Below, in pieces: positions 1-64,000 of a stretch of 64,000 bases of DNA. A program made the translations under genes and the position numbers. The notes under the pieces were generated by a model, which worked only from the letters and a program-made list of their open reading frames with translations, had not been told where the DNA came from and did not search any database. The stretch lies in contig NZ_FWFY01000001.1 in assembly GCF_900172345.1 (NCBI RefSeq), forward strand, positions 1-64,000, written 5' to 3'. The DNA comes from Limimaricola soesokkakensis. GTDB taxonomy: Bacteria > Pseudomonadota > Alphaproteobacteria > Rhodobacterales > Rhodobacteraceae. The first letter of the stretch is position 1. Every line of letters begins with the position of its first letter.

Positions 1-2
1 TG

Positions 3-2075
3 AACGGCTTCGTCCTGCCGCAGGGCGTGCTGCGCGACGTGCTCACCGGCGCCCACCAGATCGCCGGCCAGACCTCCGGCGCCGCCATCGGCCTCATCGC
101 CGAAGACGTCGCCGCAGACACCCTCACGACCGTCGATTTCAACGAACTGAAAATCGAGGCCAAGGGTCCGGAACTTGCCGAGACCATCCTCTACCGCGTC
201 AACGCCGGGAGCACCGACGTCGCCGCGATCGATGGCGGCCCGGCCTGGACCGGCGATCTGGCGCTCGAGGATGCCAGCGGGCCGGTTTCCGTCACCGGCG
301 ATGCGGACGACGTGTATTCAGCCACGATAACCGACGCGGCGGACGAGGTCGATTACATCGACACCGAGGTCGAGGGTTACGCGCCCTGGCAGCTTTTCGT
401 CCACGAGCGCTTCGACAAGAGCAAGGGACCGGCGGAAGGTCAGGAGCCGCTGACCTACAATTTCGACGTGGCCGCGGGTGCGACCTACAAGATCACGCTG
501 CTCTACACCGAGAACTGGCCCGGCGCGTTCAATCTCCCGAGCAGCGACCGGATCTTCGACGTGACGGTGGACGGCACGGCCTTCGCCGAGTTCGCCGATC
601 TCAACCCGCTGGTCGAGGCCGCGGCGGCGATGGGGCAGGCGCTGCCGCCGAGCTCGGCCACGAGCGCGCAGAAACAGCCCTTCCTCGGCACGGTGCTGAC
701 GCGCGAGCTGATCTACACGGCCGTCGACGACCAGCTGAACCTCGCCTTCATCCGCGACAATCAGAACCCAAAGATCAACGCGATCCAGATCAGCGAAATC
801 CTCGATGAGCCCACGGATATTGCCCTGTCTTCCAATGAGGTGGCCGAAAACACGACCGGCGCCGTGGTTGGCCAGCTTTCTCTCATCGGTCTGGAAGACG
901 ACGACGCATATAAGTTCTCCGTCTCGGACAGTCGTTTTCAGGTGGTGGACGGCCTGTTGAAACTGAAGGCCAAGACCAGCCTCGATTTCGAGGAGGCCCA
1001 TAGCATTGACCTTGCCATCACCGGGACGGGTTCGAACGGCCGAAGCCTGACCCAGGAATTCCAGATCGCGGTGCAGGACGTGGCCGAAGGCCGGCTATCG
1101 GCCGTGGCCAAGGTGATGGAAGGCAGCAATGCCAGCGAAACGCTCAAGGATTCAAAGACCAATGGTTTGATCCTTGGACTTGGGGGCAAGGATACGCTTG
1201 CCGGCCGGAACGGCGCTGACATCCTTGCCGGCGGCAAGGGTGCCGACATGCTCTTGGGCGGCAAGGGCTTCGACACGCTCGACTACAGCGACTCCATCAA
1301 GGGCGTTACCGTCAACCTGCAGAAGGGCGTGGGTAAGGGGGGCGAAGCCCGCGGCGACAAGTTCAAGAGCATGGAAGGCGTGATCGGCTCCGAGGGGGAT
1401 GACAAGCTCCTCGGCAGCAAGGGTGGCAACCTGCTCATTGGAGGCGATGGTGCCGATATCCTCAATGGTCGAGGCGGCAAGGACTGGGCCGACTACCACG
1501 CCTCGGATGCGGGCGTGACGGTGAACCTGGCCAAGCGCAGCGGGTCCGGCGGGGATGCCGAGGGCGACCGGCTGCTGAAGATCGAGAACCTCCATGGCAG
1601 CACGCACAATGACGTCCTCGCCGGCGATGGTCGCAGGAATGTTCTCGTTGGCGATGATGGCCGAGACAAGCTCATCGGCGGCGGCGGCGGCGACAAGCTC
1701 GATGGCGGTGCCGGCCGGGACAAGCTGCTAGGGGGAAAAGGCAGCGACAAGATGTCGGGCGGCGCGGCCAATGACAAGCTCGTGGGCGGTGGCGGCAAGG
1801 ACATGCTCGACGGTGGCGCCGGCAACGACAAGGTGCTGGGCGGGGGCGGAAGCGACACCTTCATCTTCGATCTCGGCAACGACAAGCTTGTCGGTGGCAA
1901 GGGGCGCGATACGGTCGTTTTCGACGGCGATTTCGATGACTTCGGCGTAAAGCTGGGCAAGCAGGTGATCGTCACCATCGACAAGGATCGTGATGTGCTG
2001 ATCGGCATGGAGCGGTTGGAATTCGACGACACCACCTATGCCCGCGAGAGCGGCAGCTGGGTCGAGCTGGGCTAG
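3..2075 (+). CDS. Secreted malectin/cadherin-like/RTX calcium-binding protein, 5'-truncated by window edge
   Basis: The frame is open from the first bases of the window, so the true start lies upstream; the first in-frame GTG at 27 is not a convincing start. A malectin-like carbohydrate-binding domain (about nt 380-800) has the typical YNFDV, YKITLLY and RIFDV strands and ends INAIQI. A cadherin-like stretch follows (about nt 810-1090, VAENTTGAVVG and LDFEEA). The rest is a long array of RTX nonapeptides (GGxGxD) that bind calcium and are usual in type I secreted proteins, with a hydrophobic C-terminal tail. No type I secretion ABC or adaptor gene lies in this window. The domain order resembles large extracellular adhesins or matrix proteins of marine alphaproteobacteria. 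The role in polysaccharide or surface binding is inferred from the malectin fold only. Confidence 0.85.
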   Translation, partial: NGFVLPQGVLRDVLTGAHQIAGQTSGAAIGLIAEDVAADTLTTVDFNELKIEAKGPELAETILYRVNAGSTDVAAIDGGPAWTGDLALEDASGPVSVTGDADDVYSATITDAADEVDYIDTEVEGYAPWQLFVHERFDKSKGPAEGQEPLTYNFDVAAGATYKITLLYTENWPGAFNLPSSDRIFDVTVDGTAFAEFADLNPLVEAAAAMGQALPPSSATSAQKQPFLGTVLTRELIYTAVDDQLNLAFIRDNQNPKINAIQISEILDEPTDIALSSNEVAENTTGAVVGQLSLIGLEDDDAYKFSVSDSRFQVVDGLLKLKAKTSLDFEEAHSIDLAITGTGSNGRSLTQEFQIAVQDVAEGRLSAVAKVMEGSNASETLKDSKTNGLILGLGGKDTLAGRNGADILAGGKGADMLLGGKGFDTLDYSDSIKGVTVNLQKGVGKGGEARGDKFKSMEGVIGSEGDDKLLGSKGGNLLIGGDGADILNGRGGKDWADYHASDAGVTVNLAKRSGSGGDAEGDRLLKIENLHGSTHNDVLAGDGRRNVLVGDDGRDKLIGGGGGDKLDGGAGRDKLLGGKGSDKMSGGAANDKLVGGGGKDMLDGGAGNDKVLGGGGSDTFIFDLGNDKLVGGKGRDTVVFDGDFDDFGVKLGKQVIVTIDKDRDVLIGMERLEFDDTTYARESGSWVELG
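1171..1911 (+). repeat. RTX nonapeptide repeat array inside the first CDS
   Basis: The DNA repeats because it encodes GGxGxD units (GGKGADMLL, GGAGRDKLL, GGAGNDKVL and similar). The units are interrupted by two longer insertions around DYSDS and DYHAS, a common RTX pattern. It is a coding repeat, not a CRISPR array. Confidence 0.85.
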
Positions 2076-2599
2076 TCGATCGGGGTCGGTTCGCGGGGCT
2101 GGCCGAAGCCGGCATAGGCCGGTCGGGCTAGGATTGGCCATGTCGCATTGGCGCTGTCGCCCCCTATGCCAAGCGCGCCTTTGCCTCCAGATCGGCCAGC
2201 AGCCGGTAGGAGACGCAGTATTTGAAGATGTTGCGGACGTAGCTCGCGGGCTTGCGGTTGGCCGCCTCCTGTATCGCGATCTCGACACTCTCGAACCACG
2301 CATGCGGCTCCAGCTCCATTTCCGCAGCTCGGTGACACGCCCGCTGCGCGCCACCCGGTCCGGCGTCCGGCTCCGGGAGTCGGGGCCTTCATGCATGGGA
2401 ACCGGCCATAAGGAGGAACCGCAAAGCTCGAAATCAGCGCAGAACTGAAAGTCTAAATGCCTGAAAATCGAGCAATACCGCGCCATTGCTGCGCGGGCTG
2501 CTTAATATCTGGGCGATCTATCGTGGCCGCACTGGTCTAGTGCCTCGTTTCGCTCTTTCTGCTCCACTTGGGCTGCCGAAGTCGGGCTACTCTCGTCCC
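2076..2599. other. Long intergenic region with a gene remnant
   Basis: No intact plus-strand gene is convincing here. A short inverted repeat (CCGGC-ATAG-GCCGG, 2109-2122) follows the RTX gene and may be a weak terminator. A short minus-strand remnant lies at 2164-2319. The last 100 bases should hold the promoter of the ATP-grasp operon, but no clear -35/-10 pair was identified. Confidence 0.5.
2164..2319 (-). pseudogene. Possible C-terminal remnant resembling a DnaD/replication-initiator-type helical end
   Basis: A 51-codon frame on the minus strand has a natural-looking amphipathic composition (MELEPHAWFESVEIAIQEAA, then KPASYVRNIFKYC and LLADLEAKARLA), unlike the Arg/Ala-rich shadow frames around it. 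The pattern W-x5-AI-x-EA...PxSYVRNI resembles the C-terminal helix of DnaD-like or phage replication proteins, where a short motif precedes the stop. The frame continues about 24 codons further upstream to a TGA but loses protein-like character. It may be a decayed gene end left by a mobile element, or a real small protein. The identification is tentative. Confidence 0.35.
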
Positions 2600-4024
2600 A
2601 TGAGCAAGAGCAGCAGTTTTGACGAGATGTGGGGGCATGAGACCGTGCTCCGGGATCCGTATGTACCGATTAACGAGTGGTTGCAGCAGGAGGATGCCGG
2701 GCGGTTGCGCCGCAAGGCGCGAGATGCGGAAGATTTGTTCCGTCTCACCGGTATCACGTTCAACGTCTATGGCGCCCGGGACGCGGCCGAGAGGCTGATC
2801 CCCTTCGATATCGTTCCCCGGGTCATCGCAGGGCGCGAATGGGACCGGCTGTCGCGGGGCATCGAGCAGCGGGTGCGCGCGATCAACGCCTTCTTGCACG
2901 ACATCTATCACCGGCAGGAGATCATCCGCGCCGGGCGGGTGCCGATCGAGGCCATCGAGCGCAACGCCGCCTTCCTGCCGCAGATGATCGGGGTCGACCC
3001 GCCCGGCGGGGTCTACACCCATATCGTCGGCACCGATCTGGTGCGCACCGGCGAGGACGAGTTCTACGTGCTCGAGGACAATGCCCGCACGCCCTCGGGG
3101 GTGAGCTACATGCTCGAGAACCGCGAGACCATGCTGCACATGTTCCCCGAGTTGTTCATGAAGACCCGGGTGCGGCCGGTCTCATCCTACCCGGCGATGC
3201 TGCACCGCTCGCTCTGCGCCTGCGCGCCAAACTCGAGCAATGGCCGGCCGGTGGTGGGGGTGATGACGCCGGGCAGCTACAATTCGGCCTATTACGAGCA
3301 CAGCTTCCTCGCCGACAAGATGGGGGTCGAACTGGTCGAGGGGCAGGACCTGCGGGTCGTCGACGGCCGCGTGGCCATGCGGACCACCCAGGGCTACCAG
3401 CCGATCGACGTGCTCTACCGGCGTGTCGATGACGACTGGATCGACCCGCTCAACTTCAATCCGGACAGTGCGCTCGGCGTGCCGGGCATCATGGATGTCT
3501 ACCGCGCCGGCCGGATCACCTTGGCCAACGCCCCCGGCACCGGCATCGCCGATGACAAGGCGATCTATTCCTACATGCCGGAAATCGTCGAGTTCTATAC
3601 CGGCGAGAAGGCACTCTTGAAGAACGTGCCGACCTGGCGCTGCGCCGAGCCCGAGGCGCTGTCCTACGTGCTCGACAACCTGTCCGAGCTGGTGGTCAAG
3701 GAGGTGCACGGCTCCGGCGGCTACGGCATGCTGATCGGCCCGACCGCCTCCAAGAAGGAGCTTTCGGCGTTCCGCGACAAGCTCAAGGCGCGACCCGGCA
3801 ATTACATCGCGCAGCCGACGCTGTCGCTTTCGACCGTGCCGATCTTTACCCGCGCCGGCCTCGCGCCGCGCCATGTCGACCTGCGTCCCTTCGTGCTGGT
3901 CTCGCCCGAAGGCGTGTCGATCACGCCGGGCGGGCTGACCCGCGTGGCGCTCAAGAAGGGGTCGCTGGTCGTCAATTCGAGCCAGGGCGGCGGCACCAAG
4001 GACACCTGGGTGCTCGAACAATGA
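2600..4024 (+). CDS. Circularly permuted type 2 ATP-grasp protein (COG2308)
   Basis: The product is 474 residues, the usual length for this family. The start is the ATG that begins MSKSSSFDEMW; upstream in-frame codons belong to the spacer. Recognisable signatures are YVPINEW near the N-terminus, FNVYGARDAAERLIPFDIVPR, GVDPPGGVYTHI, LEDNARTPSGVSYMLENR, the YRRVDDDWIDPL segment and VKEVHGSGGYGM, a nucleotide-binding loop. ATP-grasp enzymes of this class are predicted amide or peptide ligases that activate a carboxylate with ATP and join it to an amine. It is the first gene of an operon with alpha-E, transglutaminase-like and Anbu genes; its stop overlaps the next start. Family is certain, substrate unknown. 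Confidence 0.95.
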   Translation: MSKSSSFDEMWGHETVLRDPYVPINEWLQQEDAGRLRRKARDAEDLFRLTGITFNVYGARDAAERLIPFDIVPRVIAGREWDRLSRGIEQRVRAINAFLHDIYHRQEIIRAGRVPIEAIERNAAFLPQMIGVDPPGGVYTHIVGTDLVRTGEDEFYVLEDNARTPSGVSYMLENRETMLHMFPELFMKTRVRPVSSYPAMLHRSLCACAPNSSNGRPVVGVMTPGSYNSAYYEHSFLADKMGVELVEGQDLRVVDGRVAMRTTQGYQPIDVLYRRVDDDWIDPLNFNPDSALGVPGIMDVYRAGRITLANAPGTGIADDKAIYSYMPEIVEFYTGEKALLKNVPTWRCAEPEALSYVLDNLSELVVKEVHGSGGYGMLIGPTASKKELSAFRDKLKARPGNYIAQPTLSLSTVPIFTRAGLAPRHVDLRPFVLVSPEGVSITPGGLTRVALKKGSLVVNSSQGGGTKDTWVLEQ

Positions 4025-4965
4025 CGACGCTGGGCAAGACGGCCGGCGGGCTCTACTGGATGTTCCGGCATCTGGAGCGTTCGGAGAACACGGCCCGGAT
4101 GATCGAGGTGGGCCAGCGCATTGCGCTCACCCGGTCGTCGGATGACGACGAATGGGGCAGCATCCTGCAGGCGGCGGCGACACATGCCGGCTATGTCGCC
4201 AAGCATGGCGAGGTGACGCGCGACCTTGCGCTGGACTGGATGCTGCGCGACCCGGACAACCCGTCCTCGGTGCTGTCGGTGGTCAAGGCCGCGCGTGACA
4301 ACGCCCGCGTCGTGCGCACCGCGCTCACCCGCGAGGTCTGGGAAGCGGTGAACGAGGCTTGGATGACGCTTTGCGCCGCGATGCGCCGCAAGGTGCATGA
4401 CCGCGACCTGCAGGACGTGCTGGCACTGATCCGGCAGCGCGCCGCCTTTGTGCGCGGCGCCACACATGGCACGATGCTGCGGAACGACATCTATGATTTC
4501 TGCCGGCTGGGGATGTTCAGCGAACGTGCGGACTGCACCGCGCGCATCCTCGACGTGAAGTACTTCGTGCTGCTGCCCTCCGCGACGGCGGTGGGCTCAC
4601 GGCTCGACGACGTGCAATGGGAGACAATCCTGCGCAGCGTCTCGGGAGTGGGCGCCTTCCAGATGCGCTACGGTCAGCAACTGCGCCCGCGCGAGATCGC
4701 GGAGTTCATCATCCATGACCGCGCCATGCCGCGCAGCCTCGCCTTCTGCGCCCACAAGCTCGAGGAAAACCTCGGTTATCTCGCGGCGGATTACGGCACG
4801 CGCCTGCCCTCACACGAGATCGCCGAGAGGCTGAACCAGAGGCTGCTCGGGCGGTCGATCGACACGATCTTCGAAAACGGGCTGCACGAGTTCCTGATGG
4901 AGGTGCAGCACTGCCTCGCGCATCTGAGCCAGCAGATCGAGATCGATTACAGGTTCTACCGATGA
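4021..4965 (+). CDS. Alpha-E domain protein (DUF403, COG2307)
   Basis: The 314-residue, all-alpha protein starts with an ATG that overlaps the upstream TGA (ATGA), so translation is coupled. Family hallmarks are GLYWMFRHLERSENTARMIE at the start, NPSSVLSVVKAARDNARVVR in the middle and SLAFCAHKLEENL near the end, rich in Arg and Glu placed on helices. Alpha-E proteins are nearly always encoded beside circularly permuted ATP-grasp genes and are proposed to be their partner in a peptide-ligation system; no enzymatic activity has been assigned with confidence. Here it sits second in the operon, 28 bases before the transglutaminase-like gene. Confidence 0.95.
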   Translation: MTTLGKTAGGLYWMFRHLERSENTARMIEVGQRIALTRSSDDDEWGSILQAAATHAGYVAKHGEVTRDLALDWMLRDPDNPSSVLSVVKAARDNARVVRTALTREVWEAVNEAWMTLCAAMRRKVHDRDLQDVLALIRQRAAFVRGATHGTMLRNDIYDFCRLGMFSERADCTARILDVKYFVLLPSATAVGSRLDDVQWETILRSVSGVGAFQMRYGQQLRPREIAEFIIHDRAMPRSLAFCAHKLEENLGYLAADYGTRLPSHEIAERLNQRLLGRSIDTIFENGLHEFLMEVQHCLAHLSQQIEIDYRFYR

Positions 4966-4993
4966 CCCCTCATGCCGTCGCAGGAGCGCACCC

Positions 4994-5809
4994 ATGCGTC
5001 TGAGCATTTCGCACCGCACCACCTACAGCTTCGACGCGCCGGTCGATTACGCGCTGCAGCAGCTGCGGCTGACGCCCAAGCCGGGCGGGGCGCAGCGCGT
5101 GCTGCGCTGGAGCAATACAGTCACCGGCGGTCAGAAAGAGCTGAGCTTCGAGGATCAGCACGCCAACAAGGTCGAGCTCGTCTCGGTCACGCCGGGCGCG
5201 CGAGAGATCAGCGTGCTGTCGGAGGGCGAATTGGAAATCGAAGATAGGGCCGGCGTGCATGGACCGCATGCGGGCTACATGCCGCTCTGGCTGTTCGAGC
5301 GGTCCACGCCGCTGACCCGGCCCGGCGCACGCTGCCGCAAGCTGGTGTCGGGGCTGCGGGCCGGCAACGCGCCGCTGGAGCGGCTGCACACCCTGTCCTC
5401 GGCCGTGGCCGATGCGGTACAATACCAAACCGGAAGCTCGAACGTGGCGACCACCGCCGAGGACGCGCTCGAGGCCGGGGCCGGAGTCTGCCAAGATCAT
5501 GCGCATGTGTTCATCACCTGCGCGCGCCTCATGGCGATCCCGGCGCGCTATGTCTCGGGCTACCTGATGATGGAGGGACAGGTTTCGCAGGAGGCGACGC
5601 ATGCCTGGGCCGAGGCGCATGTGCCCGATCTCGGCTGGGTCGGCTTTGATGTCTCGAACGCGATCTCCCCGGATGCGCGCTACGTGCGCGTGGCGACGGG
5701 GCTGGACTACACCGAGGCAGCGCCGGTAAATGGCTTTCGCTTCGGCACCGCCCGCGAGGAACTCTCGGTCGCGATCGAGGTGCGTCAGGCTGAAACGGAC
5801 TCGCAATGA
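4994..5809 (+). CDS. Transglutaminase-like cysteine peptidase family protein
   Basis: The 271-residue protein begins with an N-terminal beta domain (MRLSISHRTTYSFDAPVDY), typical of bacterial transglutaminase N-terminal regions. The core follows with a full triad: Cys166 in AGVCQDHAH, His203 in THAWAEAHV and Asp219 in GFDVSN. Such proteins cleave or form isopeptide or amide bonds and act in the cytoplasm when, as here, no signal peptide is present. AGGAG lies upstream of the chosen ATG. It overlaps the Anbu gene by four bases. In this operon type it may hydrolyse or transfer the peptide products of the ATP-grasp/alpha-E pair; that role is inferred. Confidence 0.93.
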   Translation: MRLSISHRTTYSFDAPVDYALQQLRLTPKPGGAQRVLRWSNTVTGGQKELSFEDQHANKVELVSVTPGAREISVLSEGELEIEDRAGVHGPHAGYMPLWLFERSTPLTRPGARCRKLVSGLRAGNAPLERLHTLSSAVADAVQYQTGSSNVATTAEDALEAGAGVCQDHAHVFITCARLMAIPARYVSGYLMMEGQVSQEATHAWAEAHVPDLGWVGFDVSNAISPDARYVRVATGLDYTEAAPVNGFRFGTAREELSVAIEVRQAETDSQ

Positions 5810-6537
5810 CCTACTGTGTCGCCCTCAGGCTCGATCGGGGCCTGGTCTTCATGTCGGACACCCGCACCAATGCCGGGGTCGACAACATCTCGAGCTGCCG
5901 CAAGATGTTCAGCTGGTCCGACGGGGAATCCTCGATCACCCTGCTGACGGCCGGCAACCTCGCCACTACCCAAGCGGTAGTCAGCCTGATTAACGAGCGG
6001 CTGAAATCCCCGGGGGAGCGCAGCCCCTCGATCCTCGGTCAGCCTTCGATGTTCGTGGTGGCCCGGATGGTGGGCGACCTGCTCAAGGAGGAGATCGCGC
6101 GCGCAGGCGCCGGGCAGATGAACGCGGATGCAGGCACCTTCGGCGCAACCCTGATCCTCGGGGGCCAAGTGCGCGGCAGCGCGCCGCGGCTGTTCCTGAT
6201 CTACCCGGAGGGCAATTTCATCGAGGCGGGCGACGACATGCCTTGGTTCCAGAGCGGCGAGACCAAGTATGGCCGCCCGATCCTGGTGCGTGCCTTCGAC
6301 CCTGCGATGAGTTTTGCCGCGGCGGTGAAGCTCTTGATGGTCAGCTACGATTCGACCATCAAGGCGAACCTCTCGGTCGGACTGCCGCTTGATCTTCAGA
6401 TCTACGAGACGGACAGCTTTCAGCCCGGCAAGACGCTGCGGATCGAGGCGGACGACCCGCAATACCACGCCATCTCGGAAGGCTGGAGCGAGGCGCTCCG
6501 CGCGGCGTTCGAGCAGCTGCCCGACGTCGAGCTTTAG
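5806..6537 (+). CDS. Anbu (ancestral beta-subunit) proteasome-type peptidase
   Basis: The 243-residue protein begins MTYCVALRLDRG and continues with SDTRTNAGVDNIS, the signature of Anbu/BPH proteins (COG3484). After removal of the first Met, Thr1 becomes the N-terminal nucleophile, with Asp17 and Lys32 matching the catalytic Asp and Lys of proteasome beta subunits. There is no propeptide. Anbu forms open helical rings rather than closed barrels in the structures known for the family. The gene is fourth in the ATP-grasp, alpha-E, transglutaminase operon and starts inside the upstream stop (ATGA). Its natural substrate is unknown; association with the ligase products is inferred from conserved gene order. 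Confidence 0.93.
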   Translation: MTYCVALRLDRGLVFMSDTRTNAGVDNISSCRKMFSWSDGESSITLLTAGNLATTQAVVSLINERLKSPGERSPSILGQPSMFVVARMVGDLLKEEIARAGAGQMNADAGTFGATLILGGQVRGSAPRLFLIYPEGNFIEAGDDMPWFQSGETKYGRPILVRAFDPAMSFAAAVKLLMVSYDSTIKANLSVGLPLDLQIYETDSFQPGKTLRIEADDPQYHAISEGWSEALRAAFEQLPDVEL

Positions 6538-6598
6538 AACGGCGGCTTGACCCGGCTCGAGTGGGGCAGGGTCCAGCACACACCGAGATATAGCAAAA

Positions 6599-6620
6599 TG
6601 GGCCGCCCTTGGGCGGCCCA
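6599..6620 (-). terminator. Terminator between convergent genes
   Basis: TGGGCCGCCC-TT-GGGCGGCCCA is a perfect inverted repeat. Read on the minus strand it is followed by ATTTTGC, so it best serves the minus-strand RTX gene; it may also stop transcripts of the Anbu operon. Confidence 0.75.
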
Positions 6621-6642
6621 TGTCGCGTTGGTACCGAGGCGA

Positions 6643-7935
6643 TCAGATCAGGAAATCGTCGCGATCGATCGCGCCCGCATCGATCCCGAGAAGCGTGATC
6701 TGTGAGTTGCCATAGCTGATCACGGCATCGTCGCCTTGGTTCTCGATGGTCAGATCCTCGAACTCCAGAGACGTCCGGGTGAAGTCGAGCAGGTCCGACC
6801 CGTCCTCGAAATCGGTGATGATATCGTCGCCATCTCTCTGGCTGCGGAACGCGAAGATGTCCGCCCCGTCGCCGCCGGTCAGCACGTCGTTGTGCCGCCC
6901 GCCGTTCAGGATGTCGGCGCCATCACCACCGTCGAGCGTATCGCGTCCCAGATTGCCGAGAAGGTTATCGTCGCCCGCGCCGCCATTCAGCGTGTCACGC
7001 TGCTGGTTGCCGATGAGAATATCGGCGCCGGCCTTGCCGTTCAGCGTGTCGTTGCCTTTGCCGCCGGCAAGAACGTCCGCACCTGCGCCACCGGCCAGAA
7101 GGTCGTCCCCGGTTCCGCCATCCAGCCGGTCATCGCCGGCAAAGCCGCGCAACACGTCGTTATCGGCCCCGCCATCGAGCACGTCGTTGCCCTTGAAGCC
7201 CTTCACGACATCGTCGCCGGCACCGGCATTGAAGACGTCATCCGATGCGCTCAGTCCGAATTTGCCGCTGGCCGAGGCGCGCTGCCCGGCGAGCAGGTCG
7301 AGGGCCTGCTCGAGATCGATCTCCATGATCTCGCCGGCCGCGACCGGCAGGATGCCGACATAGCCATCCTGCTCGCCGTTGATCTCGCCGTCGGTGCCTT
7401 CGCCATAGCCGCCATCGACGTTCTGCCCGTGCAGCACGATCTCGCGCAGCACCAACGGCATCAGGTCCTCCATGTCATACTGCCTGTCAGTGACCGGGCT
7501 TTTCAGATTATCCATGTCGGTCAGGTCGAAGCTCTGGATATAGGAGAGCTGGCCCTGGGAATCGGCCATCGGGCTCATGCCATCGGTACCGGTTAGCGAC
7601 AGCAGGATATCACCATAGGCCGGCACCCCCTCGAGCACTTCGACGAAGCCGTCGCCGTCGGCATCGTCCGGCAGCGTCGGGGTCCGTGAATTGGCGGGGT
7701 TGCCCTCGTCGTCGAACACGCCGTGGATGTGCTGGGCATGGGCCATATCGGGCGTCAGATTTTCGGCCAGGATTGCCACGTTGATATAGGGCGTATCCTC
7801 GGCCTGGCCGAGCGAAACGATGGCGCTGCCATAGACGCCGGAATTGTTCAACGCCGTCAGGTCGACGGCCCAAGTTCCTTCGGAACCTCGCAGGAACGTT
7901 TCAAAGGATCCGTAGGAACTATCAAGATGAGCCAC
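6643..7935 (-). CDS. RTX protein with N-terminal CHRD-like domain
   Basis: The 430-residue protein has no N-terminal signal peptide, as expected for a type I secretion substrate. Residues of about 15-185 look like a CHRD-type beta domain: WAVDLTALNNSGVYGSAIV, a QHIHGVFDDEGN segment with paired His, and LVLREIVLHGQNVD. Residues of about 235-375 are RTX nonapeptides (GGADNDVLRGF, GGTGDDLLAGG). The last 50 residues (ITDFEDGSDLLDFT and similar) are the usual RTX C-terminal secretion region. It is transcribed away from the ebo cluster and ends at a clear terminator. CHRD domains occur in secreted proteins of unknown biochemical function; a surface or biofilm role is a guess. Confidence 0.88.
   Translation of the reverse strand: MAHLDSSYGSFETFLRGSEGTWAVDLTALNNSGVYGSAIVSLGQAEDTPYINVAILAENLTPDMAHAQHIHGVFDDEGNPANSRTPTLPDDADGDGFVEVLEGVPAYGDILLSLTGTDGMSPMADSQGQLSYIQSFDLTDMDNLKSPVTDRQYDMEDLMPLVLREIVLHGQNVDGGYGEGTDGEINGEQDGYVGILPVAAGEIMEIDLEQALDLLAGQRASASGKFGLSASDDVFNAGAGDDVVKGFKGNDVLDGGADNDVLRGFAGDDRLDGGTGDDLLAGGAGADVLAGGKGNDTLNGKAGADILIGNQQRDTLNGGAGDDNLLGNLGRDTLDGGDGADILNGGRHNDVLTGGDGADIFAFRSQRDGDDIITDFEDGSDLLDFTRTSLEFEDLTIENQGDDAVISYGNSQITLLGIDAGAIDRDDFLI
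6855..7230 (-). repeat. RTX nonapeptide repeat array inside the CHRD/RTX gene
   Basis: About fifteen GGxGxDxLx units are encoded back to back on the minus strand, for example GGAGADVLAGGKGNDTLNG. It is a coding repeat for calcium binding. Confidence 0.85.
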
Positions 7936-8356
7936 AGGCTCTCCTCCCTGTTACAAGGTGCGAATAGTTTCGCCACCAGAAGTTGACCCTGCATACACGC
8001 CCGGCGGTCCCGAAAGTTTCATCACATGGCAGTTAGCGGAGTTGATTGGACATTTTTGCTGCGTGGTTCAGGGCGCGGCGGTCGATCAAGGGGCTTGCCG
8101 CTGTAAGAGCGCCAAACTCTTGCAGCCGGACGGACTTTGCCTTGGAGGGCGTCATTCTCAGCCGACCTTCTGCTCTGGCCGAGGAAATAGAGAGGTCGAC
8201 CTCTCAACATTCGCAGACCCTCGACTTCCGTTTCCGCAGTTGCCCCGGTCCTTTCGGACATGCGCAACGAGTCCGCGAAACTTCTTGCTTCGGCGCGGTG
8301 GGCAGTGCCAGCATGAGGCCAGTATCTTCGGTATGAGTGATCGGGAGGGTTGTGTT
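7936..8356. other. Intergenic region upstream of the RTX gene and of eboD
   Basis: This 421-base spacer separates two divergent genes and must hold both promoters. No protein-like frame was recognised, although a frame in phase with eboD stays open through most of it. TTGACC at about 7984 and TTGATT at about 8042 could be -35 elements, but no matching -10 is convincing. GGGAGGG at 8343-8349 is the ribosome binding site for the GTG start at 8357. Confidence 0.4.
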
Positions 8357-9628
8357 GTGGCCTCGATGGATATCTGTGTGCAGGGGCTGCGTGATGGCGT
8401 CCTGCCGCGCCTCGACGGCGCGACCCCGGTGAGGGCCCGGACAGAACGTCCGGCAGAGGTGAGCGATCAGGTGCACTGGCAACGTTTCTCGGTTCCCTTC
8501 GAATACCCGGTGGTCTTCGCCCGCGATATTTTCAACCCTGAGAACCGCGTCCTCGCCAATGCCATCGGCCATGCGGAGCCCGACAAGACCCATCGGTGTC
8601 TCGTCTTCGTCGATAGCGGTGTCGTCGCGGCGCAGCCCACGATCACCGCCCGCATCGCGCAATGGTTCGCGCGTACCAGCGGCGTGAGCCTCGCCGGAGA
8701 AATTGTCATCGTTCCGGGAGGCGAGGCGATCAAGAGGGACGGGACGCATGTCGAGGCCGTACAGCGGGCTGTTTATCGGCATTGTATCGATCGGCATTCC
8801 TGCGTGGTCGCCATTGGCGGCGGCGCGATGCTCGATGCAGTCGGGCTTGGCGCGGCGGTGGCCCATCGCGGCGTAAGGCTGATCCGCGTTCCCACCACGG
8901 TCCTGTCGCAGAACGACTCCGGGGTAGGCGTGAAGAACGCGGTCAATCTCGATGGCTACAAGAACTTCACAGGCACCTTCGCTCCACCATGGGCCGTCGT
9001 GAATGATTTCGACTTCCTCCAGCATTTGCCTCGGCGCGAGCGTATCGCCGGTATCGCCGAAGCAGTGAAAGTCGCGCTGATCCGCGACGGGGGTTTCTTC
9101 GCTTGGCTCGAGGCGAATGCCGACCGTCTGAGGGCATTCGAGCGTGACGCCGAGGAGTGGATGGTCCGGCGCTGCGCGGAACTGCACATGGCGCAGATCG
9201 CCCATGGTGGCGACCCGTTCGAAAGGGGGTCGGCCCGCCCGCTCGATTTCGGTCACTGGGCCGCGCATAAGCTCGAAACGCTGAGCGGGCATACGGTCAA
9301 TCACGGCGAAGCCGTGGCCATCGGCATCGCCCTCGATACCCGCTATTCGGTATTGGCCGGGCTGCTGCCCGCCGGCGCCGAGGAAAGGGTCGCGGCGCTT
9401 CTCGAGCGGTTGGGCTTTACCTTGTTTCATCCCGGGTTGGTTCTGCCCGGAGCGAATGGCCAGCCGGCCCTGCTGGCGGGCCTCGACGAGTTCCGCCAGC
9501 ATCTGGGCGGAGAACTGACCGTGACGCTGCTCGAAGAGCTGGGTTCCGGCATCGAGTTGCATCAAATCGATCCGGATCTCGTACGGCAGGCGCTCGATTG
9601 GCTGGCGCGCCGTGAGGCGCAGGCATGA
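8357..9628 (+). CDS. eboD: EboD-like sugar-phosphate cyclase (3-dehydroquinate synthase superfamily)
   Basis: This NAD-dependent cyclase-fold protein has the Gly-rich AIGGGAMLDAVG loop, RVPTTVLSQNDSGVGVKN and KNFTGTFAPPWAVVND. The metal site has Glu in AEAVKVALI and His in GHWAAHKLE and HTVNHGEAVAIG. It differs from true AroB in the loop sequences and lies among ebo genes, so EboD is the better call; its substrate is not known. The GTG at 8357 is preferred because GGGAGGG lies seven bases upstream; ATGs at 8333 and 8366 are alternatives in frame. With this start it is 423 residues. Its stop overlaps the eboE start (ATGA), and eboD-eboE-eboC form one coupled unit. Confidence 0.88.
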   Translation: MASMDICVQGLRDGVLPRLDGATPVRARTERPAEVSDQVHWQRFSVPFEYPVVFARDIFNPENRVLANAIGHAEPDKTHRCLVFVDSGVVAAQPTITARIAQWFARTSGVSLAGEIVIVPGGEAIKRDGTHVEAVQRAVYRHCIDRHSCVVAIGGGAMLDAVGLGAAVAHRGVRLIRVPTTVLSQNDSGVGVKNAVNLDGYKNFTGTFAPPWAVVNDFDFLQHLPRRERIAGIAEAVKVALIRDGGFFAWLEANADRLRAFERDAEEWMVRRCAELHMAQIAHGGDPFERGSARPLDFGHWAAHKLETLSGHTVNHGEAVAIGIALDTRYSVLAGLLPAGAEERVAALLERLGFTLFHPGLVLPGANGQPALLAGLDEFRQHLGGELTVTLLEELGSGIELHQIDPDLVRQALDWLARREAQA

Positions 9629-10797
9629 AGCAGGAGCTGACCTACTGTCTCAACATCCATCCGACCGAAACCTGGGAGGAGGTGCGCGCGGCCTTGCTCG
9701 GACCTGTTCTGCAGGTGCGCGACGGGATCGCGGGGGATGGGGATTTTCCTGTGGGCCTACGCTTTTCTGGGCAGGCTCTGCACGACCTGCGTGCCACCGA
9801 AGCGCGCGAAGACCTCAAGACCATCCTCAAACGCGAGCGATTGCGGGCCGTCACCGTGAACGGCTTTCCCTATGGCCGTTTTCACGGCACCCGTGTGAAG
9901 GAAGACGTCTATCGTCCGGATTGGCGCGAAGAGGAGCGGCTGGCCTATACCTGCGAGCTGGCCGATCTCATGGCCGAGATCGCGCCCTCCGAGCCGCTGG
10001 TGAGCCTGAGCACCGTGCCGGGCTGTCTGCGCACCCTGTCGGAGGGGCAGGAGGGCGCGGTCGCGGATAACTACCTGCGCGCAGTGGCGCATATGGTGGA
10101 TCTGGAACGGCGGACCGGTGTCCGGGTCGCGCTGGCGATCGAGCCGGAACCAGCCTGCATGTTCGAGACGATCGAGGAAACCGCAGCCTTTTTTCGCGAC
10201 CACTTGCTGTCGGACTCGGCGGCCGAGCGGCTGGCGGCAATGACCGATCTCGAACGCGATGCGGCACGCGCGGCGCTGCCTCGCTATATCGGGCTGTGCT
10301 ACGACGTCTGCCACGCCGCCGTGGAGTTCGAGGATCCGGCCGGAAGCCTCGAGATGCTGCGGCGGGCTGGCGTGCCGGTGCATAAGCTGCAGCTCAGCGC
10401 GGCGCTTCGGGTCGCTGAGGTGACGCCGCAGACGCGTGAGGCCCTGTCGAGTTTCGCCGAGCCCACCTATCTGCACCAGGTGGTCAGCCGTCGTGGCGAC
10501 GGCTCCCTTAAGCGTTTGACGGATCTCCCGGAGGCACTGGCGCGCGGCGCCGAGGCGGATGGCGAGGAATGGCGCGTGCATTTCCACGTCCCGATCTTTC
10601 TAAAGGACCTTGGGGCCTTCGAGAGCACGCGCGATTTCCTCGATGAGATCCTGCGCCTGCATCGCCATCAGCCGATCTCGCCGCATCTGGAAGTCGAGAC
10701 CTATAGCTGGAACGTGCTGCCCGAGCGGCTGCGGCGCGAACGCATGGAGGAGGCTGTGCTGCGCGAGTTGCGCTGGGTGTCGGAGCGGCTGGCATGA
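9625..10797 (+). CDS. eboE: EboE-like TIM-barrel protein (xylose isomerase-like)
   Basis: The 390-residue protein starts MKQELTYCLNIHPTETWEEV, the usual opening of EboE proteins, where the LNIHP segment forms the first barrel strand. Other barrel-strand motifs are AVTVNGFPYGRFHG, LSTVPG, VALAIEPEPACMFE with a likely metal-binding Glu, GLCYDVCHAAVEFEDP with an Asp/His pair, HFHVPIF and LEVETYSWNVLP. This is the sugar-phosphate isomerase/epimerase fold; the actual reaction of EboE has not been defined. The start overlaps the eboD stop and the stop overlaps the eboC start. Confidence 0.9.
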   Translation: MKQELTYCLNIHPTETWEEVRAALLGPVLQVRDGIAGDGDFPVGLRFSGQALHDLRATEAREDLKTILKRERLRAVTVNGFPYGRFHGTRVKEDVYRPDWREEERLAYTCELADLMAEIAPSEPLVSLSTVPGCLRTLSEGQEGAVADNYLRAVAHMVDLERRTGVRVALAIEPEPACMFETIEETAAFFRDHLLSDSAAERLAAMTDLERDAARAALPRYIGLCYDVCHAAVEFEDPAGSLEMLRRAGVPVHKLQLSAALRVAEVTPQTREALSSFAEPTYLHQVVSRRGDGSLKRLTDLPEALARGAEADGEEWRVHFHVPIFLKDLGAFESTRDFLDEILRLHRHQPISPHLEVETYSWNVLPERLRRERMEEAVLRELRWVSERLA

Positions 10798-11645
10798 CGC
10801 GCGTCGCGACCATCCTGCGACTTGGCCGGGTTTCGAACCTGCCGACCGTCTGGACGAACGCGCTTGCCGCCGCGGTGTTGGCTGTCGGGGCGACGCTGCC
10901 CGGCGGGACCGTTCTGGCCACGGCGGCGATCCTCAGCCTGTTCTATATCGGCGGCATGTGGCTGAACGACGCCTTCGACGCCGAAATCGATGCAAGGGAA
11001 CGTAGCACGCGACCCATCCCCGCGGGCGAGATCGGTCGAGTGGCGGTCTTTGCCATCGGAGGTGCGCTGCTGGCGCTTGGGATCGTCGGCGGCTTCGGCT
11101 TCGGCCCGGCTGCAGGAGCGGCGGCTCTGGCACTCGCGGCGACGGTGCTGCTCTATGACTGGCTGCACAAGCGGACGGTGTCGAGCCCGGTCATCATGGG
11201 GGCGACGCGCTTCCTGTGCTATGTCTTCGCCGCCTTGGCGCTCGGGGCGCTGCCTTGGCTGGTGCTGGTCGCAGCGTTCGGTCTCTTTGCCTATGTGGTC
11301 GGCCTGACCTATGCGGCGAAGCAGGAGGCCTATGACCGTCTCGATCGGGCTTGGCCCTTGGCCGTGCTAGCGTTTCCGCTGCTGGTGGCGCTGGTTCTGG
11401 CTTGGGGCAATGCCTTGGCGCTGGCGATCTGCCTCGGCCTCGCGGCACTGATGGCGGTGGCGCTCCGCCGCCTGTTCCGCCGCGCCAAGGGCGACGTGCC
11501 GAAGGCGGTCGTGACGCTGATCGCCGGCATGTCGCTCTATGACGCGGCGCTGTTGGCAGCGGTTGGCGCGCCGGGACTGGCGATCTTGGCAGTGGCGGGG
11601 TGCGGGCTGACCATGCTGCTGCAGCGGATCGTGCCCGGCACCTGA
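10794..11645 (+). CDS. eboC: EboC-like UbiA-family prenyltransferase
   Basis: The 283-residue integral membrane protein has about eight hydrophobic segments. The first Asp-rich motif is NDAFDAEIDARERSTRP, matching the NDxxDxxxD prenyl-diphosphate/magnesium site of UbiA enzymes; the second is YDRLDRAWP in a later cytosolic loop. RVSNLPTVWTNALAA near the N-terminus is also typical. UbiA enzymes transfer an isoprenoid chain to an acceptor inside the membrane. In ebo clusters it is the only clear membrane enzyme and is thought to make or use a lipid-linked intermediate; the acceptor is unknown. It ends five bases before the 3' end of convergent eboF. Confidence 0.92.
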   Translation: MTRVATILRLGRVSNLPTVWTNALAAAVLAVGATLPGGTVLATAAILSLFYIGGMWLNDAFDAEIDARERSTRPIPAGEIGRVAVFAIGGALLALGIVGGFGFGPAAGAAALALAATVLLYDWLHKRTVSSPVIMGATRFLCYVFAALALGALPWLVLVAAFGLFAYVVGLTYAAKQEAYDRLDRAWPLAVLAFPLLVALVLAWGNALALAICLGLAALMAVALRRLFRRAKGDVPKAVVTLIAGMSLYDAALLAAVGAPGLAILAVAGCGLTMLLQRIVPGT

Positions 11646-11650
11646 GACCC

Positions 11651-13036
11651 TCAGTCGAAGACGTGACGCAGGACCAGCGATTTGAAATCGGTGGCCGCGA
11701 CCCGCCCATCGGGTAGCGCGTCCGGCTCCGAGGAAATCACCAGGGGCCCTTCATCGGGATCGTCCGTGATCCGTCCATGCGTCCCCTTCACGAGATGCGT
11801 GGCCGAAGGCGAGATGATGTCCAGAAGCTGCCGGAAGCCCGCCTTGCGCTTTGCCAACTTCATCGCCGCTGTGAGCCTGGGGTGGCGGATCTCGGGATCG
11901 ACGAAGAGCTCGACCGGATCGTAGCCCGGTTTGCGATGGATATCGACGGTGCGGGCGAAGTCTGGCGCCCTGTCCGGGTCGAGCCAGTAGTAATAGCTGA
12001 ACCAGCGATCCGGCTTCGACACCGCGACCAGTTCACCCGAGCGGGGGTGGTCCAGCCCATGCGCGCGCTTGCCCTCGGCATCCCAGACCTGTTCGACCCC
12101 GTCCAGGCTCTCGATCAGGGCCTTCACCTCTCGAATGCGCGCGGCATCCTCTACATGCACATGGGCGATCTGGTGGTCGGCCATGGCGAAGGCGGTACTC
12201 GCGCCGCAATCGAGGGTCTCGCGGCCATGCTCCTCGCGGCGGACCGCAAGAAGGCCGGCCTCTCGCAGGGCACGGTTGATATGAACCGCATCCGTGGCCT
12301 TGGTGATTCCGTATTCCGACACGACGATGATACGCCGCCCGGTCCGGTCTGCCTCGTCGATCAACTCGCCGCACAGCGCGTCGACTTCGTGCAGATCGGC
12401 CCGAAGACGCGGGTGGTCCAGATCCGGGCCGAGCCGCTGCAGGTTGTAGTCGAGATGCGGCAGATAGGTCAGGGTCAAGGTCGGGTCCCGGGTCTGCATC
12501 ACGTGCAGCGTCGCCTTGGCAATCCACTCCGAAGAGGTGATGTCCGCCAGCGGGCCCCAGAACTTGAACAGGGGAAACGGCCCCAGCGCCGCATCCAGTT
12601 CGTCATGCAGTTCCGGCGGGAAGGCATAGTGATCCGGTATCTTGCGGCCATCCGCCGGATACATCGGCCGCGGTGTCGCCGACCAATCGGCGCTGGAGTA
12701 CATGTTGTACCACCAGAACATCTTGGCACAGGTGAAATCTGGGTTCCTCTTGCGCCCAGCTTCCCAGACCTTCTCGCCTTCCACGAGATTGTTGGGCTGC
12801 CGCCAAAGCATGATTTCCCGCAGATCGCGGAAGTACCAGCCATTCGCTACCACGCCGTGATAGGACGGCATGAGCCCGGTGAGAAGCGTTGCCTGTGCCG
12901 TGCAGGTGACGGCGGGCGTCACCGTGTCGAGCGGCCGCAAGGCGCCCCGCTCGGCCAGTTTCTTGAGATGCGGCGTGTCGCGTCCCACCAGATGCGGAGC
13001 GAGGCCGACAACGAGGATCACCAGCGTCTTTTTCAT
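11651..13036 (-). CDS. eboF: EboF-like alkaline phosphatase superfamily protein (nucleotide pyrophosphatase/phosphodiesterase type)
   Basis: The 461-residue protein starts MKKTLVILVVGLAPHLVG, with the first metal-binding strand. VTPAVTCTAQATLLTG contains the catalytic Thr of type I phosphodiesterase/nucleotide pyrophosphatase proteins. Further metal ligands are likely in LPHLDYNLQRLGPD, VVSEYGITKATDAVH and HPRSGELV. No export signal with a cleavage site is clear; the N-terminal hydrophobic strand is part of the fold. It is encoded opposite to the other ebo genes, tail to tail with eboC and head to head with eboA, sharing an 82-base divergent spacer with eboA. The phosphoester it acts on is unknown. 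Confidence 0.9.
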   Translation of the reverse strand: MKKTLVILVVGLAPHLVGRDTPHLKKLAERGALRPLDTVTPAVTCTAQATLLTGLMPSYHGVVANGWYFRDLREIMLWRQPNNLVEGEKVWEAGRKRNPDFTCAKMFWWYNMYSSADWSATPRPMYPADGRKIPDHYAFPPELHDELDAALGPFPLFKFWGPLADITSSEWIAKATLHVMQTRDPTLTLTYLPHLDYNLQRLGPDLDHPRLRADLHEVDALCGELIDEADRTGRRIIVVSEYGITKATDAVHINRALREAGLLAVRREEHGRETLDCGASTAFAMADHQIAHVHVEDAARIREVKALIESLDGVEQVWDAEGKRAHGLDHPRSGELVAVSKPDRWFSYYYWLDPDRAPDFARTVDIHRKPGYDPVELFVDPEIRHPRLTAAMKLAKRKAGFRQLLDIISPSATHLVKGTHGRITDDPDEGPLVISSEPDALPDGRVAATDFKSLVLRHVFD

Positions 13037-13118
13037 GCGAGCACCATGCGGTGCCGGCTAAAACGTTGCAACAGTTCCGGCCTTCTATATCGTGACAGGG
13101 TGGACTGGGAGGGCGTTC

Positions 13119-13973
13119 ATGCCGACAGCGGATGCGGTCCTGAGGGACATCGTACTGACACGTGCAGGAAGCGAAGCAGGGTGGGTCGAAGAGATCCTAG
13201 AAGCGCTTCGAAGGGGGGCGCCCGAGCGCGACCTGCACATTTTCCTTGGGCTGGCGCCCCGACGACTGGGCAAGGCCGATCTGGTACCGACCGCCGCGGA
13301 GCTTGAGGCCGCCGAGGCAGCCCGGCCGGGCTGGCGGATCGATGGTTGGAGCCTTGACGGAGCCGCTCGCGTACTCGCGCTATTGGTGCATGCGGGGCAG
13401 CGGCCATTTGCCGACCGGTTCAAGGATCTGCGCCGGACTTCGGACGTGGCAGAGATGATCGCGCTCTATCGCGGTCTGCCGCTCTATCCCGAACCGGAGA
13501 CGCTGCATTTCGAAGTGGGCGAAGGGCTGCGCTCGAACCTCAAGCCGGTCTTCGAGGCGATCGCCCATGACAATCCCTTTCCCCGAGATCATTTCGACGA
13601 GCACCGTTGGAACCACATGATCCTCAAGGCGCTCTTCGTCGGCAGCCGGCTGGCACCGATCATCGGTCTGGACGAACGCGCCAATTCCGAGCTGGCGCGG
13701 ATCTTGCGCGAATACGCCCATGAACGCTGGGCGGCCGGCCGTACCGTCACGCCGGAGCTGTGGCGCTGCGTCGGGCCCTATGCGCAGGACGAGGCGGCGC
13801 TCTCCGATCTGGAGCGCGCGCTGTCCGAGGGCGGGGCAGGCGCGCGCGGCGCTGCGCTGGCGCTCGCAGCCTCGCCCGCACCCGAGGCGCGACAGCTGCT
13901 GGAGGGCAGGGCCGAGGCCGAGGAGATCGCGGCCGGGCGCCTGGACTGGAATCGCCTGGAGGAGGCCGCCTGA
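13119..13973 (+). CDS. eboA: EboA-domain protein
   Basis: The 284-residue soluble helical protein has no recognisable catalytic motif. Features seen in EboA proteins are RVLALL followed by FADRFKDLRRTSDVAEMIALYRGLPLYP, LRSNLKPVFEAIAHDNPFP, and DEHRWNHMILKALFVGSRLAPIIGLDERAN, which looks like a helical repeat. GGGAGGG five bases upstream supports the chosen ATG. Its stop and the eboB start share one base (TGATG), so the pair is coupled. EboA is required in the known cyanobacterial system but its biochemical role is undefined. Confidence 0.88.
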   Translation: MPTADAVLRDIVLTRAGSEAGWVEEILEALRRGAPERDLHIFLGLAPRRLGKADLVPTAAELEAAEAARPGWRIDGWSLDGAARVLALLVHAGQRPFADRFKDLRRTSDVAEMIALYRGLPLYPEPETLHFEVGEGLRSNLKPVFEAIAHDNPFPRDHFDEHRWNHMILKALFVGSRLAPIIGLDERANSELARILREYAHERWAAGRTVTPELWRCVGPYAQDEAALSDLERALSEGGAGARGAALALAASPAPEARQLLEGRAEAEEIAAGRLDWNRLEEAA

Positions 13974-14893
13974 TGTATATCGACCCGCATGCCCACATGA
14001 TCAGCCGCACCACCGATGATTACGAGGCGATGGCGGCGGCCGGCATCGTGGCGCTGATCGAGCCCGCCTTCTGGACCGGCCAGCCTCGCACCTTCGTCGG
14101 CACCTATGTCGACTACCTGTCTTCGATCGTCGGGTGGGAGCGGTTTCGCGCCGGGCAGTTCGGCATCCGGCACTACTGCACCATCGGGCTCAATTCCAAG
14201 GAGGCCAACAACGAGGAGTTGGCGGAAGGCGTGATGGACTGGCTGCCGCGCTTCGCGCTTAAGGAAGGCGTCGTGGCGATCGGCGAGATCGGCTATGACG
14301 AGCAGACCCCTCTCGAGGACAAGTATTTCCGGGCGCAGCTCGAACTGGCCAAGGAACTGCACCTGCCCGTGATGGTGCACACGCCGCATCGCGACAAGAA
14401 GCGCGGCACCTCCCGTTCGATGGACGTCATCGAGGAGCATGGCCTCGATCCCTCGATGGTGGTGATCGACCACAATAACGAGGAGACCGTAGCAGAGACC
14501 CTGCAGCGCGGCTACTGGGCCGGCTTCTCGATCTATCCCTCGACCAAGATGGGCAACCGTCGGATGGTGGAGCTGCTGAAGCAATATGGTGGCGAGCGGA
14601 TCATCGTCGACAGCGCCTGCGACTGGGGGATCTCCGACCCGCTCGGCGTACCGAAGACCGCGCAGCTGGCTTTGCAAAGCGGTATCCCCGAAGAGACCGT
14701 GCGCAAGGTCTGCTACGGCAACGCGCTCGCTGCCTATGGGCAGAGCGGGCAGATGCACGAGAGTGACTGGCTCGACCCGCCGCAGATCGACCAGCGCACC
14801 CTGTTCAACGACAACTCGATCCTTAGAGGCGGGCGCGAGCCGGTTATCGGGGATACGGCCGGGACGCGACGGGGCGGCCTGATCATCGAGTAA
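13973..14893 (+). CDS. eboB: EboB-like TatD-family metal-dependent hydrolase
   Basis: The 306-residue protein of the amidohydrolase fold begins MYIDPHAHMISRTTDDYEAM, with the HxH metal motif on strand one. Further ligands are likely at AIGEIGYDEQTPLE (Glu), LPVMVHTPHRD (His), MVVIDHNNEETV (His) and IIVDSACDWGISDPL (Asp). The sequence follows the EboB branch rather than DNase TatD. Such enzymes hydrolyse phospho- or amide bonds; the EboB substrate is unknown. It is the last gene of the cluster and is followed by a strong hairpin shared with the convergent dsbA-like gene. Confidence 0.92.
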   Translation: MYIDPHAHMISRTTDDYEAMAAAGIVALIEPAFWTGQPRTFVGTYVDYLSSIVGWERFRAGQFGIRHYCTIGLNSKEANNEELAEGVMDWLPRFALKEGVVAIGEIGYDEQTPLEDKYFRAQLELAKELHLPVMVHTPHRDKKRGTSRSMDVIEEHGLDPSMVVIDHNNEETVAETLQRGYWAGFSIYPSTKMGNRRMVELLKQYGGERIIVDSACDWGISDPLGVPKTAQLALQSGIPEETVRKVCYGNALAAYGQSGQMHESDWLDPPQIDQRTLFNDNSILRGGREPVIGDTAGTRRGGLIIE

Positions 14894-14899
14894 GGCACT

Positions 14900-14917
14900 C
14901 AGACGCTTTCGCGTCTG
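14900..14917. terminator. Bidirectional terminator between eboB and the dsbA-like gene
   Basis: CAGACGC-TTTC-GCGTCTG is a perfect seven-base stem with a four-base loop placed between two convergent stops. There is no strong T tract on either side, so efficiency is uncertain. Confidence 0.6.
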
Positions 14918-14925
14918 GTCCGGGC

Positions 14926-15573
14926 TCAGCCGCGCATTTCGGCCAGTTGCTCCAAGATGCGGGTATAGTTTTCGACCCCTTGGGCGCCGGTCACGAGATG
15001 GCGCTTGTCGAAGATCATCGCCGGCACGCCACGGATGCCTTGGCGCAGCCAATGCGTTTCCGCCGCGCGTACTTCGGCTGCGAAGCGCTGTTCATCCAGC
15101 ACGGCAAGCGCCTCCGTGCGATCGAGGCCGATCTCCCCGGCAATCTCAGCCAGAACGGTCTGGTCGGAAAGATTGCGCCGATGGGTGAAATGGGCCGCGA
15201 AAAGCGCCTGCTTCAGATCATGCATGCGGCCTTGGCTTTCGGCCCAATGCAGCAGCTGGTGAACATCGAACGTATTGTGCATCCGCATATCCTCGGACCA
15301 GCGGAACTCGAAACCGAGTTCGGCGCCGAGATCGGCCATGCGGATGCGACTCTCTTCCGATTGCTCCGGCGTGCTGCCGTATTTCTCCATGATGTGCTCG
15401 CGCATGTTCTGGCCTTCAGCCGCCATGTCGGGATTGAGCTCGAACGGATGCCAGTGAATTTCATGCGCCATGCCGGTCGCCTCGAGGGCACGTGCCAGTT
15501 GGCGGTAGCCAATGACGCACCAAGGGCAGACCACGTCGGAGACGATATCGATACGGAGCGGTTGGGTGGGCAT
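14926..15573 (-). CDS. DsbA/FrnE-family thioredoxin-fold oxidoreductase
   Basis: The 215-residue protein starts MPTQPLRIDIVSDVVCPWC, with the CPWC redox pair right after the first strand. The helical insertion and the RGVPAMIFDKRHLVTGAQG end carry the cis-proline (VP) of the thioredoxin fold. There is no signal peptide, so it is cytosolic, as in the FrnE/2-hydroxychromene-2-carboxylate isomerase branch. AAGGAT lies upstream of the chosen ATG; in-frame sequence further upstream is not protein-like. It probably handles disulfides or glutathione conjugates; no specific partner is suggested by the neighbours. Confidence 0.9.
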   Translation of the reverse strand: MPTQPLRIDIVSDVVCPWCVIGYRQLARALEATGMAHEIHWHPFELNPDMAAEGQNMREHIMEKYGSTPEQSEESRIRMADLGAELGFEFRWSEDMRMHNTFDVHQLLHWAESQGRMHDLKQALFAAHFTHRRNLSDQTVLAEIAGEIGLDRTEALAVLDEQRFAAEVRAAETHWLRQGIRGVPAMIFDKRHLVTGAQGVENYTRILEQLAEMRG

Positions 15574-15976
15574 GTCGGATCCTTGATGGTGTCGCCAGTG
15601 ATAGGCCGCGAAAAGCAAGCGGCACATAGCCGGTGGGAATGGGTCGAAGTCGGCAGTGCCGACGCTGTCACTAGCGCAGATGACAACCTCAGGCCCCGCT
15701 GCAAGAGCGTAGTTGAGCGATCACTCGATATTGAGTTTTGGCGAGCCTCGGTAGGGAAGCTCGCTTGCCTGTCTCAATGCCCCTGCAACGTTTCCTTTCA
15801 TTGGTGATCGCGCCGCGCATGGGCATTTTCGCGACAAACGCTGGCAGGGCTCATCGTTGTGCAGGATGCGTCAACTTTCCGCCCCATTGTTCATTGCATG
15901 TGAAGCGTCAAGTCGGCCGCAATCCGGTCGAGCCAATTCGCAATCATCCTGTCCCGATCCGAGGAGCGTTGGTCAC
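15574..15976. other. Intergenic region with no recognised gene
   Basis: This 403-base divergent spacer lies between the dsbA-like gene and the GGDEF-EAL gene. It must contain both promoters, but no convincing promoter pair, RNA gene or protein remnant was found. GAGGAGCG at 15961-15968 is the ribosome binding site for the ATG at 15977. Confidence 0.45.
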
Positions 15977-18547
15977 ATGGCATTCGATTTCCCCGCCTTC
16001 TCGCGCTCGCTGCGGTTCAAGGTTCTCGCAGCCCTGATGCTCGGACTCGGTCTGTCGTTCAGCCTGATGATCCTGCATCTGAGTTCGTCCAAGCTCGGCG
16101 CGCTCGTCGAGCTTGCCGAGGCCGCGAGCCGCAACCAGACGATGCTGGCGGCCGGGCAGGCACGGGCAGGCATCGAGGCCGGTGACGAGAGCTATCTCGA
16201 AAGCATCTATTCGGATCTCGTCTTCGGGCAGGGCGGCGAGACGCATGAGGCGGCCCGGATCAGGATGCTGCGCGTGTCCGAAACCGGCGGCCGTGGCCTG
16301 CCGAGCTACGAGATGGCGAACGGGCCGCAGGTCGCGACCCAGCAACTCGACGACATGGCGCTCGCGGCGATGGAGCAGGGCGAGGTGCAGGAGGGCCGGC
16401 AAGGCGATCTGCTGCTCGTTTCGGCGCCGGTGCGTGACCAGAGCGGCCGCGACGTGATCGGCGCCATCAGCATCGCCTGGGATCACTGGCACCTGCGCGC
16501 GGGTGTGATGACCTCCACCCTGCGCTCGGCGATGATCGGCTTTGCCGCCGCGCTGGCGGTGATGCTGCTTACCGGTCTCGCCATGCAGCGGCTGGTGCTG
16601 CGTCCGATCGGCTCGCTGGCCCGGGCGGTGGAGCGGATTCAGGAAACCGGCAACCTCTCGCGAATGCCCCGCACCGTGCTCGAGCGCCGCGACGAGATCG
16701 GCAGCCTCGCGAACCGGTTTCAGGCGCTTCTCGCGCAGTCCAACGCACAGATCATGACCCGCCGAAACCAGCTCGACGCCGCATTGGAGAGCATGGCGCA
16801 GGGGCTGTGCCTGTTCGACGGCACGCATCGCCTGGTGATGAGCAATCGGCGGGTCGAGGAAATCTACGGGCTGCCCACGGGTGCCTTGACCGAAGGCATG
16901 CATATCAGCGAGGTGCTGCAGGCGTGCCGGGATGCGGGCAACTACTCGGGCCAACGGATCAAGGAAATCGAGAAGACCCTGACCCGGTCGAACCGGACCT
17001 CACGGCCGCTGCATTCGCTCGAATCCCTCACGGGGGGGCGGGTCATCTCGGTCGTGCGGGTGCCGATGCCAGAGGGCGGCTGGGTGGCCACCTTCGAGGA
17101 TGTCACCGAGCGCAAGCGCACCGAGGCCAAGATCGAGCACATGGCGATGCATGACAACCTGACCGGCCTGCCCAATCGGCTCAGCTTCCGCCAGAAACTG
17201 GAAGAGGCGCTCCTGCAGGCGCCGCGTGGTCAGCAGCTTGCGGTGCTCTGCCTCGACCTCGACCACTTCAAGGCTGTCAACGACACGCTGGGCCACCCGG
17301 TGGGCGACGCGCTACTCAAGCAGGTCGGCAAACGCCTGCAGGGCGCCCTGCGCCAGTCCAGCGTGGTGGCGCGGCTCAGCGGCGACGAGTTCGCGATCAT
17401 CGAGAAGAACGTCGCCTCGGTCGAGGAGACCGGCCAGCTCGCCGACCGCCTCGTCCACGCGCTGAGCGAGCCCTACGAGATCGACGGACACCAGATCGTC
17501 ATCGGCAGCTGCATCGGCATCGCCCTTGCCCCCTCGGATGGCCGGAGCGCCGACAAGCTGGTGAAGGCTGCCGATCTCGCGCTCTACCGCGCCAAGTCCG
17601 AAGGCCGCGGCACCTACCGTTTCTTCGAGAAGGCGATGGATGCGCGAATGCAGGAGCGGCGCGCCCTCGAGCTGGATCTGCGGGCGGCCTTCGCGAAGAA
17701 CGAGCTGGAGCTCCACTACCAGCCGATCATCAACCTCGAGACCGGCAAGGTCAGCTGCTTCGAGGCGCTTCTGCGCTGGCGCCACGAAACCCGGGGCGCG
17801 GTATCCCCCGGTGAATTCGTGCCGCTGGCCGAGGAGATCGGGCTGATCACCCAGCTTGGCGCTTGGGTACTGCACGAGGCCTGCCGGATGGCGGCGCAGT
17901 GGCCCGACGGGGTGCGCGTCGCGGTCAACCTGTCGCCGGTGCAGTTCCGGTCGATGGCGCTCATCTCCGAAGTGGAGGCCGCGCTTAAGGCCTCCGGGCT
18001 TGCGCCCGAGCGTCTCGAACTGGAGATCACCGAAACGGTGCTGCTGCGCCATACCGAGCTGACGCTGTCGATCCTGAAGCGGCTGCGCGCGATCGGTGTC
18101 CGGATCTCGATGGATGATTTCGGTACCGGCTACAGCTCGCTGAGCTACCTCCGCACCTTCCCCTTCGACAAGATCAAGATCGACCGTTCTTTCATTAAGG
18201 ACGTGGTGCATCACGACGATGCCGAGGCCATCGTGCGGGCGATCTCAAGCATGGGGGCAAGCCTTGGCATGGCCACGACCGCCGAAGGCGTCGAGACGTT
18301 GGACCAGCTCGAGAAACTGCGCCGCGAGGGCTGCACCGAGGTGCAGGGCTATTACTTCAGCCCTGCGGTCCACACGGACGAGGTCTTGGCGCTGCTTGGC
18401 CGGATCGGATCGTCGGCTTGGCAGTTCTCCTCAGCATCCCCCGACCAAGTAGCCGTTGCCTCCGCGCCGGTCTCTTCCTATTCCTTGGCCGCGGCCGAAA
18501 CTGCCTCGGTCACCGAAAGGTCGAAGATTCATCATGCGATACCGTGA
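15977..18547 (+). CDS. Membrane-bound GGDEF-EAL protein with HAMP and PAS domains
   Basis: The 856-residue protein makes or degrades cyclic di-GMP at the inner membrane. A first membrane helix is at about residues 14-35, a periplasmic sensor region follows, and a second helix at about 180-207 leads into HAMP (LRPIGSLARAVERI). A PAS domain follows (MAQGLCLFDGTHRLVMSN, about 271-378). The cyclase domain has ARLSGDEFAII near residue 468, an SGDEF variant of GGDEF that is often active. The phosphodiesterase domain has CFEALLRWRH near 595 and DDFGTGYSSLSYL, so key EAL residues are present. The last 14 bases overlap a PilZ gene, suggesting a paired synthesis and reception unit. Confidence 0.93.
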   Translation: MAFDFPAFSRSLRFKVLAALMLGLGLSFSLMILHLSSSKLGALVELAEAASRNQTMLAAGQARAGIEAGDESYLESIYSDLVFGQGGETHEAARIRMLRVSETGGRGLPSYEMANGPQVATQQLDDMALAAMEQGEVQEGRQGDLLLVSAPVRDQSGRDVIGAISIAWDHWHLRAGVMTSTLRSAMIGFAAALAVMLLTGLAMQRLVLRPIGSLARAVERIQETGNLSRMPRTVLERRDEIGSLANRFQALLAQSNAQIMTRRNQLDAALESMAQGLCLFDGTHRLVMSNRRVEEIYGLPTGALTEGMHISEVLQACRDAGNYSGQRIKEIEKTLTRSNRTSRPLHSLESLTGGRVISVVRVPMPEGGWVATFEDVTERKRTEAKIEHMAMHDNLTGLPNRLSFRQKLEEALLQAPRGQQLAVLCLDLDHFKAVNDTLGHPVGDALLKQVGKRLQGALRQSSVVARLSGDEFAIIEKNVASVEETGQLADRLVHALSEPYEIDGHQIVIGSCIGIALAPSDGRSADKLVKAADLALYRAKSEGRGTYRFFEKAMDARMQERRALELDLRAAFAKNELELHYQPIINLETGKVSCFEALLRWRHETRGAVSPGEFVPLAEEIGLITQLGAWVLHEACRMAAQWPDGVRVAVNLSPVQFRSMALISEVEAALKASGLAPERLELEITETVLLRHTELTLSILKRLRAIGVRISMDDFGTGYSSLSYLRTFPFDKIKIDRSFIKDVVHHDDAEAIVRAISSMGASLGMATTAEGVETLDQLEKLRREGCTEVQGYYFSPAVHTDEVLALLGRIGSSAWQFSSASPDQVAVASAPVSSYSLAAAETASVTERSKIHHAIP

Positions 18548-18863
18548 GCCCCGTTTTGCCACCGACAGGGAACTGAGGGTGGTATATGGCAAGGAGATCC
18601 AGCGCGCCCGGCTCATCAATGTGAGCGCCACGGGCGCGCGGCTGGGACAGCTGTCACAAATGGAGCCCGACAGGCTGGTGCTTATCTGCCTGTTGCACCT
18701 CAAGATTCCGGCCAAGGTGGTCTGGTCCAATGAAAAGCAGACCGGTGTGCACTTCCTTGAGCCCTTGTCCGTGGCCGATCTGCAGACCATGGGGGCCACG
18801 ATCGCCGACGGCGCGTCGCCCCGGGGAAAGTGGGGCAACCACGGATTTCACGAGCTTCGTTGA
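18534..18863 (+). CDS. PilZ-domain cyclic di-GMP receptor-like protein
   Basis: The 109-residue protein starts MRYREPRFATDRELRV, with an Arg-rich N-terminus in the place of the PilZ RxxxR motif (Arg spacing is not exactly canonical). INVSATGARLG then matches the N/DxSxxG motif. VVWSNEKQTGVHFLEP is the usual later beta strand pair. It starts inside the 3' end of the GGDEF-EAL gene, so translation is coupled. It is probably a cytosolic receptor that relays cyclic di-GMP made or broken by its partner; ligand binding is inferred from the motifs. Confidence 0.87.
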   Translation: MRYREPRFATDRELRVVYGKEIQRARLINVSATGARLGQLSQMEPDRLVLICLLHLKIPAKVVWSNEKQTGVHFLEPLSVADLQTMGATIADGASPRGKWGNHGFHELR

Positions 18864-18971
18864 TCACGGCTTCTGCCGGAATGACGAGATCCGGACGGCG
18901 CGATGTCTCCCGCGTCCGCCCGGTTGCCCTCGTCCCTGCATCCTCGACATGATTGCGCAAGCATTCGACTT

Positions 18972-19020
18972 TAGCACTAGTTCTTTTGTATAGGGCTTAA
19001 CCCGTTCGAACTAGGCGCTA
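18972..19020. promoter_or_regulatory. Imperfect inverted repeat upstream of glycosyltransferase-like gene
   Basis: CTAGTTC at 18977-18983 pairs with GAACTAG at 19008-19014, extended outside by TAGC and GCTA. Inside lies TTTTGTATAGG. It could be an operator over a promoter, or a hairpin ending the PilZ transcript; no clear choice can be made. Confidence 0.35.
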
Positions 19021-19076
19021 CCACTTCCGGCAGAGCCTCTTTCGAATGGCGCCAGCATCAGCAGAGGAGGACAGAT

Positions 19077-20270
19077 ATGGACGCGGCAGCCTTCGAACGC
19101 GCATTGGTAAGGGGCGGGCAGGGGGTATCGCGTCGATGGCGCTACAGCGCGGCTGCAACTTGGTTGCACGAGGTGCGGGCCGGTGCCGGGCAGCGCATCG
19201 GTGGCCCACCACGGGTGCGACTTCTCATTGTCACCGATGGCAGCTCCTACACCAGCGAGCAGCAGATCGCACCACTGATGCGGCATGCGGGAAGGCTGAG
19301 GCGAGCTGCCGGGCTCGTGCTTCGGAGGATGCCACTCGATCAGGCGTTGGCTGCTTCAAAGCTGCCGGAATGCGACGCGCTGGGGCTCAAGCTCGGCTTC
19401 GATACCCCGCGCGAGACGGCAGCGCAGATCGCAAGTCAGCTCCGCCATACGCTGCCACGAGGTCGACCGCTCATCTATTTCGATGGCGATGACGATCTGG
19501 GTGTGGTGTTCCCCGAGGTTCTGGCCGAATGCGATGTCTGGCTCAAGAAGCATGTCTTTGCCGAGCCCGAACGCTATCTGGAGCCGAGGATCGGCAAGAC
19601 CAATCTGACCGATCACGTTGCCAAGCTCGGCAAGGCGGATTTCAGCAATGATATCACCCCGAGCAGCGACGGGCTCGATCCGGCGCTGGTGCCCCGTATC
19701 TCGCTGGGCTGGAATATCGCTTTCGATGATGTCATCGCCACGTTGGCCGCCAGGCCACGGATCGAACGGCCGCGCGACATCGATATTTCCTGCCGCGCCA
19801 TGATCCCGGATGGCAGCTGGATCGAAGCCCTGCGCGGCCCCGCGATCGAGGCGATCCGCGCGCTCGACGAGCGTTACAAGGTTCACGCGCCCGAAACCCG
19901 CGTTCCGCAACCGGTCTATTACGACGAGATGCTGCGCAGCCGGATCTCGGTCAGCCCCTTCGGATTCGGCGAGATCTGCTGGCGCGATTTCGAGGTCATG
20001 CTCTGCGGCGCCCTGCTGATCAAGCCGGACATGGGGCATCTTCGCACGGCACCGGACCTGTTTCGCCCCCATGAGACATACGTGCCCTGCGCGTGGGACT
20101 TCTCCGATCTGGGCGAGATCTGCGACCGCTACCTGTCCGACCCTGCGGCCGCCGAAGCGATCGCCAGCCGGGCGGAGCGCGAACTGCGTCGCTGTCTCGA
20201 AAGCGACGCTACCGTCGAGCTTCTGCTCTCGGCCCTGCGCCGGGCCGGGCTTCCCATCGCAGCCGCCTGA
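19077..20270 (+). CDS. Glycosyltransferase-like protein (GT-B C-terminal region, exostosin/CgeB-like)
   Basis: The 397-residue soluble protein has GAGGAGG seven bases before its ATG. The C-terminal half carries ISVSPFGFGEICWRDFEVMLCGALLIKPD, with the GEICWRxFE pattern of sugar-nucleotide binding in GT-B type enzymes and exostosin-like proteins. It is followed by HETYVPCAWDFSDLGE, also typical. The middle has RPLIYFDGDDDLGVVF, an Asp-rich strand end. The N-terminal 60 residues are less conserved in type. The acceptor and sugar are unknown and no polysaccharide cluster surrounds it, so it may act on a surface glycan or a secreted protein. It stands alone between the PilZ and cold-shock genes. 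Confidence 0.65.
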   Translation: MDAAAFERALVRGGQGVSRRWRYSAAATWLHEVRAGAGQRIGGPPRVRLLIVTDGSSYTSEQQIAPLMRHAGRLRRAAGLVLRRMPLDQALAASKLPECDALGLKLGFDTPRETAAQIASQLRHTLPRGRPLIYFDGDDDLGVVFPEVLAECDVWLKKHVFAEPERYLEPRIGKTNLTDHVAKLGKADFSNDITPSSDGLDPALVPRISLGWNIAFDDVIATLAARPRIERPRDIDISCRAMIPDGSWIEALRGPAIEAIRALDERYKVHAPETRVPQPVYYDEMLRSRISVSPFGFGEICWRDFEVMLCGALLIKPDMGHLRTAPDLFRPHETYVPCAWDFSDLGEICDRYLSDPAAAEAIASRAERELRRCLESDATVELLLSALRRAGLPIAAA

Positions 20271-20642
20271 AGGCGGCCCACCTCGGCTCAACCGACGGGG
20301 ACTGCTGCTCATGGGAGGGGCGGGCAGGTCGAACCGTGTGCGGCATTTCTGTCTAGGCTGACGGCAGATTTGTAGCGTGCCCCGATCAGGAGCGGTAAAG
20401 TGACAGGCGTCAGGAATGTCGCATGGATCGGTCAGCACAGGATGACGAGCGAATATCCGCTGCGCGAAGGGTGGCTTCATCGAAACATCTTGCTTCGGAA
20501 GCAGGATGTCGTCATACGGGGGATGCGAACGTTATTCCCTCGACCACTGTTCTCCATCATCGGCTGCAGTTCCCCTCGTTGCGACACTGACCAAGCCAGG
20601 CTGCCGCATTTCCGCGGGCAGCGCATGATAGGAGATCTCACG
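20271..20642. other. Leader and promoter region of the cold-shock gene
   Basis: No protein-coding frame is convincing in these 372 bases. A stable hairpin lies at 20486-20508 (outer CATC/GATG, inner TGCTT-CGG-AAGCA). A weak promoter candidate, TTGCTT at 20490 and CATACG at 20513, overlaps it. A long 5' leader is common for cspA-type mRNAs, where it acts as a thermosensor, so part of this may be transcribed. Confidence 0.4.
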
Positions 20643-20849
20643 ATGGCCACTGGCACCGTGAAATGGTTCAACACCACCAAAGGCTTCGGCTTCATCGCTC
20701 CCGATGGCGGCAGCAAGGACGTCTTCGTCCACATCTCCGCCGTTGAGCGGTCGGGCCTGACCGGCCTGCGCGACGACCAGAAAGTTAGCTTCGACATCGA
20801 GACCGGCCGTGATGGTCGCGAGTCGGCTATCAACCTGCAGCTCGCCTGA
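20643..20849 (+). CDS. Cold-shock protein of the CspA family
   Basis: The 68-residue OB-fold protein starts [23 protein letters not shown]1 (KGFGFI) and RNP2 (VFVHIS) are both intact. It binds single-stranded RNA/DNA and acts as an RNA chaperone. The ATG is preceded by GGAGATCTCACG, with GGAG as the likely ribosome binding site. It is monocistronic: a long spacer lies upstream and an intrinsic terminator lies 35 bases downstream. In alphaproteobacteria such genes may be constitutive or stationary-phase rather than cold-induced. Confidence 0.97.
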
Positions 20850-20883
20850 GTTGAAGAGCGGGCGCTTCGGCGCCTGTTCCGGA

Positions 20884-20917
20884 AACGCCTCCTCCGCTGC
20901 CGCGGAGGGGGCGTTTT
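20884..20917 (+). terminator. Intrinsic terminator of the cold-shock gene
   Basis: A GC-rich stem (AACGCC...CCTCCGC, loop TGCC, GCGGAGG...GGCGTT) is followed by TTTTCGTTTG. Shape and T tract fit a Rho-independent terminator. Confidence 0.85.
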
Positions 20918-21157
20918 CGTTTGTCCCATCTGCTGCACGTGCCACACGGCCCAGGGAACAGGTCCCCACCGGAAGTCGCGCAGGGTCTGGCTGAGCAGAT
21001 CGTTCTTGGAATGCCCCGACCCGGACTTGCCTGCGCATAGGGCGACGCTTCACCGGAATGCCTGAATTCTAAGCACTGAGATTTCTCGCTCCCCGCGATG
21101 CGGCCCTGCCGCACGATGGACCTTGTCCCTTGGCTGCACGTCGTTGATGCCCGGCTC
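20918..21157. other. Spacer upstream of nasT
   Basis: These 240 bases lie between the cold-shock terminator and nasT. A promoter for nasT-nasS is expected. No clear sigma-54 or sigma-70 element was identified. In-frame codons before the chosen nasT start are not protein-like. Confidence 0.4.
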
Positions 21158-21742
21158 ATGAGCGTCAGGCTGAGCATCGTGGTGGTCGAGCCGGATCAGG
21201 AGCGGGCGCGCCTGATCGTCGAGAGCCTGTGCGCCGCGGGCGATCACGAGATCCTTGTCATCCGCGAAACGACCGGGCTGGCCCGACGGATCGGTCAGGC
21301 GGATCCCGACATCGTGCTGATCGACATCGCCGACCCATCGCGCGACACGCTCGAGGAGCTGGCGTTGGCCTCCGGCCCGCTGGAACGACCGGTCGCGATG
21401 TTTGTCGATCGAAGCGAGCAGGGGCTGACCCGCGCGGCGATCGAGGCGGGCGTCTCGGCCTATGTGGTCGACGGGCTGCGGGCCGAGCGCCTCAAGCCGG
21501 TGCTGGACGCGGCGATGGCCCGGTTCCAGATGTTCCGGCAGATGCGCACCGAACTGGCCGCGACGCGCCGCGCGCTCGAGGAGCGCAAGGTGATCGACCG
21601 GGCCAAGGGGCTCCTGATGAAGGCGCGGGGCATCGACGAGGGCGAAGCCTACGCGCTGCTGCGCCGCACCGCGATGGATCAGGGGCGGCGCGTCGCCGAT
21701 GTCGCCGAAGCGCTGGTGACCGCGGCGGGGTTGCTATCATGA
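21158..21742 (+). CDS. nasT: NasT-like response regulator with ANTAR RNA-binding domain
   Basis: The 194-residue protein has an N-terminal receiver-like domain (MSVRLSIVVVEPDQERAR, then DIVLIDI) and a C-terminal ANTAR domain of three helices: LEERKVIDRAKGLLMKARGIDEGEAYALLRRTAMD, with conserved Ala, Arg and Tyr. ANTAR proteins bind paired hexaloop RNA hairpins and prevent transcription termination. Start choice rests on family-like N-terminus rather than a strong ribosome binding site. The stop overlaps the nasS start (ATGA). NasS is expected to bind and hold NasT when nitrate is absent. The target leader is probably the one before nrtA in this window. Confidence 0.92.
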   Translation: MSVRLSIVVVEPDQERARLIVESLCAAGDHEILVIRETTGLARRIGQADPDIVLIDIADPSRDTLEELALASGPLERPVAMFVDRSEQGLTRAAIEAGVSAYVVDGLRAERLKPVLDAAMARFQMFRQMRTELAATRRALEERKVIDRAKGLLMKARGIDEGEAYALLRRTAMDQGRRVADVAEALVTAAGLLS

Positions 21743-22869
21743 ACTTGCCCGTGCTTTCGGTCGGCTTCACGCCGCTGGTCGATGCCGCGCCGGTGATCGT
21801 GGCGCGTGAGATGGGGTTCGCCCGGGCCGAGGGTGTGGCGATTACCCTGCACCGTGCGCCCTCATGGTCCGCCTCGCGCGACATGCTGGCCTTCGGTGCA
21901 GTGGATGCGGCGCATATGCTGTCGGCGGTGCCGGTGGCGACGGCGCTGGGGCTGGGGGGGGCCGGGGCGCCGATCCACGCGCTCTCCGTGCTGTCGGTCA
22001 ACGGCAACGTGATCGGCGTCAGCCGCGCGCTTGCATCACGAATGCGCGGACAGGGCTACGGTTTCGACTTCCGGGATGCCCGCGCCGCTGGGACGGCGCT
22101 CCTGGATGCGGCAGGGCCGGGGCTCAGGATCGGCGTGCCGTTCCCCTTTTCCATGCATGCCGAGCTGATCCGTTATTGGTTCGCCGCGCTGCCGGCCGCA
22201 CCCGAAGCCGGGGTCGAGATCCGCACCGTGCCGCCGCCGCTGATGGCCGAGGCGATCGGCGCGGGAGAGATCGACGCCTTCTGCGTGGGCGAGCCTTGGG
22301 GCTCGATCGCGGTCGAGACCGGCACCGGAGAGCTGCTGCTTCCGGGCTGCGCGATCTGGGACGCGGCGCCCGAGAAGGTGCTGGCCATGCGCGCGGGCGA
22401 GGCGGAACCCGCGCGCTTCACGCCGCTCATACGGGCGCTGTGGCGCGCCGGGCGCTGGCTCGCCCAGCCCGGCAGCCGCACCGCTGCGGCCGAAATGCTG
22501 GCCCGGCCCGAATATCTCGACATGCCCGCCGAGGTGGTCGATCGGGCCCTGTCGGGACGGATGACCGTCTCGGCCCGTGGCGATGCGCGCCGCGTCGAGC
22601 GGCTGGTCGCGTTCGACCCTGACCGGGCCGGATTCCCATGGGGCGACCAAGCCGCCTGGATCGGGCGGCGGTTGGCGCGGCGGGCCGGGCTGGATTTGGA
22701 AAGCGCGGAGCGTGCCGCGCGAGGGGTGTTTCGCGGTGATCTCTATTGCCAGATGCTCGCGGGCACCGGCGCCGCCATGCCCTCGGCCGAGTCGCGGGAC
22801 ACGGCCCCCGGCCTGCAGCGAGGCCGGTTCTTCGACAGTCGCGTTTTTGACACTTCGCGCGTCGAGTGA
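21739..22869 (+). CDS. nasS: NasS-like cytosolic nitrate/nitrite sensor (CmpA/NrtA fold)
   Basis: The 376-residue protein has the two-lobed periplasmic-binding fold of the CmpA/NrtA family but no signal peptide: it starts directly at MNLPVLSVGFTPLVDAAP. Family segments are AHMLSAVPVATALGLG, PFPFSMHAELIRYWFAA and EIDAFCVGEPWGSIAVETGTG, all lining the anion site in NrtA. A cytosolic NrtA-like protein translationally fused in expression to an ANTAR regulator is the NasS-NasT arrangement. It should bind nitrate or nitrite and release NasT. It has an exported paralogue, NrtA, 260 bases downstream. Confidence 0.92.
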   Translation: MNLPVLSVGFTPLVDAAPVIVAREMGFARAEGVAITLHRAPSWSASRDMLAFGAVDAAHMLSAVPVATALGLGGAGAPIHALSVLSVNGNVIGVSRALASRMRGQGYGFDFRDARAAGTALLDAAGPGLRIGVPFPFSMHAELIRYWFAALPAAPEAGVEIRTVPPPLMAEAIGAGEIDAFCVGEPWGSIAVETGTGELLLPGCAIWDAAPEKVLAMRAGEAEPARFTPLIRALWRAGRWLAQPGSRTAAAEMLARPEYLDMPAEVVDRALSGRMTVSARGDARRVERLVAFDPDRAGFPWGDQAAWIGRRLARRAGLDLESAERAARGVFRGDLYCQMLAGTGAAMPSAESRDTAPGLQRGRFFDSRVFDTSRVE

Positions 22870-22926
22870 CCAAAGTTTAGTCAAACCCGCGACAGCCCCG
22901 TTTCCGTCCTGCCGCAGTGCGGCAAT

Positions 22927-23086
22927 GCCCTTGCGGCAACAAGGGCGGGGCGGTCAAATCGGGATGTAGGGCAGGCAATGGCGCCTGACCGACCGACTTC
23001 TCCCAGTGACTGGGCGATCTGGAGCAAAGCCGCTCGACCGTTTCGCGACACCCGTCGCGCGATGTGTCGGCGGCTATTTTTGTTTT
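22927..23086 (+). promoter_or_regulatory. Candidate NasT (ANTAR) antitermination leader before nrtA
   Basis: The untranslated region between nasS and nrtA holds several hairpins. At 22972-22987 CAGGC-AATGGC-GCCTG has a six-base loop with A at position 1 and G at position 4, the ANTAR-target hallmark; CGGTC and GACCG outside extend the stem. At 22927-22946 GCCCTTG-CGGCAA-CAAGGGC is also a hexaloop but lacks A1/G4. A third hairpin, CCCAG-TGA-CTGGG, is at 23002-23014. A terminator follows at 23028. Layout fits NasT-controlled antitermination; which hairpins are the true pair is uncertain. Confidence 0.6.
23028..23086 (+). terminator. Leader terminator upstream of nrtA
   Basis: AGCCGC at 23028-23033 pairs with GCGGCT at 23070-23075, and CGAC with GTCG inside it. 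The enclosed part folds as CGCGAC-ACCC-GTCGCG. ATTTTTGTTTT follows directly. Position 43 bases before the nrtA start suggests a conditional terminator rather than the end of nasS. Confidence 0.7.
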
Positions 23087-23128
23087 CGCCCGGACCTCCC
23101 ACCGGGCCCCGAAACCGGAGCGACGCGC

Positions 23129-24496
23129 ATGACCAGACTGACCGCGATCCTTGCCACTACCACGCTGCTTGCCGGCCCGGCCATGGCCGAGATGCTGCCG
23201 CTGGAGAAGGACGAGCTGACCTTCGGCTTCATCAAGCTCACCGACATGGCGCCGCTCGCGGTGGCCTATGAGCAGGGCTATTTCATCGATGAAGGGCTGT
23301 TCGTCACGCTCGAGGCGCAGGCCAACTGGAAGGTGCTGCTCGACGGCGTCATCGACGGCCAACTCGACGGGGCGCACATGCTGGCGGGCCAGCCGCTCGC
23401 CGCAACCATCGGCTACGGCACCGAGGCGCATATCGTCACGCCCTTCTCGATGGACCTCAACGGCAACGGCATCACCGTGTCGAACGCCGTCTGGGAGGCG
23501 ATGAAGCCCAACATCCCGACCGACGCCGAAGGCCGCCCGCAGCACCCGATCTCGGCCGCAGCCCTGAAGCCGGTGATCGAGCAGTACCGCGCCGAAGGAA
23601 AGCCCTTCAACATGGGCATGGTTTTCCCGGTCTCCACTCATAATTACGAGCTGCGCTACTGGCTCGCCGCTGGCGGCATCGAACCCGGTTACTACTCCGA
23701 GCAGAACACCACCGGCCAGATCGGCGCCGAGGCGCTGTTGTCGGTGACGCCGCCGCCGCAGATGCCCGCCACGCTCGAGGCCGGCACGATCTATGGCTAT
23801 GCCGTGGGCGAGCCGTGGAACCAGCAGGCCGTCGCCATGGGCATCGGCGTACCGGTCATCACCGATTACGAGCTGTGGAAGAACAACCCCGAGAAGGTCT
23901 TCGGCCTGACCGCCGAGTTCGTCGAGGAGAACCCCAACACCACCATCGCCATCACCAAGGCCCTGATCCGCGCCGCGATCTGGCTCGACGAGAACGACAA
24001 CGCGAACCGCGAGGAGGCGGTCGAGATCCTGTCGCGCCCCGACTATGTCGGCGCCGACGCGGAGGTGATCGCCGCCTCGATGACCGGCACCTTCGAGTAC
24101 GAGAAGGGCGACGTGCGCGAGGTGCCGGACTTCAACACCTTCTTCCGTCACCACGCGACCTATCCCTTCTACTCGGACGCGGTGTGGTACCTCACCCAGA
24201 TGCGCCGCTGGGGCCAGATCGCCGAGGCCAAGCCCGACAGCTGGTACGACGAGGTCGCCCGCTCGGTCTACAAGCCCGAGATCTATCTCGAAGCCGCGCG
24301 GATGCTGGTCGACGAGGGGTTGGCAAACGAGGCCGACTTCCCTTGGGACAGCGACGGCTACAAAGCGCCGACCCCCGCCGCCGACATCATCGACGGCATC
24401 GGCTATGACGGCCGGACCCCCAACGCCTATCTCGACAGCCTGCCGATCGGGCTGAAGGGCGACCAGACCGTCGTCGGCTCCGAGATCCAGGGCTGA
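23129..24496 (+). CDS. nrtA: Nitrate ABC transporter substrate-binding protein
   Basis: The 455-residue protein has an export signal ([20 protein letters not shown]) with an AMA cleavage motif; there is no lipobox Cys, so it is probably free in the periplasm. CmpA/NrtA family segments include [58 protein letters not shown] and [18 protein letters not shown]. It captures nitrate (perhaps nitrite) for NrtB/NrtCD. It is the first structural gene after the leader terminator and is followed by a hairpin that may protect its mRNA so that it is made in excess. Confidence 0.94.
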
Positions 24497-24501
24497 CCCG
24501 C

Positions 24502-24524
24502 CGGGGTCCCGGCGCGGGACCCCG
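24502..24524 (+). other. Intra-operon hairpin after nrtA
   Basis: CGGGGTCCC-GGCGC-GGGACCCCG forms a nine-base stem. No T tract follows. Such hairpins after a binding-protein gene often stabilise the upstream message or lower expression of downstream genes. Confidence 0.6.
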
Positions 24525-24566
24525 TTCTCCCTTTCCCTCCGCAGATCCAACCCCCGGAGCACCCTC

Positions 24567-25649
24567 ATGACCGCGATTGACCCCACCGCCATCGAGGCCG
24601 GCCACAAGGAGGCAAGGCGCGCCCGCTGGTTCGCGCGTCTCGGCGTCGCCGACCGCTGGTTCCAGGTCCTCGGCCTGGCCTGGCTCACCCCGCTGATCAA
24701 GGCAGCCGCCGGCGACAACCCGCGCGCGCAGATGCGCGATGTCTGGCGGCTCTTGGGCGTGCCGGTCCTCGCCATCGCGGGCTTCCTTGCGCTCTGGGCC
24801 ATACTGGCGCCGCAGGTGCAGACCTCGCTCGGCGCGATTCCCGGGCCGGGGCAGGTCTGGCAGGAGGCCGTGGGGCTGCACGAGGACGCGGTGCGCACCG
24901 CCGAGAAGAAGGCCCGCTTCGAGGAGCAGGTGGCGCTGCGCAACGAGCGCCTCGTGGAGCAGGGCCGGGCCGACGAGGTCAAGGACATCGCCTTCACCGG
25001 CTCGCCCTCCTATTACGACCAGATCGGCACCTCGATCATCACGGTGTTCTTCGGCTTTCTGGTGGCCAGCGCCGTGGCGATCCCGCTAGGCATCATGGCG
25101 GGCCTTTCGGCCACCGCCAACGCGGCGCTGAACCCGCTGATCCAGATCTTCAAGCCGGTCTCGCCGCTGGCCTGGCTGCCGATCGTCACCATGGTCGTCT
25201 CCGCCGCCTCGGCGGGAGGCGAGGGGCTCTTCGCCAAGTCGTTCCTCGTCTCCGCGATCACCGTGACGCTGTGCTCGCTCTGGCCGACGCTGATCAACAC
25301 CGCGCTCGGCGTGGCGCAGGTCGACCGCGATCTGGTCAACGTCTCCAAGGTCCTCAAGATGAGCCCGCGCGCCAAGATCACCAAGCTGGTGCTGCCCTCG
25401 GCGCTGCCGCTGATCTTCACCGGGCTTCGCCTGTCGCTCGGGGTGGGCTGGATGGTGCTGATCGCCGCCGAGATGCTGGCGCAGAACCCGGGCCTTGGAA
25501 AATTCGTCTGGGACGAGTTCCAGAACGGTTCCTCCTCCTCGCTGGCGCGGATCATCGTCGCGGTGCTGACCATCGGCATCATCGGCTTCCTGCTCGACCG
25601 GGTGATGTTCGCGCTGCAATCGCTCTTCACCTACGCCCCGAACCGGTGA
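24567..25649 (+). CDS. nrtB: Nitrate ABC transporter permease
   Basis: The 360-residue inner-membrane protein has an amphipathic N-terminal extension of about 60 residues, a first membrane segment at about 68-88, a charged periplasmic or loop region (about 105-145) and five more membrane segments. The EAA loop that contacts the ATPase lies around SKVLKMSPRAKITKLVLPSA. LGVGWMVLIAAEMLA is typical of NrtB/SsuC/TauC permeases. It forms the channel for nitrate with the downstream double ATPase. It ends six bases before the next start, within the nrt-nir-nas operon. Confidence 0.93.
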   Translation: MTAIDPTAIEAGHKEARRARWFARLGVADRWFQVLGLAWLTPLIKAAAGDNPRAQMRDVWRLLGVPVLAIAGFLALWAILAPQVQTSLGAIPGPGQVWQEAVGLHEDAVRTAEKKARFEEQVALRNERLVEQGRADEVKDIAFTGSPSYYDQIGTSIITVFFGFLVASAVAIPLGIMAGLSATANAALNPLIQIFKPVSPLAWLPIVTMVVSAASAGGEGLFAKSFLVSAITVTLCSLWPTLINTALGVAQVDRDLVNVSKVLKMSPRAKITKLVLPSALPLIFTGLRLSLGVGWMVLIAAEMLAQNPGLGKFVWDEFQNGSSSSLARIIVAVLTIGIIGFLLDRVMFALQSLFTYAPNR

Positions 25650-25654
25650 TCGCC

Positions 25655-27352
25655 ATGACCAGCATTCTCAACTTCGACAACGTCTCCAAGGGTTTCGGCG
25701 AGGGCAAGACCCGCAAGGACGTGCTCAAGGGCATCGATCTCGACGTGGGCCAAGGCGAGTTCGTGGCGATCCTCGGCTTCTCGGGCAGCGGCAAGTCAAC
25801 GCTGATGAACCTGATGGCTGGTCTGGTAACCCCCGATCAGGGCGCCGTCACCTTCAAGGGCAAGCCCGTCACCGGCCCCGGCCCCGAGCGCGGGCTGGTG
25901 TTCCAGAGCTACTCGCTGATGCCGTGGCTCACGGTCGCGGGCAACGTCATGCTCGCGGTCGAGGCGGTGCATCCCGAACTGTCCAAGGCCGAGAAGGCCG
26001 CCAAGGCGCAGCGCTATATCGAGATGGTGGGGTTGGGCCATGCCACGACGCGCCGCCCCGCCGAGCTGTCGGGCGGCATGCGCCAGCGCGTCTCGGTCGC
26101 TCGCGCCTTGGCGATGGAGCCCGAGGTGCTGCTCCTGGACGAGCCGCTCTCGGCGCTTGACGCGCTGACGCGGGCCAACCTCGCCGACGAGATCCTCGAG
26201 ATCTGGGAGCGCGAGCGTACGACCTGCGTGCTGATCACCAACGACGTTGACGAGGCGATCCTGCTGGCCGACCGGATCGTGCCGCTGAACCCCGACGGCA
26301 CGCTGGGCGAAGCCGTGAAGGTGACGCTGCCGCGTCCGCGCGACCGCTCTGCGATGAACTCCGACCCGGCCTTCAAGGCGCTGCGCGCGCAGGTCACAGG
26401 CTATCTCATGGATGTCGGTATCGCCGCCAAGGTCGAAGGCACGCGCCGTCTGCCGGACATCCGCCCCGTCCATGACCGGAGCCACGACCTGCCCGCCGCG
26501 CAAAAGCAGGCGCAGGAGGGGCTGATCGAGGAGCGCTTCCTCGACTTCAGCCAGCTCCACAAGGTCTACCCGACCCCCAAGGGACCGCTCACCGTGGTCG
26601 AGGACTTCAATCTCAAGATGAACCGGGGCGAGTTCATCTCGCTGATCGGCCATTCCGGCTGCGGCAAGTCCACCGTGCTAACCATGGCCGCCGGTCTCAA
26701 CGAAATCTCCAAGGGCGCGATCAAGCTCGACGGCCGCCATGTCGAGGGCGCCGATCCCGAAAGGGCGGTGGTGTTCCAGAGCCCGTCGCTCTTCCCCTGG
26801 CTCACCGCGCGCGAGAACGTCGCGGTGGGCGTCGACCGGGTCTATCCGAGGGCTAGCCAAGGCGAACGGCAGGAGGTGGTCGAGCATTACCTCGAACGTG
26901 TGGGCCTCGGCGACGCGATGGACCGGATGGCCTCGGAGATGTCGAACGGCATGCGCCAGCGCGTCGGCATCGCCCGCGCCTTCGCGCTCTCCCCGAAGCT
27001 GCTCCTGCTCGACGAGCCCTTCGGCATGCTCGACAGCCTGACCCGCTGGGAGCTGCAGGAGGTTCTCATGGATGTCTGGGACCGCACCAAGACCACCGCC
27101 GTCTGCGTCACCCATGACGTCGACGAGGCGATCCTCTTGGCCGACCGGGTGGTGATGATGACCAACGGCCCGCGTGCCACCATCGGCAAGATCGTCGACG
27201 TTAACCTGCCGCGTCCGCGCACCCGCAAGGCGCTCCTCGATCACGCCGACTACTACCACTACCGGCAGGAAGTGCTCGATTTCCTCGAGGAATATGAGCA
27301 CGGCCGTGACCCTCGCAAGAAATCGGCGCCCAGCGCCATCGCAGCGGAGTGA
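25655..27352 (+). CDS. nrtC: Nitrate ABC transporter ATPase with two fused nucleotide-binding domains
   Basis: The 565-residue protein has two complete ABC ATPase domains. The first has GFSGSGKST (Walker A), VFQSYSLMPW (Q-loop), LSGGMRQRVSVARAL (signature) and LLLDEPLSALD (Walker B). The second has GHSGCGKST, VFQSPSLFPW, MSNGMRQRVGIARAF (signature with Asn for Gly) and LLLDEPFGMLD. Cyanobacteria use separate NrtC and NrtD; here both nucleotide sites are on one chain, replacing the pair. The linker (about residues 245-290) is charged. It energises import through NrtB. NirB starts just after its stop. Confidence 0.93.
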   Translation: MTSILNFDNVSKGFGEGKTRKDVLKGIDLDVGQGEFVAILGFSGSGKSTLMNLMAGLVTPDQGAVTFKGKPVTGPGPERGLVFQSYSLMPWLTVAGNVMLAVEAVHPELSKAEKAAKAQRYIEMVGLGHATTRRPAELSGGMRQRVSVARALAMEPEVLLLDEPLSALDALTRANLADEILEIWERERTTCVLITNDVDEAILLADRIVPLNPDGTLGEAVKVTLPRPRDRSAMNSDPAFKALRAQVTGYLMDVGIAAKVEGTRRLPDIRPVHDRSHDLPAAQKQAQEGLIEERFLDFSQLHKVYPTPKGPLTVVEDFNLKMNRGEFISLIGHSGCGKSTVLTMAAGLNEISKGAIKLDGRHVEGADPERAVVFQSPSLFPWLTARENVAVGVDRVYPRASQGERQEVVEHYLERVGLGDAMDRMASEMSNGMRQRVGIARAFALSPKLLLLDEPFGMLDSLTRWELQEVLMDVWDRTKTTAVCVTHDVDEAILLADRVVMMTNGPRATIGKIVDVNLPRPRTRKALLDHADYYHYRQEVLDFLEEYEHGRDPRKKSAPSAIAAE

Positions 27353-27357
27353 CCGCC

Positions 27358-29799
27358 ATGACCCAGAAACTCGTCGTCATCGGCGCCGGCATGGCCTCCG
27401 GCCGGATGCTGGAGCACCTGTTCGAAAGCGACCCCTCGGCCTATGAGGTCACCCTCTTCAACGCCGAGCCGCGCGGCAACTACAACAGGCTGATGCTCTC
27501 TCCCGTCCTGTCGGGCGAGAATACCTATGCCGAGATCGTCACTCATGACGAAGACTGGTACGCGGCCAACGGCGTCGCCTGCCGCTTCGGCGAGCGGGTG
27601 GTCGAGATCGACCGGGAGGCCAAGCTGGTGGTGGGTGAGAAGGGCGCGGTGCCCTATGACAAGCTCGTCATCGCCACCGGCTCCGACCCCTTCATGATCC
27701 CCCTGCCGGGCCACGACCTCGAAGGCGTGATCCCCTACCGCGATCTCGAAGACACCGAGCGGATGATGGGCCTCTCGGCCAAGCCGGACGCGAAGGCGGT
27801 GGTCATCGGCGGCGGTCTCCTCGGTCTCGAGGCGGCGGCCGGCATGGCCGCGCGCGGGGTCGACGTGACCGTCGTGCACATCATGGGCCATCTGATGGAG
27901 CGCCAACTCGACGAGGCGGCGGGGTATCTCCTGCGCCGGGCCCTCACCGACAAGGGCATCAAGGTGATGTGCTCGGCCAACTCCAGGGAGATCCTGGGAG
28001 AGAACGGCCATGTGAAGGCACTGCTGCTCGATGACGGCACCGAGCTGCCCTGCGACCTGCTGGTCATGGCGGTGGGCATTCGCCCGAGCGTGGCGCTCGC
28101 GAAATCCGCCGGTCTCGCGGTCGGGCGCGGGGTGCATGTCGACGACCAGATGGTCACTTCGGACACGGACGTACTCGCCCTTGGCGAATGCGTCGAGCAC
28201 AACGGCGCGGTGTTCGGGCTCGTCGCCCCGCTCTACGACCAGGCCAAGGTGCTGGCCCAGACGCTGCTGGGCCAGGAAGCCGCGTTCCGGCCCAAGGAGG
28301 TCGCGACCAAGCTCAAGGTCACCGGCTGCGACCTGTTCTCGGCAGGCGACTTCGCCGAAGGCGAGGGGCGCGAGGACATCGTGTTCCGCGACCCGGCGCG
28401 CGGCGTCTACAAGCGCCTCGTGCTGGAAGGCGAGCGGCTGATCGGTGCGGTGATGTATGGCGACACCGCCGACGGCGCCTGGTTCCACGGCCTCATCAAG
28501 GACCGCGAGAACGTCTCGGAGATGCGCGACACGCTGATCTTCGGGCCCGCCTTCCAGGGGGGCGCCTCGGCGGACCCTATGGCGGCCGTTGCAGCCTTAC
28601 CGGCTGACGCAGAGATCTGCGGCTGCAACGGCGTGTGCAAGGGCCGGATCGTGGAGGCCGTCGAAGGCGGCGCCACGACCATCGAGGATGTCCGCGCCGT
28701 GACCAAGGCGTCGGGCTCCTGCGGCACCTGCACCGGGCTGGTCGAACAGGTCATGGCGCTCAGCCTCGGCGACGATTTCGTCATGCCGACCGCCAAGCCG
28801 GTCTGCCGCTGCACCGACCTTACCCACGAGGATGTCCGCCGCCTGATCAAGGCGCAGGAGCTGAAATCGCAGCCCGCCGTCTGGCAGGAGCTGGGCTGGA
28901 CCACCCCCAATGGCTGCCACGTCTGCCGCCCGGCGGTGAACTATTACCTGCTGGCGGACTGGCCACTGGAGTATCAGGACGACCCGCAGTCACGCTTCGT
29001 CAACGAGCGCAACCACGCCAACATCCAGAAGGACGGCACCTATTCGGTGGTGCCGCGCATGTGGGGCGGGCTGACCAACCCGCGCGAGCTGCGCGCCATC
29101 GCCGATGCCGCCGACAAGTACGGAGTGCCGACCGTCAAGGTTACCGGCGGCCAGCGCATCGACCTCTTGGGCGTGCGCAAGGAGGATCTGCCCGCGATGT
29201 GGGCCGATCTGAACGAGGCGGGCCTCGTCTCTGGCCACGCCTATTCCAAGGGTCTGCGCACCGTGAAGACCTGCGTCGGGCGCGAGCATTGCCGCTTCGG
29301 CACGCAAGACAGCACCGGGCTCGGCGTGAAGCTTGAAAAGCGGCTCTGGGGCTCCTGGACGCCGCACAAGGTCAAGCTCGCGGTCTCGGGCTGCCCGCGC
29401 AACTGCGCCGAGGCGACCTGCAAGGATCTGGGCATCGTCTGCGTCGACTCGGGCTTCGAGATCGGGGTCGGTGGCGCGGCGGGCATGGATCTCAAGGAGA
29501 TCCAGCCCCTGGTAAAGGTCGCGACCGAGGCCGAGGCCGAGGAATGGTCGGTGGCATTCGTGCAGCTCTACCGCGAGCACGCCAAGTATCTCGACCGACC
29601 CTACAAGTGGATTGCCAAGGTCGGCATGGACTGGGTGCGCGAGGCGCTTTCGGACGCGGATGAGCGCGCGGCGTTGGTGGCGCGCTTCGACCTGAGCCAG
29701 ACGATCTACCAGAAGGACCCCTGGGCCGAGCGGGCCGAACCGGCGCAGGCGCGCCGCTTCCAGCCGCTGGCCGATCTCACGCTGGAGGCTGCGGAATGA
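27358..29799 (+). CDS. nirB: Assimilatory nitrite reductase large subunit (NADH, siroheme)
   Basis: The 813-residue protein reduces nitrite to ammonia with NAD(P)H. The N-terminal half is an FAD/NAD oxidoreductase (VVIGAGMASGRMLEHL, VVIGGGLLGLEAA, LALGECVEHNG). Two BFD-like [2Fe-2S] regions follow (CGCNGVCKGRI...CGTC and CRCTDL...CHVC). The C-terminal nitrite/sulfite reductase domain has the [4Fe-4S]-siroheme ligands in TCVGREHCRFG and SGCPRNCAEATC. ATG 27358 is preferred because CGGAG lies eight bases upstream; a GTG nine bases earlier is possible. The stop overlaps nirD. No siroheme synthase gene is in the operon. Confidence 0.96.
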   Translation: MTQKLVVIGAGMASGRMLEHLFESDPSAYEVTLFNAEPRGNYNRLMLSPVLSGENTYAEIVTHDEDWYAANGVACRFGERVVEIDREAKLVVGEKGAVPYDKLVIATGSDPFMIPLPGHDLEGVIPYRDLEDTERMMGLSAKPDAKAVVIGGGLLGLEAAAGMAARGVDVTVVHIMGHLMERQLDEAAGYLLRRALTDKGIKVMCSANSREILGENGHVKALLLDDGTELPCDLLVMAVGIRPSVALAKSAGLAVGRGVHVDDQMVTSDTDVLALGECVEHNGAVFGLVAPLYDQAKVLAQTLLGQEAAFRPKEVATKLKVTGCDLFSAGDFAEGEGREDIVFRDPARGVYKRLVLEGERLIGAVMYGDTADGAWFHGLIKDRENVSEMRDTLIFGPAFQGGASADPMAAVAALPADAEICGCNGVCKGRIVEAVEGGATTIEDVRAVTKASGSCGTCTGLVEQVMALSLGDDFVMPTAKPVCRCTDLTHEDVRRLIKAQELKSQPAVWQELGWTTPNGCHVCRPAVNYYLLADWPLEYQDDPQSRFVNERNHANIQKDGTYSVVPRMWGGLTNPRELRAIADAADKYGVPTVKVTGGQRIDLLGVRKEDLPAMWADLNEAGLVSGHAYSKGLRTVKTCVGREHCRFGTQDSTGLGVKLEKRLWGSWTPHKVKLAVSGCPRNCAEATCKDLGIVCVDSGFEIGVGGAAGMDLKEIQPLVKVATEAEAEEWSVAFVQLYREHAKYLDRPYKWIAKVGMDWVREALSDADERAALVARFDLSQTIYQKDPWAERAEPAQARRFQPLADLTLEAAE

Positions 29800-30128
29800 A
29801 CTGGATCGATGTGGGCGCTCTCGACGACATCCCGCTGCGCGGCGCGCGGCTGGTCAAGACGCCGGTCGGTTGCGTGGCGCTGTTCCGCACCGGTGAGAAC
29901 GAGGTCTTCGCCGCCTCCGACCGCTGCCCGCACAAGGGCGGGCCGCTGTCGGAAGGCATCGTGCATGGCCGCGCCGTGACCTGTCCGCTGCACAACTGGG
30001 TGTTCAGCTTGGAGACGGGCGAGGCGCAGGGCGCGGATGAGGGATCGATCCCGACCTATCCGCTGCGGGTCGAGAACGGACGGCTGCTGCTCGACGGCGA
30101 CGCGGTGGGCCGCAGGGCGGCGGCATGA
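29796..30128 (+). CDS. nirD: Nitrite reductase small subunit, Rieske type
   Basis: The 110-residue protein has the Rieske [2Fe-2S] ligands intact: CPHKGGPL and CPLHNWVF, each with one Cys and one His. The start MNWIDVGALDDIPLRGARLV is typical of NirD. It passes electrons within the NirBD enzyme in the cytoplasm. Both ends overlap neighbours by four bases (nirB before, nasA after), so nirB-nirD-nasA are tightly coupled. Confidence 0.95.
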   Translation: MNWIDVGALDDIPLRGARLVKTPVGCVALFRTGENEVFAASDRCPHKGGPLSEGIVHGRAVTCPLHNWVFSLETGEAQGADEGSIPTYPLRVENGRLLLDGDAVGRRAAA

Positions 30129-32779
30129 CCGGGCCCGCGCATCTCTCCGCGCAGCCCGGCGAGATCCGCACCACCTGCGCCTACTGCGGGGTTGGCTGCG
30201 GGGTGCTCGCCAAGCCGGACGGGCAGGGCGGCCTGACGGTGCGCGGCGACCCGGACCACCCCGCCAACCGCGGACGGCTCTGCTCCAAGGGCACGGCGCT
30301 GGGAGAGACGGTAGGCCACGAGGACCGGCTTTTGTACCCGGTGATCGATGGCGCGCGAGCGGATTGGGACACGGCGCTCGACCAGGTGGCCGACCGGTTC
30401 CGCGAGACCATCGCGGAACATGGCCCCGACAGCGTCGCCTTCTACGTCTCGGGGCAGATGACCACCGAGGATTACTACGTCGCCAACAAGCTGATGAAGG
30501 GCTTCTTCGGCTCGGCCAATATCGACACCAATTCGCGGCTTTGCATGGCCTCGACCGTGGCGGGTCACAAGCGCGCCTTCGGCACCGACACCGTGCCGGG
30601 CACCTACGAGGACCTCGAACTCGCCGATCTCGTCGTGCTGACCGGCTCCAACCTCGCCTGGTGCCACCCGGTGCTGTACCAGCGCATCGTCGCGGCCAAG
30701 GCGGCGCGGCCCGAGATGCGCGTCGTCGTCATCGACCCGCGCCGCACCGCGACCTGCGACATCGCGGATCTGCACCTCGCCATCGCGCCGGGGGCGGACG
30801 TGGCATTGTTCAACGCGCTGCTTTCGCAGATCGACCGGCGCGGCGCCCGCGACCCGCGCTTCGCGCGCCATCTCGATGGCATGGAAGAGGCACTGGCCGC
30901 CGCCCATGCGGAGGACGTGTCGCGCACCGGGCTGAGCCCTGCGCAGATCGCCGCCTTCTGCGACATGTGGATCGGCACCGAGAAGGTCGTCACCGTCTTC
31001 AGCCAGGGCGTAAATCAGTCGACATCGGGCACCGACAAGGTCAACGCGATCCTCAACTGCCACCTTGCCACGGGCCGCATCGGCCGCCCCGGCATGGGAC
31101 CGTTCAGCGTCACCGGCCAGCCCAACGCCATGGGCGGGCGCGAGGTCGGCGGGCTGGCCAACACGCTGGCATGCCATCTCGACATCGAGAATGCCGCGCA
31201 TCGCGATGCGGTGCAGACGTTCTGGGCCGCCCCCGCGATGCCGGAAAGGCCCGGCCTCAAGGCCGTCGACATGTTCCGCGCCGTCGAGGAGGGGCGCATC
31301 AAGGCGCTCTGGATCATCTGCACCAACCCCGCCGTCTCGATGCCCGAGGCGGACCGGGTGCGCGATGCCATCGCCGGCTGCGATTTTGTCGTGGTAAGCG
31401 ACATCACCGATCGCACCGACACCGCGCGGCTGGCGCATATGCTGCTGCCCGCTGCAGGCTGGGGAGAGCGCGACGGGTCTGTCACCAACTCCGACCGCAC
31501 GATCAGTCGCCAACGCGCCGTGCTGCCGCCGCCGGGCGACGCGCGGCCAGACTGGGCGATCCTCGCCGAGGTCGGCCGTCGCATGGGCTGGGCAAAGGCT
31601 TTCGACTGGCCCGATGCGGCGGCGGTGTTTCGCGAACATGCGGCACTGTCGGGCGTTGCCGGGCGCTTCGGCGGTGATTTCGACATTTCCGATCACGCGG
31701 CGCTCGACGCGCAGGGCTACGCTGCGCTGGCACCGTTCCGCTGGCCCACCGCGGGCACCCGGCAGGGCGGGCGGTTCTTCGGCGATGGCCGGTTCTTCAC
31801 GCCCTCGGGGCGGGGCCGGATGATCCCGGTCAGCGCGCGTGCCTTGGCCACCGAGACCTGTGAGGCGCGTCCGTTCCGGCTCAACACCGGGCGCATCCGC
31901 GACCAGTGGCACACCATGACCCGCACGGGGCGCGCGGCGCGGCTCAATCGGCACATGGGCGAGCCCTTCGTCGAGATCCACCCGAACGACGCCGCACGTC
32001 TTGGCCTCGCCCCCGCCGGGCTCGCGGAACTGCGCGGCGCAACGGGGTGCGCCGTGCTGCGGGTGCTCGTGACCGACCGAGTGCGCGAAGGTGAGGTCTT
32101 CGCACCGATCCATTGGAGCGGCGACACCGCGCCCACGGGTCGCGTCGATGCGCTGGTGGCGGCTCGGACCGACCCGTTTTCGGGCCAGCCCGAAAGCAAG
32201 GCGGCGGCGGTCTCCGTCGCGCCCTATGCTGCGGGCTGGTTCGGCTTCGCGGTCTCGGCCTCGCGTCCCGAGCTGGACTGCGGCTACTGGGCGCGCAGCC
32301 GTGGTGCCGATGGCTGGCAGGTCGAGATGGCCGGGCCCGACGCGCCGGCGGACTGGGAGGCCGAAGCGCGGCGGATGTTCGACCTGCCCGATGCCGAGAT
32401 CATCCGGGTCTCCGACCCGGCGCGGGGGCTGGAGCGGCTGGCCTTGGTCGAGGAGGGCCGCCTGCGCGCGGCGCTGTTCGTCTCGCGCGAGCCTGTGGCG
32501 CTCTCGCGCGCGCATCTCGCGGGGCTCTTGGGACAGGACGGCGCCGAGGCGCTGGCCGGGCGATCGGCGGCCGGGCGTCCCGATCCCGGCCCGGTGCTCT
32601 GCGCCTGTCTCAATGTCGGCGTGAACACGATCCGCGCGGCGATCGCCGATGGACGCGCGACGAGCCTCGACGCCATTGCCGAGGCGCTTGGCGCGGGCAG
32701 CAATTGTGGCTCCTGCCGGCCCGAGATCGCGGCGCTTCTCGCCACGGCGCAGCCCGTGCCTCGGCCCGAAGCCGCCTGA
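30125..32779 (+). CDS. nasA: Assimilatory nitrate reductase catalytic subunit
   Basis: The 884-residue cytosolic protein of the molybdopterin oxidoreductase family has an N-terminal [4Fe-4S] site ([15 protein letters not shown] and a later LCSKG), the bis-MGD domain ([45 protein letters not shown]) and a MopB C-terminal domain ([17 protein letters not shown]). The last 60 residues are a BFD-like [2Fe-2S] domain ([12 protein letters not shown] and [11 protein letters not shown]), found in NasA types that take electrons through an attached cluster. No separate reductase subunit gene is present, so the electron donor may be encoded elsewhere. A strong hairpin follows. Confidence 0.96.
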
Positions 32780-32785
32780 TACGAA

Positions 32786-32816
32786 GCGGCCCGCCCCCGA
32801 AAACGGGGCGGGCCGC
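32786..32816 (+). terminator. Terminator of the nas operon
   Basis: GCGGCCCGCCCC and GGGGCGGGCCGC form a twelve-base perfect stem around the loop CGAAAAC. Only a short T run (CCCTTTA) follows, but the stem is very stable. Confidence 0.75.
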
Positions 32817-32886
32817 GCCAATTCCCTTTATGCCAGGCCCGCTTCTGGTCATACCTTCTCCGAGCCGAACCGGAGGAGTGATATCG

Positions 32887-33324
32887 ATGGCCGCACGGAT
32901 CTGCATTCTCAACGGGCCGAACCTGAACCTGCTGGGAAAGCGGCAGCCCGAGATCTACGGGCACGACACGCTCGAGGATGTCGCTCGCGATTGCGCGGCG
33001 CTGGCGGCCGAGCTCGGACTGGAGACGGAGATGTTCCAGTCGAACCACGAGGGCGAGATCATCGATCGGATCCACCGCGCCCGCGAGGATGCGGCGGGGA
33101 TCATCATCAACCCGGCCGCCTATACCCACACCTCGGTCGCGATCCTCGATGCGCTCAACGCCTTCGAGGGGCCGGTGCTGGAGGTGCATATCTCCAACGT
33201 CCACAAACGCGAGAGCTTCCGCCACCATTCCTATGTTTCGCTGCGCGCCGACGGGGTGATCGCGGGCTTCGGCGTGCAGGGCTACGAACTGGCGCTGCGG
33301 CGGATGGCGAGACTGCTGGCCTGA
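32887..33324 (+). CDS. aroQ: Type II 3-dehydroquinate dehydratase
   Basis: The 145-residue protein is the usual length for AroQ. Signature segments are [19 protein letters not shown] (with the catalytic Tyr), [42 protein letters not shown] and FRHHSY. It removes water from 3-dehydroquinate in the shikimate pathway. GGAGGAG is eleven bases before the chosen ATG. It stands alone between the nas operon terminator and a terminator shared with the RND genes. Confidence 0.97.
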
Positions 33325-33331
33325 TCCTTGC

Positions 33332-33359
33332 CGTCCCGGCCCCCGAGGGGGCCGGGACG
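33332..33359. terminator. Bidirectional terminator between aroQ and RND gene
   Basis: CGTCCCGGCCCCC-GA-GGGGGCCGGGACG is a perfect thirteen-base inverted repeat between convergent stops. Confidence 0.75.
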
Positions 33360-33367
33360 AAACCGCC

Positions 33368-36300
33368 TCAGGCGGGAACGGCGGCCGCTGCGGCCCGCGT
33401 GCGCTTCTCGCCTCGCGAGAAGAACAGGTCATAGAAGACCGGCGCTGCGATCAGCGTCAGCACGCTGGCGAAGGCGAGGCCGCCCATGATCGTCACCGCC
33501 ATCGACACGAAGAACGCATCAGAGAGCAGCGGCAGCATGCCGAGGATCGTCGTCGCCGCCGCCAGCACCACCGGGCGCAGACGCGACACGCTGGCGGTGA
33601 TGATCGCTTCGCGCAGGGGCACGCCCTCGGCCCGCACGAGGTCGATCTCCTCGACCAGAACGATGCCGTTCTTGATCAGCATGCCCGACAGCGACAGCAG
33701 GCCTAGAAGCGCCGTGAAGGTAAAGGGCAGCCCGCTGCCCAACAGCCCAAGCGCCACGCCGTTGACCGACATCGGCACCAACAGCCAGATGATCACCGGC
33801 TGGCGGATCGCGTTGAACAGCAGCACCGAGATCAGCACCATCACCAGAAGCGAAAGCGGCAGCTGCTTGCCGAGGCTCTCCTGCGCATCGGCCGAGTTCT
33901 CGAACTCGCCGCCCCAGTGCAGCGCGTAGCCCGGAGGCACCTCGACCGCCTCGACCGCGGCACGGACCTGCGCGAAGACCTCGGCGGCGGTGCGCTCGGG
34001 CGAGATGTCGGCGCCGACGGTCAGGGTAGGCACCCGGTCGCGGCGGTGTACAAGCGTGTCGCGCACCTCATGGCCGAGCCCGTCGATCACCTGCTCGATC
34101 GGCAGGAACTGCTGCGCGGTCTCCGACCAGATCGGTTGGTCGCGCAAACCGGTCTCTGCATCGCGCGGCTCGCGCACCACGATCGGGATCAACCGCTCGC
34201 CCTCGCGATAGAGACCACCCTCGATGCCATCGGTGGCGAAGCGCAGCACCGAGGCGACATCGTCGCGGTCGATCCCTGCGCTTTGCGCGCGCTCGGTCGC
34301 GTAATCGGGCCGGATCACCAACTCGGGCTCGCGCCAATTGGTGCGCGGCTGCAGGATGTCGGGCGAGGCGCCCGCCATCGCGGCGATCACCCGGTCGCCG
34401 ATCTCGCGCAGCACCTCCGGGTCGGGCCCCGAGACCCGCATCTCGATCGGATCGCCGCCGCCCGGGCCGAAGACCAGCCGCCGTGTCCGGAACTCGCCCT
34501 CGGGCAGCGCTTCGCGGCCGAATTCCTCGAGCGCGGTGGCCAGCGCCGGAATTTCCTCGATGCCGTTGGTTCGGATGATCATGTGACCATAGCTCGGGTT
34601 GGACTTCTCGGCCGAGTAGGTGAGCATGAAGCGCGTCGCTCCGCCGCCGGCATAGCTGGTGTAGGAAACCACCTCGTCGCGTTCCGCGAGCCAAGCCTCG
34701 ACCTGCGCCAGGTCGCTGGCGGTCTGCTGCACGGTGCTGCCCTGCGGCAGCTTGTAATGCACGAAGAAGAGCGGCGTGTTGGAGTTGGGGAAGAACTGCT
34801 GCCGGACCTGTCCGAAGCCCGCGAAGCAGACCACGGTGATCCCGATCAGCGCGGCCACCACCAGCCAGCGCGCGCGCAGCGCGCCGCGCAGCGTTGCGGC
34901 ATAGGCGCGGAACAGCGCGCCGTCATAGGCGCCGGCACCGCCCGCTTCGCCGCGCTTGAAGAAGTAGTGCCCGAGCAGCGGCGTCACGGTGATCGCCAGC
35001 ACCCAGCTCAGCAGCAGCGAAATGCCGATCACCGCGAAGAGCGAGAACATGAACTCGCCGGTGGCGTCCGGCGACAGCCCGATCCCCGCGAAGGCCATGA
35101 TGCCGATCACCGTGGCACCCAGGAGCGGCACCTGCGTCTTGCCCGCCGTCTCGCCCGCCGCCTGCCGGGAGGATTGCCCGCCCAGCATCGCGATCTGCAT
35201 CCCCTCGGCCACCACGATGGCGTTGTCGACCAGCATGCCCATGGCGATGATCAGCGCGCCGAGCGAGATCCGCTCCATCTCGATCGCGAAGATCGCCATG
35301 AAGAACAGCGTGCCGACCACGGTGAGCAGCAGCGTCACGCCGACCACCACCGCCGCGCGCCAGCCCATGAACAGCGCCAGCACCGCCACCACGATGCCGA
35401 CCGACATGGCAAGGTTGACGAGGAAGGCGTTCGACGCCTCTTCGACCACCTCGTGCTGCTGGTAGATCGGGTGCAGCTCGACGCCCGCGGGCATCTCGGC
35501 GAACAGCGTGGCAAGCCGGGCATCGACGCGCTTGCCGACCTCGACGATGTTCTCGGTCGACAGGCCCGCGACGCCGAAGGTGAAGGCCTCGGTTCCGTCA
35601 TGTCGCACGATTAGCGAAGGTTGCTCGACGCGGCCGCGATACACTTCGGCCACGTCATAGAGGTTGATCACCTCGCCACCGACCCCGACCGAGAGACCGG
35701 AGATCTCCGATACGCTGTCGGAGCCCTCGGGCGCTTCGATCACCGTGCGCTGGCCGCCCGTCTCGACGGTGCCCGCCGGCACCACCGAATCCGCCTCCGA
35801 GATCGCACCGAGCACCGCCTGGACCGGCAGGTTCTGCGCCACTGACAGCGCGAGGTCGGGCTCTACGAAGATCGCCTCCTGCGGCAATCCCGCAAGATCG
35901 ACATCGGCCACGCCCTCGACCGCCAGCAGCTCGCGCCGCAGATAGGTGGAAAGGCGATGGATCTCGGCGTCCTCGAAGCCGGGCGCGGTGACAGCGTAGT
36001 AGAGGCCGAACACGTCGCCGAAGCTGTCATTGACCAGCGGCTCGTTCACCCCCGGCGGCAGATCGCGCGCCGCGTCTCGGATACGCGCGCGCAGCTTGGT
36101 CCAGATGCCGGGCAGGGCGGAGCCGTCATAGGTGGATTTCATCTCCACCTCGATCAGCGAGACGCCGGGGCGATTGACCGAGGTGATGCGGTCGACCTCG
36201 CCCATCTTCTGGATCGCGGATTCAAGCGGTTCGCTGACCTCTCGGGCGACCTGTTCGGCCGAGGCGCCGGGATAGGAGGTGGAGATCACGGCCGCCTTGA

Positions 36301-36424
36301 TGGTGAAGGACGGGTCCTCGAGGCGGCCCAGCGTGGCGAAGCCCCAGATGCCACCGAACAGGCAGCCGAGGATCAGCAACCATGTCAGGATCGGCTTTTC
36401 GATCGATGCGCGTGCGATGTTCAT
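33368..36424 (-). CDS. RND-family efflux pump inner-membrane transporter (system 1)
   Basis: The 1018-residue protein starts MNIARASIEKPILTWLLILG and has the two-fold RND plan: a membrane helix, a large periplasmic domain, six helices, and the repeat. TM4 has GMLVDNAIVVAEG, so one of the paired Asp residues usual in AcrB is Asn here. GLLSLSGMLIKNGIVLVEEID marks the second half and includes a Lys. It exports a substrate with the adaptor encoded just upstream (15-base gap). It belongs to COG0841; the substrate (drug, detergent, metabolite) cannot be told from sequence. No TolC-type gene is adjacent. Confidence 0.93.
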   Translation of the reverse strand: MNIARASIEKPILTWLLILGCLFGGIWGFATLGRLEDPSFTIKAAVISTSYPGASAEQVAREVSEPLESAIQKMGEVDRITSVNRPGVSLIEVEMKSTYDGSALPGIWTKLRARIRDAARDLPPGVNEPLVNDSFGDVFGLYYAVTAPGFEDAEIHRLSTYLRRELLAVEGVADVDLAGLPQEAIFVEPDLALSVAQNLPVQAVLGAISEADSVVPAGTVETGGQRTVIEAPEGSDSVSEISGLSVGVGGEVINLYDVAEVYRGRVEQPSLIVRHDGTEAFTFGVAGLSTENIVEVGKRVDARLATLFAEMPAGVELHPIYQQHEVVEEASNAFLVNLAMSVGIVVAVLALFMGWRAAVVVGVTLLLTVVGTLFFMAIFAIEMERISLGALIIAMGMLVDNAIVVAEGMQIAMLGGQSSRQAAGETAGKTQVPLLGATVIGIMAFAGIGLSPDATGEFMFSLFAVIGISLLLSWVLAITVTPLLGHYFFKRGEAGGAGAYDGALFRAYAATLRGALRARWLVVAALIGITVVCFAGFGQVRQQFFPNSNTPLFFVHYKLPQGSTVQQTASDLAQVEAWLAERDEVVSYTSYAGGGATRFMLTYSAEKSNPSYGHMIIRTNGIEEIPALATALEEFGREALPEGEFRTRRLVFGPGGGDPIEMRVSGPDPEVLREIGDRVIAAMAGASPDILQPRTNWREPELVIRPDYATERAQSAGIDRDDVASVLRFATDGIEGGLYREGERLIPIVVREPRDAETGLRDQPIWSETAQQFLPIEQVIDGLGHEVRDTLVHRRDRVPTLTVGADISPERTAAEVFAQVRAAVEAVEVPPGYALHWGGEFENSADAQESLGKQLPLSLLVMVLISVLLFNAIRQPVIIWLLVPMSVNGVALGLLGSGLPFTFTALLGLLSLSGMLIKNGIVLVEEIDLVRAEGVPLREAIITASVSRLRPVVLAAATTILGMLPLLSDAFFVSMAVTIMGGLAFASVLTLIAAPVFYDLFFSRGEKRTRAAAAAVPA

Positions 36425-36439
36425 GCCTTGCGCTCCTAA

Positions 36440-37483
36440 TTACCGGGGAAAGCCAGTGAAGCGGCGCACCGCCTGACCGTCTTCGAGCCGGGCCGCGCCC
36501 GCGGCGACGATCTCCTCGCCGCCCGAGAGCCCCTCGGTGACGATGAAGCCGCCATCTTCGGTGGGTTCGATCTCGACCGGGTGAGCCGCGACCCGGGCAC
36601 TCTCGTCGTCTTCCTCGAACAGCATCACCGAGACGCTGCCATCGGGGGCAGGGACCAGCGCGGCGGTCGGCACGGAGATCCCCCCGGCGCCGCCTGGCAG
36701 CTTTGCCGTGACCGTGACCGACGAGCCGGGCAGCACCTGCGGCGCTGCCTCGGCATCGAAGGAGAGGCTGAGCCGGAATGTCTGGCCCAGCGCGGTGGTG
36801 TGCGAGGTGACCTCGGCGATGCTCAGCGGATAGCTTTCGGTACCTCCCGGAAAGCGGGCGCTCAGATCCATGTCCGGGTCGCCCCCGGCGCGCTGGAACA
36901 GAATCTCGGGCACCTCGATCTCGACTTGCAGCGCCGACATGTCGTGCAGCCGAGCGATCGGCGTGCCGGCCGAGATGGTGGTGAAGTTGGCGACGAGACG
37001 CTCGGCGACCATCGCTTCGAATGGGGCTTCGAGGCTGGCCTTGTCGCGCGCGCGCTCGGCGTCGCGCACGCTCACTGCGGCCAGTTCCGCGGCGGTGCGC
37101 GCATCCTGAAGCGCCGCCTCGCTTACCGTGGAACGGCTGAGTTGGCTCAGCCGCTCAAGCTCGCGGTCGGCCTGGGCCTGGCGCAGCTCGGCCTGTTCGA
37201 GCGCCAAGTCGAAGGGTTCGGGATCAAGCGCGGCCACGAGCCCGCCCTTGTCCACAGTCTCTCCCTCGAGCACGGGGTATTCGACGATCTGCCCGTTGAC
37301 CTGAAAGGCGAGATCGACGGTCTGACGGGCGGCGATCCGGCCGAAGAACTGACGGCTGATGCCCGCGCTTTCGGCCTCCACCGTCATCAGCTTCACGGGG
37401 CGGGGCATGTCCTGCGCCTGTTGCGCGGCCAGCTGGCCCGCACCGAGCGCAAGCAGCGCGGCAAGGAGGAACATACGAGTCAT
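36440..37483 (-). CDS. RND periplasmic adaptor (membrane fusion protein), system 1
   Basis: The 347-residue protein starts MTRMFLLAALLALGAGQLAA, an export signal. It has a barrel-sandwich half (FQVNGQIVEYPVLEGETVDKG), a short helical hairpin rich in Glu/Arg/Ala, the matching lipoyl half (ARDKASLEAPFEAMVAERLV) and a beta-barrel plus membrane-proximal end (GAARLEDGQAVRRF). It links the RND transporter to an outer-membrane channel. The ATG overlaps the stop of the MarR gene upstream (ATGA), so the regulator and pump are coupled. Confidence 0.92.
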   Translation of the reverse strand: MTRMFLLAALLALGAGQLAAQQAQDMPRPVKLMTVEAESAGISRQFFGRIAARQTVDLAFQVNGQIVEYPVLEGETVDKGGLVAALDPEPFDLALEQAELRQAQADRELERLSQLSRSTVSEAALQDARTAAELAAVSVRDAERARDKASLEAPFEAMVAERLVANFTTISAGTPIARLHDMSALQVEIEVPEILFQRAGGDPDMDLSARFPGGTESYPLSIAEVTSHTTALGQTFRLSLSFDAEAAPQVLPGSSVTVTAKLPGGAGGISVPTAALVPAPDGSVSVMLFEEDDESARVAAHPVEIEPTEDGGFIVTEGLSGGEEIVAAGAARLEDGQAVRRFTGFPR

Positions 37484-37935
37484 AGAGGAAATCCCTTCGG
37501 CAGGCCGTTGGCCTTGATGTTGTCGCGGGTCTTGAGGAGCAGCGCTCCCAGCCGGTCGAGCTCGGTCGGGGCGAGGCCGGTGACCTCGCGCCAGACCGTC
37601 TCGAGCAGCTCCAGCATCTCGCGGCGCATCTCGCGCCCTCGTGGTGTCAGCTCGAGCAGCCAGGCACGGCGATCGTCGGGATCGCGCCGCCGTGCGACCA
37701 GCGCACGTGATTCGAGCCCGTCGGCCAGCGCCGTGACGGTGGAGGGCAGGGCCTGCATCTCGCGAGCCAGCTGCCCCATCCGGGCGGGCGCACCGAGCTT
37801 TAGCAGCATCAGCCGCTCCTGCTTGGTCAGCTCCGGCAAGGGGCATTCCAGACGTTCATGCACCGCCCAATAGAGCAGCGCGAGGCTGAGCAACCTTTCG
37901 CCCGGCGCCATATCGTCACTGTCACCTGTCGTCAT
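37480..37935 (-). CDS. MarR-family repressor of RND system 1
   Basis: The 151-residue winged-helix protein has the recognition region ALPSTVTALADGLESRALVARRRDPDDRRAWLLELTPRG, where DDRRAW is the wing hallmark. ATG 37935 is preferred over an in-frame TTG 15 bases upstream. It is first in a MarR-adaptor-transporter operon, a layout in which the repressor usually responds to the pump substrate. A palindrome over its promoter is a self-binding candidate. It is cytosolic and probably dimeric. Confidence 0.9.
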   Translation of the reverse strand: MTTGDSDDMAPGERLLSLALLYWAVHERLECPLPELTKQERLMLLKLGAPARMGQLAREMQALPSTVTALADGLESRALVARRRDPDDRRAWLLELTPRGREMRREMLELLETVWREVTGLAPTELDRLGALLLKTRDNIKANGLPKGFPL

Positions 37936-37951
37936 AGCGAATCCCGTCAAA

Positions 37952-37990
37952 CTGAACCGAACGGTATAGTTCAGAAAATGAAAGGTTCAA
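37952..37990 (-). promoter_or_regulatory. Promoter and candidate MarR operator of RND operon 1
   Basis: On the minus strand TTGAAC (plus 37985-37990) and TATACC (plus 37963-37968) form a -35/-10 pair with a 16-base spacer. CTGAAC-N11-GTTCAG at 37952-37974 is an inverted repeat that covers the -10 box, and ACCG-AA-CGGT sits inside it. This placement fits autorepression by the MarR protein. Confidence 0.6.
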
Positions 37991-38088
37991 TATGAAAAGG
38001 GGTGGCTCTATCCGAAAGGGATGCTCGTCCCCTGGATAGGGTAGCCCCGGGCTCGCAAGGCTCTGGGAAAGAGTTCGAGATGGGCGCG

Positions 38089-41000
38089 CTAGGAACGCCG
38101 CCCGGAACGTCCCGTGAAGGCGGAGAAGGCGAGGATCGTCGCCAGACCGCAGGCCAGCAGCAGCGCGTAGATCAGGAAGGCGGGCCAGAATCCACTTGGC
38201 AGCGCGGGTGCGAGCGGTGCCGTGCCAAGGAGCGGCGGCATGAGCAGCAGGGCGAACAGTGCCGCCCCGAGCGCGGCCCCGAGCCAAGCCGCGCGCAGCC
38301 CCCGCCTGAGACCGCGCCGGGCCGAGCGCAGCAGCCGACCGATATCCGCGCCGATCACCACCAGCGCGGGCACCACGAACAGTACCAGCACGAAGCCGAA
38401 GCCCAGCCCATAGACCAGCGTGATCACCGTGGGCTTCAGGAATTGCGCCTGTGCCGAGCCTTCGTAAAGCAGCGGGCTTAGTCCCAGCACCGTGGTCGCG
38501 GTGGTGAGGAAGACCGGGCGCAGCCTCTCGCAGGTCCCGTCGATCACAGAGGTGACCAGATCGCGTGTGCGGGCGTGCTCGTCGATGGTGGTGACCAGAA
38601 CGATCGAGTCGTTGATGACGATGCCGACCATGCCGATGAGCCCGATCACCGAGAACATCGACAGCGGGATGCCCCACCACGCATGGCCCCAGATCGCCCC
38701 GACGAGGCCGAATGGCACGATCGACATCACCACCAGCGGCCGGCTCCAGCTTCCGAAGATCCAGGCCAGCACCAGATAGATCCCGGTGAGGCAGAGGATT
38801 AGCGCGACCTGCGCATCGCCCAGGAACTCGTCCTCCTGCTCGCTGAGGCCCGACAGGGCGGTGACGACGCCGAACTCGGCCTCGAGCGCGGGCAGGATTT
38901 CGGTCTCGATCTCGGTCATGATCGCGCTTGCGCGGTCGGCATCCTCATCGTCGAGCCCGCCATTGACCGAGACCAGCAGCAGGCCGTTCTCGCGCCGGAG
39001 CGTCGAGAACCCGTCGCGCCGCTCCACCGTGACGATATCGGCCAAGGGCAGCCAGTCGCCCGCTTCGCTGCGCAGCAGTGTCCGGTCGAGGAAATCGGCG
39101 GCGATCTCGTCGTCGGGCAGTTCGACCCGGATCGTCGCCTGCCGCGCCCCCACCGGGTAGCTGGCCGCCTCGATGCCGCCCAGCCGGTCGCGCAACTCGG
39201 CGCCGAGGCCGTCGATGTCGAAGCCCAGCGCCCGGCCCCGCGCGGTGAGGGCAAGTGCGATCTCCTCCTTGTCCCAAGGCAGCGAATCCTCCAGCCCCGA
39301 GATTTCCGGATAGGTCGAGAGCCGTGCCTTGAGGGCCTCGGCGGCGCGCTTCAGCCGATCGGCCTCGGCGCCCGAGATCTCGATGTCGATCGCGTCGCCC
39401 CCGGGGCCCGCGCCCCAGCTGCGAAAGCTCACCGTCTCGGCGGCGGGCAGGGTGACGATCTCCTCCTGCAATGCGGCCAGGAACTCGCCGCTGGAGATGG
39501 GTCGTAGATCCGCGTCGATCAGCTCGACCGAGAGGCCGCCGAACTGCCATGGCTCGCGGTCGTCGGTGCCCGAGAGGCCGCGCCCGGCGCCGCCGCCGAT
39601 CTGGCCCAGCGCGCTGGTGACCGGGTTCACGCCGGTCTCGGCCTCGAAACGCATCGCCACCGCGTCGGCGGCGCGCTGCATCTCGCGCAGCTGCGCCATG
39701 CCGTCCTCGGGCGTGGCGCCGGGCAGCATCGCGAAATTGCCGGTGACCGAACCACGCTCCGGTGCCGAGAAGAAACGCCACTGCACCTCGCCCGAGATCA
39801 CCAGTGCCACCTGCCCCGACAAGGCCAGCAGCGCCCCCGCCACCACCGCGTAGCGGGCCCGGACCGCCAGCCCCATCAACGGCCGGAAGCCGCGCTCCCG
39901 CAGGGCGCGGAAGCCCCGGTCCACCTGCCGCGACGGCCAGTCATACCAGCGCGCCCGCAGCGCGGCCGCCGCCGCATGTGACAGGTGGTTGGGAAGCACG
40001 AGGAAGCATTCCACGAGGCTCGCCACGAGCACGAGGATCACGGTGACGGGGATGTCGCGGATCAAGTCGCCGAAGCGACCGCCGATCAGCACCAGCCCCC
40101 AAAAGGCGATGATGGTGGTGAGCGAGGCGCAGAAGACCGGCAGGAACATGCGCCGCGCTGCCCGCTCGGCGGCGGTCTCGGGGTCCTCGCCCAGCCGGCG
40201 CGCGCGCCAGTCGGCGTGTTCGCCCACCACGATGGCGTCGTCGACGACGATGCCCAGCGTCAGGATCAGCGCGAAGAGCGAGATCATGTTGAGCGTGAGG
40301 CCGGCGGCATGCATCAGGGCCAGCGCCGCCAGCATCGAGACCGGAATGCCTGCCGCCACCCAGATCGCGGTACGGGTGTTGAGAAACAAGAACAGCAGCG
40401 CCAGCACCAGCGCCAGACCGGTCAGACCATTATCGAGCAACAGCGCGAGCCGCCCCGAGATCTGTTCGGCCTGGCTGTTGGTAAGCTGCAGGCTCACGCC
40501 CTCGGGGAGACCGGTGCGGATCTCGCGCGCCACCGCCTCGACCTCGCGCTGCAATCCGATCGCGTCGCCCTCGGCCGAGCGCTCGACCCGGATCAGCAGC
40601 GCCGGGTCATCGTCCACGAAATAGGCGCGGTCGCGGCCGGGCCCGAGAGTCCGGATTTCGGCCACCTCGCCCAGGCTGAGACTGGTCCCGTCGGGCTGCT
40701 GCCGCAGCACGATGGCGGCGACCTCTTCGGGCGCCTGCGCGGGCTGGCCGGTGCGCAGCCGCGCCGCGCCCGACACCTCGCCCGCGGGATTGGCCCGGGC
40801 CTCGCGGGCCACCGCCTCGGCGATCTGCGACAGCGACAGGTCGTGGCGGATCAGCGAGAGCGTCGAAACCTCGACCAGGATCTGCGGCGCGGCGAGGCCC
40901 TGCACCGTGGCGCGGGTGACGCCCGCTTCGAACAGCAGCGCCACGGTGTCGTCGGCGATCCGGCCCAGCCGGTCGAGCGGCACCGGACCGGTGAGCACCA

Positions 41001-41433
41001 TGTCGGTGACCCGGTCGCTCCAGGCGGCGCGGCGCAGCTCCGGCGTCTCGACCCCCTCGGGCAGGCCGCTCAGCCCGTCGATCGCCGTCGCCACGTCCTT
41101 TTCGGCGCGGTCCATGTCGTGGCCCGGCGCGAAATCGAGGCTGACCGAAGCGCGTCCTTCGGATGCAGTGGCCTCCGAGCCGGTGACACCATCGACCGTG
41201 CGCAGCGCCGGCTCGAGGATCTGCACGATACCGGTGTCGACATCCTCGGCACCGGCGCCCTCCCATTCGGCCGTGACCGAGATCCGGTCGATGACGATAT
41301 CGGGGAAATACTGCGCCCGCATGTTCGGCAACGCGAGCAGCCCCGCAACCAGCATCAGCGCCAGCAGCAGGTTCGCCGCGGTCGGATGGCGGGTGAAATA
41401 GGAAAGTACCCCGCCTGCGGGCAGCCCGCTCAT
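38089..41433 (-). CDS. RND-family efflux pump inner-membrane transporter (system 2)
   Basis: The 1114-residue protein is longer than most AcrB-type pumps. It has LTLGIVVDDAIVVGEHADWRARR in TM4, with both Asp residues of the proton relay, unlike system 1. IGLIGMVGIVINDSIVLVTTIDEH is the matching part of the second half. The last 90 residues add extra membrane segments (LGAALGAALFALLLMPPLLG and LIYALLLACGLATILAFSAF), which explain the added length. It begins inside the adaptor stop codon. The function is proton-driven export of an unknown compound. Confidence 0.93.
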   Translation of the reverse strand: MSGLPAGGVLSYFTRHPTAANLLLALMLVAGLLALPNMRAQYFPDIVIDRISVTAEWEGAGAEDVDTGIVQILEPALRTVDGVTGSEATASEGRASVSLDFAPGHDMDRAEKDVATAIDGLSGLPEGVETPELRRAAWSDRVTDMVLTGPVPLDRLGRIADDTVALLFEAGVTRATVQGLAAPQILVEVSTLSLIRHDLSLSQIAEAVAREARANPAGEVSGAARLRTGQPAQAPEEVAAIVLRQQPDGTSLSLGEVAEIRTLGPGRDRAYFVDDDPALLIRVERSAEGDAIGLQREVEAVAREIRTGLPEGVSLQLTNSQAEQISGRLALLLDNGLTGLALVLALLFLFLNTRTAIWVAAGIPVSMLAALALMHAAGLTLNMISLFALILTLGIVVDDAIVVGEHADWRARRLGEDPETAAERAARRMFLPVFCASLTTIIAFWGLVLIGGRFGDLIRDIPVTVILVLVASLVECFLVLPNHLSHAAAAALRARWYDWPSRQVDRGFRALRERGFRPLMGLAVRARYAVVAGALLALSGQVALVISGEVQWRFFSAPERGSVTGNFAMLPGATPEDGMAQLREMQRAADAVAMRFEAETGVNPVTSALGQIGGGAGRGLSGTDDREPWQFGGLSVELIDADLRPISSGEFLAALQEEIVTLPAAETVSFRSWGAGPGGDAIDIEISGAEADRLKRAAEALKARLSTYPEISGLEDSLPWDKEEIALALTARGRALGFDIDGLGAELRDRLGGIEAASYPVGARQATIRVELPDDEIAADFLDRTLLRSEAGDWLPLADIVTVERRDGFSTLRRENGLLLVSVNGGLDDEDADRASAIMTEIETEILPALEAEFGVVTALSGLSEQEDEFLGDAQVALILCLTGIYLVLAWIFGSWSRPLVVMSIVPFGLVGAIWGHAWWGIPLSMFSVIGLIGMVGIVINDSIVLVTTIDEHARTRDLVTSVIDGTCERLRPVFLTTATTVLGLSPLLYEGSAQAQFLKPTVITLVYGLGFGFVLVLFVVPALVVIGADIGRLLRSARRGLRRGLRAAWLGAALGAALFALLLMPPLLGTAPLAPALPSGFWPAFLIYALLLACGLATILAFSAFTGRSGRRS

Positions 41434-42914
41434 CCGCCCATCCTCCGCTCGATCTGCGCGACCAGCGCGGCGGGCACGCGATCGGCCTCGATCTGGTCGA
41501 GCAGCGCCGCGCGACGCGCTTGGGGAAGCTCGGTATCGGTACGCAGGAACTCCCGCAGCCGCTCGCGCTGCGCGGCATCGAGCGCGATCAATTCCTCGTC
41601 TTCCGCGCGTGCACCCTGCGCCCGGCCTGTCTCCGCGGCCCGTGTTTTCGTGGGCCTGGCGGCGCGGGCTCGGAGGCCGTCGGCGAGGAGCGGTGTGCGG
41701 GTCGCGACGACCTCGGCACCGTCGAGCGCCTCGGCCCGCACCAGCACTGCGTCGCCCTGCCGACGAAGCAACGTTACCGGCACCGCCTCGAGCCGTTCGC
41801 CGCGCAACGCCAGCACAGCCCCGTCCGCGCCCAGCGCCGAGGCGGGAAGGCGCGCCACATCGCCGAGCGGTGGCTCCTCGATCTCAGCGGTGACGAAATC
41901 GCCCGGACGCAGCGCGGGCGCATCCTCGATCCGGGCAAAGAGCAGTCGCCCGGTCTGACCCTCGGCCACGCTCGCGCCCTCGCGGATGATCCGGCCGGGC
42001 ACGCGCGTCGCGTCAGGGCCGGTGTCGAGCATGACGGTGAGCGGCGCGCCGACCGGGCTTCCGTCGCCGGCCGCGAGTCGCGCATATTGGGCGGTCGAGA
42101 GGCGCAGCGCCAATTCCAGGTCCGTCGGGTCGATCAGTTCGGCCACCTGTTCGTTGGCGGTAACGCGCGCGCCTTTGCGCAGCGACACCCCCGCGAGCAC
42201 GCCGCCGAAGGGAGCGGTCAAAGTGGTGCTGTCGCGCAAGCGCCGCGCCTCGTCGCGGGCGATCTCGGCCCGGCTGCGCGCGATCGCGCCCTGATCAATG
42301 CGCGCCTCTGCCGCGCGCAACGCCTCGCGCGCCGAGAGCACCGCGCTCGCTGCCGAGGAGGCGGCCAACTCGGCGGCTTCGAGATCGGCGGCGGTGGCGA
42401 TGCCGCGCCCTTCGAGGTCGCGCTGGCGCGTCAGTGCTGCCTCGCGCAATGCCGCCTGGGTTTCGGCGGCCGCAAGCGAGTCCCGCGCCAGTTCCAGCCC
42501 CCGTTCGGCGTCGCGCTCGGCGGCGCGAGCTTCCGACAGGTCCGCCTCGGCTCGGGCCAGCGCCGCCTCCGCCTCGGCCGGGTCGATCTCGAGCAGCATC
42601 TCGCCTGCCTCGGCCCTGCCGCCTTCGACCAATGCCGCACCGGTCGCGATGACGATGCCGCCCAAGGGCGCGCGCAGCGCCAGCTGCCGCGTTGCGCGCA
42701 GCTCTCCATAAGCGGTCATCACCGGCACAATAGTCCCGGGCTCATAGGGCACGGTTTCGACGATCTGCGGCTGTTCCTCGCGCGTGAAATCGCGCGGCTC
42801 CTGCGACATCGCTTCGCTGACCGCACCATAGATCTGAAGGCCGGCCTGCGCGAGCAGCGCCGCCGTCAAGGCCATCAGGAACAGGCCGACAAGAACCCGT
42901 CGTAGGAAACGCAT
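41430..42914 (-). CDS. RND periplasmic adaptor (membrane fusion protein), system 2
   Basis: The 494-residue protein has an N-terminal membrane helix (VLVGLFLMALTAALLAQAG) and no classical cleavage site, so it may stay anchored. Lipoyl halves (APLGGIVIATGAALVEGG and TLTAPFGGVLAGVSLRKG) flank a long Ala/Glu/Arg-rich coiled-coil hairpin (about residues 115-220). A C-terminal extension of about 90 residues (KTRAAETGRAQGARAEDEEL to QIERRMGG) is charged and helical and is not usual for adaptors. GGAAGGAAAG lies upstream of the ATG. It overlaps the transporter start by four bases. Confidence 0.9.
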   Translation of the reverse strand: MRFLRRVLVGLFLMALTAALLAQAGLQIYGAVSEAMSQEPRDFTREEQPQIVETVPYEPGTIVPVMTAYGELRATRQLALRAPLGGIVIATGAALVEGGRAEAGEMLLEIDPAEAEAALARAEADLSEARAAERDAERGLELARDSLAAAETQAALREAALTRQRDLEGRGIATAADLEAAELAASSAASAVLSAREALRAAEARIDQGAIARSRAEIARDEARRLRDSTTLTAPFGGVLAGVSLRKGARVTANEQVAELIDPTDLELALRLSTAQYARLAAGDGSPVGAPLTVMLDTGPDATRVPGRIIREGASVAEGQTGRLLFARIEDAPALRPGDFVTAEIEEPPLGDVARLPASALGADGAVLALRGERLEAVPVTLLRRQGDAVLVRAEALDGAEVVATRTPLLADGLRARAARPTKTRAAETGRAQGARAEDEELIALDAAQRERLREFLRTDTELPQARRAALLDQIEADRVPAALVAQIERRMGG

Positions 42915-42943
42915 GGGCTTTCCTTCCGCCTGAAGTCGAGAGG

Positions 42944-42959
42944 CATTCCATAGGGAATG
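42944..42959. promoter_or_regulatory. Palindrome upstream of RND operon 2
   Basis: CATTCC-ATAG-GGAATG is a perfect inverted repeat 30 bases before the adaptor start. It is placed as an operator would be. No regulator gene is adjacent, so if it is an operator its repressor lies elsewhere or is the MarR protein downstream. Confidence 0.45.
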
Positions 42960-43037
42960 TCATGATCCGACTTAGCAGGAATCCCAAATGGTTTCATTCG
43001 CAAGGGCGCGAGGAAGGGGGCCCTGTCTGCCGAAGGG

Positions 43038-43059
43038 CGCTCCGCCTTCAGACGGAGCG
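43038..43059 (-). terminator. Hairpin overlapping the xdhC stop
   Basis: CGCTCCG and CGGAGCG pair around an eight-base loop that contains the xdhC stop codon. It may end transcription before RND operon 2. No T tract. Confidence 0.45.
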
Positions 43060-43935
43060 GGGTTGGGCCGGGGATGCGCGATCCGGGGCGGTCGCCGCCT
43101 CGACGATCTCGGCAAGCACGGACACTGCGAGCACGCGCGGGTCGCGGGTGCCCTTGATCACGCCGATCGGCCCGCGCAGCCGCGACAGCGCCTCCGCGTC
43201 CCAGCCTTCGTCCCGCAGAAGATCGAGGCGACGGGTCTGCGCGGTGCGGCTGCCTTGCGCGCCGATCCAGAAGGCCGGGCTGCGCAGCGCCATTCGCAGG
43301 ATGTCCGGCTCGCGTTCATGATCATGAAAGAACAGCACCACCGCCGTTTCCGCATCGATGCGCGCAGTCTCCGGCTGTTCGAGCCGTTCGACCGGGTAGC
43401 CCGCGGCACGCGCCAGCCCCGCAAAGGTTTCGGCCTCCGGACCCGTGCCGAACACGACCATCTTGGGGTCCGGGCGGATCGCCACAGACGGCAGGCCCGG
43501 CAGGGCGAGCACCGCGTGCCGGCGTGCCGAGATCGCCCGAAGCGTCGCGTCGAATGCGCCAGCCTCGACAGGCACGAGCGTCACGTCGATGCCGCTCCCG
43601 CAAGGCAGGCGGATATCTAAGAAGGGCGAGCCGCGACCATAGCGCAGGCTGCGGGAGCGGTTCTCCAGCCGCACCGCCTCAGCATGGATCGCAAGGTCGC
43701 CTTCAATGCAGCCCGAGGATAGCTGGCCGACCGGTGCGGCCCCATCTGGAAAGACCATGACGGCTCCGAGCGGGCGGTAGAAGGCGCCGTCGATCCCGGT
43801 GATCATGGCCAGAACGCCCCCTCGCGGCGCGAGCGCTTCGAGCGCCGGCCCGACCTCGGCTGCCGTCAAGCCGAAGCGCGGCGCGTCAGTCGCCTTGGCG
43901 ACATACAGTTCCGTCCGGCCGCTGTGATCAAGCAT
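43048..43935 (-). CDS. XdhC/CoxI-family molybdenum cofactor maturation protein
   Basis: The 295-residue protein has an N-terminal XdhC/CoxI domain ([31 protein letters not shown] with the conserved Cys) and a C-terminal Rossmann region ([42 protein letters not shown]). XdhC proteins bind the molybdenum cofactor, help its sulfuration and insert it into molybdenum hydroxylases. GGAG sits eight bases before ATG 43935. The likely client is the IorB-type enzyme encoded divergently nearby. A terminator-like hairpin separates it from the upstream cytochrome gene. Confidence 0.9.
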
Positions 43936-44010
43936 CACGGTGCTCCTGGATGTCGGGATCGGGGCTTGCCCCGGAAGACGGCGCATACCGTGAGGATCGT
44001 GGCCGAAGAA

Positions 44011-44033
44011 AAGGGAGCCGCCACGTGGGCGGC
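44011..44033 (-). terminator. Terminator downstream of the cytochrome c gene
   Basis: GCCGCC-ACGTG-GGCGGC forms the stem; read on the minus strand it is followed by TCCCTTTTCTTC. This fits a Rho-independent terminator of the cytochrome gene, with xdhC possibly reached by read-through. Confidence 0.65.
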
Positions 44034-44043
44034 CCCGCCGGGA

Positions 44044-44709
44044 TCAGTTCGCAGTGTCGTCCGAGGCGTCGTCATCCTCAGTCGTATCGGCTTCTCCACC
44101 CATTTCCGCCTCAGCCTTTGCCTCAGCCGCGCCGTCGGTCATTTCGGCTTCTCCGCCCGTTTCCGCCTCAGCCTCCGCCTCGGCATCCGCGCCGCTGTCG
44201 GACCCACCTTCGGCAACTTTGAAATCAGGGCTGAAGGTCGCGAGATAGGCGGTGATGTCGATGGCGGTCTGCTCGTCGCGTACCTTGTAGGCCATCTTGC
44301 CGCGGGCGCGCTCGTCATCCAGCGCCTCGCGCAGGAAGCTGGTCGGGTCCTGCAGATAGGCGACGGTGTTGTCATGCGCCCAGACCACGTTCTCGAATTC
44401 GTCGCCGGTCGGCGCAGTGCCGGTCATGTCATCGGCCGGGGCCAGCTCGCCATAGGCGACCATCCCGTCGCTGTAGCGGAAATCCTCGACCGCTCCGGGT
44501 TGCCGGCCGATCACACCATGGAGGTTCGGGCCGATGCGCCCGGCGCGACCTGCCAGCACCTCGCCCGACTCGTCCGCGATGACATGGCAGCTGACGCATT
44601 GCCGCGCGAATTCGGATTCGCCATTGGCGACGTCGGCTTCCATGTCCTGCGCCATGGCGGGGGCGGCCAGCAGGGTCGTGGTGGTCGCAAGGGCGGTCAG
44701 CAATCTCAT
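44044..44709 (-). CDS. Class I cytochrome c with acidic repetitive C-terminal tail
   Basis: The 221-residue protein has an export signal ending PAMAQ, one heme site (CVSCH, with [13 protein letters not shown] after it) and a likely Met ligand in KMAYKV. Residues about 25-165 form the cytochrome core, similar to cytochrome c550-type proteins. The last 50 residues are almost only Glu, Ala, Asp, Gly and Thr ([18 protein letters not shown]), encoded by an imperfect direct repeat. It acts in the periplasm and is a probable electron acceptor for the divergently encoded molybdenum hydroxylase. The purpose of the acidic tail is unknown. Confidence 0.9.
44087..44181 (-). repeat. Imperfect direct repeat in the acidic tail of cytochrome c
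   Basis: A 38-base block at 44087-44124 recurs at 44144-44181 with four differences, an offset of 57 bases or 19 codons. It encodes EAE-rich units and suggests recent expansion of the tail. Confidence 0.75.
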
Positions 44710-44940
44710 GATACGGATCCTCTCGGCGCAGATGGCATGATGTGCGCGACAGGCGCGCGAATACCGATACCAATTCCGGGAAGACGGTGCGGGTTCCACG
44801 CGACCTCCAGGTCAAATGACCGTGCAGCATCGAAAATCGGCCCCGCCGACTGGACGGATGGCACATGCGGGCCAGATGGCCCCCTCAGCGACATCCGGCA
44901 GAACGAGCCGCCGGGAGCCAAACGCACGGGAGACAACCGC

Positions 44941-45420
44941 ATGGTCACATTAGTCATCAACGGCGAGGAGCGGCAGTTCGACGGCGATCAGGACACGCCT
45001 TTGCTGTGGGTCCTGCGCGACGAGATGGGGCTCACCGGGACCAAGTTCGGCTGCGGCATCGCGGCCTGCGGCGCCTGCACCGTGCATATCGATGGCGCAC
45101 CTTCCTTTGCCTGCGTGACGCCGATCGGCGTGCTCGAAGGCGCCGAGGTCACCACGATCGAGGGGCTGTCGGAGCAGGGCGACCATCCGGTGCAGGTGGC
45201 GTGGCGCGATCTCAACGTCGCGCAGTGCGGTTACTGCCAAGCCGGCCAGATCATGCAGGCCGCGGCTCTCGTCGACCAGTACGACACCGTCACGGATGAG
45301 GACATCGACGCGGTGATGAGCGCCAACCTCTGCCGCTGCGGGACCTATCCGCGCATTCGCGCCGCCGTGAAGCAGGCCTCGGCGGCCAAGTCCGGCACTT
45401 CGGAAGCGGAGGCACAGTGA
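44941..45420 (+). CDS. iorA: [2Fe-2S] subunit of an isoquinoline 1-oxidoreductase-type molybdenum hydroxylase
   Basis: The 159-residue protein starts [20 protein letters not shown]. The plant-type ferredoxin cluster ligands are in [15 protein letters not shown] and the later Cys of SFACVT. The second, helical [2Fe-2S] domain has [11 protein letters not shown] and [15 protein letters not shown]. It carries electrons from the molybdenum site out of the enzyme. Its stop overlaps the iorB start. The partner has a Tat signal and this small subunit has none, so it is probably exported with the partner by hitchhiking; that is inferred. Confidence 0.93.
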
Positions 45421-47711
45421 TGCGGAAGATGTCGATCACCAATGTGAGCCGCCGTGGACTTCTGGGGGGCATGGGCGCCGGAGCCTTCGTTCTGGCCGTG
45501 GGGCTGCCGCGCCCCGGACGGGCGCAGGAGGAAGAGCCGGAATTCGGCCGTGATGCCATGCCCAATGGCTGGCGCGACGATCCGAAGATCTTCATCGCCA
45601 TCGCCGAGGACGGCATCGTCACCGTGACCTGCCACCGTCAGGAGATGGGGCAGGGCGTGCGCACCTCGATCGCCATGGTCGTGGCGGACGAGCTGGGCGC
45701 GGACTGGGAGAATGTCCGCGTCGACCAGGCGCCGGGCGACGAAGAGAAATACGGCAACCAGGACACCGACGGCTCGCGCAGCCTGCGGCATCACTTCATG
45801 CCGCTGCGCCGCGCCGGCGCCGCCGCGCGGACCATGCTGGAGCAGGCGGCGGCCGATCAGTGGGGCGTCGACGTCTCCGAGGTCAAGGCCGATGGCCACA
45901 AGGTGAGCCATGCGGGCTCGGGCAAGTCGCTGGGCTATGGCGAGCTTGCTGCCGCGGCGATGGATCTCGAGGTGCCCGAGCGCGATAGCCTCGTGCTCAA
46001 GGACCCGTCCGAGTTCCGCTATATCGGCAAGGGCTCGATCGGCCTCGTCGACAACATGGATATCACCACCGGCAACACGACCTACGGGATCGACGTGAAG
46101 CGCGACGGCATGCTCTATGCCGTGGTCGCGCGCCCGCCGGTCTATGGCGGCAAGGTGGCCTCGCTCGACGACAGCGCGGCGCTCGCCATCGAGGGTGTCG
46201 AGAAGGTGGTGCAGATCGATCCGGCCGAGTTTCCGACCGAGTTCGCGCCGCTGGGCGGGGTCGCGGTGATCGCCCGTAACACCTATCTCGCGATGAAGGG
46301 CCGCGACGCGCTGCAGATCGAGTGGGAGGATGGCCCCAACGCCGATTATGACAGCGAGGCCTATCGCGAGACCCTGTCGCAGGCCGCAAATTCGGCGGGC
46401 GGCAAGGTGATCCGCGACGAGGGCGACTATGACGAGGCGGCGGCCGGCGCGGCCCAGACCGTGGAGGCGGAATACTACATCCCGCATCTGGCGCAGGCGC
46501 CGATGGAGCCGCCGGCTGCCGTGGTCGAGATCAAGGACGGCAAGGCCGAGGCCTGGGCCTGCGTGCAGGCGCCGCAGGTGACGCGGCTCAGGCTGGCCGA
46601 ACGGCTCGGGCTGTCCGAGGACGCGGTCAAGGTGAACGTGACGCTTCTGGGCGGCGGCTTCGGTCGCAAGTCGAAGCCTGACTTCGTGCTGGAGGCGGGC
46701 ATCCTCAGCCAGGCCATGGACGGCGCGCCGGTCAAGCTCACCTGGACCCGCGAGGACGACATCCACCACGGCTACTACCACACCGTCTCGGTCGAGAAGA
46801 TGTCGGCCGGTCTCGACGAAAGCGGCAAGACCGTGGCCTGGCGGCATCGTACGGCGGCGCCGACCATCGGCTCGATCTTCGCGCCCGACCCGGCGCAGAA
46901 GCTGCCCTTCGAGCTCGGCATGGGCCTTCTCAACATGCCGCTGGCGGTCGAGAACATCCGCGCCGAGAACCCGGAGGCGCAGGCGCATGTGCGCATCGGC
47001 TGGTACCGCTCGGTTTCGAACATCCCGCATGCCTTCGCGATCCAGTCCTTCGCGGCCGAACTCGCGGATGCGGCGGGGCGCGACCAGAAGGACTATCTGC
47101 TGGAACTGATCGGGCCCGCACGGCAGATCGACCCGACCAATCAGGGCGACGTCTGGAACTACGGCGAGAACCCGGATGTCTACACGATCGATACCGGTCG
47201 CATGGCGGGGGTGGTCGAGGCGGCCGCAGAGGGCATCGAATGGGGCCGCGAGATGCCCCAGGGGCGGGGCCTCGGCATCGCCGGGCATTACAGCTTCGTC
47301 TCCTATGTCGCGGTGGCGGCCGAGGTCGAGGTGGTCGATGGCCGGGTCACGGTGCCCCGCGTCTCGATCGCCATCGATTGCGGCGCGCATGTGAACCCCG
47401 ACCGCATCCGCAGCCAGATGGAGGGCGCGGTGATCATGGGCGTCGGACAGGCGCTGATGACCGAGGTGACCTTCGCCGAGGGACGCGCGGTGCAGGACAA
47501 CTTCGACAGCTACCTGATTCCGCGTATGGAAGAGGCCCCCAAGCGGATCGACGTGCATTTCGTCGGCAGCGACGCGGCCTATGACCGCCCGCTCGGCGGC
47601 GTCGGCGAGCCGGGCCTGCCCCCCGTCGTGCCCGCGATCACCAACGCGGTCTTCGCGGCCACCGGCAAGCGCATCCGCCGCCTGCCGATCGCCGATCAAC
47701 TGCGCAGCTGA
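45420..47711 (+). CDS. iorB: Molybdopterin-binding subunit, isoquinoline 1-oxidoreductase type, Tat-exported
   Basis: The 763-residue protein has a Tat signal ([19 protein letters not shown]). It is a xanthine dehydrogenase-family large subunit with a Gln-rich substrate-channel motif ([13 protein letters not shown]), [12 protein letters not shown] and the active-site Glu in [14 protein letters not shown]. These enzymes hydroxylate aldehydes or N-heterocycles using water, with molybdopterin cytosine dinucleotide as cofactor. No FAD subunit is encoded, so electrons go via the [2Fe-2S] subunit to a periplasmic acceptor, probably the cytochrome c encoded divergently. Substrate is unknown. An alternative ATG lies nine bases downstream. 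Confidence 0.92.
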
Positions 47712-47725
47712 AAGGGAGAGCCAGC

Positions 47726-48175
47726 GTGACGACACTCAGGACGACACTGGGGGCGGCCATTGCCGCCTCCCTGCTGGCGGGGCCCGCCCTCGCGCATGAC
47801 TGCGCGGGCCGGATCGACGATTTCGAGCGGCTGCTCGATCTCGCCGCCAAGGAGGCGATCTCCGCCTCGTCGAGCGGTCAGGCCGTGGCCGGCGCGCGCG
47901 AGGCCCAGGCGGTGCAGGACAGCGGCGCCGTATCGGACGCCGAAGAAACCGGTTCCGCGCCCGAAGCCGACGGCGAGGAACCGGTGGTGCCGGTGCAGGA
48001 CGAGGTCGAAGAAGCCGCGGCGGTCGAGGAGGCCGATGAATCCGGCAATGCCGGCGAGAATGTTATCGATGCCCGCACCGCGTTGCAGGAAGCGCGGGAG
48101 ATGGCCGAAGAGGGCGACGAAGCGGCCTGTACCGAGGCGCTCGACGAGGTGATCGTCAAGGTCATCGCGAACTGA
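47726..48175 (+). CDS. Acidic secreted protein of unknown function
   Basis: The 149-residue protein has an export signal (LGAAIAASLLAGPALAHD). The mature part is strongly acidic, with an Ala/Glu/Asp-rich low-complexity middle (EEAAAVEEADESGNAGEN) between two short helices (RIDDFERLLDLAAKEA and TALQEAREMAEEGDEAAC). Only two Cys are present, one at each end, which might pair. It starts 14 bases after iorB, so it is co-transcribed with the molybdenum hydroxylase. Its composition recalls the acidic tail of the cytochrome c in the same locus. The function is not recognised. Confidence 0.75.
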   Translation: MTTLRTTLGAAIAASLLAGPALAHDCAGRIDDFERLLDLAAKEAISASSSGQAVAGAREAQAVQDSGAVSDAEETGSAPEADGEEPVVPVQDEVEEAAAVEEADESGNAGENVIDARTALQEAREMAEEGDEAACTEALDEVIVKVIAN

Positions 48176-48287
48176 CCTGGGCCTCGTATCAGGGCGGTGT
48201 TTTCAAAGTCATGCCCGGATTCGAGACCGACCGCACTGGTCATCGTTAGGCCCCGGCCGGTTGATAACCTGACATCGCTATCACGAC

Positions 48288-48325
48288 GTGAGAGGCCCGT
48301 CCCGAAAGCGGGACGGGCCTCTCAC
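48288..48325. terminator. Strong bidirectional terminator
   Basis: GTGAGAGGCCCGTCCCG-AAAG-CGGGACGGGCCTCTCAC is a perfect 17-base stem with a four-base loop between the acidic secreted protein gene and the convergent channel gene. Confidence 0.85.
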
Positions 48326-48327
48326 GC

Positions 48328-49380
48328 TCAGTCGGGCAAGTAGCGAGCAACGAGGTTCCAGCCGCTTTCGCTGGTCAGCCGTGTCAGCAGCGCGCGGTTG
48401 AGCGGCTCGCGCAGATCTGAATCCTCCGGCAGCGCGATGCTCACGTAGTGCGGATCGAAATCGGTGCGCTGCACCTGCGTGTCGAAGGCGCCGTTTTCGG
48501 CGACCGTGGCCTGCAGCACCGGTCGTGCAGCGGCAACGGTGTCGACCTCCTCGGCCTGCATCGCGCGCAGCGCCTCGGCTACCGAGCCATAACGGCGCAG
48601 CTCCACGCCCTCCGCCTCCAGAAAGCTGGCGCTGGTGCTGCCATCGACGACGCCGACACGCTGGTCGTGGAACCGCTCGGGCAGTTCGACCGAGTTGCGC
48701 ATGTCGGTAAGATTAACCACCGCCGCCGTCAGCGCTGCGCTGATCGCCAGCCCGCTCAGCATCCACAGCATCGCCACGACGCGCCCCGGCAGTGTGACCG
48801 GCGCCTTGTCGCCATAGCCGATGGTGGTCAACGTGACCCCGGCCCACCAGAACCCGTCGCCAAGGCCCCTGAGCGGGCTTTTCGAGAATTGCTCCTCGTT
48901 GCGGCGCCGCTCGAGCAGCCAGATCAGCGTGCCCACCACAAGCAGCACCGCAGAGATGCCGAGCACCAGCCGCAGGAATTGCCATGTCAGGAACCCGTCC
49001 AGCACGCGCAGAAGCGCCGCGCGCTGCTGGACCGCTACGCCCATCGTCGCGGTATGCAGCGGGTGGCTGAAATCCATCGCCGTCTCGGCCCCGGGGGTCG
49101 CGTCCATCGCCAGCACCGCGTCGACGCGGTTGTTCGAGAGCGCCTCGGCCGCAGCTTCGGGTGCGATGTCGCGAAATTCATAGCGCCAGCCTTCGCCCTC
49201 GGCGGTAAGCCGCCACAGGTCGACGGCGAGACCGAGCCACGCCCCGTCATTGGTGCGGCTGGCATAGGGCGGGCGCTCGAATACGCCGATCACCAGCGGC
49301 TCCGAGGGCGTCGCGGCGCTTTGGGCAAAGGCAGCGGTGCCGGTCAGGAACAGCATCAGGAGCGTGGCGAGGACTCTCAT
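48328..49380 (-). CDS. GluR0-like ligand-gated potassium channel (glutamate receptor family)
   Basis: The 350-residue protein has an export signal, then lobe 1 of an amino-acid binding domain (PLVIGVFERPPYASR, LGLAVDLWRLTAEG, DAVLAMDATPGAETAMDFSHPL). A membrane helix (FLRLVLGISAVLLVVGTLI), a pore helix with TTIGYGD near residue 185, and a second helix follow. Lobe 2 (QRVGVVDGSTSASFLEAEGV) completes the split binding domain. The TxIGYGD filter is that of potassium channels. This is the plan of the cyanobacterial channel GluR0. Ligand is unknown; the lobes resemble polar amino-acid binding proteins. The ATG at 49380 is chosen because the signal starts there. Confidence 0.92.
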   Translation of the reverse strand: MRVLATLLMLFLTGTAAFAQSAATPSEPLVIGVFERPPYASRTNDGAWLGLAVDLWRLTAEGEGWRYEFRDIAPEAAAEALSNNRVDAVLAMDATPGAETAMDFSHPLHTATMGVAVQQRAALLRVLDGFLTWQFLRLVLGISAVLLVVGTLIWLLERRRNEEQFSKSPLRGLGDGFWWAGVTLTTIGYGDKAPVTLPGRVVAMLWMLSGLAISAALTAAVVNLTDMRNSVELPERFHDQRVGVVDGSTSASFLEAEGVELRRYGSVAEALRAMQAEEVDTVAAARPVLQATVAENGAFDTQVQRTDFDPHYVSIALPEDSDLREPLNRALLTRLTSESGWNLVARYLPD

Positions 49381-49550
49381 CGGGCATTTCTCCGCAGCGG
49401 GTCGTCCGGCACGACGGCCGGTGCTCATGCAGGCCCATCGGTCGAGCGCCGGGTTCGGTTCCGGTGCGATTGTGGCCGGGCCGGCGCGGGGCTAGCCTCG
49501 TCCCGTGGCGCGTGAAGAGCGCGCCGCGCCCTGATCGACCTGGGATCTGC

Positions 49551-50453
49551 ATGAAAAGCCTTTGCCCCGAAGACCGGATTCTCGAGCTGTCGCCCGAGCG
49601 CGATTTCGAGGAGATCGCGCGGCTGCTGACCACCTGCGCCTTCGCCTGGGACATCGAGCGGGCGCTCGAATTCGCGCTTTTCCGCACCTATGCCATCCCC
49701 TCGATCTCGGGGCTTCTGGATCGCACCGGCGAGTTCGGACGCCGCGCGGAGAAGCGCTACGACGACACCGAGTTGCTGCTGTCGGAGCCCTTGGAGAACG
49801 GGCTCGGCAGCCCGCGCGGCCGCGCGGCGATCGGGCGCATCAACGAGATGCATGGCTGCTACCGCATCTCGAACGAGGACATGCTCTATGTGCTCGGCAC
49901 CTTCGTGCTCGAGCCTGTCCGCTGGCTCGAGCGCTTCGGACGGAGGGGCATGACGATCCCGGAGCGGCAGGCCTGGACCAACTACTATCGAGGCTTGGGG
50001 ACGCGCATGGGGATCGCGGACATTCCTGCCGATTTCGATGCCTTCGCTGCAATGAATGCCGATTACGAAAGGCGGCACATGCGTTTCGCGTCGAGCAACC
50101 GGGCGGTGGGCGCGGCGACGCTGGATCTTCTCCTCGGCTTTTACCTGCCGCGCCCGTTGTTCCGGCTGGGACGGCCCATGGCGCTGTCGCTGATGGACGC
50201 GCGGCTGCTCGAAGCGATGGGCTTCGCGCCGCCCCCGGGATGGTTGCGGCGCGGCGTGCTGGGGGCGATGCGGTTACGCGCCGGGATCCTGCGGCTGCTG
50301 CCGCGGCGCCGTCTCCCGCGCCTCGTCACGGCGCGGTTTCGGCGCGGCTATCCGCAGGGCTACGAGATTGCGGAGCTGGGCACTTGGCCCAAAGCAGGGG
50401 GCTGTACCGGACACCGGCAGGCAGAGGATGTGCGGCCGCAACCTGAATGTTGA
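49551..50453 (+). CDS. MpaB/DUF2236-family protein (putative heme oxygenase)
   Basis: The 300-residue protein has the DUF2236 pattern FRTYAIPSISGLLDRTGEF, RYDDTELLL, GRINEMHGCYRISNEDMLYVLGTF and EPVRWLERFGRR; the His in the middle of this core is the expected heme ligand of the family, as in rubber oxygenase Lcp and MpaB. The C-terminal third has an Arg/Leu-rich amphipathic region (LLPRRRLPRLVTARFRRGYPQG). There is no signal peptide. Family members oxidise long hydrocarbon chains or tyrosine-like side groups, but most are uncharacterised. It lies just before hppD in the same direction. Confidence 0.8.
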   Translation: MKSLCPEDRILELSPERDFEEIARLLTTCAFAWDIERALEFALFRTYAIPSISGLLDRTGEFGRRAEKRYDDTELLLSEPLENGLGSPRGRAAIGRINEMHGCYRISNEDMLYVLGTFVLEPVRWLERFGRRGMTIPERQAWTNYYRGLGTRMGIADIPADFDAFAAMNADYERRHMRFASSNRAVGAATLDLLLGFYLPRPLFRLGRPMALSLMDARLLEAMGFAPPPGWLRRGVLGAMRLRAGILRLLPRRRLPRLVTARFRRGYPQGYEIAELGTWPKAGGCTGHRQAEDVRPQPEC

Positions 50454-50574
50454 CGACGCACCATATGCGGCGCTAATCCTGCGGCGTGGCGACGAGATCC
50501 GCCACCCCGCGGGCCGGGCATTCCTGGACAGCATGGTGGGGCACGCAACCCATGCGCTCATCAAGGAGGACCCC

Positions 50575-51681
50575 ATGGGACCGTTTCCGCATGACGCGCC
50601 GAAGGCCAAGATCGACGAGGTGAACAAGGCCGGGACCGATGGCTTCGAATTCGTCGAGTTCGCGCATCCCGAGCCGGGCAGGCTCGAGGCCCTGTTCGAA
50701 AGCATGGGCTACGAGGAGGTGGCGCGGCACAGGACCAAGGACATCTCGCTCTACCGGCAGGGCAACATCAACTATCTCATCAACCGCGAGCCCGGCAGCC
50801 ATGCCGCGCAGTTCGTAGCCGAGCACGGCCCCTGCGCCCCCGCGATGGCCTGGCGCGTGGTCGATGCGCAGCACGCGCTGAAATGTGCGCTCGATTACGG
50901 TGCCGAGGAATATACCGGCCCGGGCAAGTCGCTCGACGTGCCGGCGGTGATCGGCATCGGTGGCTCGCTTCTGTATTTCATCGAGACCTATGGCGAGACG
51001 GGCTCCTGCTACGAAGCCGAGTTCGACTGGCTGGGCGAGCCCGACCCGAAACCCGAAGGGGCGGGCTTTTATTATCTCGACCACCTCACCCACAACGTCG
51101 AGCGCGGCAACATGTCGACTTGGTACGATTTCTACGCCAAGGCCTTCAACTTCCGCGAAATCCGCTTCTTTGACATCAAGGGCAAGCAGACCGGCCTGAC
51201 CTCGCGCGCCTTGACCTCGCCGGATGGCAAGATCCGCATCCCGATCAACGAGAGCGCCGACGAGAACAGCCAGATCGAGGAGTATCTGCGCGAATACAAG
51301 GGCGAGGGCATCCAGCACATCGCGGTCGGCACCGAGGACATCTATGCCGCCACCGACCGGATCTCGGAGAAGGGCATCGAATTCATGCCGCCGCCGCCCG
51401 CGACCTATTACGACATGAGCCACGACCGGGTGACCGGCCACGAGGAGCCGATCGACAAGCTCAAGAAGCACGGCATCCTGATCGACGGGGAAGGCGTGGT
51501 GGATGGCGGCCATACCCGTATCCTGTTGCAGATCTTCTCGAAGACGGTGATCGGACCGATCTTCTTCGAGTTCATCCAGCGCAAGGGCGATGACGGCTTC
51601 GGCGAAGGCAACTTCAAGGCGCTGTTCGAGTCGATCGAGGCCGACCAGATCCAGCGCGGCGTGCTCAAGGCTGAGGCCTGA
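50575..51681 (+). CDS. hppD: 4-hydroxyphenylpyruvate dioxygenase
   Basis: The 368-residue protein converts 4-hydroxyphenylpyruvate to homogentisate in tyrosine degradation. AGGAGG lies upstream of the chosen ATG; open sequence further upstream is not protein-like. The three iron ligands are present: His in DHLTHNVERG, His in GIQHIAVGTEDI and Glu in GPIFFEFIQRKGD. KGDDGFGEGNFKALFESIE is the conserved end that closes the active site. The next genes for homogentisate breakdown (hmgA, fahA, maiA) are not in this window. A Rieske gene follows four bases later. Confidence 0.96.
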   Translation: MGPFPHDAPKAKIDEVNKAGTDGFEFVEFAHPEPGRLEALFESMGYEEVARHRTKDISLYRQGNINYLINREPGSHAAQFVAEHGPCAPAMAWRVVDAQHALKCALDYGAEEYTGPGKSLDVPAVIGIGGSLLYFIETYGETGSCYEAEFDWLGEPDPKPEGAGFYYLDHLTHNVERGNMSTWYDFYAKAFNFREIRFFDIKGKQTGLTSRALTSPDGKIRIPINESADENSQIEEYLREYKGEGIQHIAVGTEDIYAATDRISEKGIEFMPPPPATYYDMSHDRVTGHEEPIDKLKKHGILIDGEGVVDGGHTRILLQIFSKTVIGPIFFEFIQRKGDDGFGEGNFKALFESIEADQIQRGVLKAEA

Positions 51682-51685
51682 GGCG

Positions 51686-52051
51686 ATGGGCGCGCGCGAC
51701 TGGCGCGACCTGCCGCGCGCGCCCGCGCCCGGCGCTCCGGTCTGTACCGCCGGAGCGCTTGCGGAGCCGGGGACGCTCGGTCTCGATCTCGGCGGCTTCC
51801 CCCTGCTTCTGGTGCGGACCGGGATCGGGCTGTTCGGCTATTTCAACGCCTGTCCGCACCAGCACCTGCCGCTCGACTGGCGTGGCGGGCGCGTGCTCTC
51901 GGCCGATGAGCGGTTGCTGCGCTGCTCGAACCACGCCGCTGGCTTCGACGCGGCGACAGGGCAGGGGGTGGAAGGTCTGGGTCAGGGCTGCGTGCTGATT
52001 CCGGTGCCGATCGAGGAGACGGGCGGCGAGATCCGCATCGGATCGAGCTAG
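51686..52051 (+). CDS. Rieske-type [2Fe-2S] ferredoxin domain protein
   Basis: The 121-residue protein has both Rieske pairs: CPHQHLPLDWR and CSNHAAGFDAATG. The hydrophobic core is FPLLLVRTGIGLFGYFNACP. There is no membrane anchor or signal peptide, so it is a soluble electron carrier in the cytoplasm. It starts four bases after hppD and is co-transcribed with it. Which oxygenase or reductase it serves is not clear. HppD itself needs no Rieske partner, so a separate oxygenase encoded elsewhere, or the MpaB-type protein upstream, might be involved. It ends tail to tail with a MarR gene, sharing a CTAG. Confidence 0.9.
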   Translation: MGARDWRDLPRAPAPGAPVCTAGALAEPGTLGLDLGGFPLLLVRTGIGLFGYFNACPHQHLPLDWRGGRVLSADERLLRCSNHAAGFDAATGQGVEGLGQGCVLIPVPIEETGGEIRIGSS

Positions 52052-52581
52052 CCGGTCGCGTCGCTGCCCGGCCGCAGCGCCACGGGGGCCGCATCGGGGG
52101 CCTCCAGCGTCTCCGCGAGATAGCGGGTGATCTTGTCGACCGCGCTGTTCAGCCCACGCAGCTCCTCGGCATCCAGAAGCTCTTCGAATACCTTCTGGCG
52201 CTCCAGCAGGCCCGGCTCGAAGGTGCCCAACGCCTCCTGCCCGGTGGCCGAGAGCCGAAGCAGCCTGCGGCGGCGATTGGCGCCGTCGCTGCGCTGTTCC
52301 AGCAACCCCTGCGCCAGAAGGTCCGACACCGAGCGGCTGATCTGCGCCCGGTCGATCACCATCAGCCGGCTCAGATCCGCTGCGGTGGTCTCGCCGAAGA
52401 TGCCCAGCACCATCAGGATGCGGTACGAGGTGAGACCGGTGCCATGCACCGCGAGTTGCCGCGCCGCATGGGTATCGAGCAGTTTCGACAACCGGCTGAT
52501 CCGAAACGACAGACGCCGTTCCAGCTCGGCCAGGGCCCTGAGCCGGTCGGCCATGCGCTGCGGGTCGTCCATCAGGGCCAT
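52048..52581 (-). CDS. MarR-family transcriptional regulator
   Basis: The 177-residue winged-helix protein has a recognition helix and wing in DRAQISRSVSDLLAQGLLEQRSDGANRRRRLLRLSATGQ. The N-terminal RLSFRISRLSKLLDTHAARQLAVHGTGLTSYRILMVLG is typical of MarR dimers. The start may be at 52581 or at the ATG at 52572. It overlaps the 3' end of the Rieske gene and is divergent from an amino-acid ABC importer. It may regulate either side. An inverted repeat at 52691 is a possible binding site. Confidence 0.88.
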   Translation of the reverse strand: MALMDDPQRMADRLRALAELERRLSFRISRLSKLLDTHAARQLAVHGTGLTSYRILMVLGIFGETTAADLSRLMVIDRAQISRSVSDLLAQGLLEQRSDGANRRRRLLRLSATGQEALGTFEPGLLERQKVFEELLDAEELRGLNSAVDKITRYLAETLEAPDAAPVALRPGSDATG

Positions 52582-52690
52582 GTCGCGGTCTTTCCGGTGC
52601 TGCCGAGGCGATGGTCTTGGATACCAGAGCGACCACCGTGCGACAATCGGCGGGGTCGGGAACCCGCGAGGGCGCGGACAGCGTTCCGCC

Positions 52691-52719
52691 CGAAACGGTA
52701 CAAAGATGATAACGTTTCG
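52691..52719. promoter_or_regulatory. Inverted repeat in divergent MarR/ABC promoter region
   Basis: CGAAACG at 52691-52697 and CGTTTCG at 52713-52719 are separated by 15 bases in the spacer between the MarR gene and the ABC importer. It is a candidate operator; the regulator is not known. Confidence 0.45.
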
Positions 52720-52822
52720 CCACCGCGCCGCGTGCAGAACGCCCGATCCTTATTGCGAAACTCCATTGATCCTCCCCCGCCCGGCGCATTACCTCCCTCG
52801 CTCAAACCGAAAGGACCCCGCC

Positions 52823-53590
52823 ATGCTGAAACAGTTCGCTTTCGCCAGCCTCGCCGCCACCTCGATCGCCTCCATGGCCGCCGCCCAGTCCGAGGGCGAA
52901 GGCACGCTGCGGGTCGGCATGTCGGGTGGCTATTTCCCCTTCACCTTCGTCGAGCAGGACGTGCTGCAAGGCTTCGAGGTCGACGTGATGGATGCGGTGG
53001 CCGAGGAGACCGGGCTCGAAGTCGAATACGTCACCATGTCCTTCTCGGGCCTTGTCGGCGCGCTGGAGTCGAACCGCATCGACACCATCGCCAACCAGAT
53101 CACCATCACGCCCGAGCGCGAGGCGAAGTTCGTCTTCACGCAGCCTTACGTCTATGACGGCGCGCAGGTGGTGGTGAAGGCCGGCAACGAGGACGAGATC
53201 ACCGGCCCCGAAGATCTCAAGGGCCGCTCGGTCGCGGTCAATCTGGGCTCCAACTTCGAGCAGCTTCTCAACGAACTGCCCTATGCCGACGAGATCGACA
53301 TCCGCACCTATGAGAGCAACATCGAGCAGGACACGGCGCTGGGCCGGGTCGATGCCTTCGTGATGGACCGCGTTTCCTCGACGCAGGTGATCAAGGAAAG
53401 CCCGCTGCCGCTGGCTCTGGCCGGGCAGCCCTTCTCTGAAATCCGCAACGCGCTGCCGTTCCGCGACGACGAGGAAGGCCGGGCCCTGCGCGACCGCATC
53501 GACGCGGCGCTGAGCGATCTGCGCGAGGACGGCACGCTGGCCGAGATCTCGCAGAAGTGGTTCGACGCCGACATCACTACGGCGGAGTAA
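52823..53590 (+). CDS. Polar amino-acid ABC transporter substrate-binding protein
   Basis: The 255-residue protein has an export signal (FASLAATSIASMAAAQ). The binding fold shows LRVGMSGGYFPFTFVEQDVL, GFEVDVMDAVAEETGLEVEYV, RIDTIANQITITPEREAKF and SVAVNLGSNFEQLL, typical of the FliY/TcyA branch, which includes cystine-binding proteins. AAGGA precedes the ATG. It starts a three-gene importer unit with permease and ATPase. Cystine or a related polar amino acid is likely but not proven. Confidence 0.9.
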   Translation: MLKQFAFASLAATSIASMAAAQSEGEGTLRVGMSGGYFPFTFVEQDVLQGFEVDVMDAVAEETGLEVEYVTMSFSGLVGALESNRIDTIANQITITPEREAKFVFTQPYVYDGAQVVVKAGNEDEITGPEDLKGRSVAVNLGSNFEQLLNELPYADEIDIRTYESNIEQDTALGRVDAFVMDRVSSTQVIKESPLPLALAGQPFSEIRNALPFRDDEEGRALRDRIDAALSDLREDGTLAEISQKWFDADITTAE

Positions 53591-53594
53591 GACG

Positions 53595-54269
53595 ATGCGG
53601 GCGCTCGATCTCGACTACATGCTGGGTCTGGTGCCCGTGATCCTCGGCTACGTGCCGCTGACGCTGGGCATGGCGCTCGCCGCCATGGCCTTCGCGCTGG
53701 TGCTGGCCTCTTTGATGGCGGTCGAGCGCGTGGTGAAGATCCCCGTGCTCGACAGCTTCGTGAAGCTGTTCATCAGCTTCTTTCGCGGCACGCCGCTGCT
53801 GGTGCAGCTGTTCCTGTTCTATTACGGGTTGCCGCAGGTGGTCTCGGCGCTGGCGCAGATCAACGGCGTCACCGCCGCGATCATGGGGCTGACCTTGCAT
53901 TTCGCGGCCTACATGGCCGAGAGCATCCGCGCCGCGATCCTCGGCGTCGACCGCAGCCAGTGGGAGGCGAGCCAGGCGGTGGGGATGACGCAGGGCCAGA
54001 TGATGGCCCGCATCGTGCTGCCGCAGGCCGCACGCGTCGCGGCGCCGACTCTGGTCAACTACTTCATCGACATGATCAAGGGCACCTCGCTGGCCTTCAC
54101 CTTGGGCGTGACCGAGATGATGGGCGCCACGCAGAAGGAGGCAGCGGGCTCGTTCCTCTACTTCGAGGCGTTCCTCGTGGTGGCGGTGCTCTACTGGATC
54201 ATCGTCGAGGCGCTGTCGCTGCTGCAGCGGGGCGTCGAGATCCGTCTCAACAGGGCCTATGCGCGATGA
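53595..54269 (+). CDS. Polar amino-acid ABC transporter permease
   Basis: The 224-residue inner-membrane protein of the His/Glu/Gln/Arg/opine permease family has five membrane helices. FFRGTPLLVQLFLFYYGLPQV is a family signature and the EAA loop is EASQAVGMTQGQMMARIVLPQA. It starts four bases after the binding-protein gene and its end overlaps the ATPase start. As only one permease gene is present, the transporter is probably a homodimer in the membrane. Confidence 0.93.
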   Translation: MRALDLDYMLGLVPVILGYVPLTLGMALAAMAFALVLASLMAVERVVKIPVLDSFVKLFISFFRGTPLLVQLFLFYYGLPQVVSALAQINGVTAAIMGLTLHFAAYMAESIRAAILGVDRSQWEASQAVGMTQGQMMARIVLPQAARVAAPTLVNYFIDMIKGTSLAFTLGVTEMMGATQKEAAGSFLYFEAFLVVAVLYWIIVEALSLLQRGVEIRLNRAYAR

Positions 54270-54997
54270 TCGAGATTTCGGGACTGACCAAGAATTTCGG
54301 CGGCACGCCGGTACTGAACCGCATCGACCTGTCCGTCGCACCGGGTGAGCGGATCGTGGTGATCGGGCCGTCGGGGACCGGCAAGTCGACGCTGCTGCGC
54401 TGCCTCAACTTCCTCGACCGGCCCGATGCCGGGACGATCCGACTGAACGGCATGACGGTGGATGCCGCGAAGGCCACCAAGGCCGAGATCCTCGCGGTGC
54501 GTCGCCGCACCGCCTTCGTGTTCCAGAACTACGCGCTCTTCGCCAACAAGACCGCGCGGCAGAACATCACCGAGGCGCTGGTCACGGTGCAGAAGCGGCC
54601 GCGCGCCGAGGCCGAGGCGCGCGCCGACGAAATCCTGCGCGAGATCGGCCTCGCGGAGAAGGCCGGCAGCTATCCGGCCGCGCTCTCGGGCGGGCAGCAG
54701 CAGCGCGTGGGTATCGGCCGGGCGATGGCGCTCGATGCCGAGTTGATGCTGTTCGACGAGCCGACCTCGGCGCTCGATCCCGAATGGGTGGGGGAGGTGC
54801 TCGACCTGATGCGCAAGGTGGCGCAGGCGCGCCAGACCATGCTGATCGTCACCCACGAGATGCAGTTCGCGCGCGAGATCGCCGACCGTGTGATCTTCAT
54901 GGAAGGCGGGCGCATCGTCGAGCAGGGGCCGCCAAGCCAGATCTTCGACGCCCCTCAGGACGCGCGCACCCGCGATTTCCTGCGCCGGGTCGGCTGA
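54266..54997 (+). CDS. Polar amino-acid ABC transporter ATPase
   Basis: The 243-residue ATPase has Walker A GPSGTGKST, Q-loop VFQNYALFANKT, signature LSGGQQQRVGIGRAMA, Walker B LMLFDEPTSALDPEW and the switch His in VTHEMQFAREI. The order and length match GlnQ/TcyC-type proteins. It overlaps the permease gene (ATGA) and ends the importer operon, which then meets a convergent response-regulator gene. Confidence 0.94.
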   Translation: MIEISGLTKNFGGTPVLNRIDLSVAPGERIVVIGPSGTGKSTLLRCLNFLDRPDAGTIRLNGMTVDAAKATKAEILAVRRRTAFVFQNYALFANKTARQNITEALVTVQKRPRAEAEARADEILREIGLAEKAGSYPAALSGGQQQRVGIGRAMALDAELMLFDEPTSALDPEWVGEVLDLMRKVAQARQTMLIVTHEMQFAREIADRVIFMEGGRIVEQGPPSQIFDAPQDARTRDFLRRVG

Positions 54998-55000
54998 GCG

Positions 55001-55025
55001 GCCGACGCCCGAACGGGCCGGCGGC
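55001..55025. terminator. Possible hairpin between convergent genes
   Basis: GCCC-GAAC-GGGC with partly matching outer arms (GCCG and CGGC) lies in the 28-base gap between the ABC ATPase and the convergent regulator gene. No T tract is seen. Confidence 0.4.
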
Positions 55026-55634
55026 TCAGACCATCTCCTGGTCGCGGGCCATCATCGCCGCCTGTGTGCGGTTCTTCGCACCCATCTTGCGGCACAGCGT
55101 CTTGACGTGCAGCTTGACCGTGACCTCCTGAATGTCGTGGTCGAGCGCAATCTCCTTGTTGGACTGACCCTTCTTGATGCCCTCGAGCACCTGCCGCTCA
55201 CGAGGCGTCAGATGCGCCAAGGCCGGGTTCTCGGTCTCCTTGGCGGTCATGAAGTCGATCGGCACATAGGTTTCGCCCATCGTCATGAAGCGCACGGCGT
55301 TGCTCATCGACCGGGCTGACATAGTCTTGGGTAGGAAGCCCGCGGCACCGGCGGCCAGCGCCTCCTCGGCTATCGTCTTGTCCGCGGTGCCCGAGATCAG
55401 CGCCACGGGCTTGCCCTGCGAGGCTTCGAGCGCGGCATGCAGCCCCTCGAGCCCGCGCATTCCCGGCATCCGGTAATCAAGTAGCACCAGATCGAACGCA
55501 CCGCTGCGGGCGATCTCGGCCATCGCATCGTCGAAGCTCGAGCTCTGCACCACCTTCGCGCCGCAATCGCGCTCCAGATAGGCGGCCATCATTTCGCGTA
55601 CGAGGTCGTGGTCGTCGGCAATCAGGATACGCAT
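55026..55634 (-). CDS. LuxR/NarL-type response regulator
   Basis: The 202-residue protein has a receiver domain (ILIADDHDLVREMM, phosphoacceptor Asp53 in VLLDYRMPG, conserved Thr/Ser in LISGTADK and Lys in FLPKTM) and a LuxR helix-turn-helix (LTPRERQVLEGIKKGQSNKEIALD and VTVKLHVKTLCRKMGAKNRTQA). AGAGGA lies before the ATG at 55634. It is divergent from the periplasmic protein and hybrid kinase genes, which is a strong hint that this is the output regulator of that kinase. Confidence 0.93.
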   Translation of the reverse strand: MRILIADDHDLVREMMAAYLERDCGAKVVQSSSFDDAMAEIARSGAFDLVLLDYRMPGMRGLEGLHAALEASQGKPVALISGTADKTIAEEALAAGAAGFLPKTMSARSMSNAVRFMTMGETYVPIDFMTAKETENPALAHLTPRERQVLEGIKKGQSNKEIALDHDIQEVTVKLHVKTLCRKMGAKNRTQAAMMARDQEMV

Positions 55635-55889
55635 ATCCGTCCTCTCGATTTCATCTTGAACGTCTGGGCCGGCACGAGACGGCGGTGAGGTTAGCATACT
55701 GAGGATCGTTAAGTGGCGAAACGGGCGAATCCGAGGCGCCAGATACCCTTGACCGAGTGTATATCCTTTATTGGGGCTTTGCTGCCACGCTTGGATATTG
55801 CCCGGCGAAAGGGATTCGCAATATGCGTGCAGATCGCGCATTCTGCACACGGTCGCACTGGCCATAGCCGGATCGGGAAAGGGGTCGAT

Positions 55890-56411
55890 ATGAATCAAGC
55901 CATCAAGAGCGCTCTCACCGGGCTGGCCATGGCCACGGTAGCAACTTACGCGAGCTCGACAGAGCTTCAAGACCCGTTTTACGCGGAGCCCGGCGTGTTG
56001 CAGGTGGGGCAGGAGGACGAGGAGTTCGTCTCCTTCGACCTCGATGCGCTCGATGCGCTGCCGCAGGTTAGCTTCGAGACGAGCACCATCTGGACCGACG
56101 GCAGCAGCCTTTACTCCGGTGTATCAGTCGCGACGCTGCTCGAAGAGGCCGGAATGGGCGAGATGATAGGCCAGAGTGGCGCAACGCTGGAGCTGGTCGC
56201 CCTCAACGATTACCGCGTGCAGATCCCGATCGAGGATATCGGCGAAGAGCTGCCGATCGTCGCCACCCGGATCGACGGCGAGACCGTCTCGATCCGTGAG
56301 AAGGGCCCTTACTGGCTGATCTACCCCTTCGATCGCGCGGCGGAGTACCGCACCGAGGAAACCTACAAGCGCAGCATCTGGCAGCTGGCGCAGATGATCG
56401 TGCTGGAGTGA
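55890..56411 (+). CDS. Periplasmic molybdopterin-binding-fold protein next to a hybrid kinase
   Basis: The 173-residue protein starts MNQAIKSALTGLAMATVATYA, an export signal; AAAGGGG precedes the ATG. The mature part resembles the oxidoreductase molybdopterin-binding (SUOX-like) fold: FDLDALDALPQVSFET, then YSGVSVATLLEEAGM, LELVALNDYRVQIP and GPYWLIYPFD. The Cys that would bind molybdenum is not visible, so it is probably not a working enzyme and may be a ligand-binding sensor partner. Its stop overlaps the kinase start (GTGA), so the two are made together. Confidence 0.75.
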   Translation: MNQAIKSALTGLAMATVATYASSTELQDPFYAEPGVLQVGQEDEEFVSFDLDALDALPQVSFETSTIWTDGSSLYSGVSVATLLEEAGMGEMIGQSGATLELVALNDYRVQIPIEDIGEELPIVATRIDGETVSIREKGPYWLIYPFDRAAEYRTEETYKRSIWQLAQMIVLE

Positions 56412-58978
56412 GTGCGGGCGGCGTGAACATCCCCAAGCCACGTGCGGGGAGATCAACGCCCCGGCTGAACATCCGCAGCGGCCTTGGTTTCGCGGCGGCG
56501 ATCCTGCTGACCTTGGTGCTGTCGCTAGGCTGGATTCTCGGCCGGCAGATACGCGACCTCGAAACCGCGGGCATCGACAATACCCAGTGGACCCTCGCCC
56601 AGCTCGAGCTCGAGACCGCGATCTTCGCGCGGGACGTGATCGCCGCGGCGCAGGGCGTGCGCGGCAATGCCAGCGGGCTGCAGCTGCGCTTTGACATCCT
56701 GCTGAGCCGGCTCGGTCTGGTGCGCAGTGGTGAGATCGGCCGCGCGCTGTCCGTGCATGAGGGGGTGCCGGAGCTGCTGCTGGCGATCGACGGTTACGCC
56801 GACCGGGTCGATGCGCTGTTCGCCGACAGCGTGAACGTCGCCAATCTGGAAGCGATCTATCAGGAAACACTCGACATTCAGCCGGTGATGCGGGAGCTGT
56901 CGCTCAACGGTCTCGATGTCCTTGCCGAGGATGCGGAGGCCTACCGTCATCAGGTACGCCGCCAAGCCGAGCTGACCGCCTTGGCCGGGGGCCTGCTGCT
57001 GATCCTGCTCGGGGCGCTCTTGCGGCTGATCGACGTGCAGCGACGGCGCGTGATGGATCGCGACCGGGTGCTGTCGCGTACCGCAGAACGGCTCAACTCG
57101 GTCATCGGCAACTCGCTCGATGCGATCGTGGTGGCCGATGAACAGGGCCGGATCGTCGACTTCAACCCCGCCGCCGAGGAGATGTTCGGCTGGCGCAAGG
57201 ACGAGATCCTGAACCAGAACGTGCGCGAAACGCTGGTGACGGCGGAGCGGCGCCAGATCTTCGACGAGCGGCTTCGCAACTTCGCAGCGAAGGGGCGCGA
57301 GTATCTGATCGATGCGGGGCGGGTCGAACTCGTCGCCCGGCGGCGCAGTGGCGAGATCTTTCCCATCGAGGCGGTGATAACCCATGTCGACGGGCCGGAT
57401 GCGCCGGTCTTCATCGGTTATCTGCGCGACATTACCGAGCTCAAGGCCAGCCAGGAGCGGTTGATTGCGGCGCGCGATACCGCTGAGCGGGCGGACCGGG
57501 CAAAGTCGCGCTTCCTGTCGGTGATGAGCCACGAGATGCGCACCCCCCTCAACGGCATCATGGGGGTGCTGGACCTGCTGAACACCTCGACCCTGTCCGC
57601 CGAGCAGCGCCAGCAGGTCGGGATCGCCTTGGCCTCGGCCGAGATCCTGCTGCAGCTGGTGAACGAGTCGCTGGACATCACCCGGATCGAAACCGGCGAA
57701 GAGGTGATCGAAACCGTGCCCTTCGCCCCGGGCTCGATGCTGCATCGGCTGTTGTCGGTGCTGCGGCCTCTGGCGGCAGAAAAGGACCTGCCGCTCGAAC
57801 TCGTGGCCGAAGAGGCGGATCTCGGGCAATGGTACGAGGGCGATCCGAACCGTGTAGCGCAGGTCGTCACCAACCTGATCGGCAACGCCATCAAGTTCAC
57901 CGAGCGCGGCTCGATCACCGTGACGCTCCAGCTCGAGGATGGTGCGGTCGAGATCGGGGTGCATGATACCGGCATCGGCATCGCGCCGGAGGATATCGAA
58001 CGGGTTTTCACCGAATTCGTGATCCGTGCCCGCCCCGAAGGACGGCAGGGGCGCTCGGATGGTCTGGGCCTCGCCATCTCGCGGCGGCTGGCCCGGTTGA
58101 TGTCGGGCGACATCACGGTTCAGAGCACGCCCGGCAAGGGCAGCAGCTTCTACCTGCAGCTACCGTTGAAGAGCGTCGCGCCGCCGATCGAGGCGCCCGA
58201 GCCCGAAGCTGTGATCCCGGTCGCGCCCGGCACCAGCCTGTCGGTGCTGGTGGTCGAGGACAACGCCGTGAACCGCATGGTGCTGCGCGGCATGCTGCAA
58301 CAGTTCGGGCACGAGATCACCGAGGCGCCGAACGGCGCCGAAGGCGTGGCGCTGCTGCGCGAGGAGTCCTTCGATCTGGTGCTGATGGATTTCGAGATGC
58401 CGGTGTTGGGCGGAATCGACGCCACGCGCGAGATCCGCGAATTCCTGCCGGACAGGACCGAGCCCCGGATCATCGGGCTGACGGCCCATGGTTCGGCCGA
58501 GGCGCGGCTTGCAGGTATCGCGGCGGGGATGAACGAAGTCTATGCAAAGCCGCTGCGTCTGCCAGTGCTGCGCAAGATCCTCGCCGGCCTCGTCGAGGTG
58601 CCGCCGTCGTCGGCGTCGGCGAAAGTGAGCAAGACGCCGGACATCGACACCGATGCCTTCGACGAAATGCTCGACATGCTCGGACCGGAGCGGGTGAACC
58701 GCGCGCTCGACAGCTTCGGGACCGAGTGGCGCGAGGCGAGCGCTCGGCTCGCGTCTCAGCCCGAGGATGCCGATGGCGAAAGCGCGGTGGGCATCCTGCA
58801 CAAGCTGCGGGGTGGTGCTGCAATGCTCGGGCTCTTCGGTCCGGCCGAGATGCTGGGCGCGCTGGAACTGCGCGCGCCCACGCATCTTGCCCCCGAAGAG
58901 GTCGCGGAGCTGGAAGATCAGGTGTCCCGAGCGCTCGCGGTGGCACGGTCCCGGATCGAGGCGCGGGTCGAGGCCTGA
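56408..58978 (+). CDS. Hybrid sensor histidine kinase with PAS, HisKA, HATPase, REC and HPt domains
   Basis: The 856-residue membrane kinase has helices at about 25-46 and 190-208 around a helical periplasmic sensor. A PAS domain (about 228-344) follows, then the H-box MSHEMRTPLNG with phospho-His375. ATPase motifs are NLIGNAIKFTERG and HDTGIGI. The receiver domain (VLVVEDNAVNRMVL) has Asp661 in VLMDFEMP. The HPt domain has His798 in LHKLRGGAAMLGL. This gives a four-step phosphorelay in one chain. The GTG start overlaps the upstream stop. The final target is probably the divergent LuxR-type regulator. Confidence 0.94.
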   Translation: MSAGGVNIPKPRAGRSTPRLNIRSGLGFAAAILLTLVLSLGWILGRQIRDLETAGIDNTQWTLAQLELETAIFARDVIAAAQGVRGNASGLQLRFDILLSRLGLVRSGEIGRALSVHEGVPELLLAIDGYADRVDALFADSVNVANLEAIYQETLDIQPVMRELSLNGLDVLAEDAEAYRHQVRRQAELTALAGGLLLILLGALLRLIDVQRRRVMDRDRVLSRTAERLNSVIGNSLDAIVVADEQGRIVDFNPAAEEMFGWRKDEILNQNVRETLVTAERRQIFDERLRNFAAKGREYLIDAGRVELVARRRSGEIFPIEAVITHVDGPDAPVFIGYLRDITELKASQERLIAARDTAERADRAKSRFLSVMSHEMRTPLNGIMGVLDLLNTSTLSAEQRQQVGIALASAEILLQLVNESLDITRIETGEEVIETVPFAPGSMLHRLLSVLRPLAAEKDLPLELVAEEADLGQWYEGDPNRVAQVVTNLIGNAIKFTERGSITVTLQLEDGAVEIGVHDTGIGIAPEDIERVFTEFVIRARPEGRQGRSDGLGLAISRRLARLMSGDITVQSTPGKGSSFYLQLPLKSVAPPIEAPEPEAVIPVAPGTSLSVLVVEDNAVNRMVLRGMLQQFGHEITEAPNGAEGVALLREESFDLVLMDFEMPVLGGIDATREIREFLPDRTEPRIIGLTAHGSAEARLAGIAAGMNEVYAKPLRLPVLRKILAGLVEVPPSSASAKVSKTPDIDTDAFDEMLDMLGPERVNRALDSFGTEWREASARLASQPEDADGESAVGILHKLRGGAAMLGLFGPAEMLGALELRAPTHLAPEEVAELEDQVSRALAVARSRIEARVEA

Positions 58979-59000
58979 GCTCCGCCCGCGCCGTAAGGCC

Positions 59001-59795
59001 TTAGCCTTGGATGCGCGCCGCCATCAGCGCGATCGCTTTCTGGTAAACGCCCGCCGCGTTCCATTCCTGGATCACCCGGAAATTCGGCTGCCCTTCCTGG
59101 TAGCCGGCGCCCGGTTGCCAGCCCTTCTGGCGCAGGTAATTGGCGGTGGAGGCCATGGCGTCGGTCAGGTTGGTGAGATCAACACGGCCATTGCCGTCGC
59201 CATCTACGCCATAGCGCAGGATGTTGCCCGGCAGGAACTGCGTATGGCCCAGCTCGCCATGCATTGCGCCGATCGAACCGGGCGAGACCGCACCGCGATC
59301 CACCAGCATCAGCGCCGCCAGCGCGTGCTGCGAGAAGAAATCCGAGCGGCGGCAGTCATAGGCCAGCGTCGCGATCGCCGAGAGCACGTTGCTGTCGCCC
59401 ATGAAGTTGCCAAAACCGGTTTCCATGCCGTGGATCGCGATCAGCACGCCCGCGGGCACGCCATACTGGCTCTCGAGGCTCTGCCAGAAGCCGGGATTGG
59501 CGGCGAGCTTCTGACGCCCCTGCGCGACGATCGTATCGGCGCCACGCACCTGCATGAACTTGTCGAGCGAGTAGTCGAAGCTCTTCTGGTTGCGGTCGGC
59601 ATTGATGGTCCGCTGGGCGTAGCTGGTCTGGGACAGCGCGTTCAGCCCGGCCTGACCCACGCCCTGTGCGGCGGCCTCGGCGGCGAATTCCTGCTTCCAG
59701 CGTTCGAAACCCGAGGCGTCGTTGCCGCAGGTGGCGGCGGCTGCGGTGGAGGCGCCGAGGCCCAGCGCGAGAAGGGTGGAAAGCACGTATCGCAA
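59001..59795 (-). CDS. Lytic murein transglycosylase, MltB type
   Basis: The 264-residue protein has an export signal (YVLSTLLALGLGASTAAA). Core motifs are GVPAGVLIAIHGMETGFG, with the catalytic Glu in METGFG, and GELGHTQFLPGNILRYGVDGDGNGRVDLTN, which contains a Ca-binding-like DGDGNGRVD loop. It cleaves peptidoglycan glycan strands. The start is set at a TTG (59795) with GGGAG seven bases upstream; upstream in-frame codons are not signal-like. A GTG four codons from the hydrophobic core is an alternative. Confidence 0.88.
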   Translation of the reverse strand: MRYVLSTLLALGLGASTAAAATCGNDASGFERWKQEFAAEAAAQGVGQAGLNALSQTSYAQRTINADRNQKSFDYSLDKFMQVRGADTIVAQGRQKLAANPGFWQSLESQYGVPAGVLIAIHGMETGFGNFMGDSNVLSAIATLAYDCRRSDFFSQHALAALMLVDRGAVSPGSIGAMHGELGHTQFLPGNILRYGVDGDGNGRVDLTNLTDAMASTANYLRQKGWQPGAGYQEGQPNFRVIQEWNAAGVYQKAIALMAARIQG

Positions 59796-59897
59796 AGGGT
59801 AACTCCCGTGAAAATGGCTTCGGCCGCTTGGCGGCCGGGATCTCCGCTCCACCTAGCACGAGCCGATGGAGCGGCAATGTCGAGCGAAGGAGCGAGC

Positions 59898-60995
59898 ATG
59901 CGCGCCAGCCTTGCCGGGGTGGCATTTGCCCTGATGTTGATCGCGGCCTTTCTGGCCGGACGCTATGCCGTCGAGACGGAAGCCTCGCCGCCGGAGCCGC
60001 TGCCGCCGGGCCCGGCCAGCCTCGAGATCGAGGAGGCGCGTACCATCGCGGTATTCCGCGCCGCGCGCGACAGCGTCGTTGCAATCACCACCTCGACCCG
60101 CATCATCGATCCGTTCACCCGACGGACCGGTGAGACGCAACTCGGCTCGGGTTCGGGCTTCGTCTGGGACGCGCGGGGGCATGTCGTCACCAATGACCAC
60201 GTGATCCAAGGCGCGAGCCGGGCGCTGGTGCAGCTTGCCGATGGCCGCTCGCTCGAGGCGCAGGTGGTGGGTCGCGCTCCGAGCCATGACCTCGCGGTGT
60301 TGCGCATCGGGGGCGATGCGCTGCCCGCGCCACTGCCGCGCCCGGAGCCGGGGGAGGGCGGTCTGGAGGTCGGCCAGTCGGTGCTGGCGATCGGCAACCC
60401 ATTCGGGTTGGACTGGACGCTGACAACCGGCATCGTCTCGGCGTTGGACCGCGACCTGCCCGGCGAAGCGGGCCGCGCGATCAGCGGGCTGATCCAAACC
60501 GATGCGGCGATCAACCCGGGCAATTCGGGCGGGCCGCTGCTCGATGCACGCGGGCGGCTGGTCGGCGTCAACACCGCGATCTACAGCCCCTCCGGCGCCA
60601 GCGCCGGGATCGGCTTCGCGGTGCCGGTCTCGACCGTGGCGCGGGTGGTTCCGCAGCTGATCGAAACGGGCCGCTACAGCCCGCCCTCGCTGGGGCTGGG
60701 CTTCGATGCGCGGATCAATGCGGCGGTGAACCGGCAGGGTCTCCCGGGGGCTCTCGTTCTCGACGTCGCGCCGGGCTCGGAGGCGGCGCGCGCCGGGGTC
60801 GAACCGGCGCGGGTCGCGCGCGGCCGGCTGCTGCCGGGCGACGTGGTGATCGCGCTCGACGGCGAAGAGGTCGAGGGGCTCGACGACCTCTTGGCCATGG
60901 TCGACCGGCGTCGACCGGGTGACAACGTGACGCTGACCCTGCTGCGCGACGGCCGTCGCCGCGAGCTGACGCTGGAGTTGCGGCCGGGGCGCTAG
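59898..60995 (+). CDS. Deg/HtrA-family serine protease
   Basis: The 365-residue protein has an N-terminal hydrophobic helix (ASLAGVAFALMLIAAFLAG), probably an anchor, with GAAGGAG before the ATG. The trypsin-like domain has the triad His in VTNDHVIQG, Asp in SHDLAVLRIG and Ser in NPGNSGGPLLDARG. One PDZ-like domain follows (LGLGFDARINAA to TLTLLRDGRR). It acts on misfolded proteins in the periplasm. It is divergent from the MltB-like gene and ends next to a small membrane protein gene. Confidence 0.92.
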   Translation: MRASLAGVAFALMLIAAFLAGRYAVETEASPPEPLPPGPASLEIEEARTIAVFRAARDSVVAITTSTRIIDPFTRRTGETQLGSGSGFVWDARGHVVTNDHVIQGASRALVQLADGRSLEAQVVGRAPSHDLAVLRIGGDALPAPLPRPEPGEGGLEVGQSVLAIGNPFGLDWTLTTGIVSALDRDLPGEAGRAISGLIQTDAAINPGNSGGPLLDARGRLVGVNTAIYSPSGASAGIGFAVPVSTVARVVPQLIETGRYSPPSLGLGFDARINAAVNRQGLPGALVLDVAPGSEAARAGVEPARVARGRLLPGDVVIALDGEEVEGLDDLLAMVDRRRPGDNVTLTLLRDGRRRELTLELRPGR

Positions 60996-60996
60996 A

Positions 60997-61479
60997 TCAG
61001 CTGTCGTCCATGCCCAGGCTAGCCCCAAGCGCCGCCGCGCAGAGCCCCGCCAGGGCCAGCGTGCCGAGCACGAGATCACCACCAGCAGCCGGCGTCAGCG
61101 CCGACAGTCCCGGGATCGCACGATCGACCGCGCCGGGCGCGAAGATCGCGCTCGCGGCGATCGCAACCAGCAGCAGCGCCCAGACCCCGACGCCGTGCAG
61201 CGCCGCGACCCGGCGGCGCGTGGCCCCCGACAGCGCGGCGGCGCTCCAGCCCGCTGCGAACAGCGTCGGCAATGTCAGCAGCGCGGGCCACAACCCGCCC
61301 GGCTCCGGAAGCGTCCCGGCAAGGCCGCGCCACAAGAGCATCAATGGCACCATCAAGCCAAGGCCGATCAGGCCTCCCGTCAAAATCGCCATCCCGGCGA
61401 TTCGGGTCGTACCGGTGTGAAGAACGGACGAGGAAAGGGTCCCGCGGGTGGACGGGATACGATGAAAAGGCTGGGTCAT
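60997..61479 (-). CDS. Small integral membrane protein of unknown function
   Basis: The 160-residue protein has four hydrophobic segments (about residues 31-52, 63-82, 93-113 and 131-154) joined by short polar loops; TRRRVAALHG between the second and third is the most charged. The first 30 residues are polar. It converges on the protease gene, with one base between stops. No family was recognised and no partner is obvious, though it is encoded close to metG. Confidence 0.7.
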   Translation of the reverse strand: MTQPFHRIPSTRGTLSSSVLHTGTTRIAGMAILTGGLIGLGLMVPLMLLWRGLAGTLPEPGGLWPALLTLPTLFAAGWSAAALSGATRRRVAALHGVGVWALLLVAIAASAIFAPGAVDRAIPGLSALTPAAGGDLVLGTLALAGLCAAALGASLGMDDS

Positions 61480-61568
61480 GGTAAACTCCCTTGCTGCGCG
61501 GCCAGTCTAGCGCAACTCTCGGGAAATCGATCCAGTCCGGATGTATAAGGTGCCGGGGTTTTTTCTCC

Positions 61569-63281
61569 TCAGCTCCGGATTCCTGCGAAACGCGCGTGCC
61601 AGTCGGCGCGCTCCTCGTCGGTGATCTTGCGGAATGTCACGTCCGGCACCGCGAAGCCATGCCCCACCGACAACACCGACAGCGCCTCGGCCACGTCGCC
61701 GGGCCAGGCGTCATCATCGGTCTTCATCGCCTCCATCAGCTGCGCGCTCGCATCGGGGATGAAGGGCGCGGACAGGACCGCGTAGAGCCGGATCAGGTTC
61801 AGCGCGAGGCGGATCTGCATCGCCGCCGCTTCGGGATCGGTCTTGAAGCTGGCCCAAGGCGCGGCATCCTGCAGGTATTCGTTGCCCGCGACCCAGATCG
61901 CGCGCAGCTCGGCCGCGGCCTTGCGCACCTCGATCGCGTCCATGTGACCCTCATATGCGCGCACCCGGCGCTCCAGATCGGCGATGAGCGCAAGTTCGCG
62001 GTCGCCATGGGCGCCGCCCGCCGGCACCTCCTCGCCGAACTTGGAGCGGCAGAACTTGGTGACGCGGCTGACGAAGTTGCCGAGCACGTCGGCGAGATCC
62101 TTGTTGACCGATTGCTGGAAGTTCTCCCAGGTGAACTCGGCATCCGAGCTTTCGGGCGCGTGGCTCAGCAGCCACCAGCGCCAGTAGTCGGCGGGCAGCA
62201 CCTCCAGCGCCTGATCCATGAACACGCCGCGCCCGCGCGAGGTCGAGAACTGGCCGCCATCATAGTTCAGGTAGTTGAACGACTTGATGTAATCGACGAG
62301 CTTCCACGGCTCGCCCGAGCCGAGGATGGTCGCCGGGAAGGACAGGGTGTGGAACGGCACGTTGTCCTTGCCCATGAACTGGGTATAGCGCACGTCGTCG
62401 GCGCCCTTGTCGGTGCGCCACCAGCGCTCCCAATCCTCGCCCTTGCCCGCATCGACCCATTCCTGGGCGCAGGCGATGTATTCGATCGGCGCGTCGAACC
62501 AGACGTAGAAGACCTTGCCCTCCATGCCCGGCCACTCGGCGTCGCCCTTCCGGACCGGGATGCCCCAGTCGAGATCGCGGGTGATGCCGCGATCCTGCAG
62601 ACCGTCGCCGTCATTGAGCCACTTGCGGGCGATCGAGGTGGTCAGCACCGGCCAGTCGGTCTTGGAATCTATCCAGTCCGACAGCTCGCCGCGCATCTTC
62701 GACTGGCGCAGGTAGAGGTGCTTGGTCTCGCGCGGCTCCAGATCGGTTGAGCCCGAGATCACCGAGCGCGGCTCGATCAGGTCGATGGGGTCAAGCTGCT
62801 TGGTGCAGTTGTCGCACTGGTCGCCGCGCGCGCTCTCGAAGCCGCAATTGGGGCAGGTGCCCTCGATGTAGCGGTCGGGCAGGTAGCGGCCGTCGGCCTT
62901 GGAGTAGATCTGGGTTTCGACCCGCTCCTCGATCAGCCCTGCCTCGTCGAGACGCGCGGCGAAGGCCTGGGTCAGACGATGGTTCTGCGGGCTGGACGAG
63001 CGGCCGAAATGGTCGAAGGAGAGCCGGAAACCGCGCGCGATCTCGGCCTGCGTCTCGTGCATTTCGGCGCAGTATTCGGCCACCGGCTTGCCGGCCTTGG
63101 CGGCGGCCAGCTCGGCGGGGGTGCCGTGCTCGTCGGTGGCGCAGAGGAACAGCACCTCGTGACCGCGCCCGCGCTGGTAGCGGGCGAAGAGGTCGGCGGG
63201 AAGCTGGCTGCCGACCAGGTTGCCCAGATGCTTGATCCCGTTGATGTAGGGGATGGCCGAGGTGATGAGATGCCGTGCCAT
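61569..63281 (-). CDS. metG: Methionyl-tRNA synthetase
   Basis: The 570-residue class I synthetase charges tRNA-Met. The signature start is [22 protein letters not shown], where HLGN stands for HIGH. The zinc-knuckle Cys pairs are GTCPNCG and [19 protein letters not shown] contains substrate-binding residues. The KMSKS site reads FSTSRG, a variant seen in related alphaproteobacterial enzymes. The anticodon-binding helical end is complete, with no tRNA-binding EMAP domain. ATG 63281 is chosen since the HIGH region follows at once. Confidence 0.96.
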
Positions 63282-63443
63282 GCTGTGCTGCCGTCCTTCG
63301 ATGCGTCCGGGGCCCCATGTAGCGATCCCGCCCGCCCAAGGCCAGTGCGGCCTTGAACGCTTGCCCACCGGCCCAAGCCGCCCTACCTCTGCGCCTCGCG
63401 GACCGGGCGCATGTGGCCCGGCAGGACGACAGGAAGGCCCCAT

Positions 63444-64000
63444 ATGAAGAAGATCCCACTCGGCCGTAGCGGCATCGAGGTCAGCGAATGGTGCTTGGGC
63501 ACCATGACCTATGGCAGCCAGACCCCCGAGGACGACGCGCATCGCCAGCTCGACATGGCGCTCGATGCCGGGATCGATTTCCTCGACGCGGCCGAGATGT
63601 ACCCGGTGAATCCGGTAAAGGCCGAGACAGTGGGCCGCACCGAGGAATTCATCGGCAACTGGATCGAGAAGAGCGGCAAGCGCGGCGCCTACAAGATCGC
63701 CACAAAGGCCGCCGGCCCCAACCCGGGCTGGGCCCGCGACGGCAAGGGCTATGATGGCGGCAATCTGCGCGAGATCGTCGAGGGCTCGCTGCGGCGGCTC
63801 AAGACGGATGTGATCGATCTCTACCAGCTGCACTGGCCCGAGCGCGGCCACTACCATTTCCGTCGCTACTGGTCCTACGATCCCTCGGATCAGAACGCCG
63901 AGCGGACGCTTGCGCATATGGACGAGGTGCTCGGAACGCTGAAGGCGCTGGTGGCCGAGGGCAAGATCCGCGCATTCGGCCTGTCGAACGAGACCGCTTG
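63444..64000 (+). CDS. Aldo/keto reductase (Tas-like), 3'-truncated by window edge
   Basis: The first 185 residues are present. It starts [26 protein letters not shown] with GGAAGG upstream. Catalytic residues are in place: Asp in [10 protein letters not shown], Tyr in AEMYP, Lys in KIATKAAGP and His in LYQLHWPER. The [10 protein letters not shown] segment fits the Tas branch. These enzymes reduce aldehydes and ketones with NADPH; the substrate is not known. It is divergent from metG. Confidence 0.92.

Follow-up and report, generated by a model that had tools for sequence, protein, structure and literature searches.

Gene content and layout of the ebo cluster

The analyzed window, the whole stretch of 64,000 nucleotides from a Limimaricola-like roseobacter, contains six ebo genes, all intact open reading frames, within 6.5 kb (8357-14893). 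The order is eboD-eboE-eboC on the plus strand, eboF on the minus strand and eboA-eboB again on the plus strand, and the family matches of the six products agree with the initial annotation of this interval as a complete ebo cluster with eboF (11651..13036) reversed relative to the other five genes. eboF is convergent with eboC across 5 bp and divergent from eboA across 82 bp. This layout implies three transcription units, D-E-C rightward, F leftward and A-B rightward, instead of the two originally proposed. The gap between eboF and eboA (13037..13118, 82 bp, as delimited by the gene starts) is the likely position of both promoters; a simple sigma-70 scan of 7900-15000, of little weight for this class, found no promoter-like site.

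The suggested gene-order comparison with other ebo clusters covered 80 loci from other genomes, in which gene presence was scored by tblastn, longest-ORF calling in GC-rich loci producing many shadow ORFs. The order D-E-C-F(reversed)-A-B is identical in 46 loci and the full six-gene set is present in 61, which indicates clustering beyond chance. The idea that this might be an undescribed system is thereby abandoned: ebo was named in 2016 and linked to the export of a scytonemin precursor in 2018, and the window holds a further example of the described type. EboE alone was rejected as a cluster marker; it exceeds its cut-off in 10 of 178 Myxococcota genomes (one being the chosen centre), and in 8 of the 10 corresponding stretches (10.9-19.9 kb) no other ebo gene was found.

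Comparison with previously described clusters

Variable gene order, reversed genes and an isoprenoid-cyclitol product were described or proposed by Yurchenko et al. 2016 (PMC5133447). The eboA-F operon of that study brings together the six families found here, also as a compact cluster, with orders that include DECABF, whereas in the window eboF is reversed between eboC and eboA and EboC fits the curated EboC model poorly. The main text of the study does not use the words sorbosone, cytochrome c, TMEM220 or isopentenyl, and four features described below were not found in the part of it available to us: inositol-3-phosphate synthase in place of EboD, a GSDH/cytochrome partner, linked IPP isomerase genes and the changed EboF ligands.

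A role of ebo in moving a scytonemin precursor into the periplasm was reported in mBio in 2018 (PMC6282210). The Nostoc punctiforme cluster of that report has homologues of eboA, B, C, E and F and a periplasmic link, as in the window; it serves scytonemin, whereas no scytonemin-type partner is seen beside the window's cluster. According to PMC6282210, Pseudomonas fluorescens NZI7 also has a full ebo cluster, located in its EDB cluster (Burlinson et al. 2013); EDB insertion mutants become edible to C. elegans. As judged from annotation, actinobacterial clusters of the SCO3242 type likewise combine EboA, EboB, EboE and EboF with a prenyltransferase, but EboD gives way in them to an inositol-3-phosphate synthase plus a further TIM barrel. 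In agreement with the initial annotation, no established small-molecule product of ebo is named in the literature available to us, which counts against any specific product proposal, the isoprenoid-cyclitol included.

EboD and its replacement by inositol-3-phosphate synthase

The eboD gene (8357..9628, plus strand) starts with GTG at 8357, with GGGAGGG ahead of it at 8343-8349, and encodes an AroB-like member of the sugar-phosphate-cyclase family that is not AroB. It scores 553 bits against NF004852 (cut-off 333), a model that also carries the name 3-dehydroquinate synthase, and 205.9 bits against the aroB equivalog, below the cut-off of 305, which a separate true AroB elsewhere in the genome exceeds (354 bits); the earlier separation of EboD from true AroB thus stands. 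In alignments, Asp297 and His277 of EboD correspond to Asn and Lys in the dehydroquinate synthase 6lk2, while in two sedoheptulose-7-phosphate cyclases (EEVS, ValA type), ValA itself (4p53) among them, Asp297 is matched by Asp and His382 by His. His304 is Pro in both of these cyclases, and Trp301 is not common to them. PMC4426668 mentions a fingerprint of 14 residues for such cyclases. The functional meaning of the Asp297, His277 and His382 sites is presumed here.

On plasmids of actinobacteria, haloarchaea and a gemmatimonad, EboD's place is taken by inositol-3-phosphate synthase, a cyclitol maker unrelated to EboD (mapped in loci L128, L130 and L132-L135; PF01658/PF07994 in all three proteins tested). 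Among 51 EboF-bearing records, all from plasmids and mostly from related Streptomyces, the synthase lies within 6.4 kb in 32, EboD is present in 15 and neither in 4, and no case of both together was found. The product of inositol-3-phosphate synthase is a phosphorylated C6 ring, whereas the ring formed by sugar phosphate cyclases carries no phosphate; the compounds made by the two cluster types may therefore differ. If valid beyond plasmids, the swap directs the search for the product towards a cyclitol, with complementation as a simple test.

Properties of the other Ebo proteins

EboE (9625..10797, plus strand, overlapping eboD by 4 bp) is a xylose-isomerase-like TIM barrel that exceeds the curated cut-off (NF035939, 423 bits vs. 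250). The nearest Foldseek matches of its AlphaFold2 model (pLDDT 94.3) are Art22 isomerase, xylose isomerase, tagatose 3-epimerase and IolI.

The eboC gene (10794..11645, plus strand) overlaps eboE by 4 bp and encodes a UbiA-superfamily prenyltransferase (PF01040, 61.5 bits) of the divergent EboC/SCO3242 type. Its two best NCBIfam families, SCO3242 (89 bits, cut-off 260) and EboC (88 bits, cut-off 250), are both below cut-off, but the EboC proteins of the Mycetohabitans (110 bits) and Deinococcus (96 bits) ebo clusters also fall short of the EboC cut-off, which makes this model a narrow one; the cluster was assigned to ebo by gene content and order despite the low score. Neither TIGR01473 (heme O synthase) nor TIGR01474 (UbiA) matched EboC to E 0.001, and a separate heme O synthase is encoded elsewhere in the genome, in line with the initial placement of EboC apart from UbiA, MenA and COX10. 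The first Asp motif, NDxxDxxxD, is kept. The second was not seen in EboC and is present in a UbiA-type protein that this genome also encodes; this counts against an isoprenoid-cyclitol product. Ubi-297, the EboC of marine Flavobacteria (PMC9235831), is similarly UbiA-like, lies in an ebo cluster and keeps the first motif. It is of the Bacteroidota type, however, and the EboC of Aureibacter, a different Bacteroidota genus, passes the cut-off (342 bits), whereas the window's EboC (88 bits) does not.

The eboA gene (13119..13973, plus strand), whose most likely start is ATG 13119 as judged from conserved N-termini, encodes an all-alpha protein that exceeds the cut-off of the EboA domain model (158 bits vs. 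50) and falls below that of the EboA family model (211 bits vs. 320). Assignment of EboA to the TPR proteins was rejected: the best Foldseek PDB match of its AlphaFold2 model (pLDDT 96.7) is not significant (E 0.14), so kinship with solenoid proteins is unproven. The start of eboB (13973..14893, plus strand) overlaps the eboA stop; its product belongs to the TatD-like metal-dependent hydrolase family (PF01026, 65 bits) and shows at least 95% conservation at 154 of 306 positions among 63 sequences, the window's included.

EboF belongs to the alkaline phosphatase superfamily and matches a phosphodiesterase family (PF01663, 215 bits), but its metal site is altered. In comparison with 2gsn, the second aligned segment being weak (4.0 bits), four of the six residues expected to bind metal in this family are replaced (Asp by Val10, His by Gln200, Asp by Glu241 and His by Tyr242). 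Thr44 is kept in 67 and Asp196 in all of 68 sequences, and His420 was assigned by motif. EboF thus departs from the NPP/type I phosphodiesterase signature of six metal ligands and a Thr nucleophile, and its database name should be used with caution.

Genes associated with ebo clusters

A subfamily of PQQ-type sugar dehydrogenases (PF07995), hereafter GSDa, is associated with ebo and probably secreted, the latter as suggested by a signal-peptide-like N-terminus recognized by eye. Selenocysteine was rejected as the meaning of a TGA reported in GSDa hits, since in the three hits inspected this codon is the terminal stop. In the alphaproteobacterial sample, scored at a single threshold of 1e-60, GSDa is present in 9 of 11 EboE-positive and none of 374 EboE-negative genomes, within 6.5 kb of ebo in eight of the nine. 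One roseobacter strain with this partner gene is Phaeobacter marinintestinus. GSDa-type genes also occur in one EboE-negative genome of the family (47%) and, as second copies away from ebo, in two EboE-positive genomes (42-45%). A close GSDa copy is lacking in 41 of 80 ebo genomes, and partner-less clusters of the same layout occur in Salinicola and its relatives. GSDa is absent from the window's genome, which is a further point against an isoprenoid-cyclitol product. A c-type cytochrome gene is found in 32 of the 80 loci, in 30 of them with GSDa, and is absent from the window.

Isopentenyl diphosphate (IPP) isomerase genes adjoin ebo in 9 of 80 loci, with ~0.4 expected under a rough assumption, and the four tested exceed NCBIfam cut-offs. 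VTT-domain genes, not found in the window, occur in 22 of 80 loci; for the one example tested, the nearest family is the undecaprenyl-phosphate transporter UptA, at 36.5 bits (cut-off 250). A ScyD/ScyE-family protein adjoins one Streptomyces cluster, and Natronococcus has a GSDH-cupredoxin fusion. VioB-like proteins adjoin ebo in Aureibacter and Mycetohabitans and eboB-eboD in Gloeothece; VioB acts on tryptophan derivatives in violacein synthesis. As initially noted, no scytonemin-type genes were found in the flanking stretches scanned, 4994-15627 and 27-2075.

Distribution within the genus

EboE is present in two of eight genus genomes, the window's own included, and the copy in Limimaricola sp. 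G21655-S1 is 96-99.7% identical and has the same layout. A block upstream of the cluster (from 4021), common to three EboE-less genus genomes, ends at 6521-6537. Two neighboring genes were rejected as parts of ebo: the gene for an RTX protein (6643-7935), since 6597-8028 matches three EboE-less genomes (G002, G003, G004) at 82-88%, and a FrnE/DsbA gene (14926-15627), which among the loci searched was found only in G21655-S1. In cyanobacteria, some ebo operons do include DsbA-like genes (PMC5133447). The search for a clean empty site in sister genomes was likewise given up, as the RTX and downstream blocks of G003 lie 37 and 70 kb from the upstream block; given these scattered blocks and the end of upstream sharing at 6521-6537, no single junction can be named.

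Proposed role of the ebo cluster

We favor, with moderate confidence, the explanation that the minimal six-gene cluster makes a membrane-anchored isoprenoid-cyclitol, the chemistry of which we infer as follows. EboD would close the ring of a sugar phosphate, with sedoheptulose 7-phosphate as the probable substrate. EboE, and perhaps EboB, would rearrange the resulting cyclitol, and EboC, in the inner membrane, would join it to a prenyl diphosphate. EboA, helical in its predicted fold, may be an accessory protein, and EboF would act on a phosphate-bearing intermediate by a chemistry unlike that of canonical two-metal phosphodiesterases. The lipid would then face the periplasm, and in many relatives, though not in the window's organism, the PQQ-type dehydrogenase and c-type cytochrome might oxidize the lipid or a carried substrate. 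The cyclitol part is suggested by the synthase found in EboD's place and by the distinction of EboD from AroB, the isoprenoid part by the adjoining IPP isomerase genes, and the periplasmic part by GSDa tracking ebo together with the cytochrome genes.

A rather unlikely alternative is that ebo is a translocation machine, in which an EboA-B-C complex takes small molecules, the scytonemin monomer for example, through the inner membrane, while the enzymes do no more than make a lipid carrier for them. In Nostoc, each of the five single ebo deletions made keeps the monomer in the cytoplasm, and an EboCAB complex with a cyclitol-lipid carrier was proposed on that system (PMC6282210); the recurrence of probably secreted partners (GSDa with cytochrome c, and the ScyD/ScyE-family protein in one Streptomyces cluster) and of VTT-domain genes would also fit. 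Yet the six proteins have no match to a transporter family, no VTT-domain gene was found in the window, and no scytonemin-like partner genes were seen next to the cluster.

It is still less probable that EboC prenylates an aromatic acceptor, e.g. a quinoline, to give a meroterpenoid, with EboD providing a ring of aromatic or shikimate-like type. In vitro, Ubi-297 transfers farnesyl to 8-hydroxyquinoline-2-carboxylic acid and to quinaldic acid and gave products with 6 of 14 aromatic acceptors tested (PMC9235831), and the VioB-like neighbors point in the same direction. However, the available text of that report covers aromatic acceptors only, and the aligned active-site positions of EboD are not those of dehydroquinate synthase; since inositol-3-phosphate synthase can stand in EboD's place, this branch is unlikely to supply an aromatic ring. 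Quinoline farnesylation by Ubi-297 is the sole enzyme assay found for an EboC homologue, and the main text of its report does not use the words inositol and cyclitol; both points speak against an isoprenoid-cyclitol.

We consider it very improbable that the cluster is cryptic or non-functional in this lineage, a gained island kept by chance without its oxidizing partner. Its patchy occurrence in the genus, the end of the shared upstream block and the lack of GSDa in the genome and of the cytochrome in the window would agree with this, but the six frames are intact and tightly overlapping, the G21655-S1 copy is nearly identical, and partner-less clusters of the same layout persist in Salinicola and its relatives. 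A role of the ebo product as a ScyE cofactor is disfavored because the monomer stays cytoplasmic in Nostoc ebo mutants but occupies both compartments in the scyE mutant (PMC6282210).

Conclusions

The question of what ebo makes dates from 2016 and spans cyanobacteria, Bacteroidetes, proteobacteria and algal plastids; to these the window contributes one ordinary cluster without the partner, from probably culturable bacteria. Because GSDa pairs almost exclusively with ebo in the alphaproteobacterial sample, it is a downstream enzyme worth assaying. Extending the isoprenoid-cyclitol explanation, we tentatively suggest that ebo could be a modular pathway to prenyl-cyclitol lipids, widespread among bacteria and haloarchaea, whose ring enzyme is swappable between two unrelated folds and whose lipid serves dedicated extracytoplasmic beta-propeller oxidoreductases as a substrate or as the membrane anchor of one. 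These would be GSDa with cytochrome c in Proteobacteria, the GSDH-cupredoxin fusion in Natronococcus and proteins of the ScyD/ScyE type elsewhere, and ebo, on this view, would form the inner half of a system for oxidation in the periplasm and not a scytonemin accessory.

Layout and family assignment of the ebo cluster

The six ebo-type genes occupy positions 8357-14893 of the window. On the forward strand, eboD, eboE and eboC are consecutive with 4-bp overlaps; eboF lies on the reverse strand and ends 5 bp from eboC; eboA and eboB are again on the forward strand, the eboA stop overlapping the eboB start. The initial annotation had proposed these six families with a reversed eboF, and family searches agree for each gene, with a caveat only for the UbiA-type protein, for which the EboC and SCO3242 models give 88 and 89 bits respectively, both under cut-off. 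The EboC proteins of other ebo clusters (Mycetohabitans, 110 bits; Deinococcus, 96 bits) also fall below the EboC cut-off, and one Bacteroidota EboC passes it at 342 bits, which suggests that the curated model represents a single branch. Since the genome encodes a separate AroB (354 bits against a cut-off of 305) and a separate heme O synthase, EboD and EboC are extra members of their families. The second Asp motif is absent from the window EboC (10794-11645), though another UbiA-type protein encoded in this genome has it; at this site most aligned EboC proteins have a basic residue, one other, then Glu.

Positions 2486-6537 hold in series genes for a circularly permuted ATP-grasp-like and an alpha-E-like protein, a transglutaminase and a proteasome-type peptidase. 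The part from 4021, where the query began, to 6521-6537 is common to three genomes of the genus without EboE (G001, G003, G005), and similarity to them ends there. RTX calcium-binding repeat proteins are encoded at 6643-7935, adjoining eboD, and at 27-2075, the latter with a malectin domain. RTX proteins with partial similarity occur close to eboD in L052 and in the L101 and L050 stretches; such similarity is readily produced by repeats, and the RTX gene is also present without ebo within the genus. A split VioB-like pair adjoins ebo in L103 (859-3919), L105 (1208-4226) and L127 (9897-13178), which belong respectively to a Bacteroidota, a betaproteobacterium and a plasmid from a cyanobacterium; the L103 pair comprises a weak VioB match (28.9 bits) and a ferritin-like protein (PF12902), homologues being present in L105 and L127.

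Distribution

EboE is found in 2 of 8 genomes of the genus, 6 of 394 of the family and 11 of 385 of the class, each count including the window's own genome, and in 10 of 178 Myxococcota, one being the chosen centre genome. No other ebo gene was found in eight of the ten fetched Myxococcota stretches (L149-L156), whose EboE is above the curated cut-off. The window belongs to a Limimaricola-like roseobacter, whose closest named relative is Limimaricola sp. G21655-S1 (EboE 97% identical). The EboE tree places the window beside Limimaricola and Tranquillimonas (SH-aLRT 100); a separate clade of 19 (SH-aLRT 98) is made up of Salinicola and its relatives. Among the best 80 of 275 confirmed EboE-similar loci, 61 contain the complete set of six and 46 match the window exactly in order and orientation, Roseobacter relatives and Halomonadaceae among them; contig ends truncate some of the others. 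Because the same order recurs so often, the reversed eboF can be regarded as an old, stable layout.

Two alternative cyclases

Searching plasmid records with EboF by tblastn gave 53 records, 51 of which (35-80% identity) were accepted as true EboF; the other two, at 25-26%, were set aside as different phosphodiesterases. The EboD search gave 115 records, 17 with at least 80% coverage: 16 at 43-60% identity and a Streptomyces aroB at 32%. Fifteen of the 16 are also EboF records, with eboD and eboF within 6.5 kb in all 15; the sixteenth, outside the EboF set, is Gloeothece. An inositol-3-phosphate synthase adjoining a Streptomyces EboF, used as query, matched 44 plasmid records and was found in 32 of the 51 EboF records, every time within 6.4 kb. 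The 32 do not overlap with the 16 EboD records. At least six of the 32 contain partial EboD matches (33-35% identity) lying at least 75 kb away from EboF, which is what AroB-family genes would be expected to give. Neither cyclase was found in four of the 51 (Haladaptatus, Streptomyces fungicidicus, NBC_01340 and NBC_01562), the view being incomplete for S. fungicidicus (match at the record edge) and NBC_01340 (partial match).

The 32 records are not 32 independent events, because many of the Streptomyces records are closely related; the synthase-type plasmid clusters span actinobacteria, haloarchaea and one gemmatimonad. In Streptomyces annotated maps the synthase occurs together with EboA, EboB, EboE, EboF and a prenyltransferase, in haloarchaeal maps with EboF and genes of the TatD, UbiA and TIM-barrel types, and in Gemmatirosa it adjoins tblastn matches to EboB, EboC-like, EboE and EboF. 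The Haladaptatus TIM barrel scores 24 bits with EboE versus 70 with other isomerases, and its UbiA protein 202 bits with EboC, below cut-off. Pfam PF01658 and PF07994 confirmed the synthase in three of three proteins tested. Four ebo-like haloarchaeal plasmid clusters (L100, L130, L132, L133) have no annotated EboA or EboD, and in Streptomyces sp. NBC_00663 (L134, 1-972) a ScyD/ScyE-annotated protein lies directly upstream of the synthase-type cluster.

The folds of EboD and inositol-3-phosphate synthase are unrelated, and both families turn sugar phosphates into cyclitols, the synthase from glucose 6-phosphate. In our reading a non-orthologous replacement has probably taken place, and no other sequence evidence here speaks as strongly for a cyclitol requirement of ebo. 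The literature-search matches listed included no earlier report of it.

Aligned with the dehydroquinate synthase 6lk2, EboD has Asp297 in place of Asn and His277 in place of Lys; opposite His382, 6lk2 has Val, directly after two Lys. In a Streptomyces sedoheptulose-7-phosphate cyclase and in ValA (4p53), its relative of known structure, Asp and His likewise occupy the positions of Asp297 and His382. These are aligned active-site positions. His304 is retained in EboD and not in those two cyclases, and Trp301 is private to EboD. Sedoheptulose 7-phosphate, which Yurchenko et al. had already proposed in 2016 (PMC5133447), is a better guess for the EboD substrate than glucose 6-phosphate, although the latter may also serve.

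EboF, EboA and EboE

In the alignment with the nucleotide pyrophosphatase 2gsn (18.3 bits for the first segment, just 4.0 for the second), EboF Val10, Gln200, Glu241 and Tyr242 stand opposite Asp, His, Asp and His, which bind metal in 2gsn. EboF retains the Thr nucleophile and one Asp, with the last His assigned by motif. Among 68 EboF sequences Gln200, Glu241 and Tyr242 are invariant, and Val10 (one gap) and Thr44 are each found in 67. A second, non-cyanobacterial set of 14, spread over Bacteroidota, Deinococcota, Actinomycetota, haloarchaea, Gemmatimonadota and Proteobacteria, has Val10, Glu241 and Tyr242 throughout and Gln200 in 11, the three exceptions being haloarchaea with Leu. Because ligand positions are altered and the changes conserved, canonical two-metal activity appears unlikely. 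His60, His194, Asp287, His288, His292 and His367 are invariant in both sets.

EboA is predicted with high confidence to be all-helical (pLDDT 96.7), with no significant Foldseek relative in the PDB (best E 0.14). EboE is a predicted xylose-isomerase-type barrel, nearest by Foldseek to Art22, xylose isomerases, tagatose 3-epimerase and IolI.

Partner genes and the likely product

Among the best 80 of 275 loci, TMEM220-type genes occur in 34, VTT-type genes in 22, and type 1 or type 2 IPP isomerase matches in nine, compared with about 0.4 expected by chance (one gene per 4-Mb genome, 20 kb viewed, relatedness ignored); all four of the nine isomerases tested exceed NCBIfam cut-offs. Seven of ten class-sample loci have the isomerase, two apparently being contigs of L068 and L071.

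Neighbour-gene clustering around ebo led to a probably periplasmic PF07995 dehydrogenase subfamily (GSDa) and a small c-type cytochrome, each in 32 of the best 80 of 275 loci and both in 30. At E 1e-60 or better in whole-genome searches, GSDa is present in nine of 385 class genomes, comprising 9 of 11 with EboE and 0 of 374 others (Fisher p ~1e-16, phylogeny uncorrected), and lies within 6.5 kb of EboE in eight and at 67 kb in one; two of the nine have a second, remoter copy (42-45%) away from ebo. GSDa is missing from two EboE-positive class genomes, G680 and that of the window. Six of 394 genomes match in the family sample, 5 of 6 with EboE and 1 of 388 others (G386, 47%); of the five, one is the genome that supplied the query (100%) and another, close to a contig end, reaches 38%, which makes the strict count 4 of 6. 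Both samples overlap in part with the 80 loci. Whole-genome searches of the 48 ebo genomes lacking GSDa near the cluster gave eight matches elsewhere or nearby, seven at 64-79%, thus placing a close copy in 39 of the best 80 of 275. PQQ enzymes are expected to carry His and Arg-Asn motifs, and 49 PF07995-type frames have them, the selection filter having already demanded much of these motifs.

L-sorbosone dehydrogenase appears in the matched text of PMC6282210 as a periplasmic marker only, and among the matches listed for ebo with sorbosone dehydrogenase the term occurred only there. A GSDH-cupredoxin protein, with the annotation PQQ-dependent sugar dehydrogenase, comes after the ebo-like cluster of a Natronococcus plasmid. 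In Ketogulonicigenium vulgare Y25 (L102), ebo lies on a plasmid typed as conjugative with, at 1357-4107 and 15575-17621, two Gfo/Idh/MocA oxidoreductases, an extra TIM barrel, a c-type cytochrome and a DUF7133-domain dehydrogenase.

The sequence data establish which genes are present and how conserved they are, that the two cyclases exclude each other on plasmids, that the partner genes co-occur with ebo, and that EboF residues are altered. With moderate confidence, we consider the most likely ebo product to be a membrane-located prenylated cyclitol that faces the periplasm or is moved there, each reaction of such a scheme being putative. In the window's genome the only PF07995 proteins are two distant ones on other contigs, and the oxidoreductase partner therefore characterises the ebo family at large rather than this locus, whose product may stay unoxidised or go to another enzyme.
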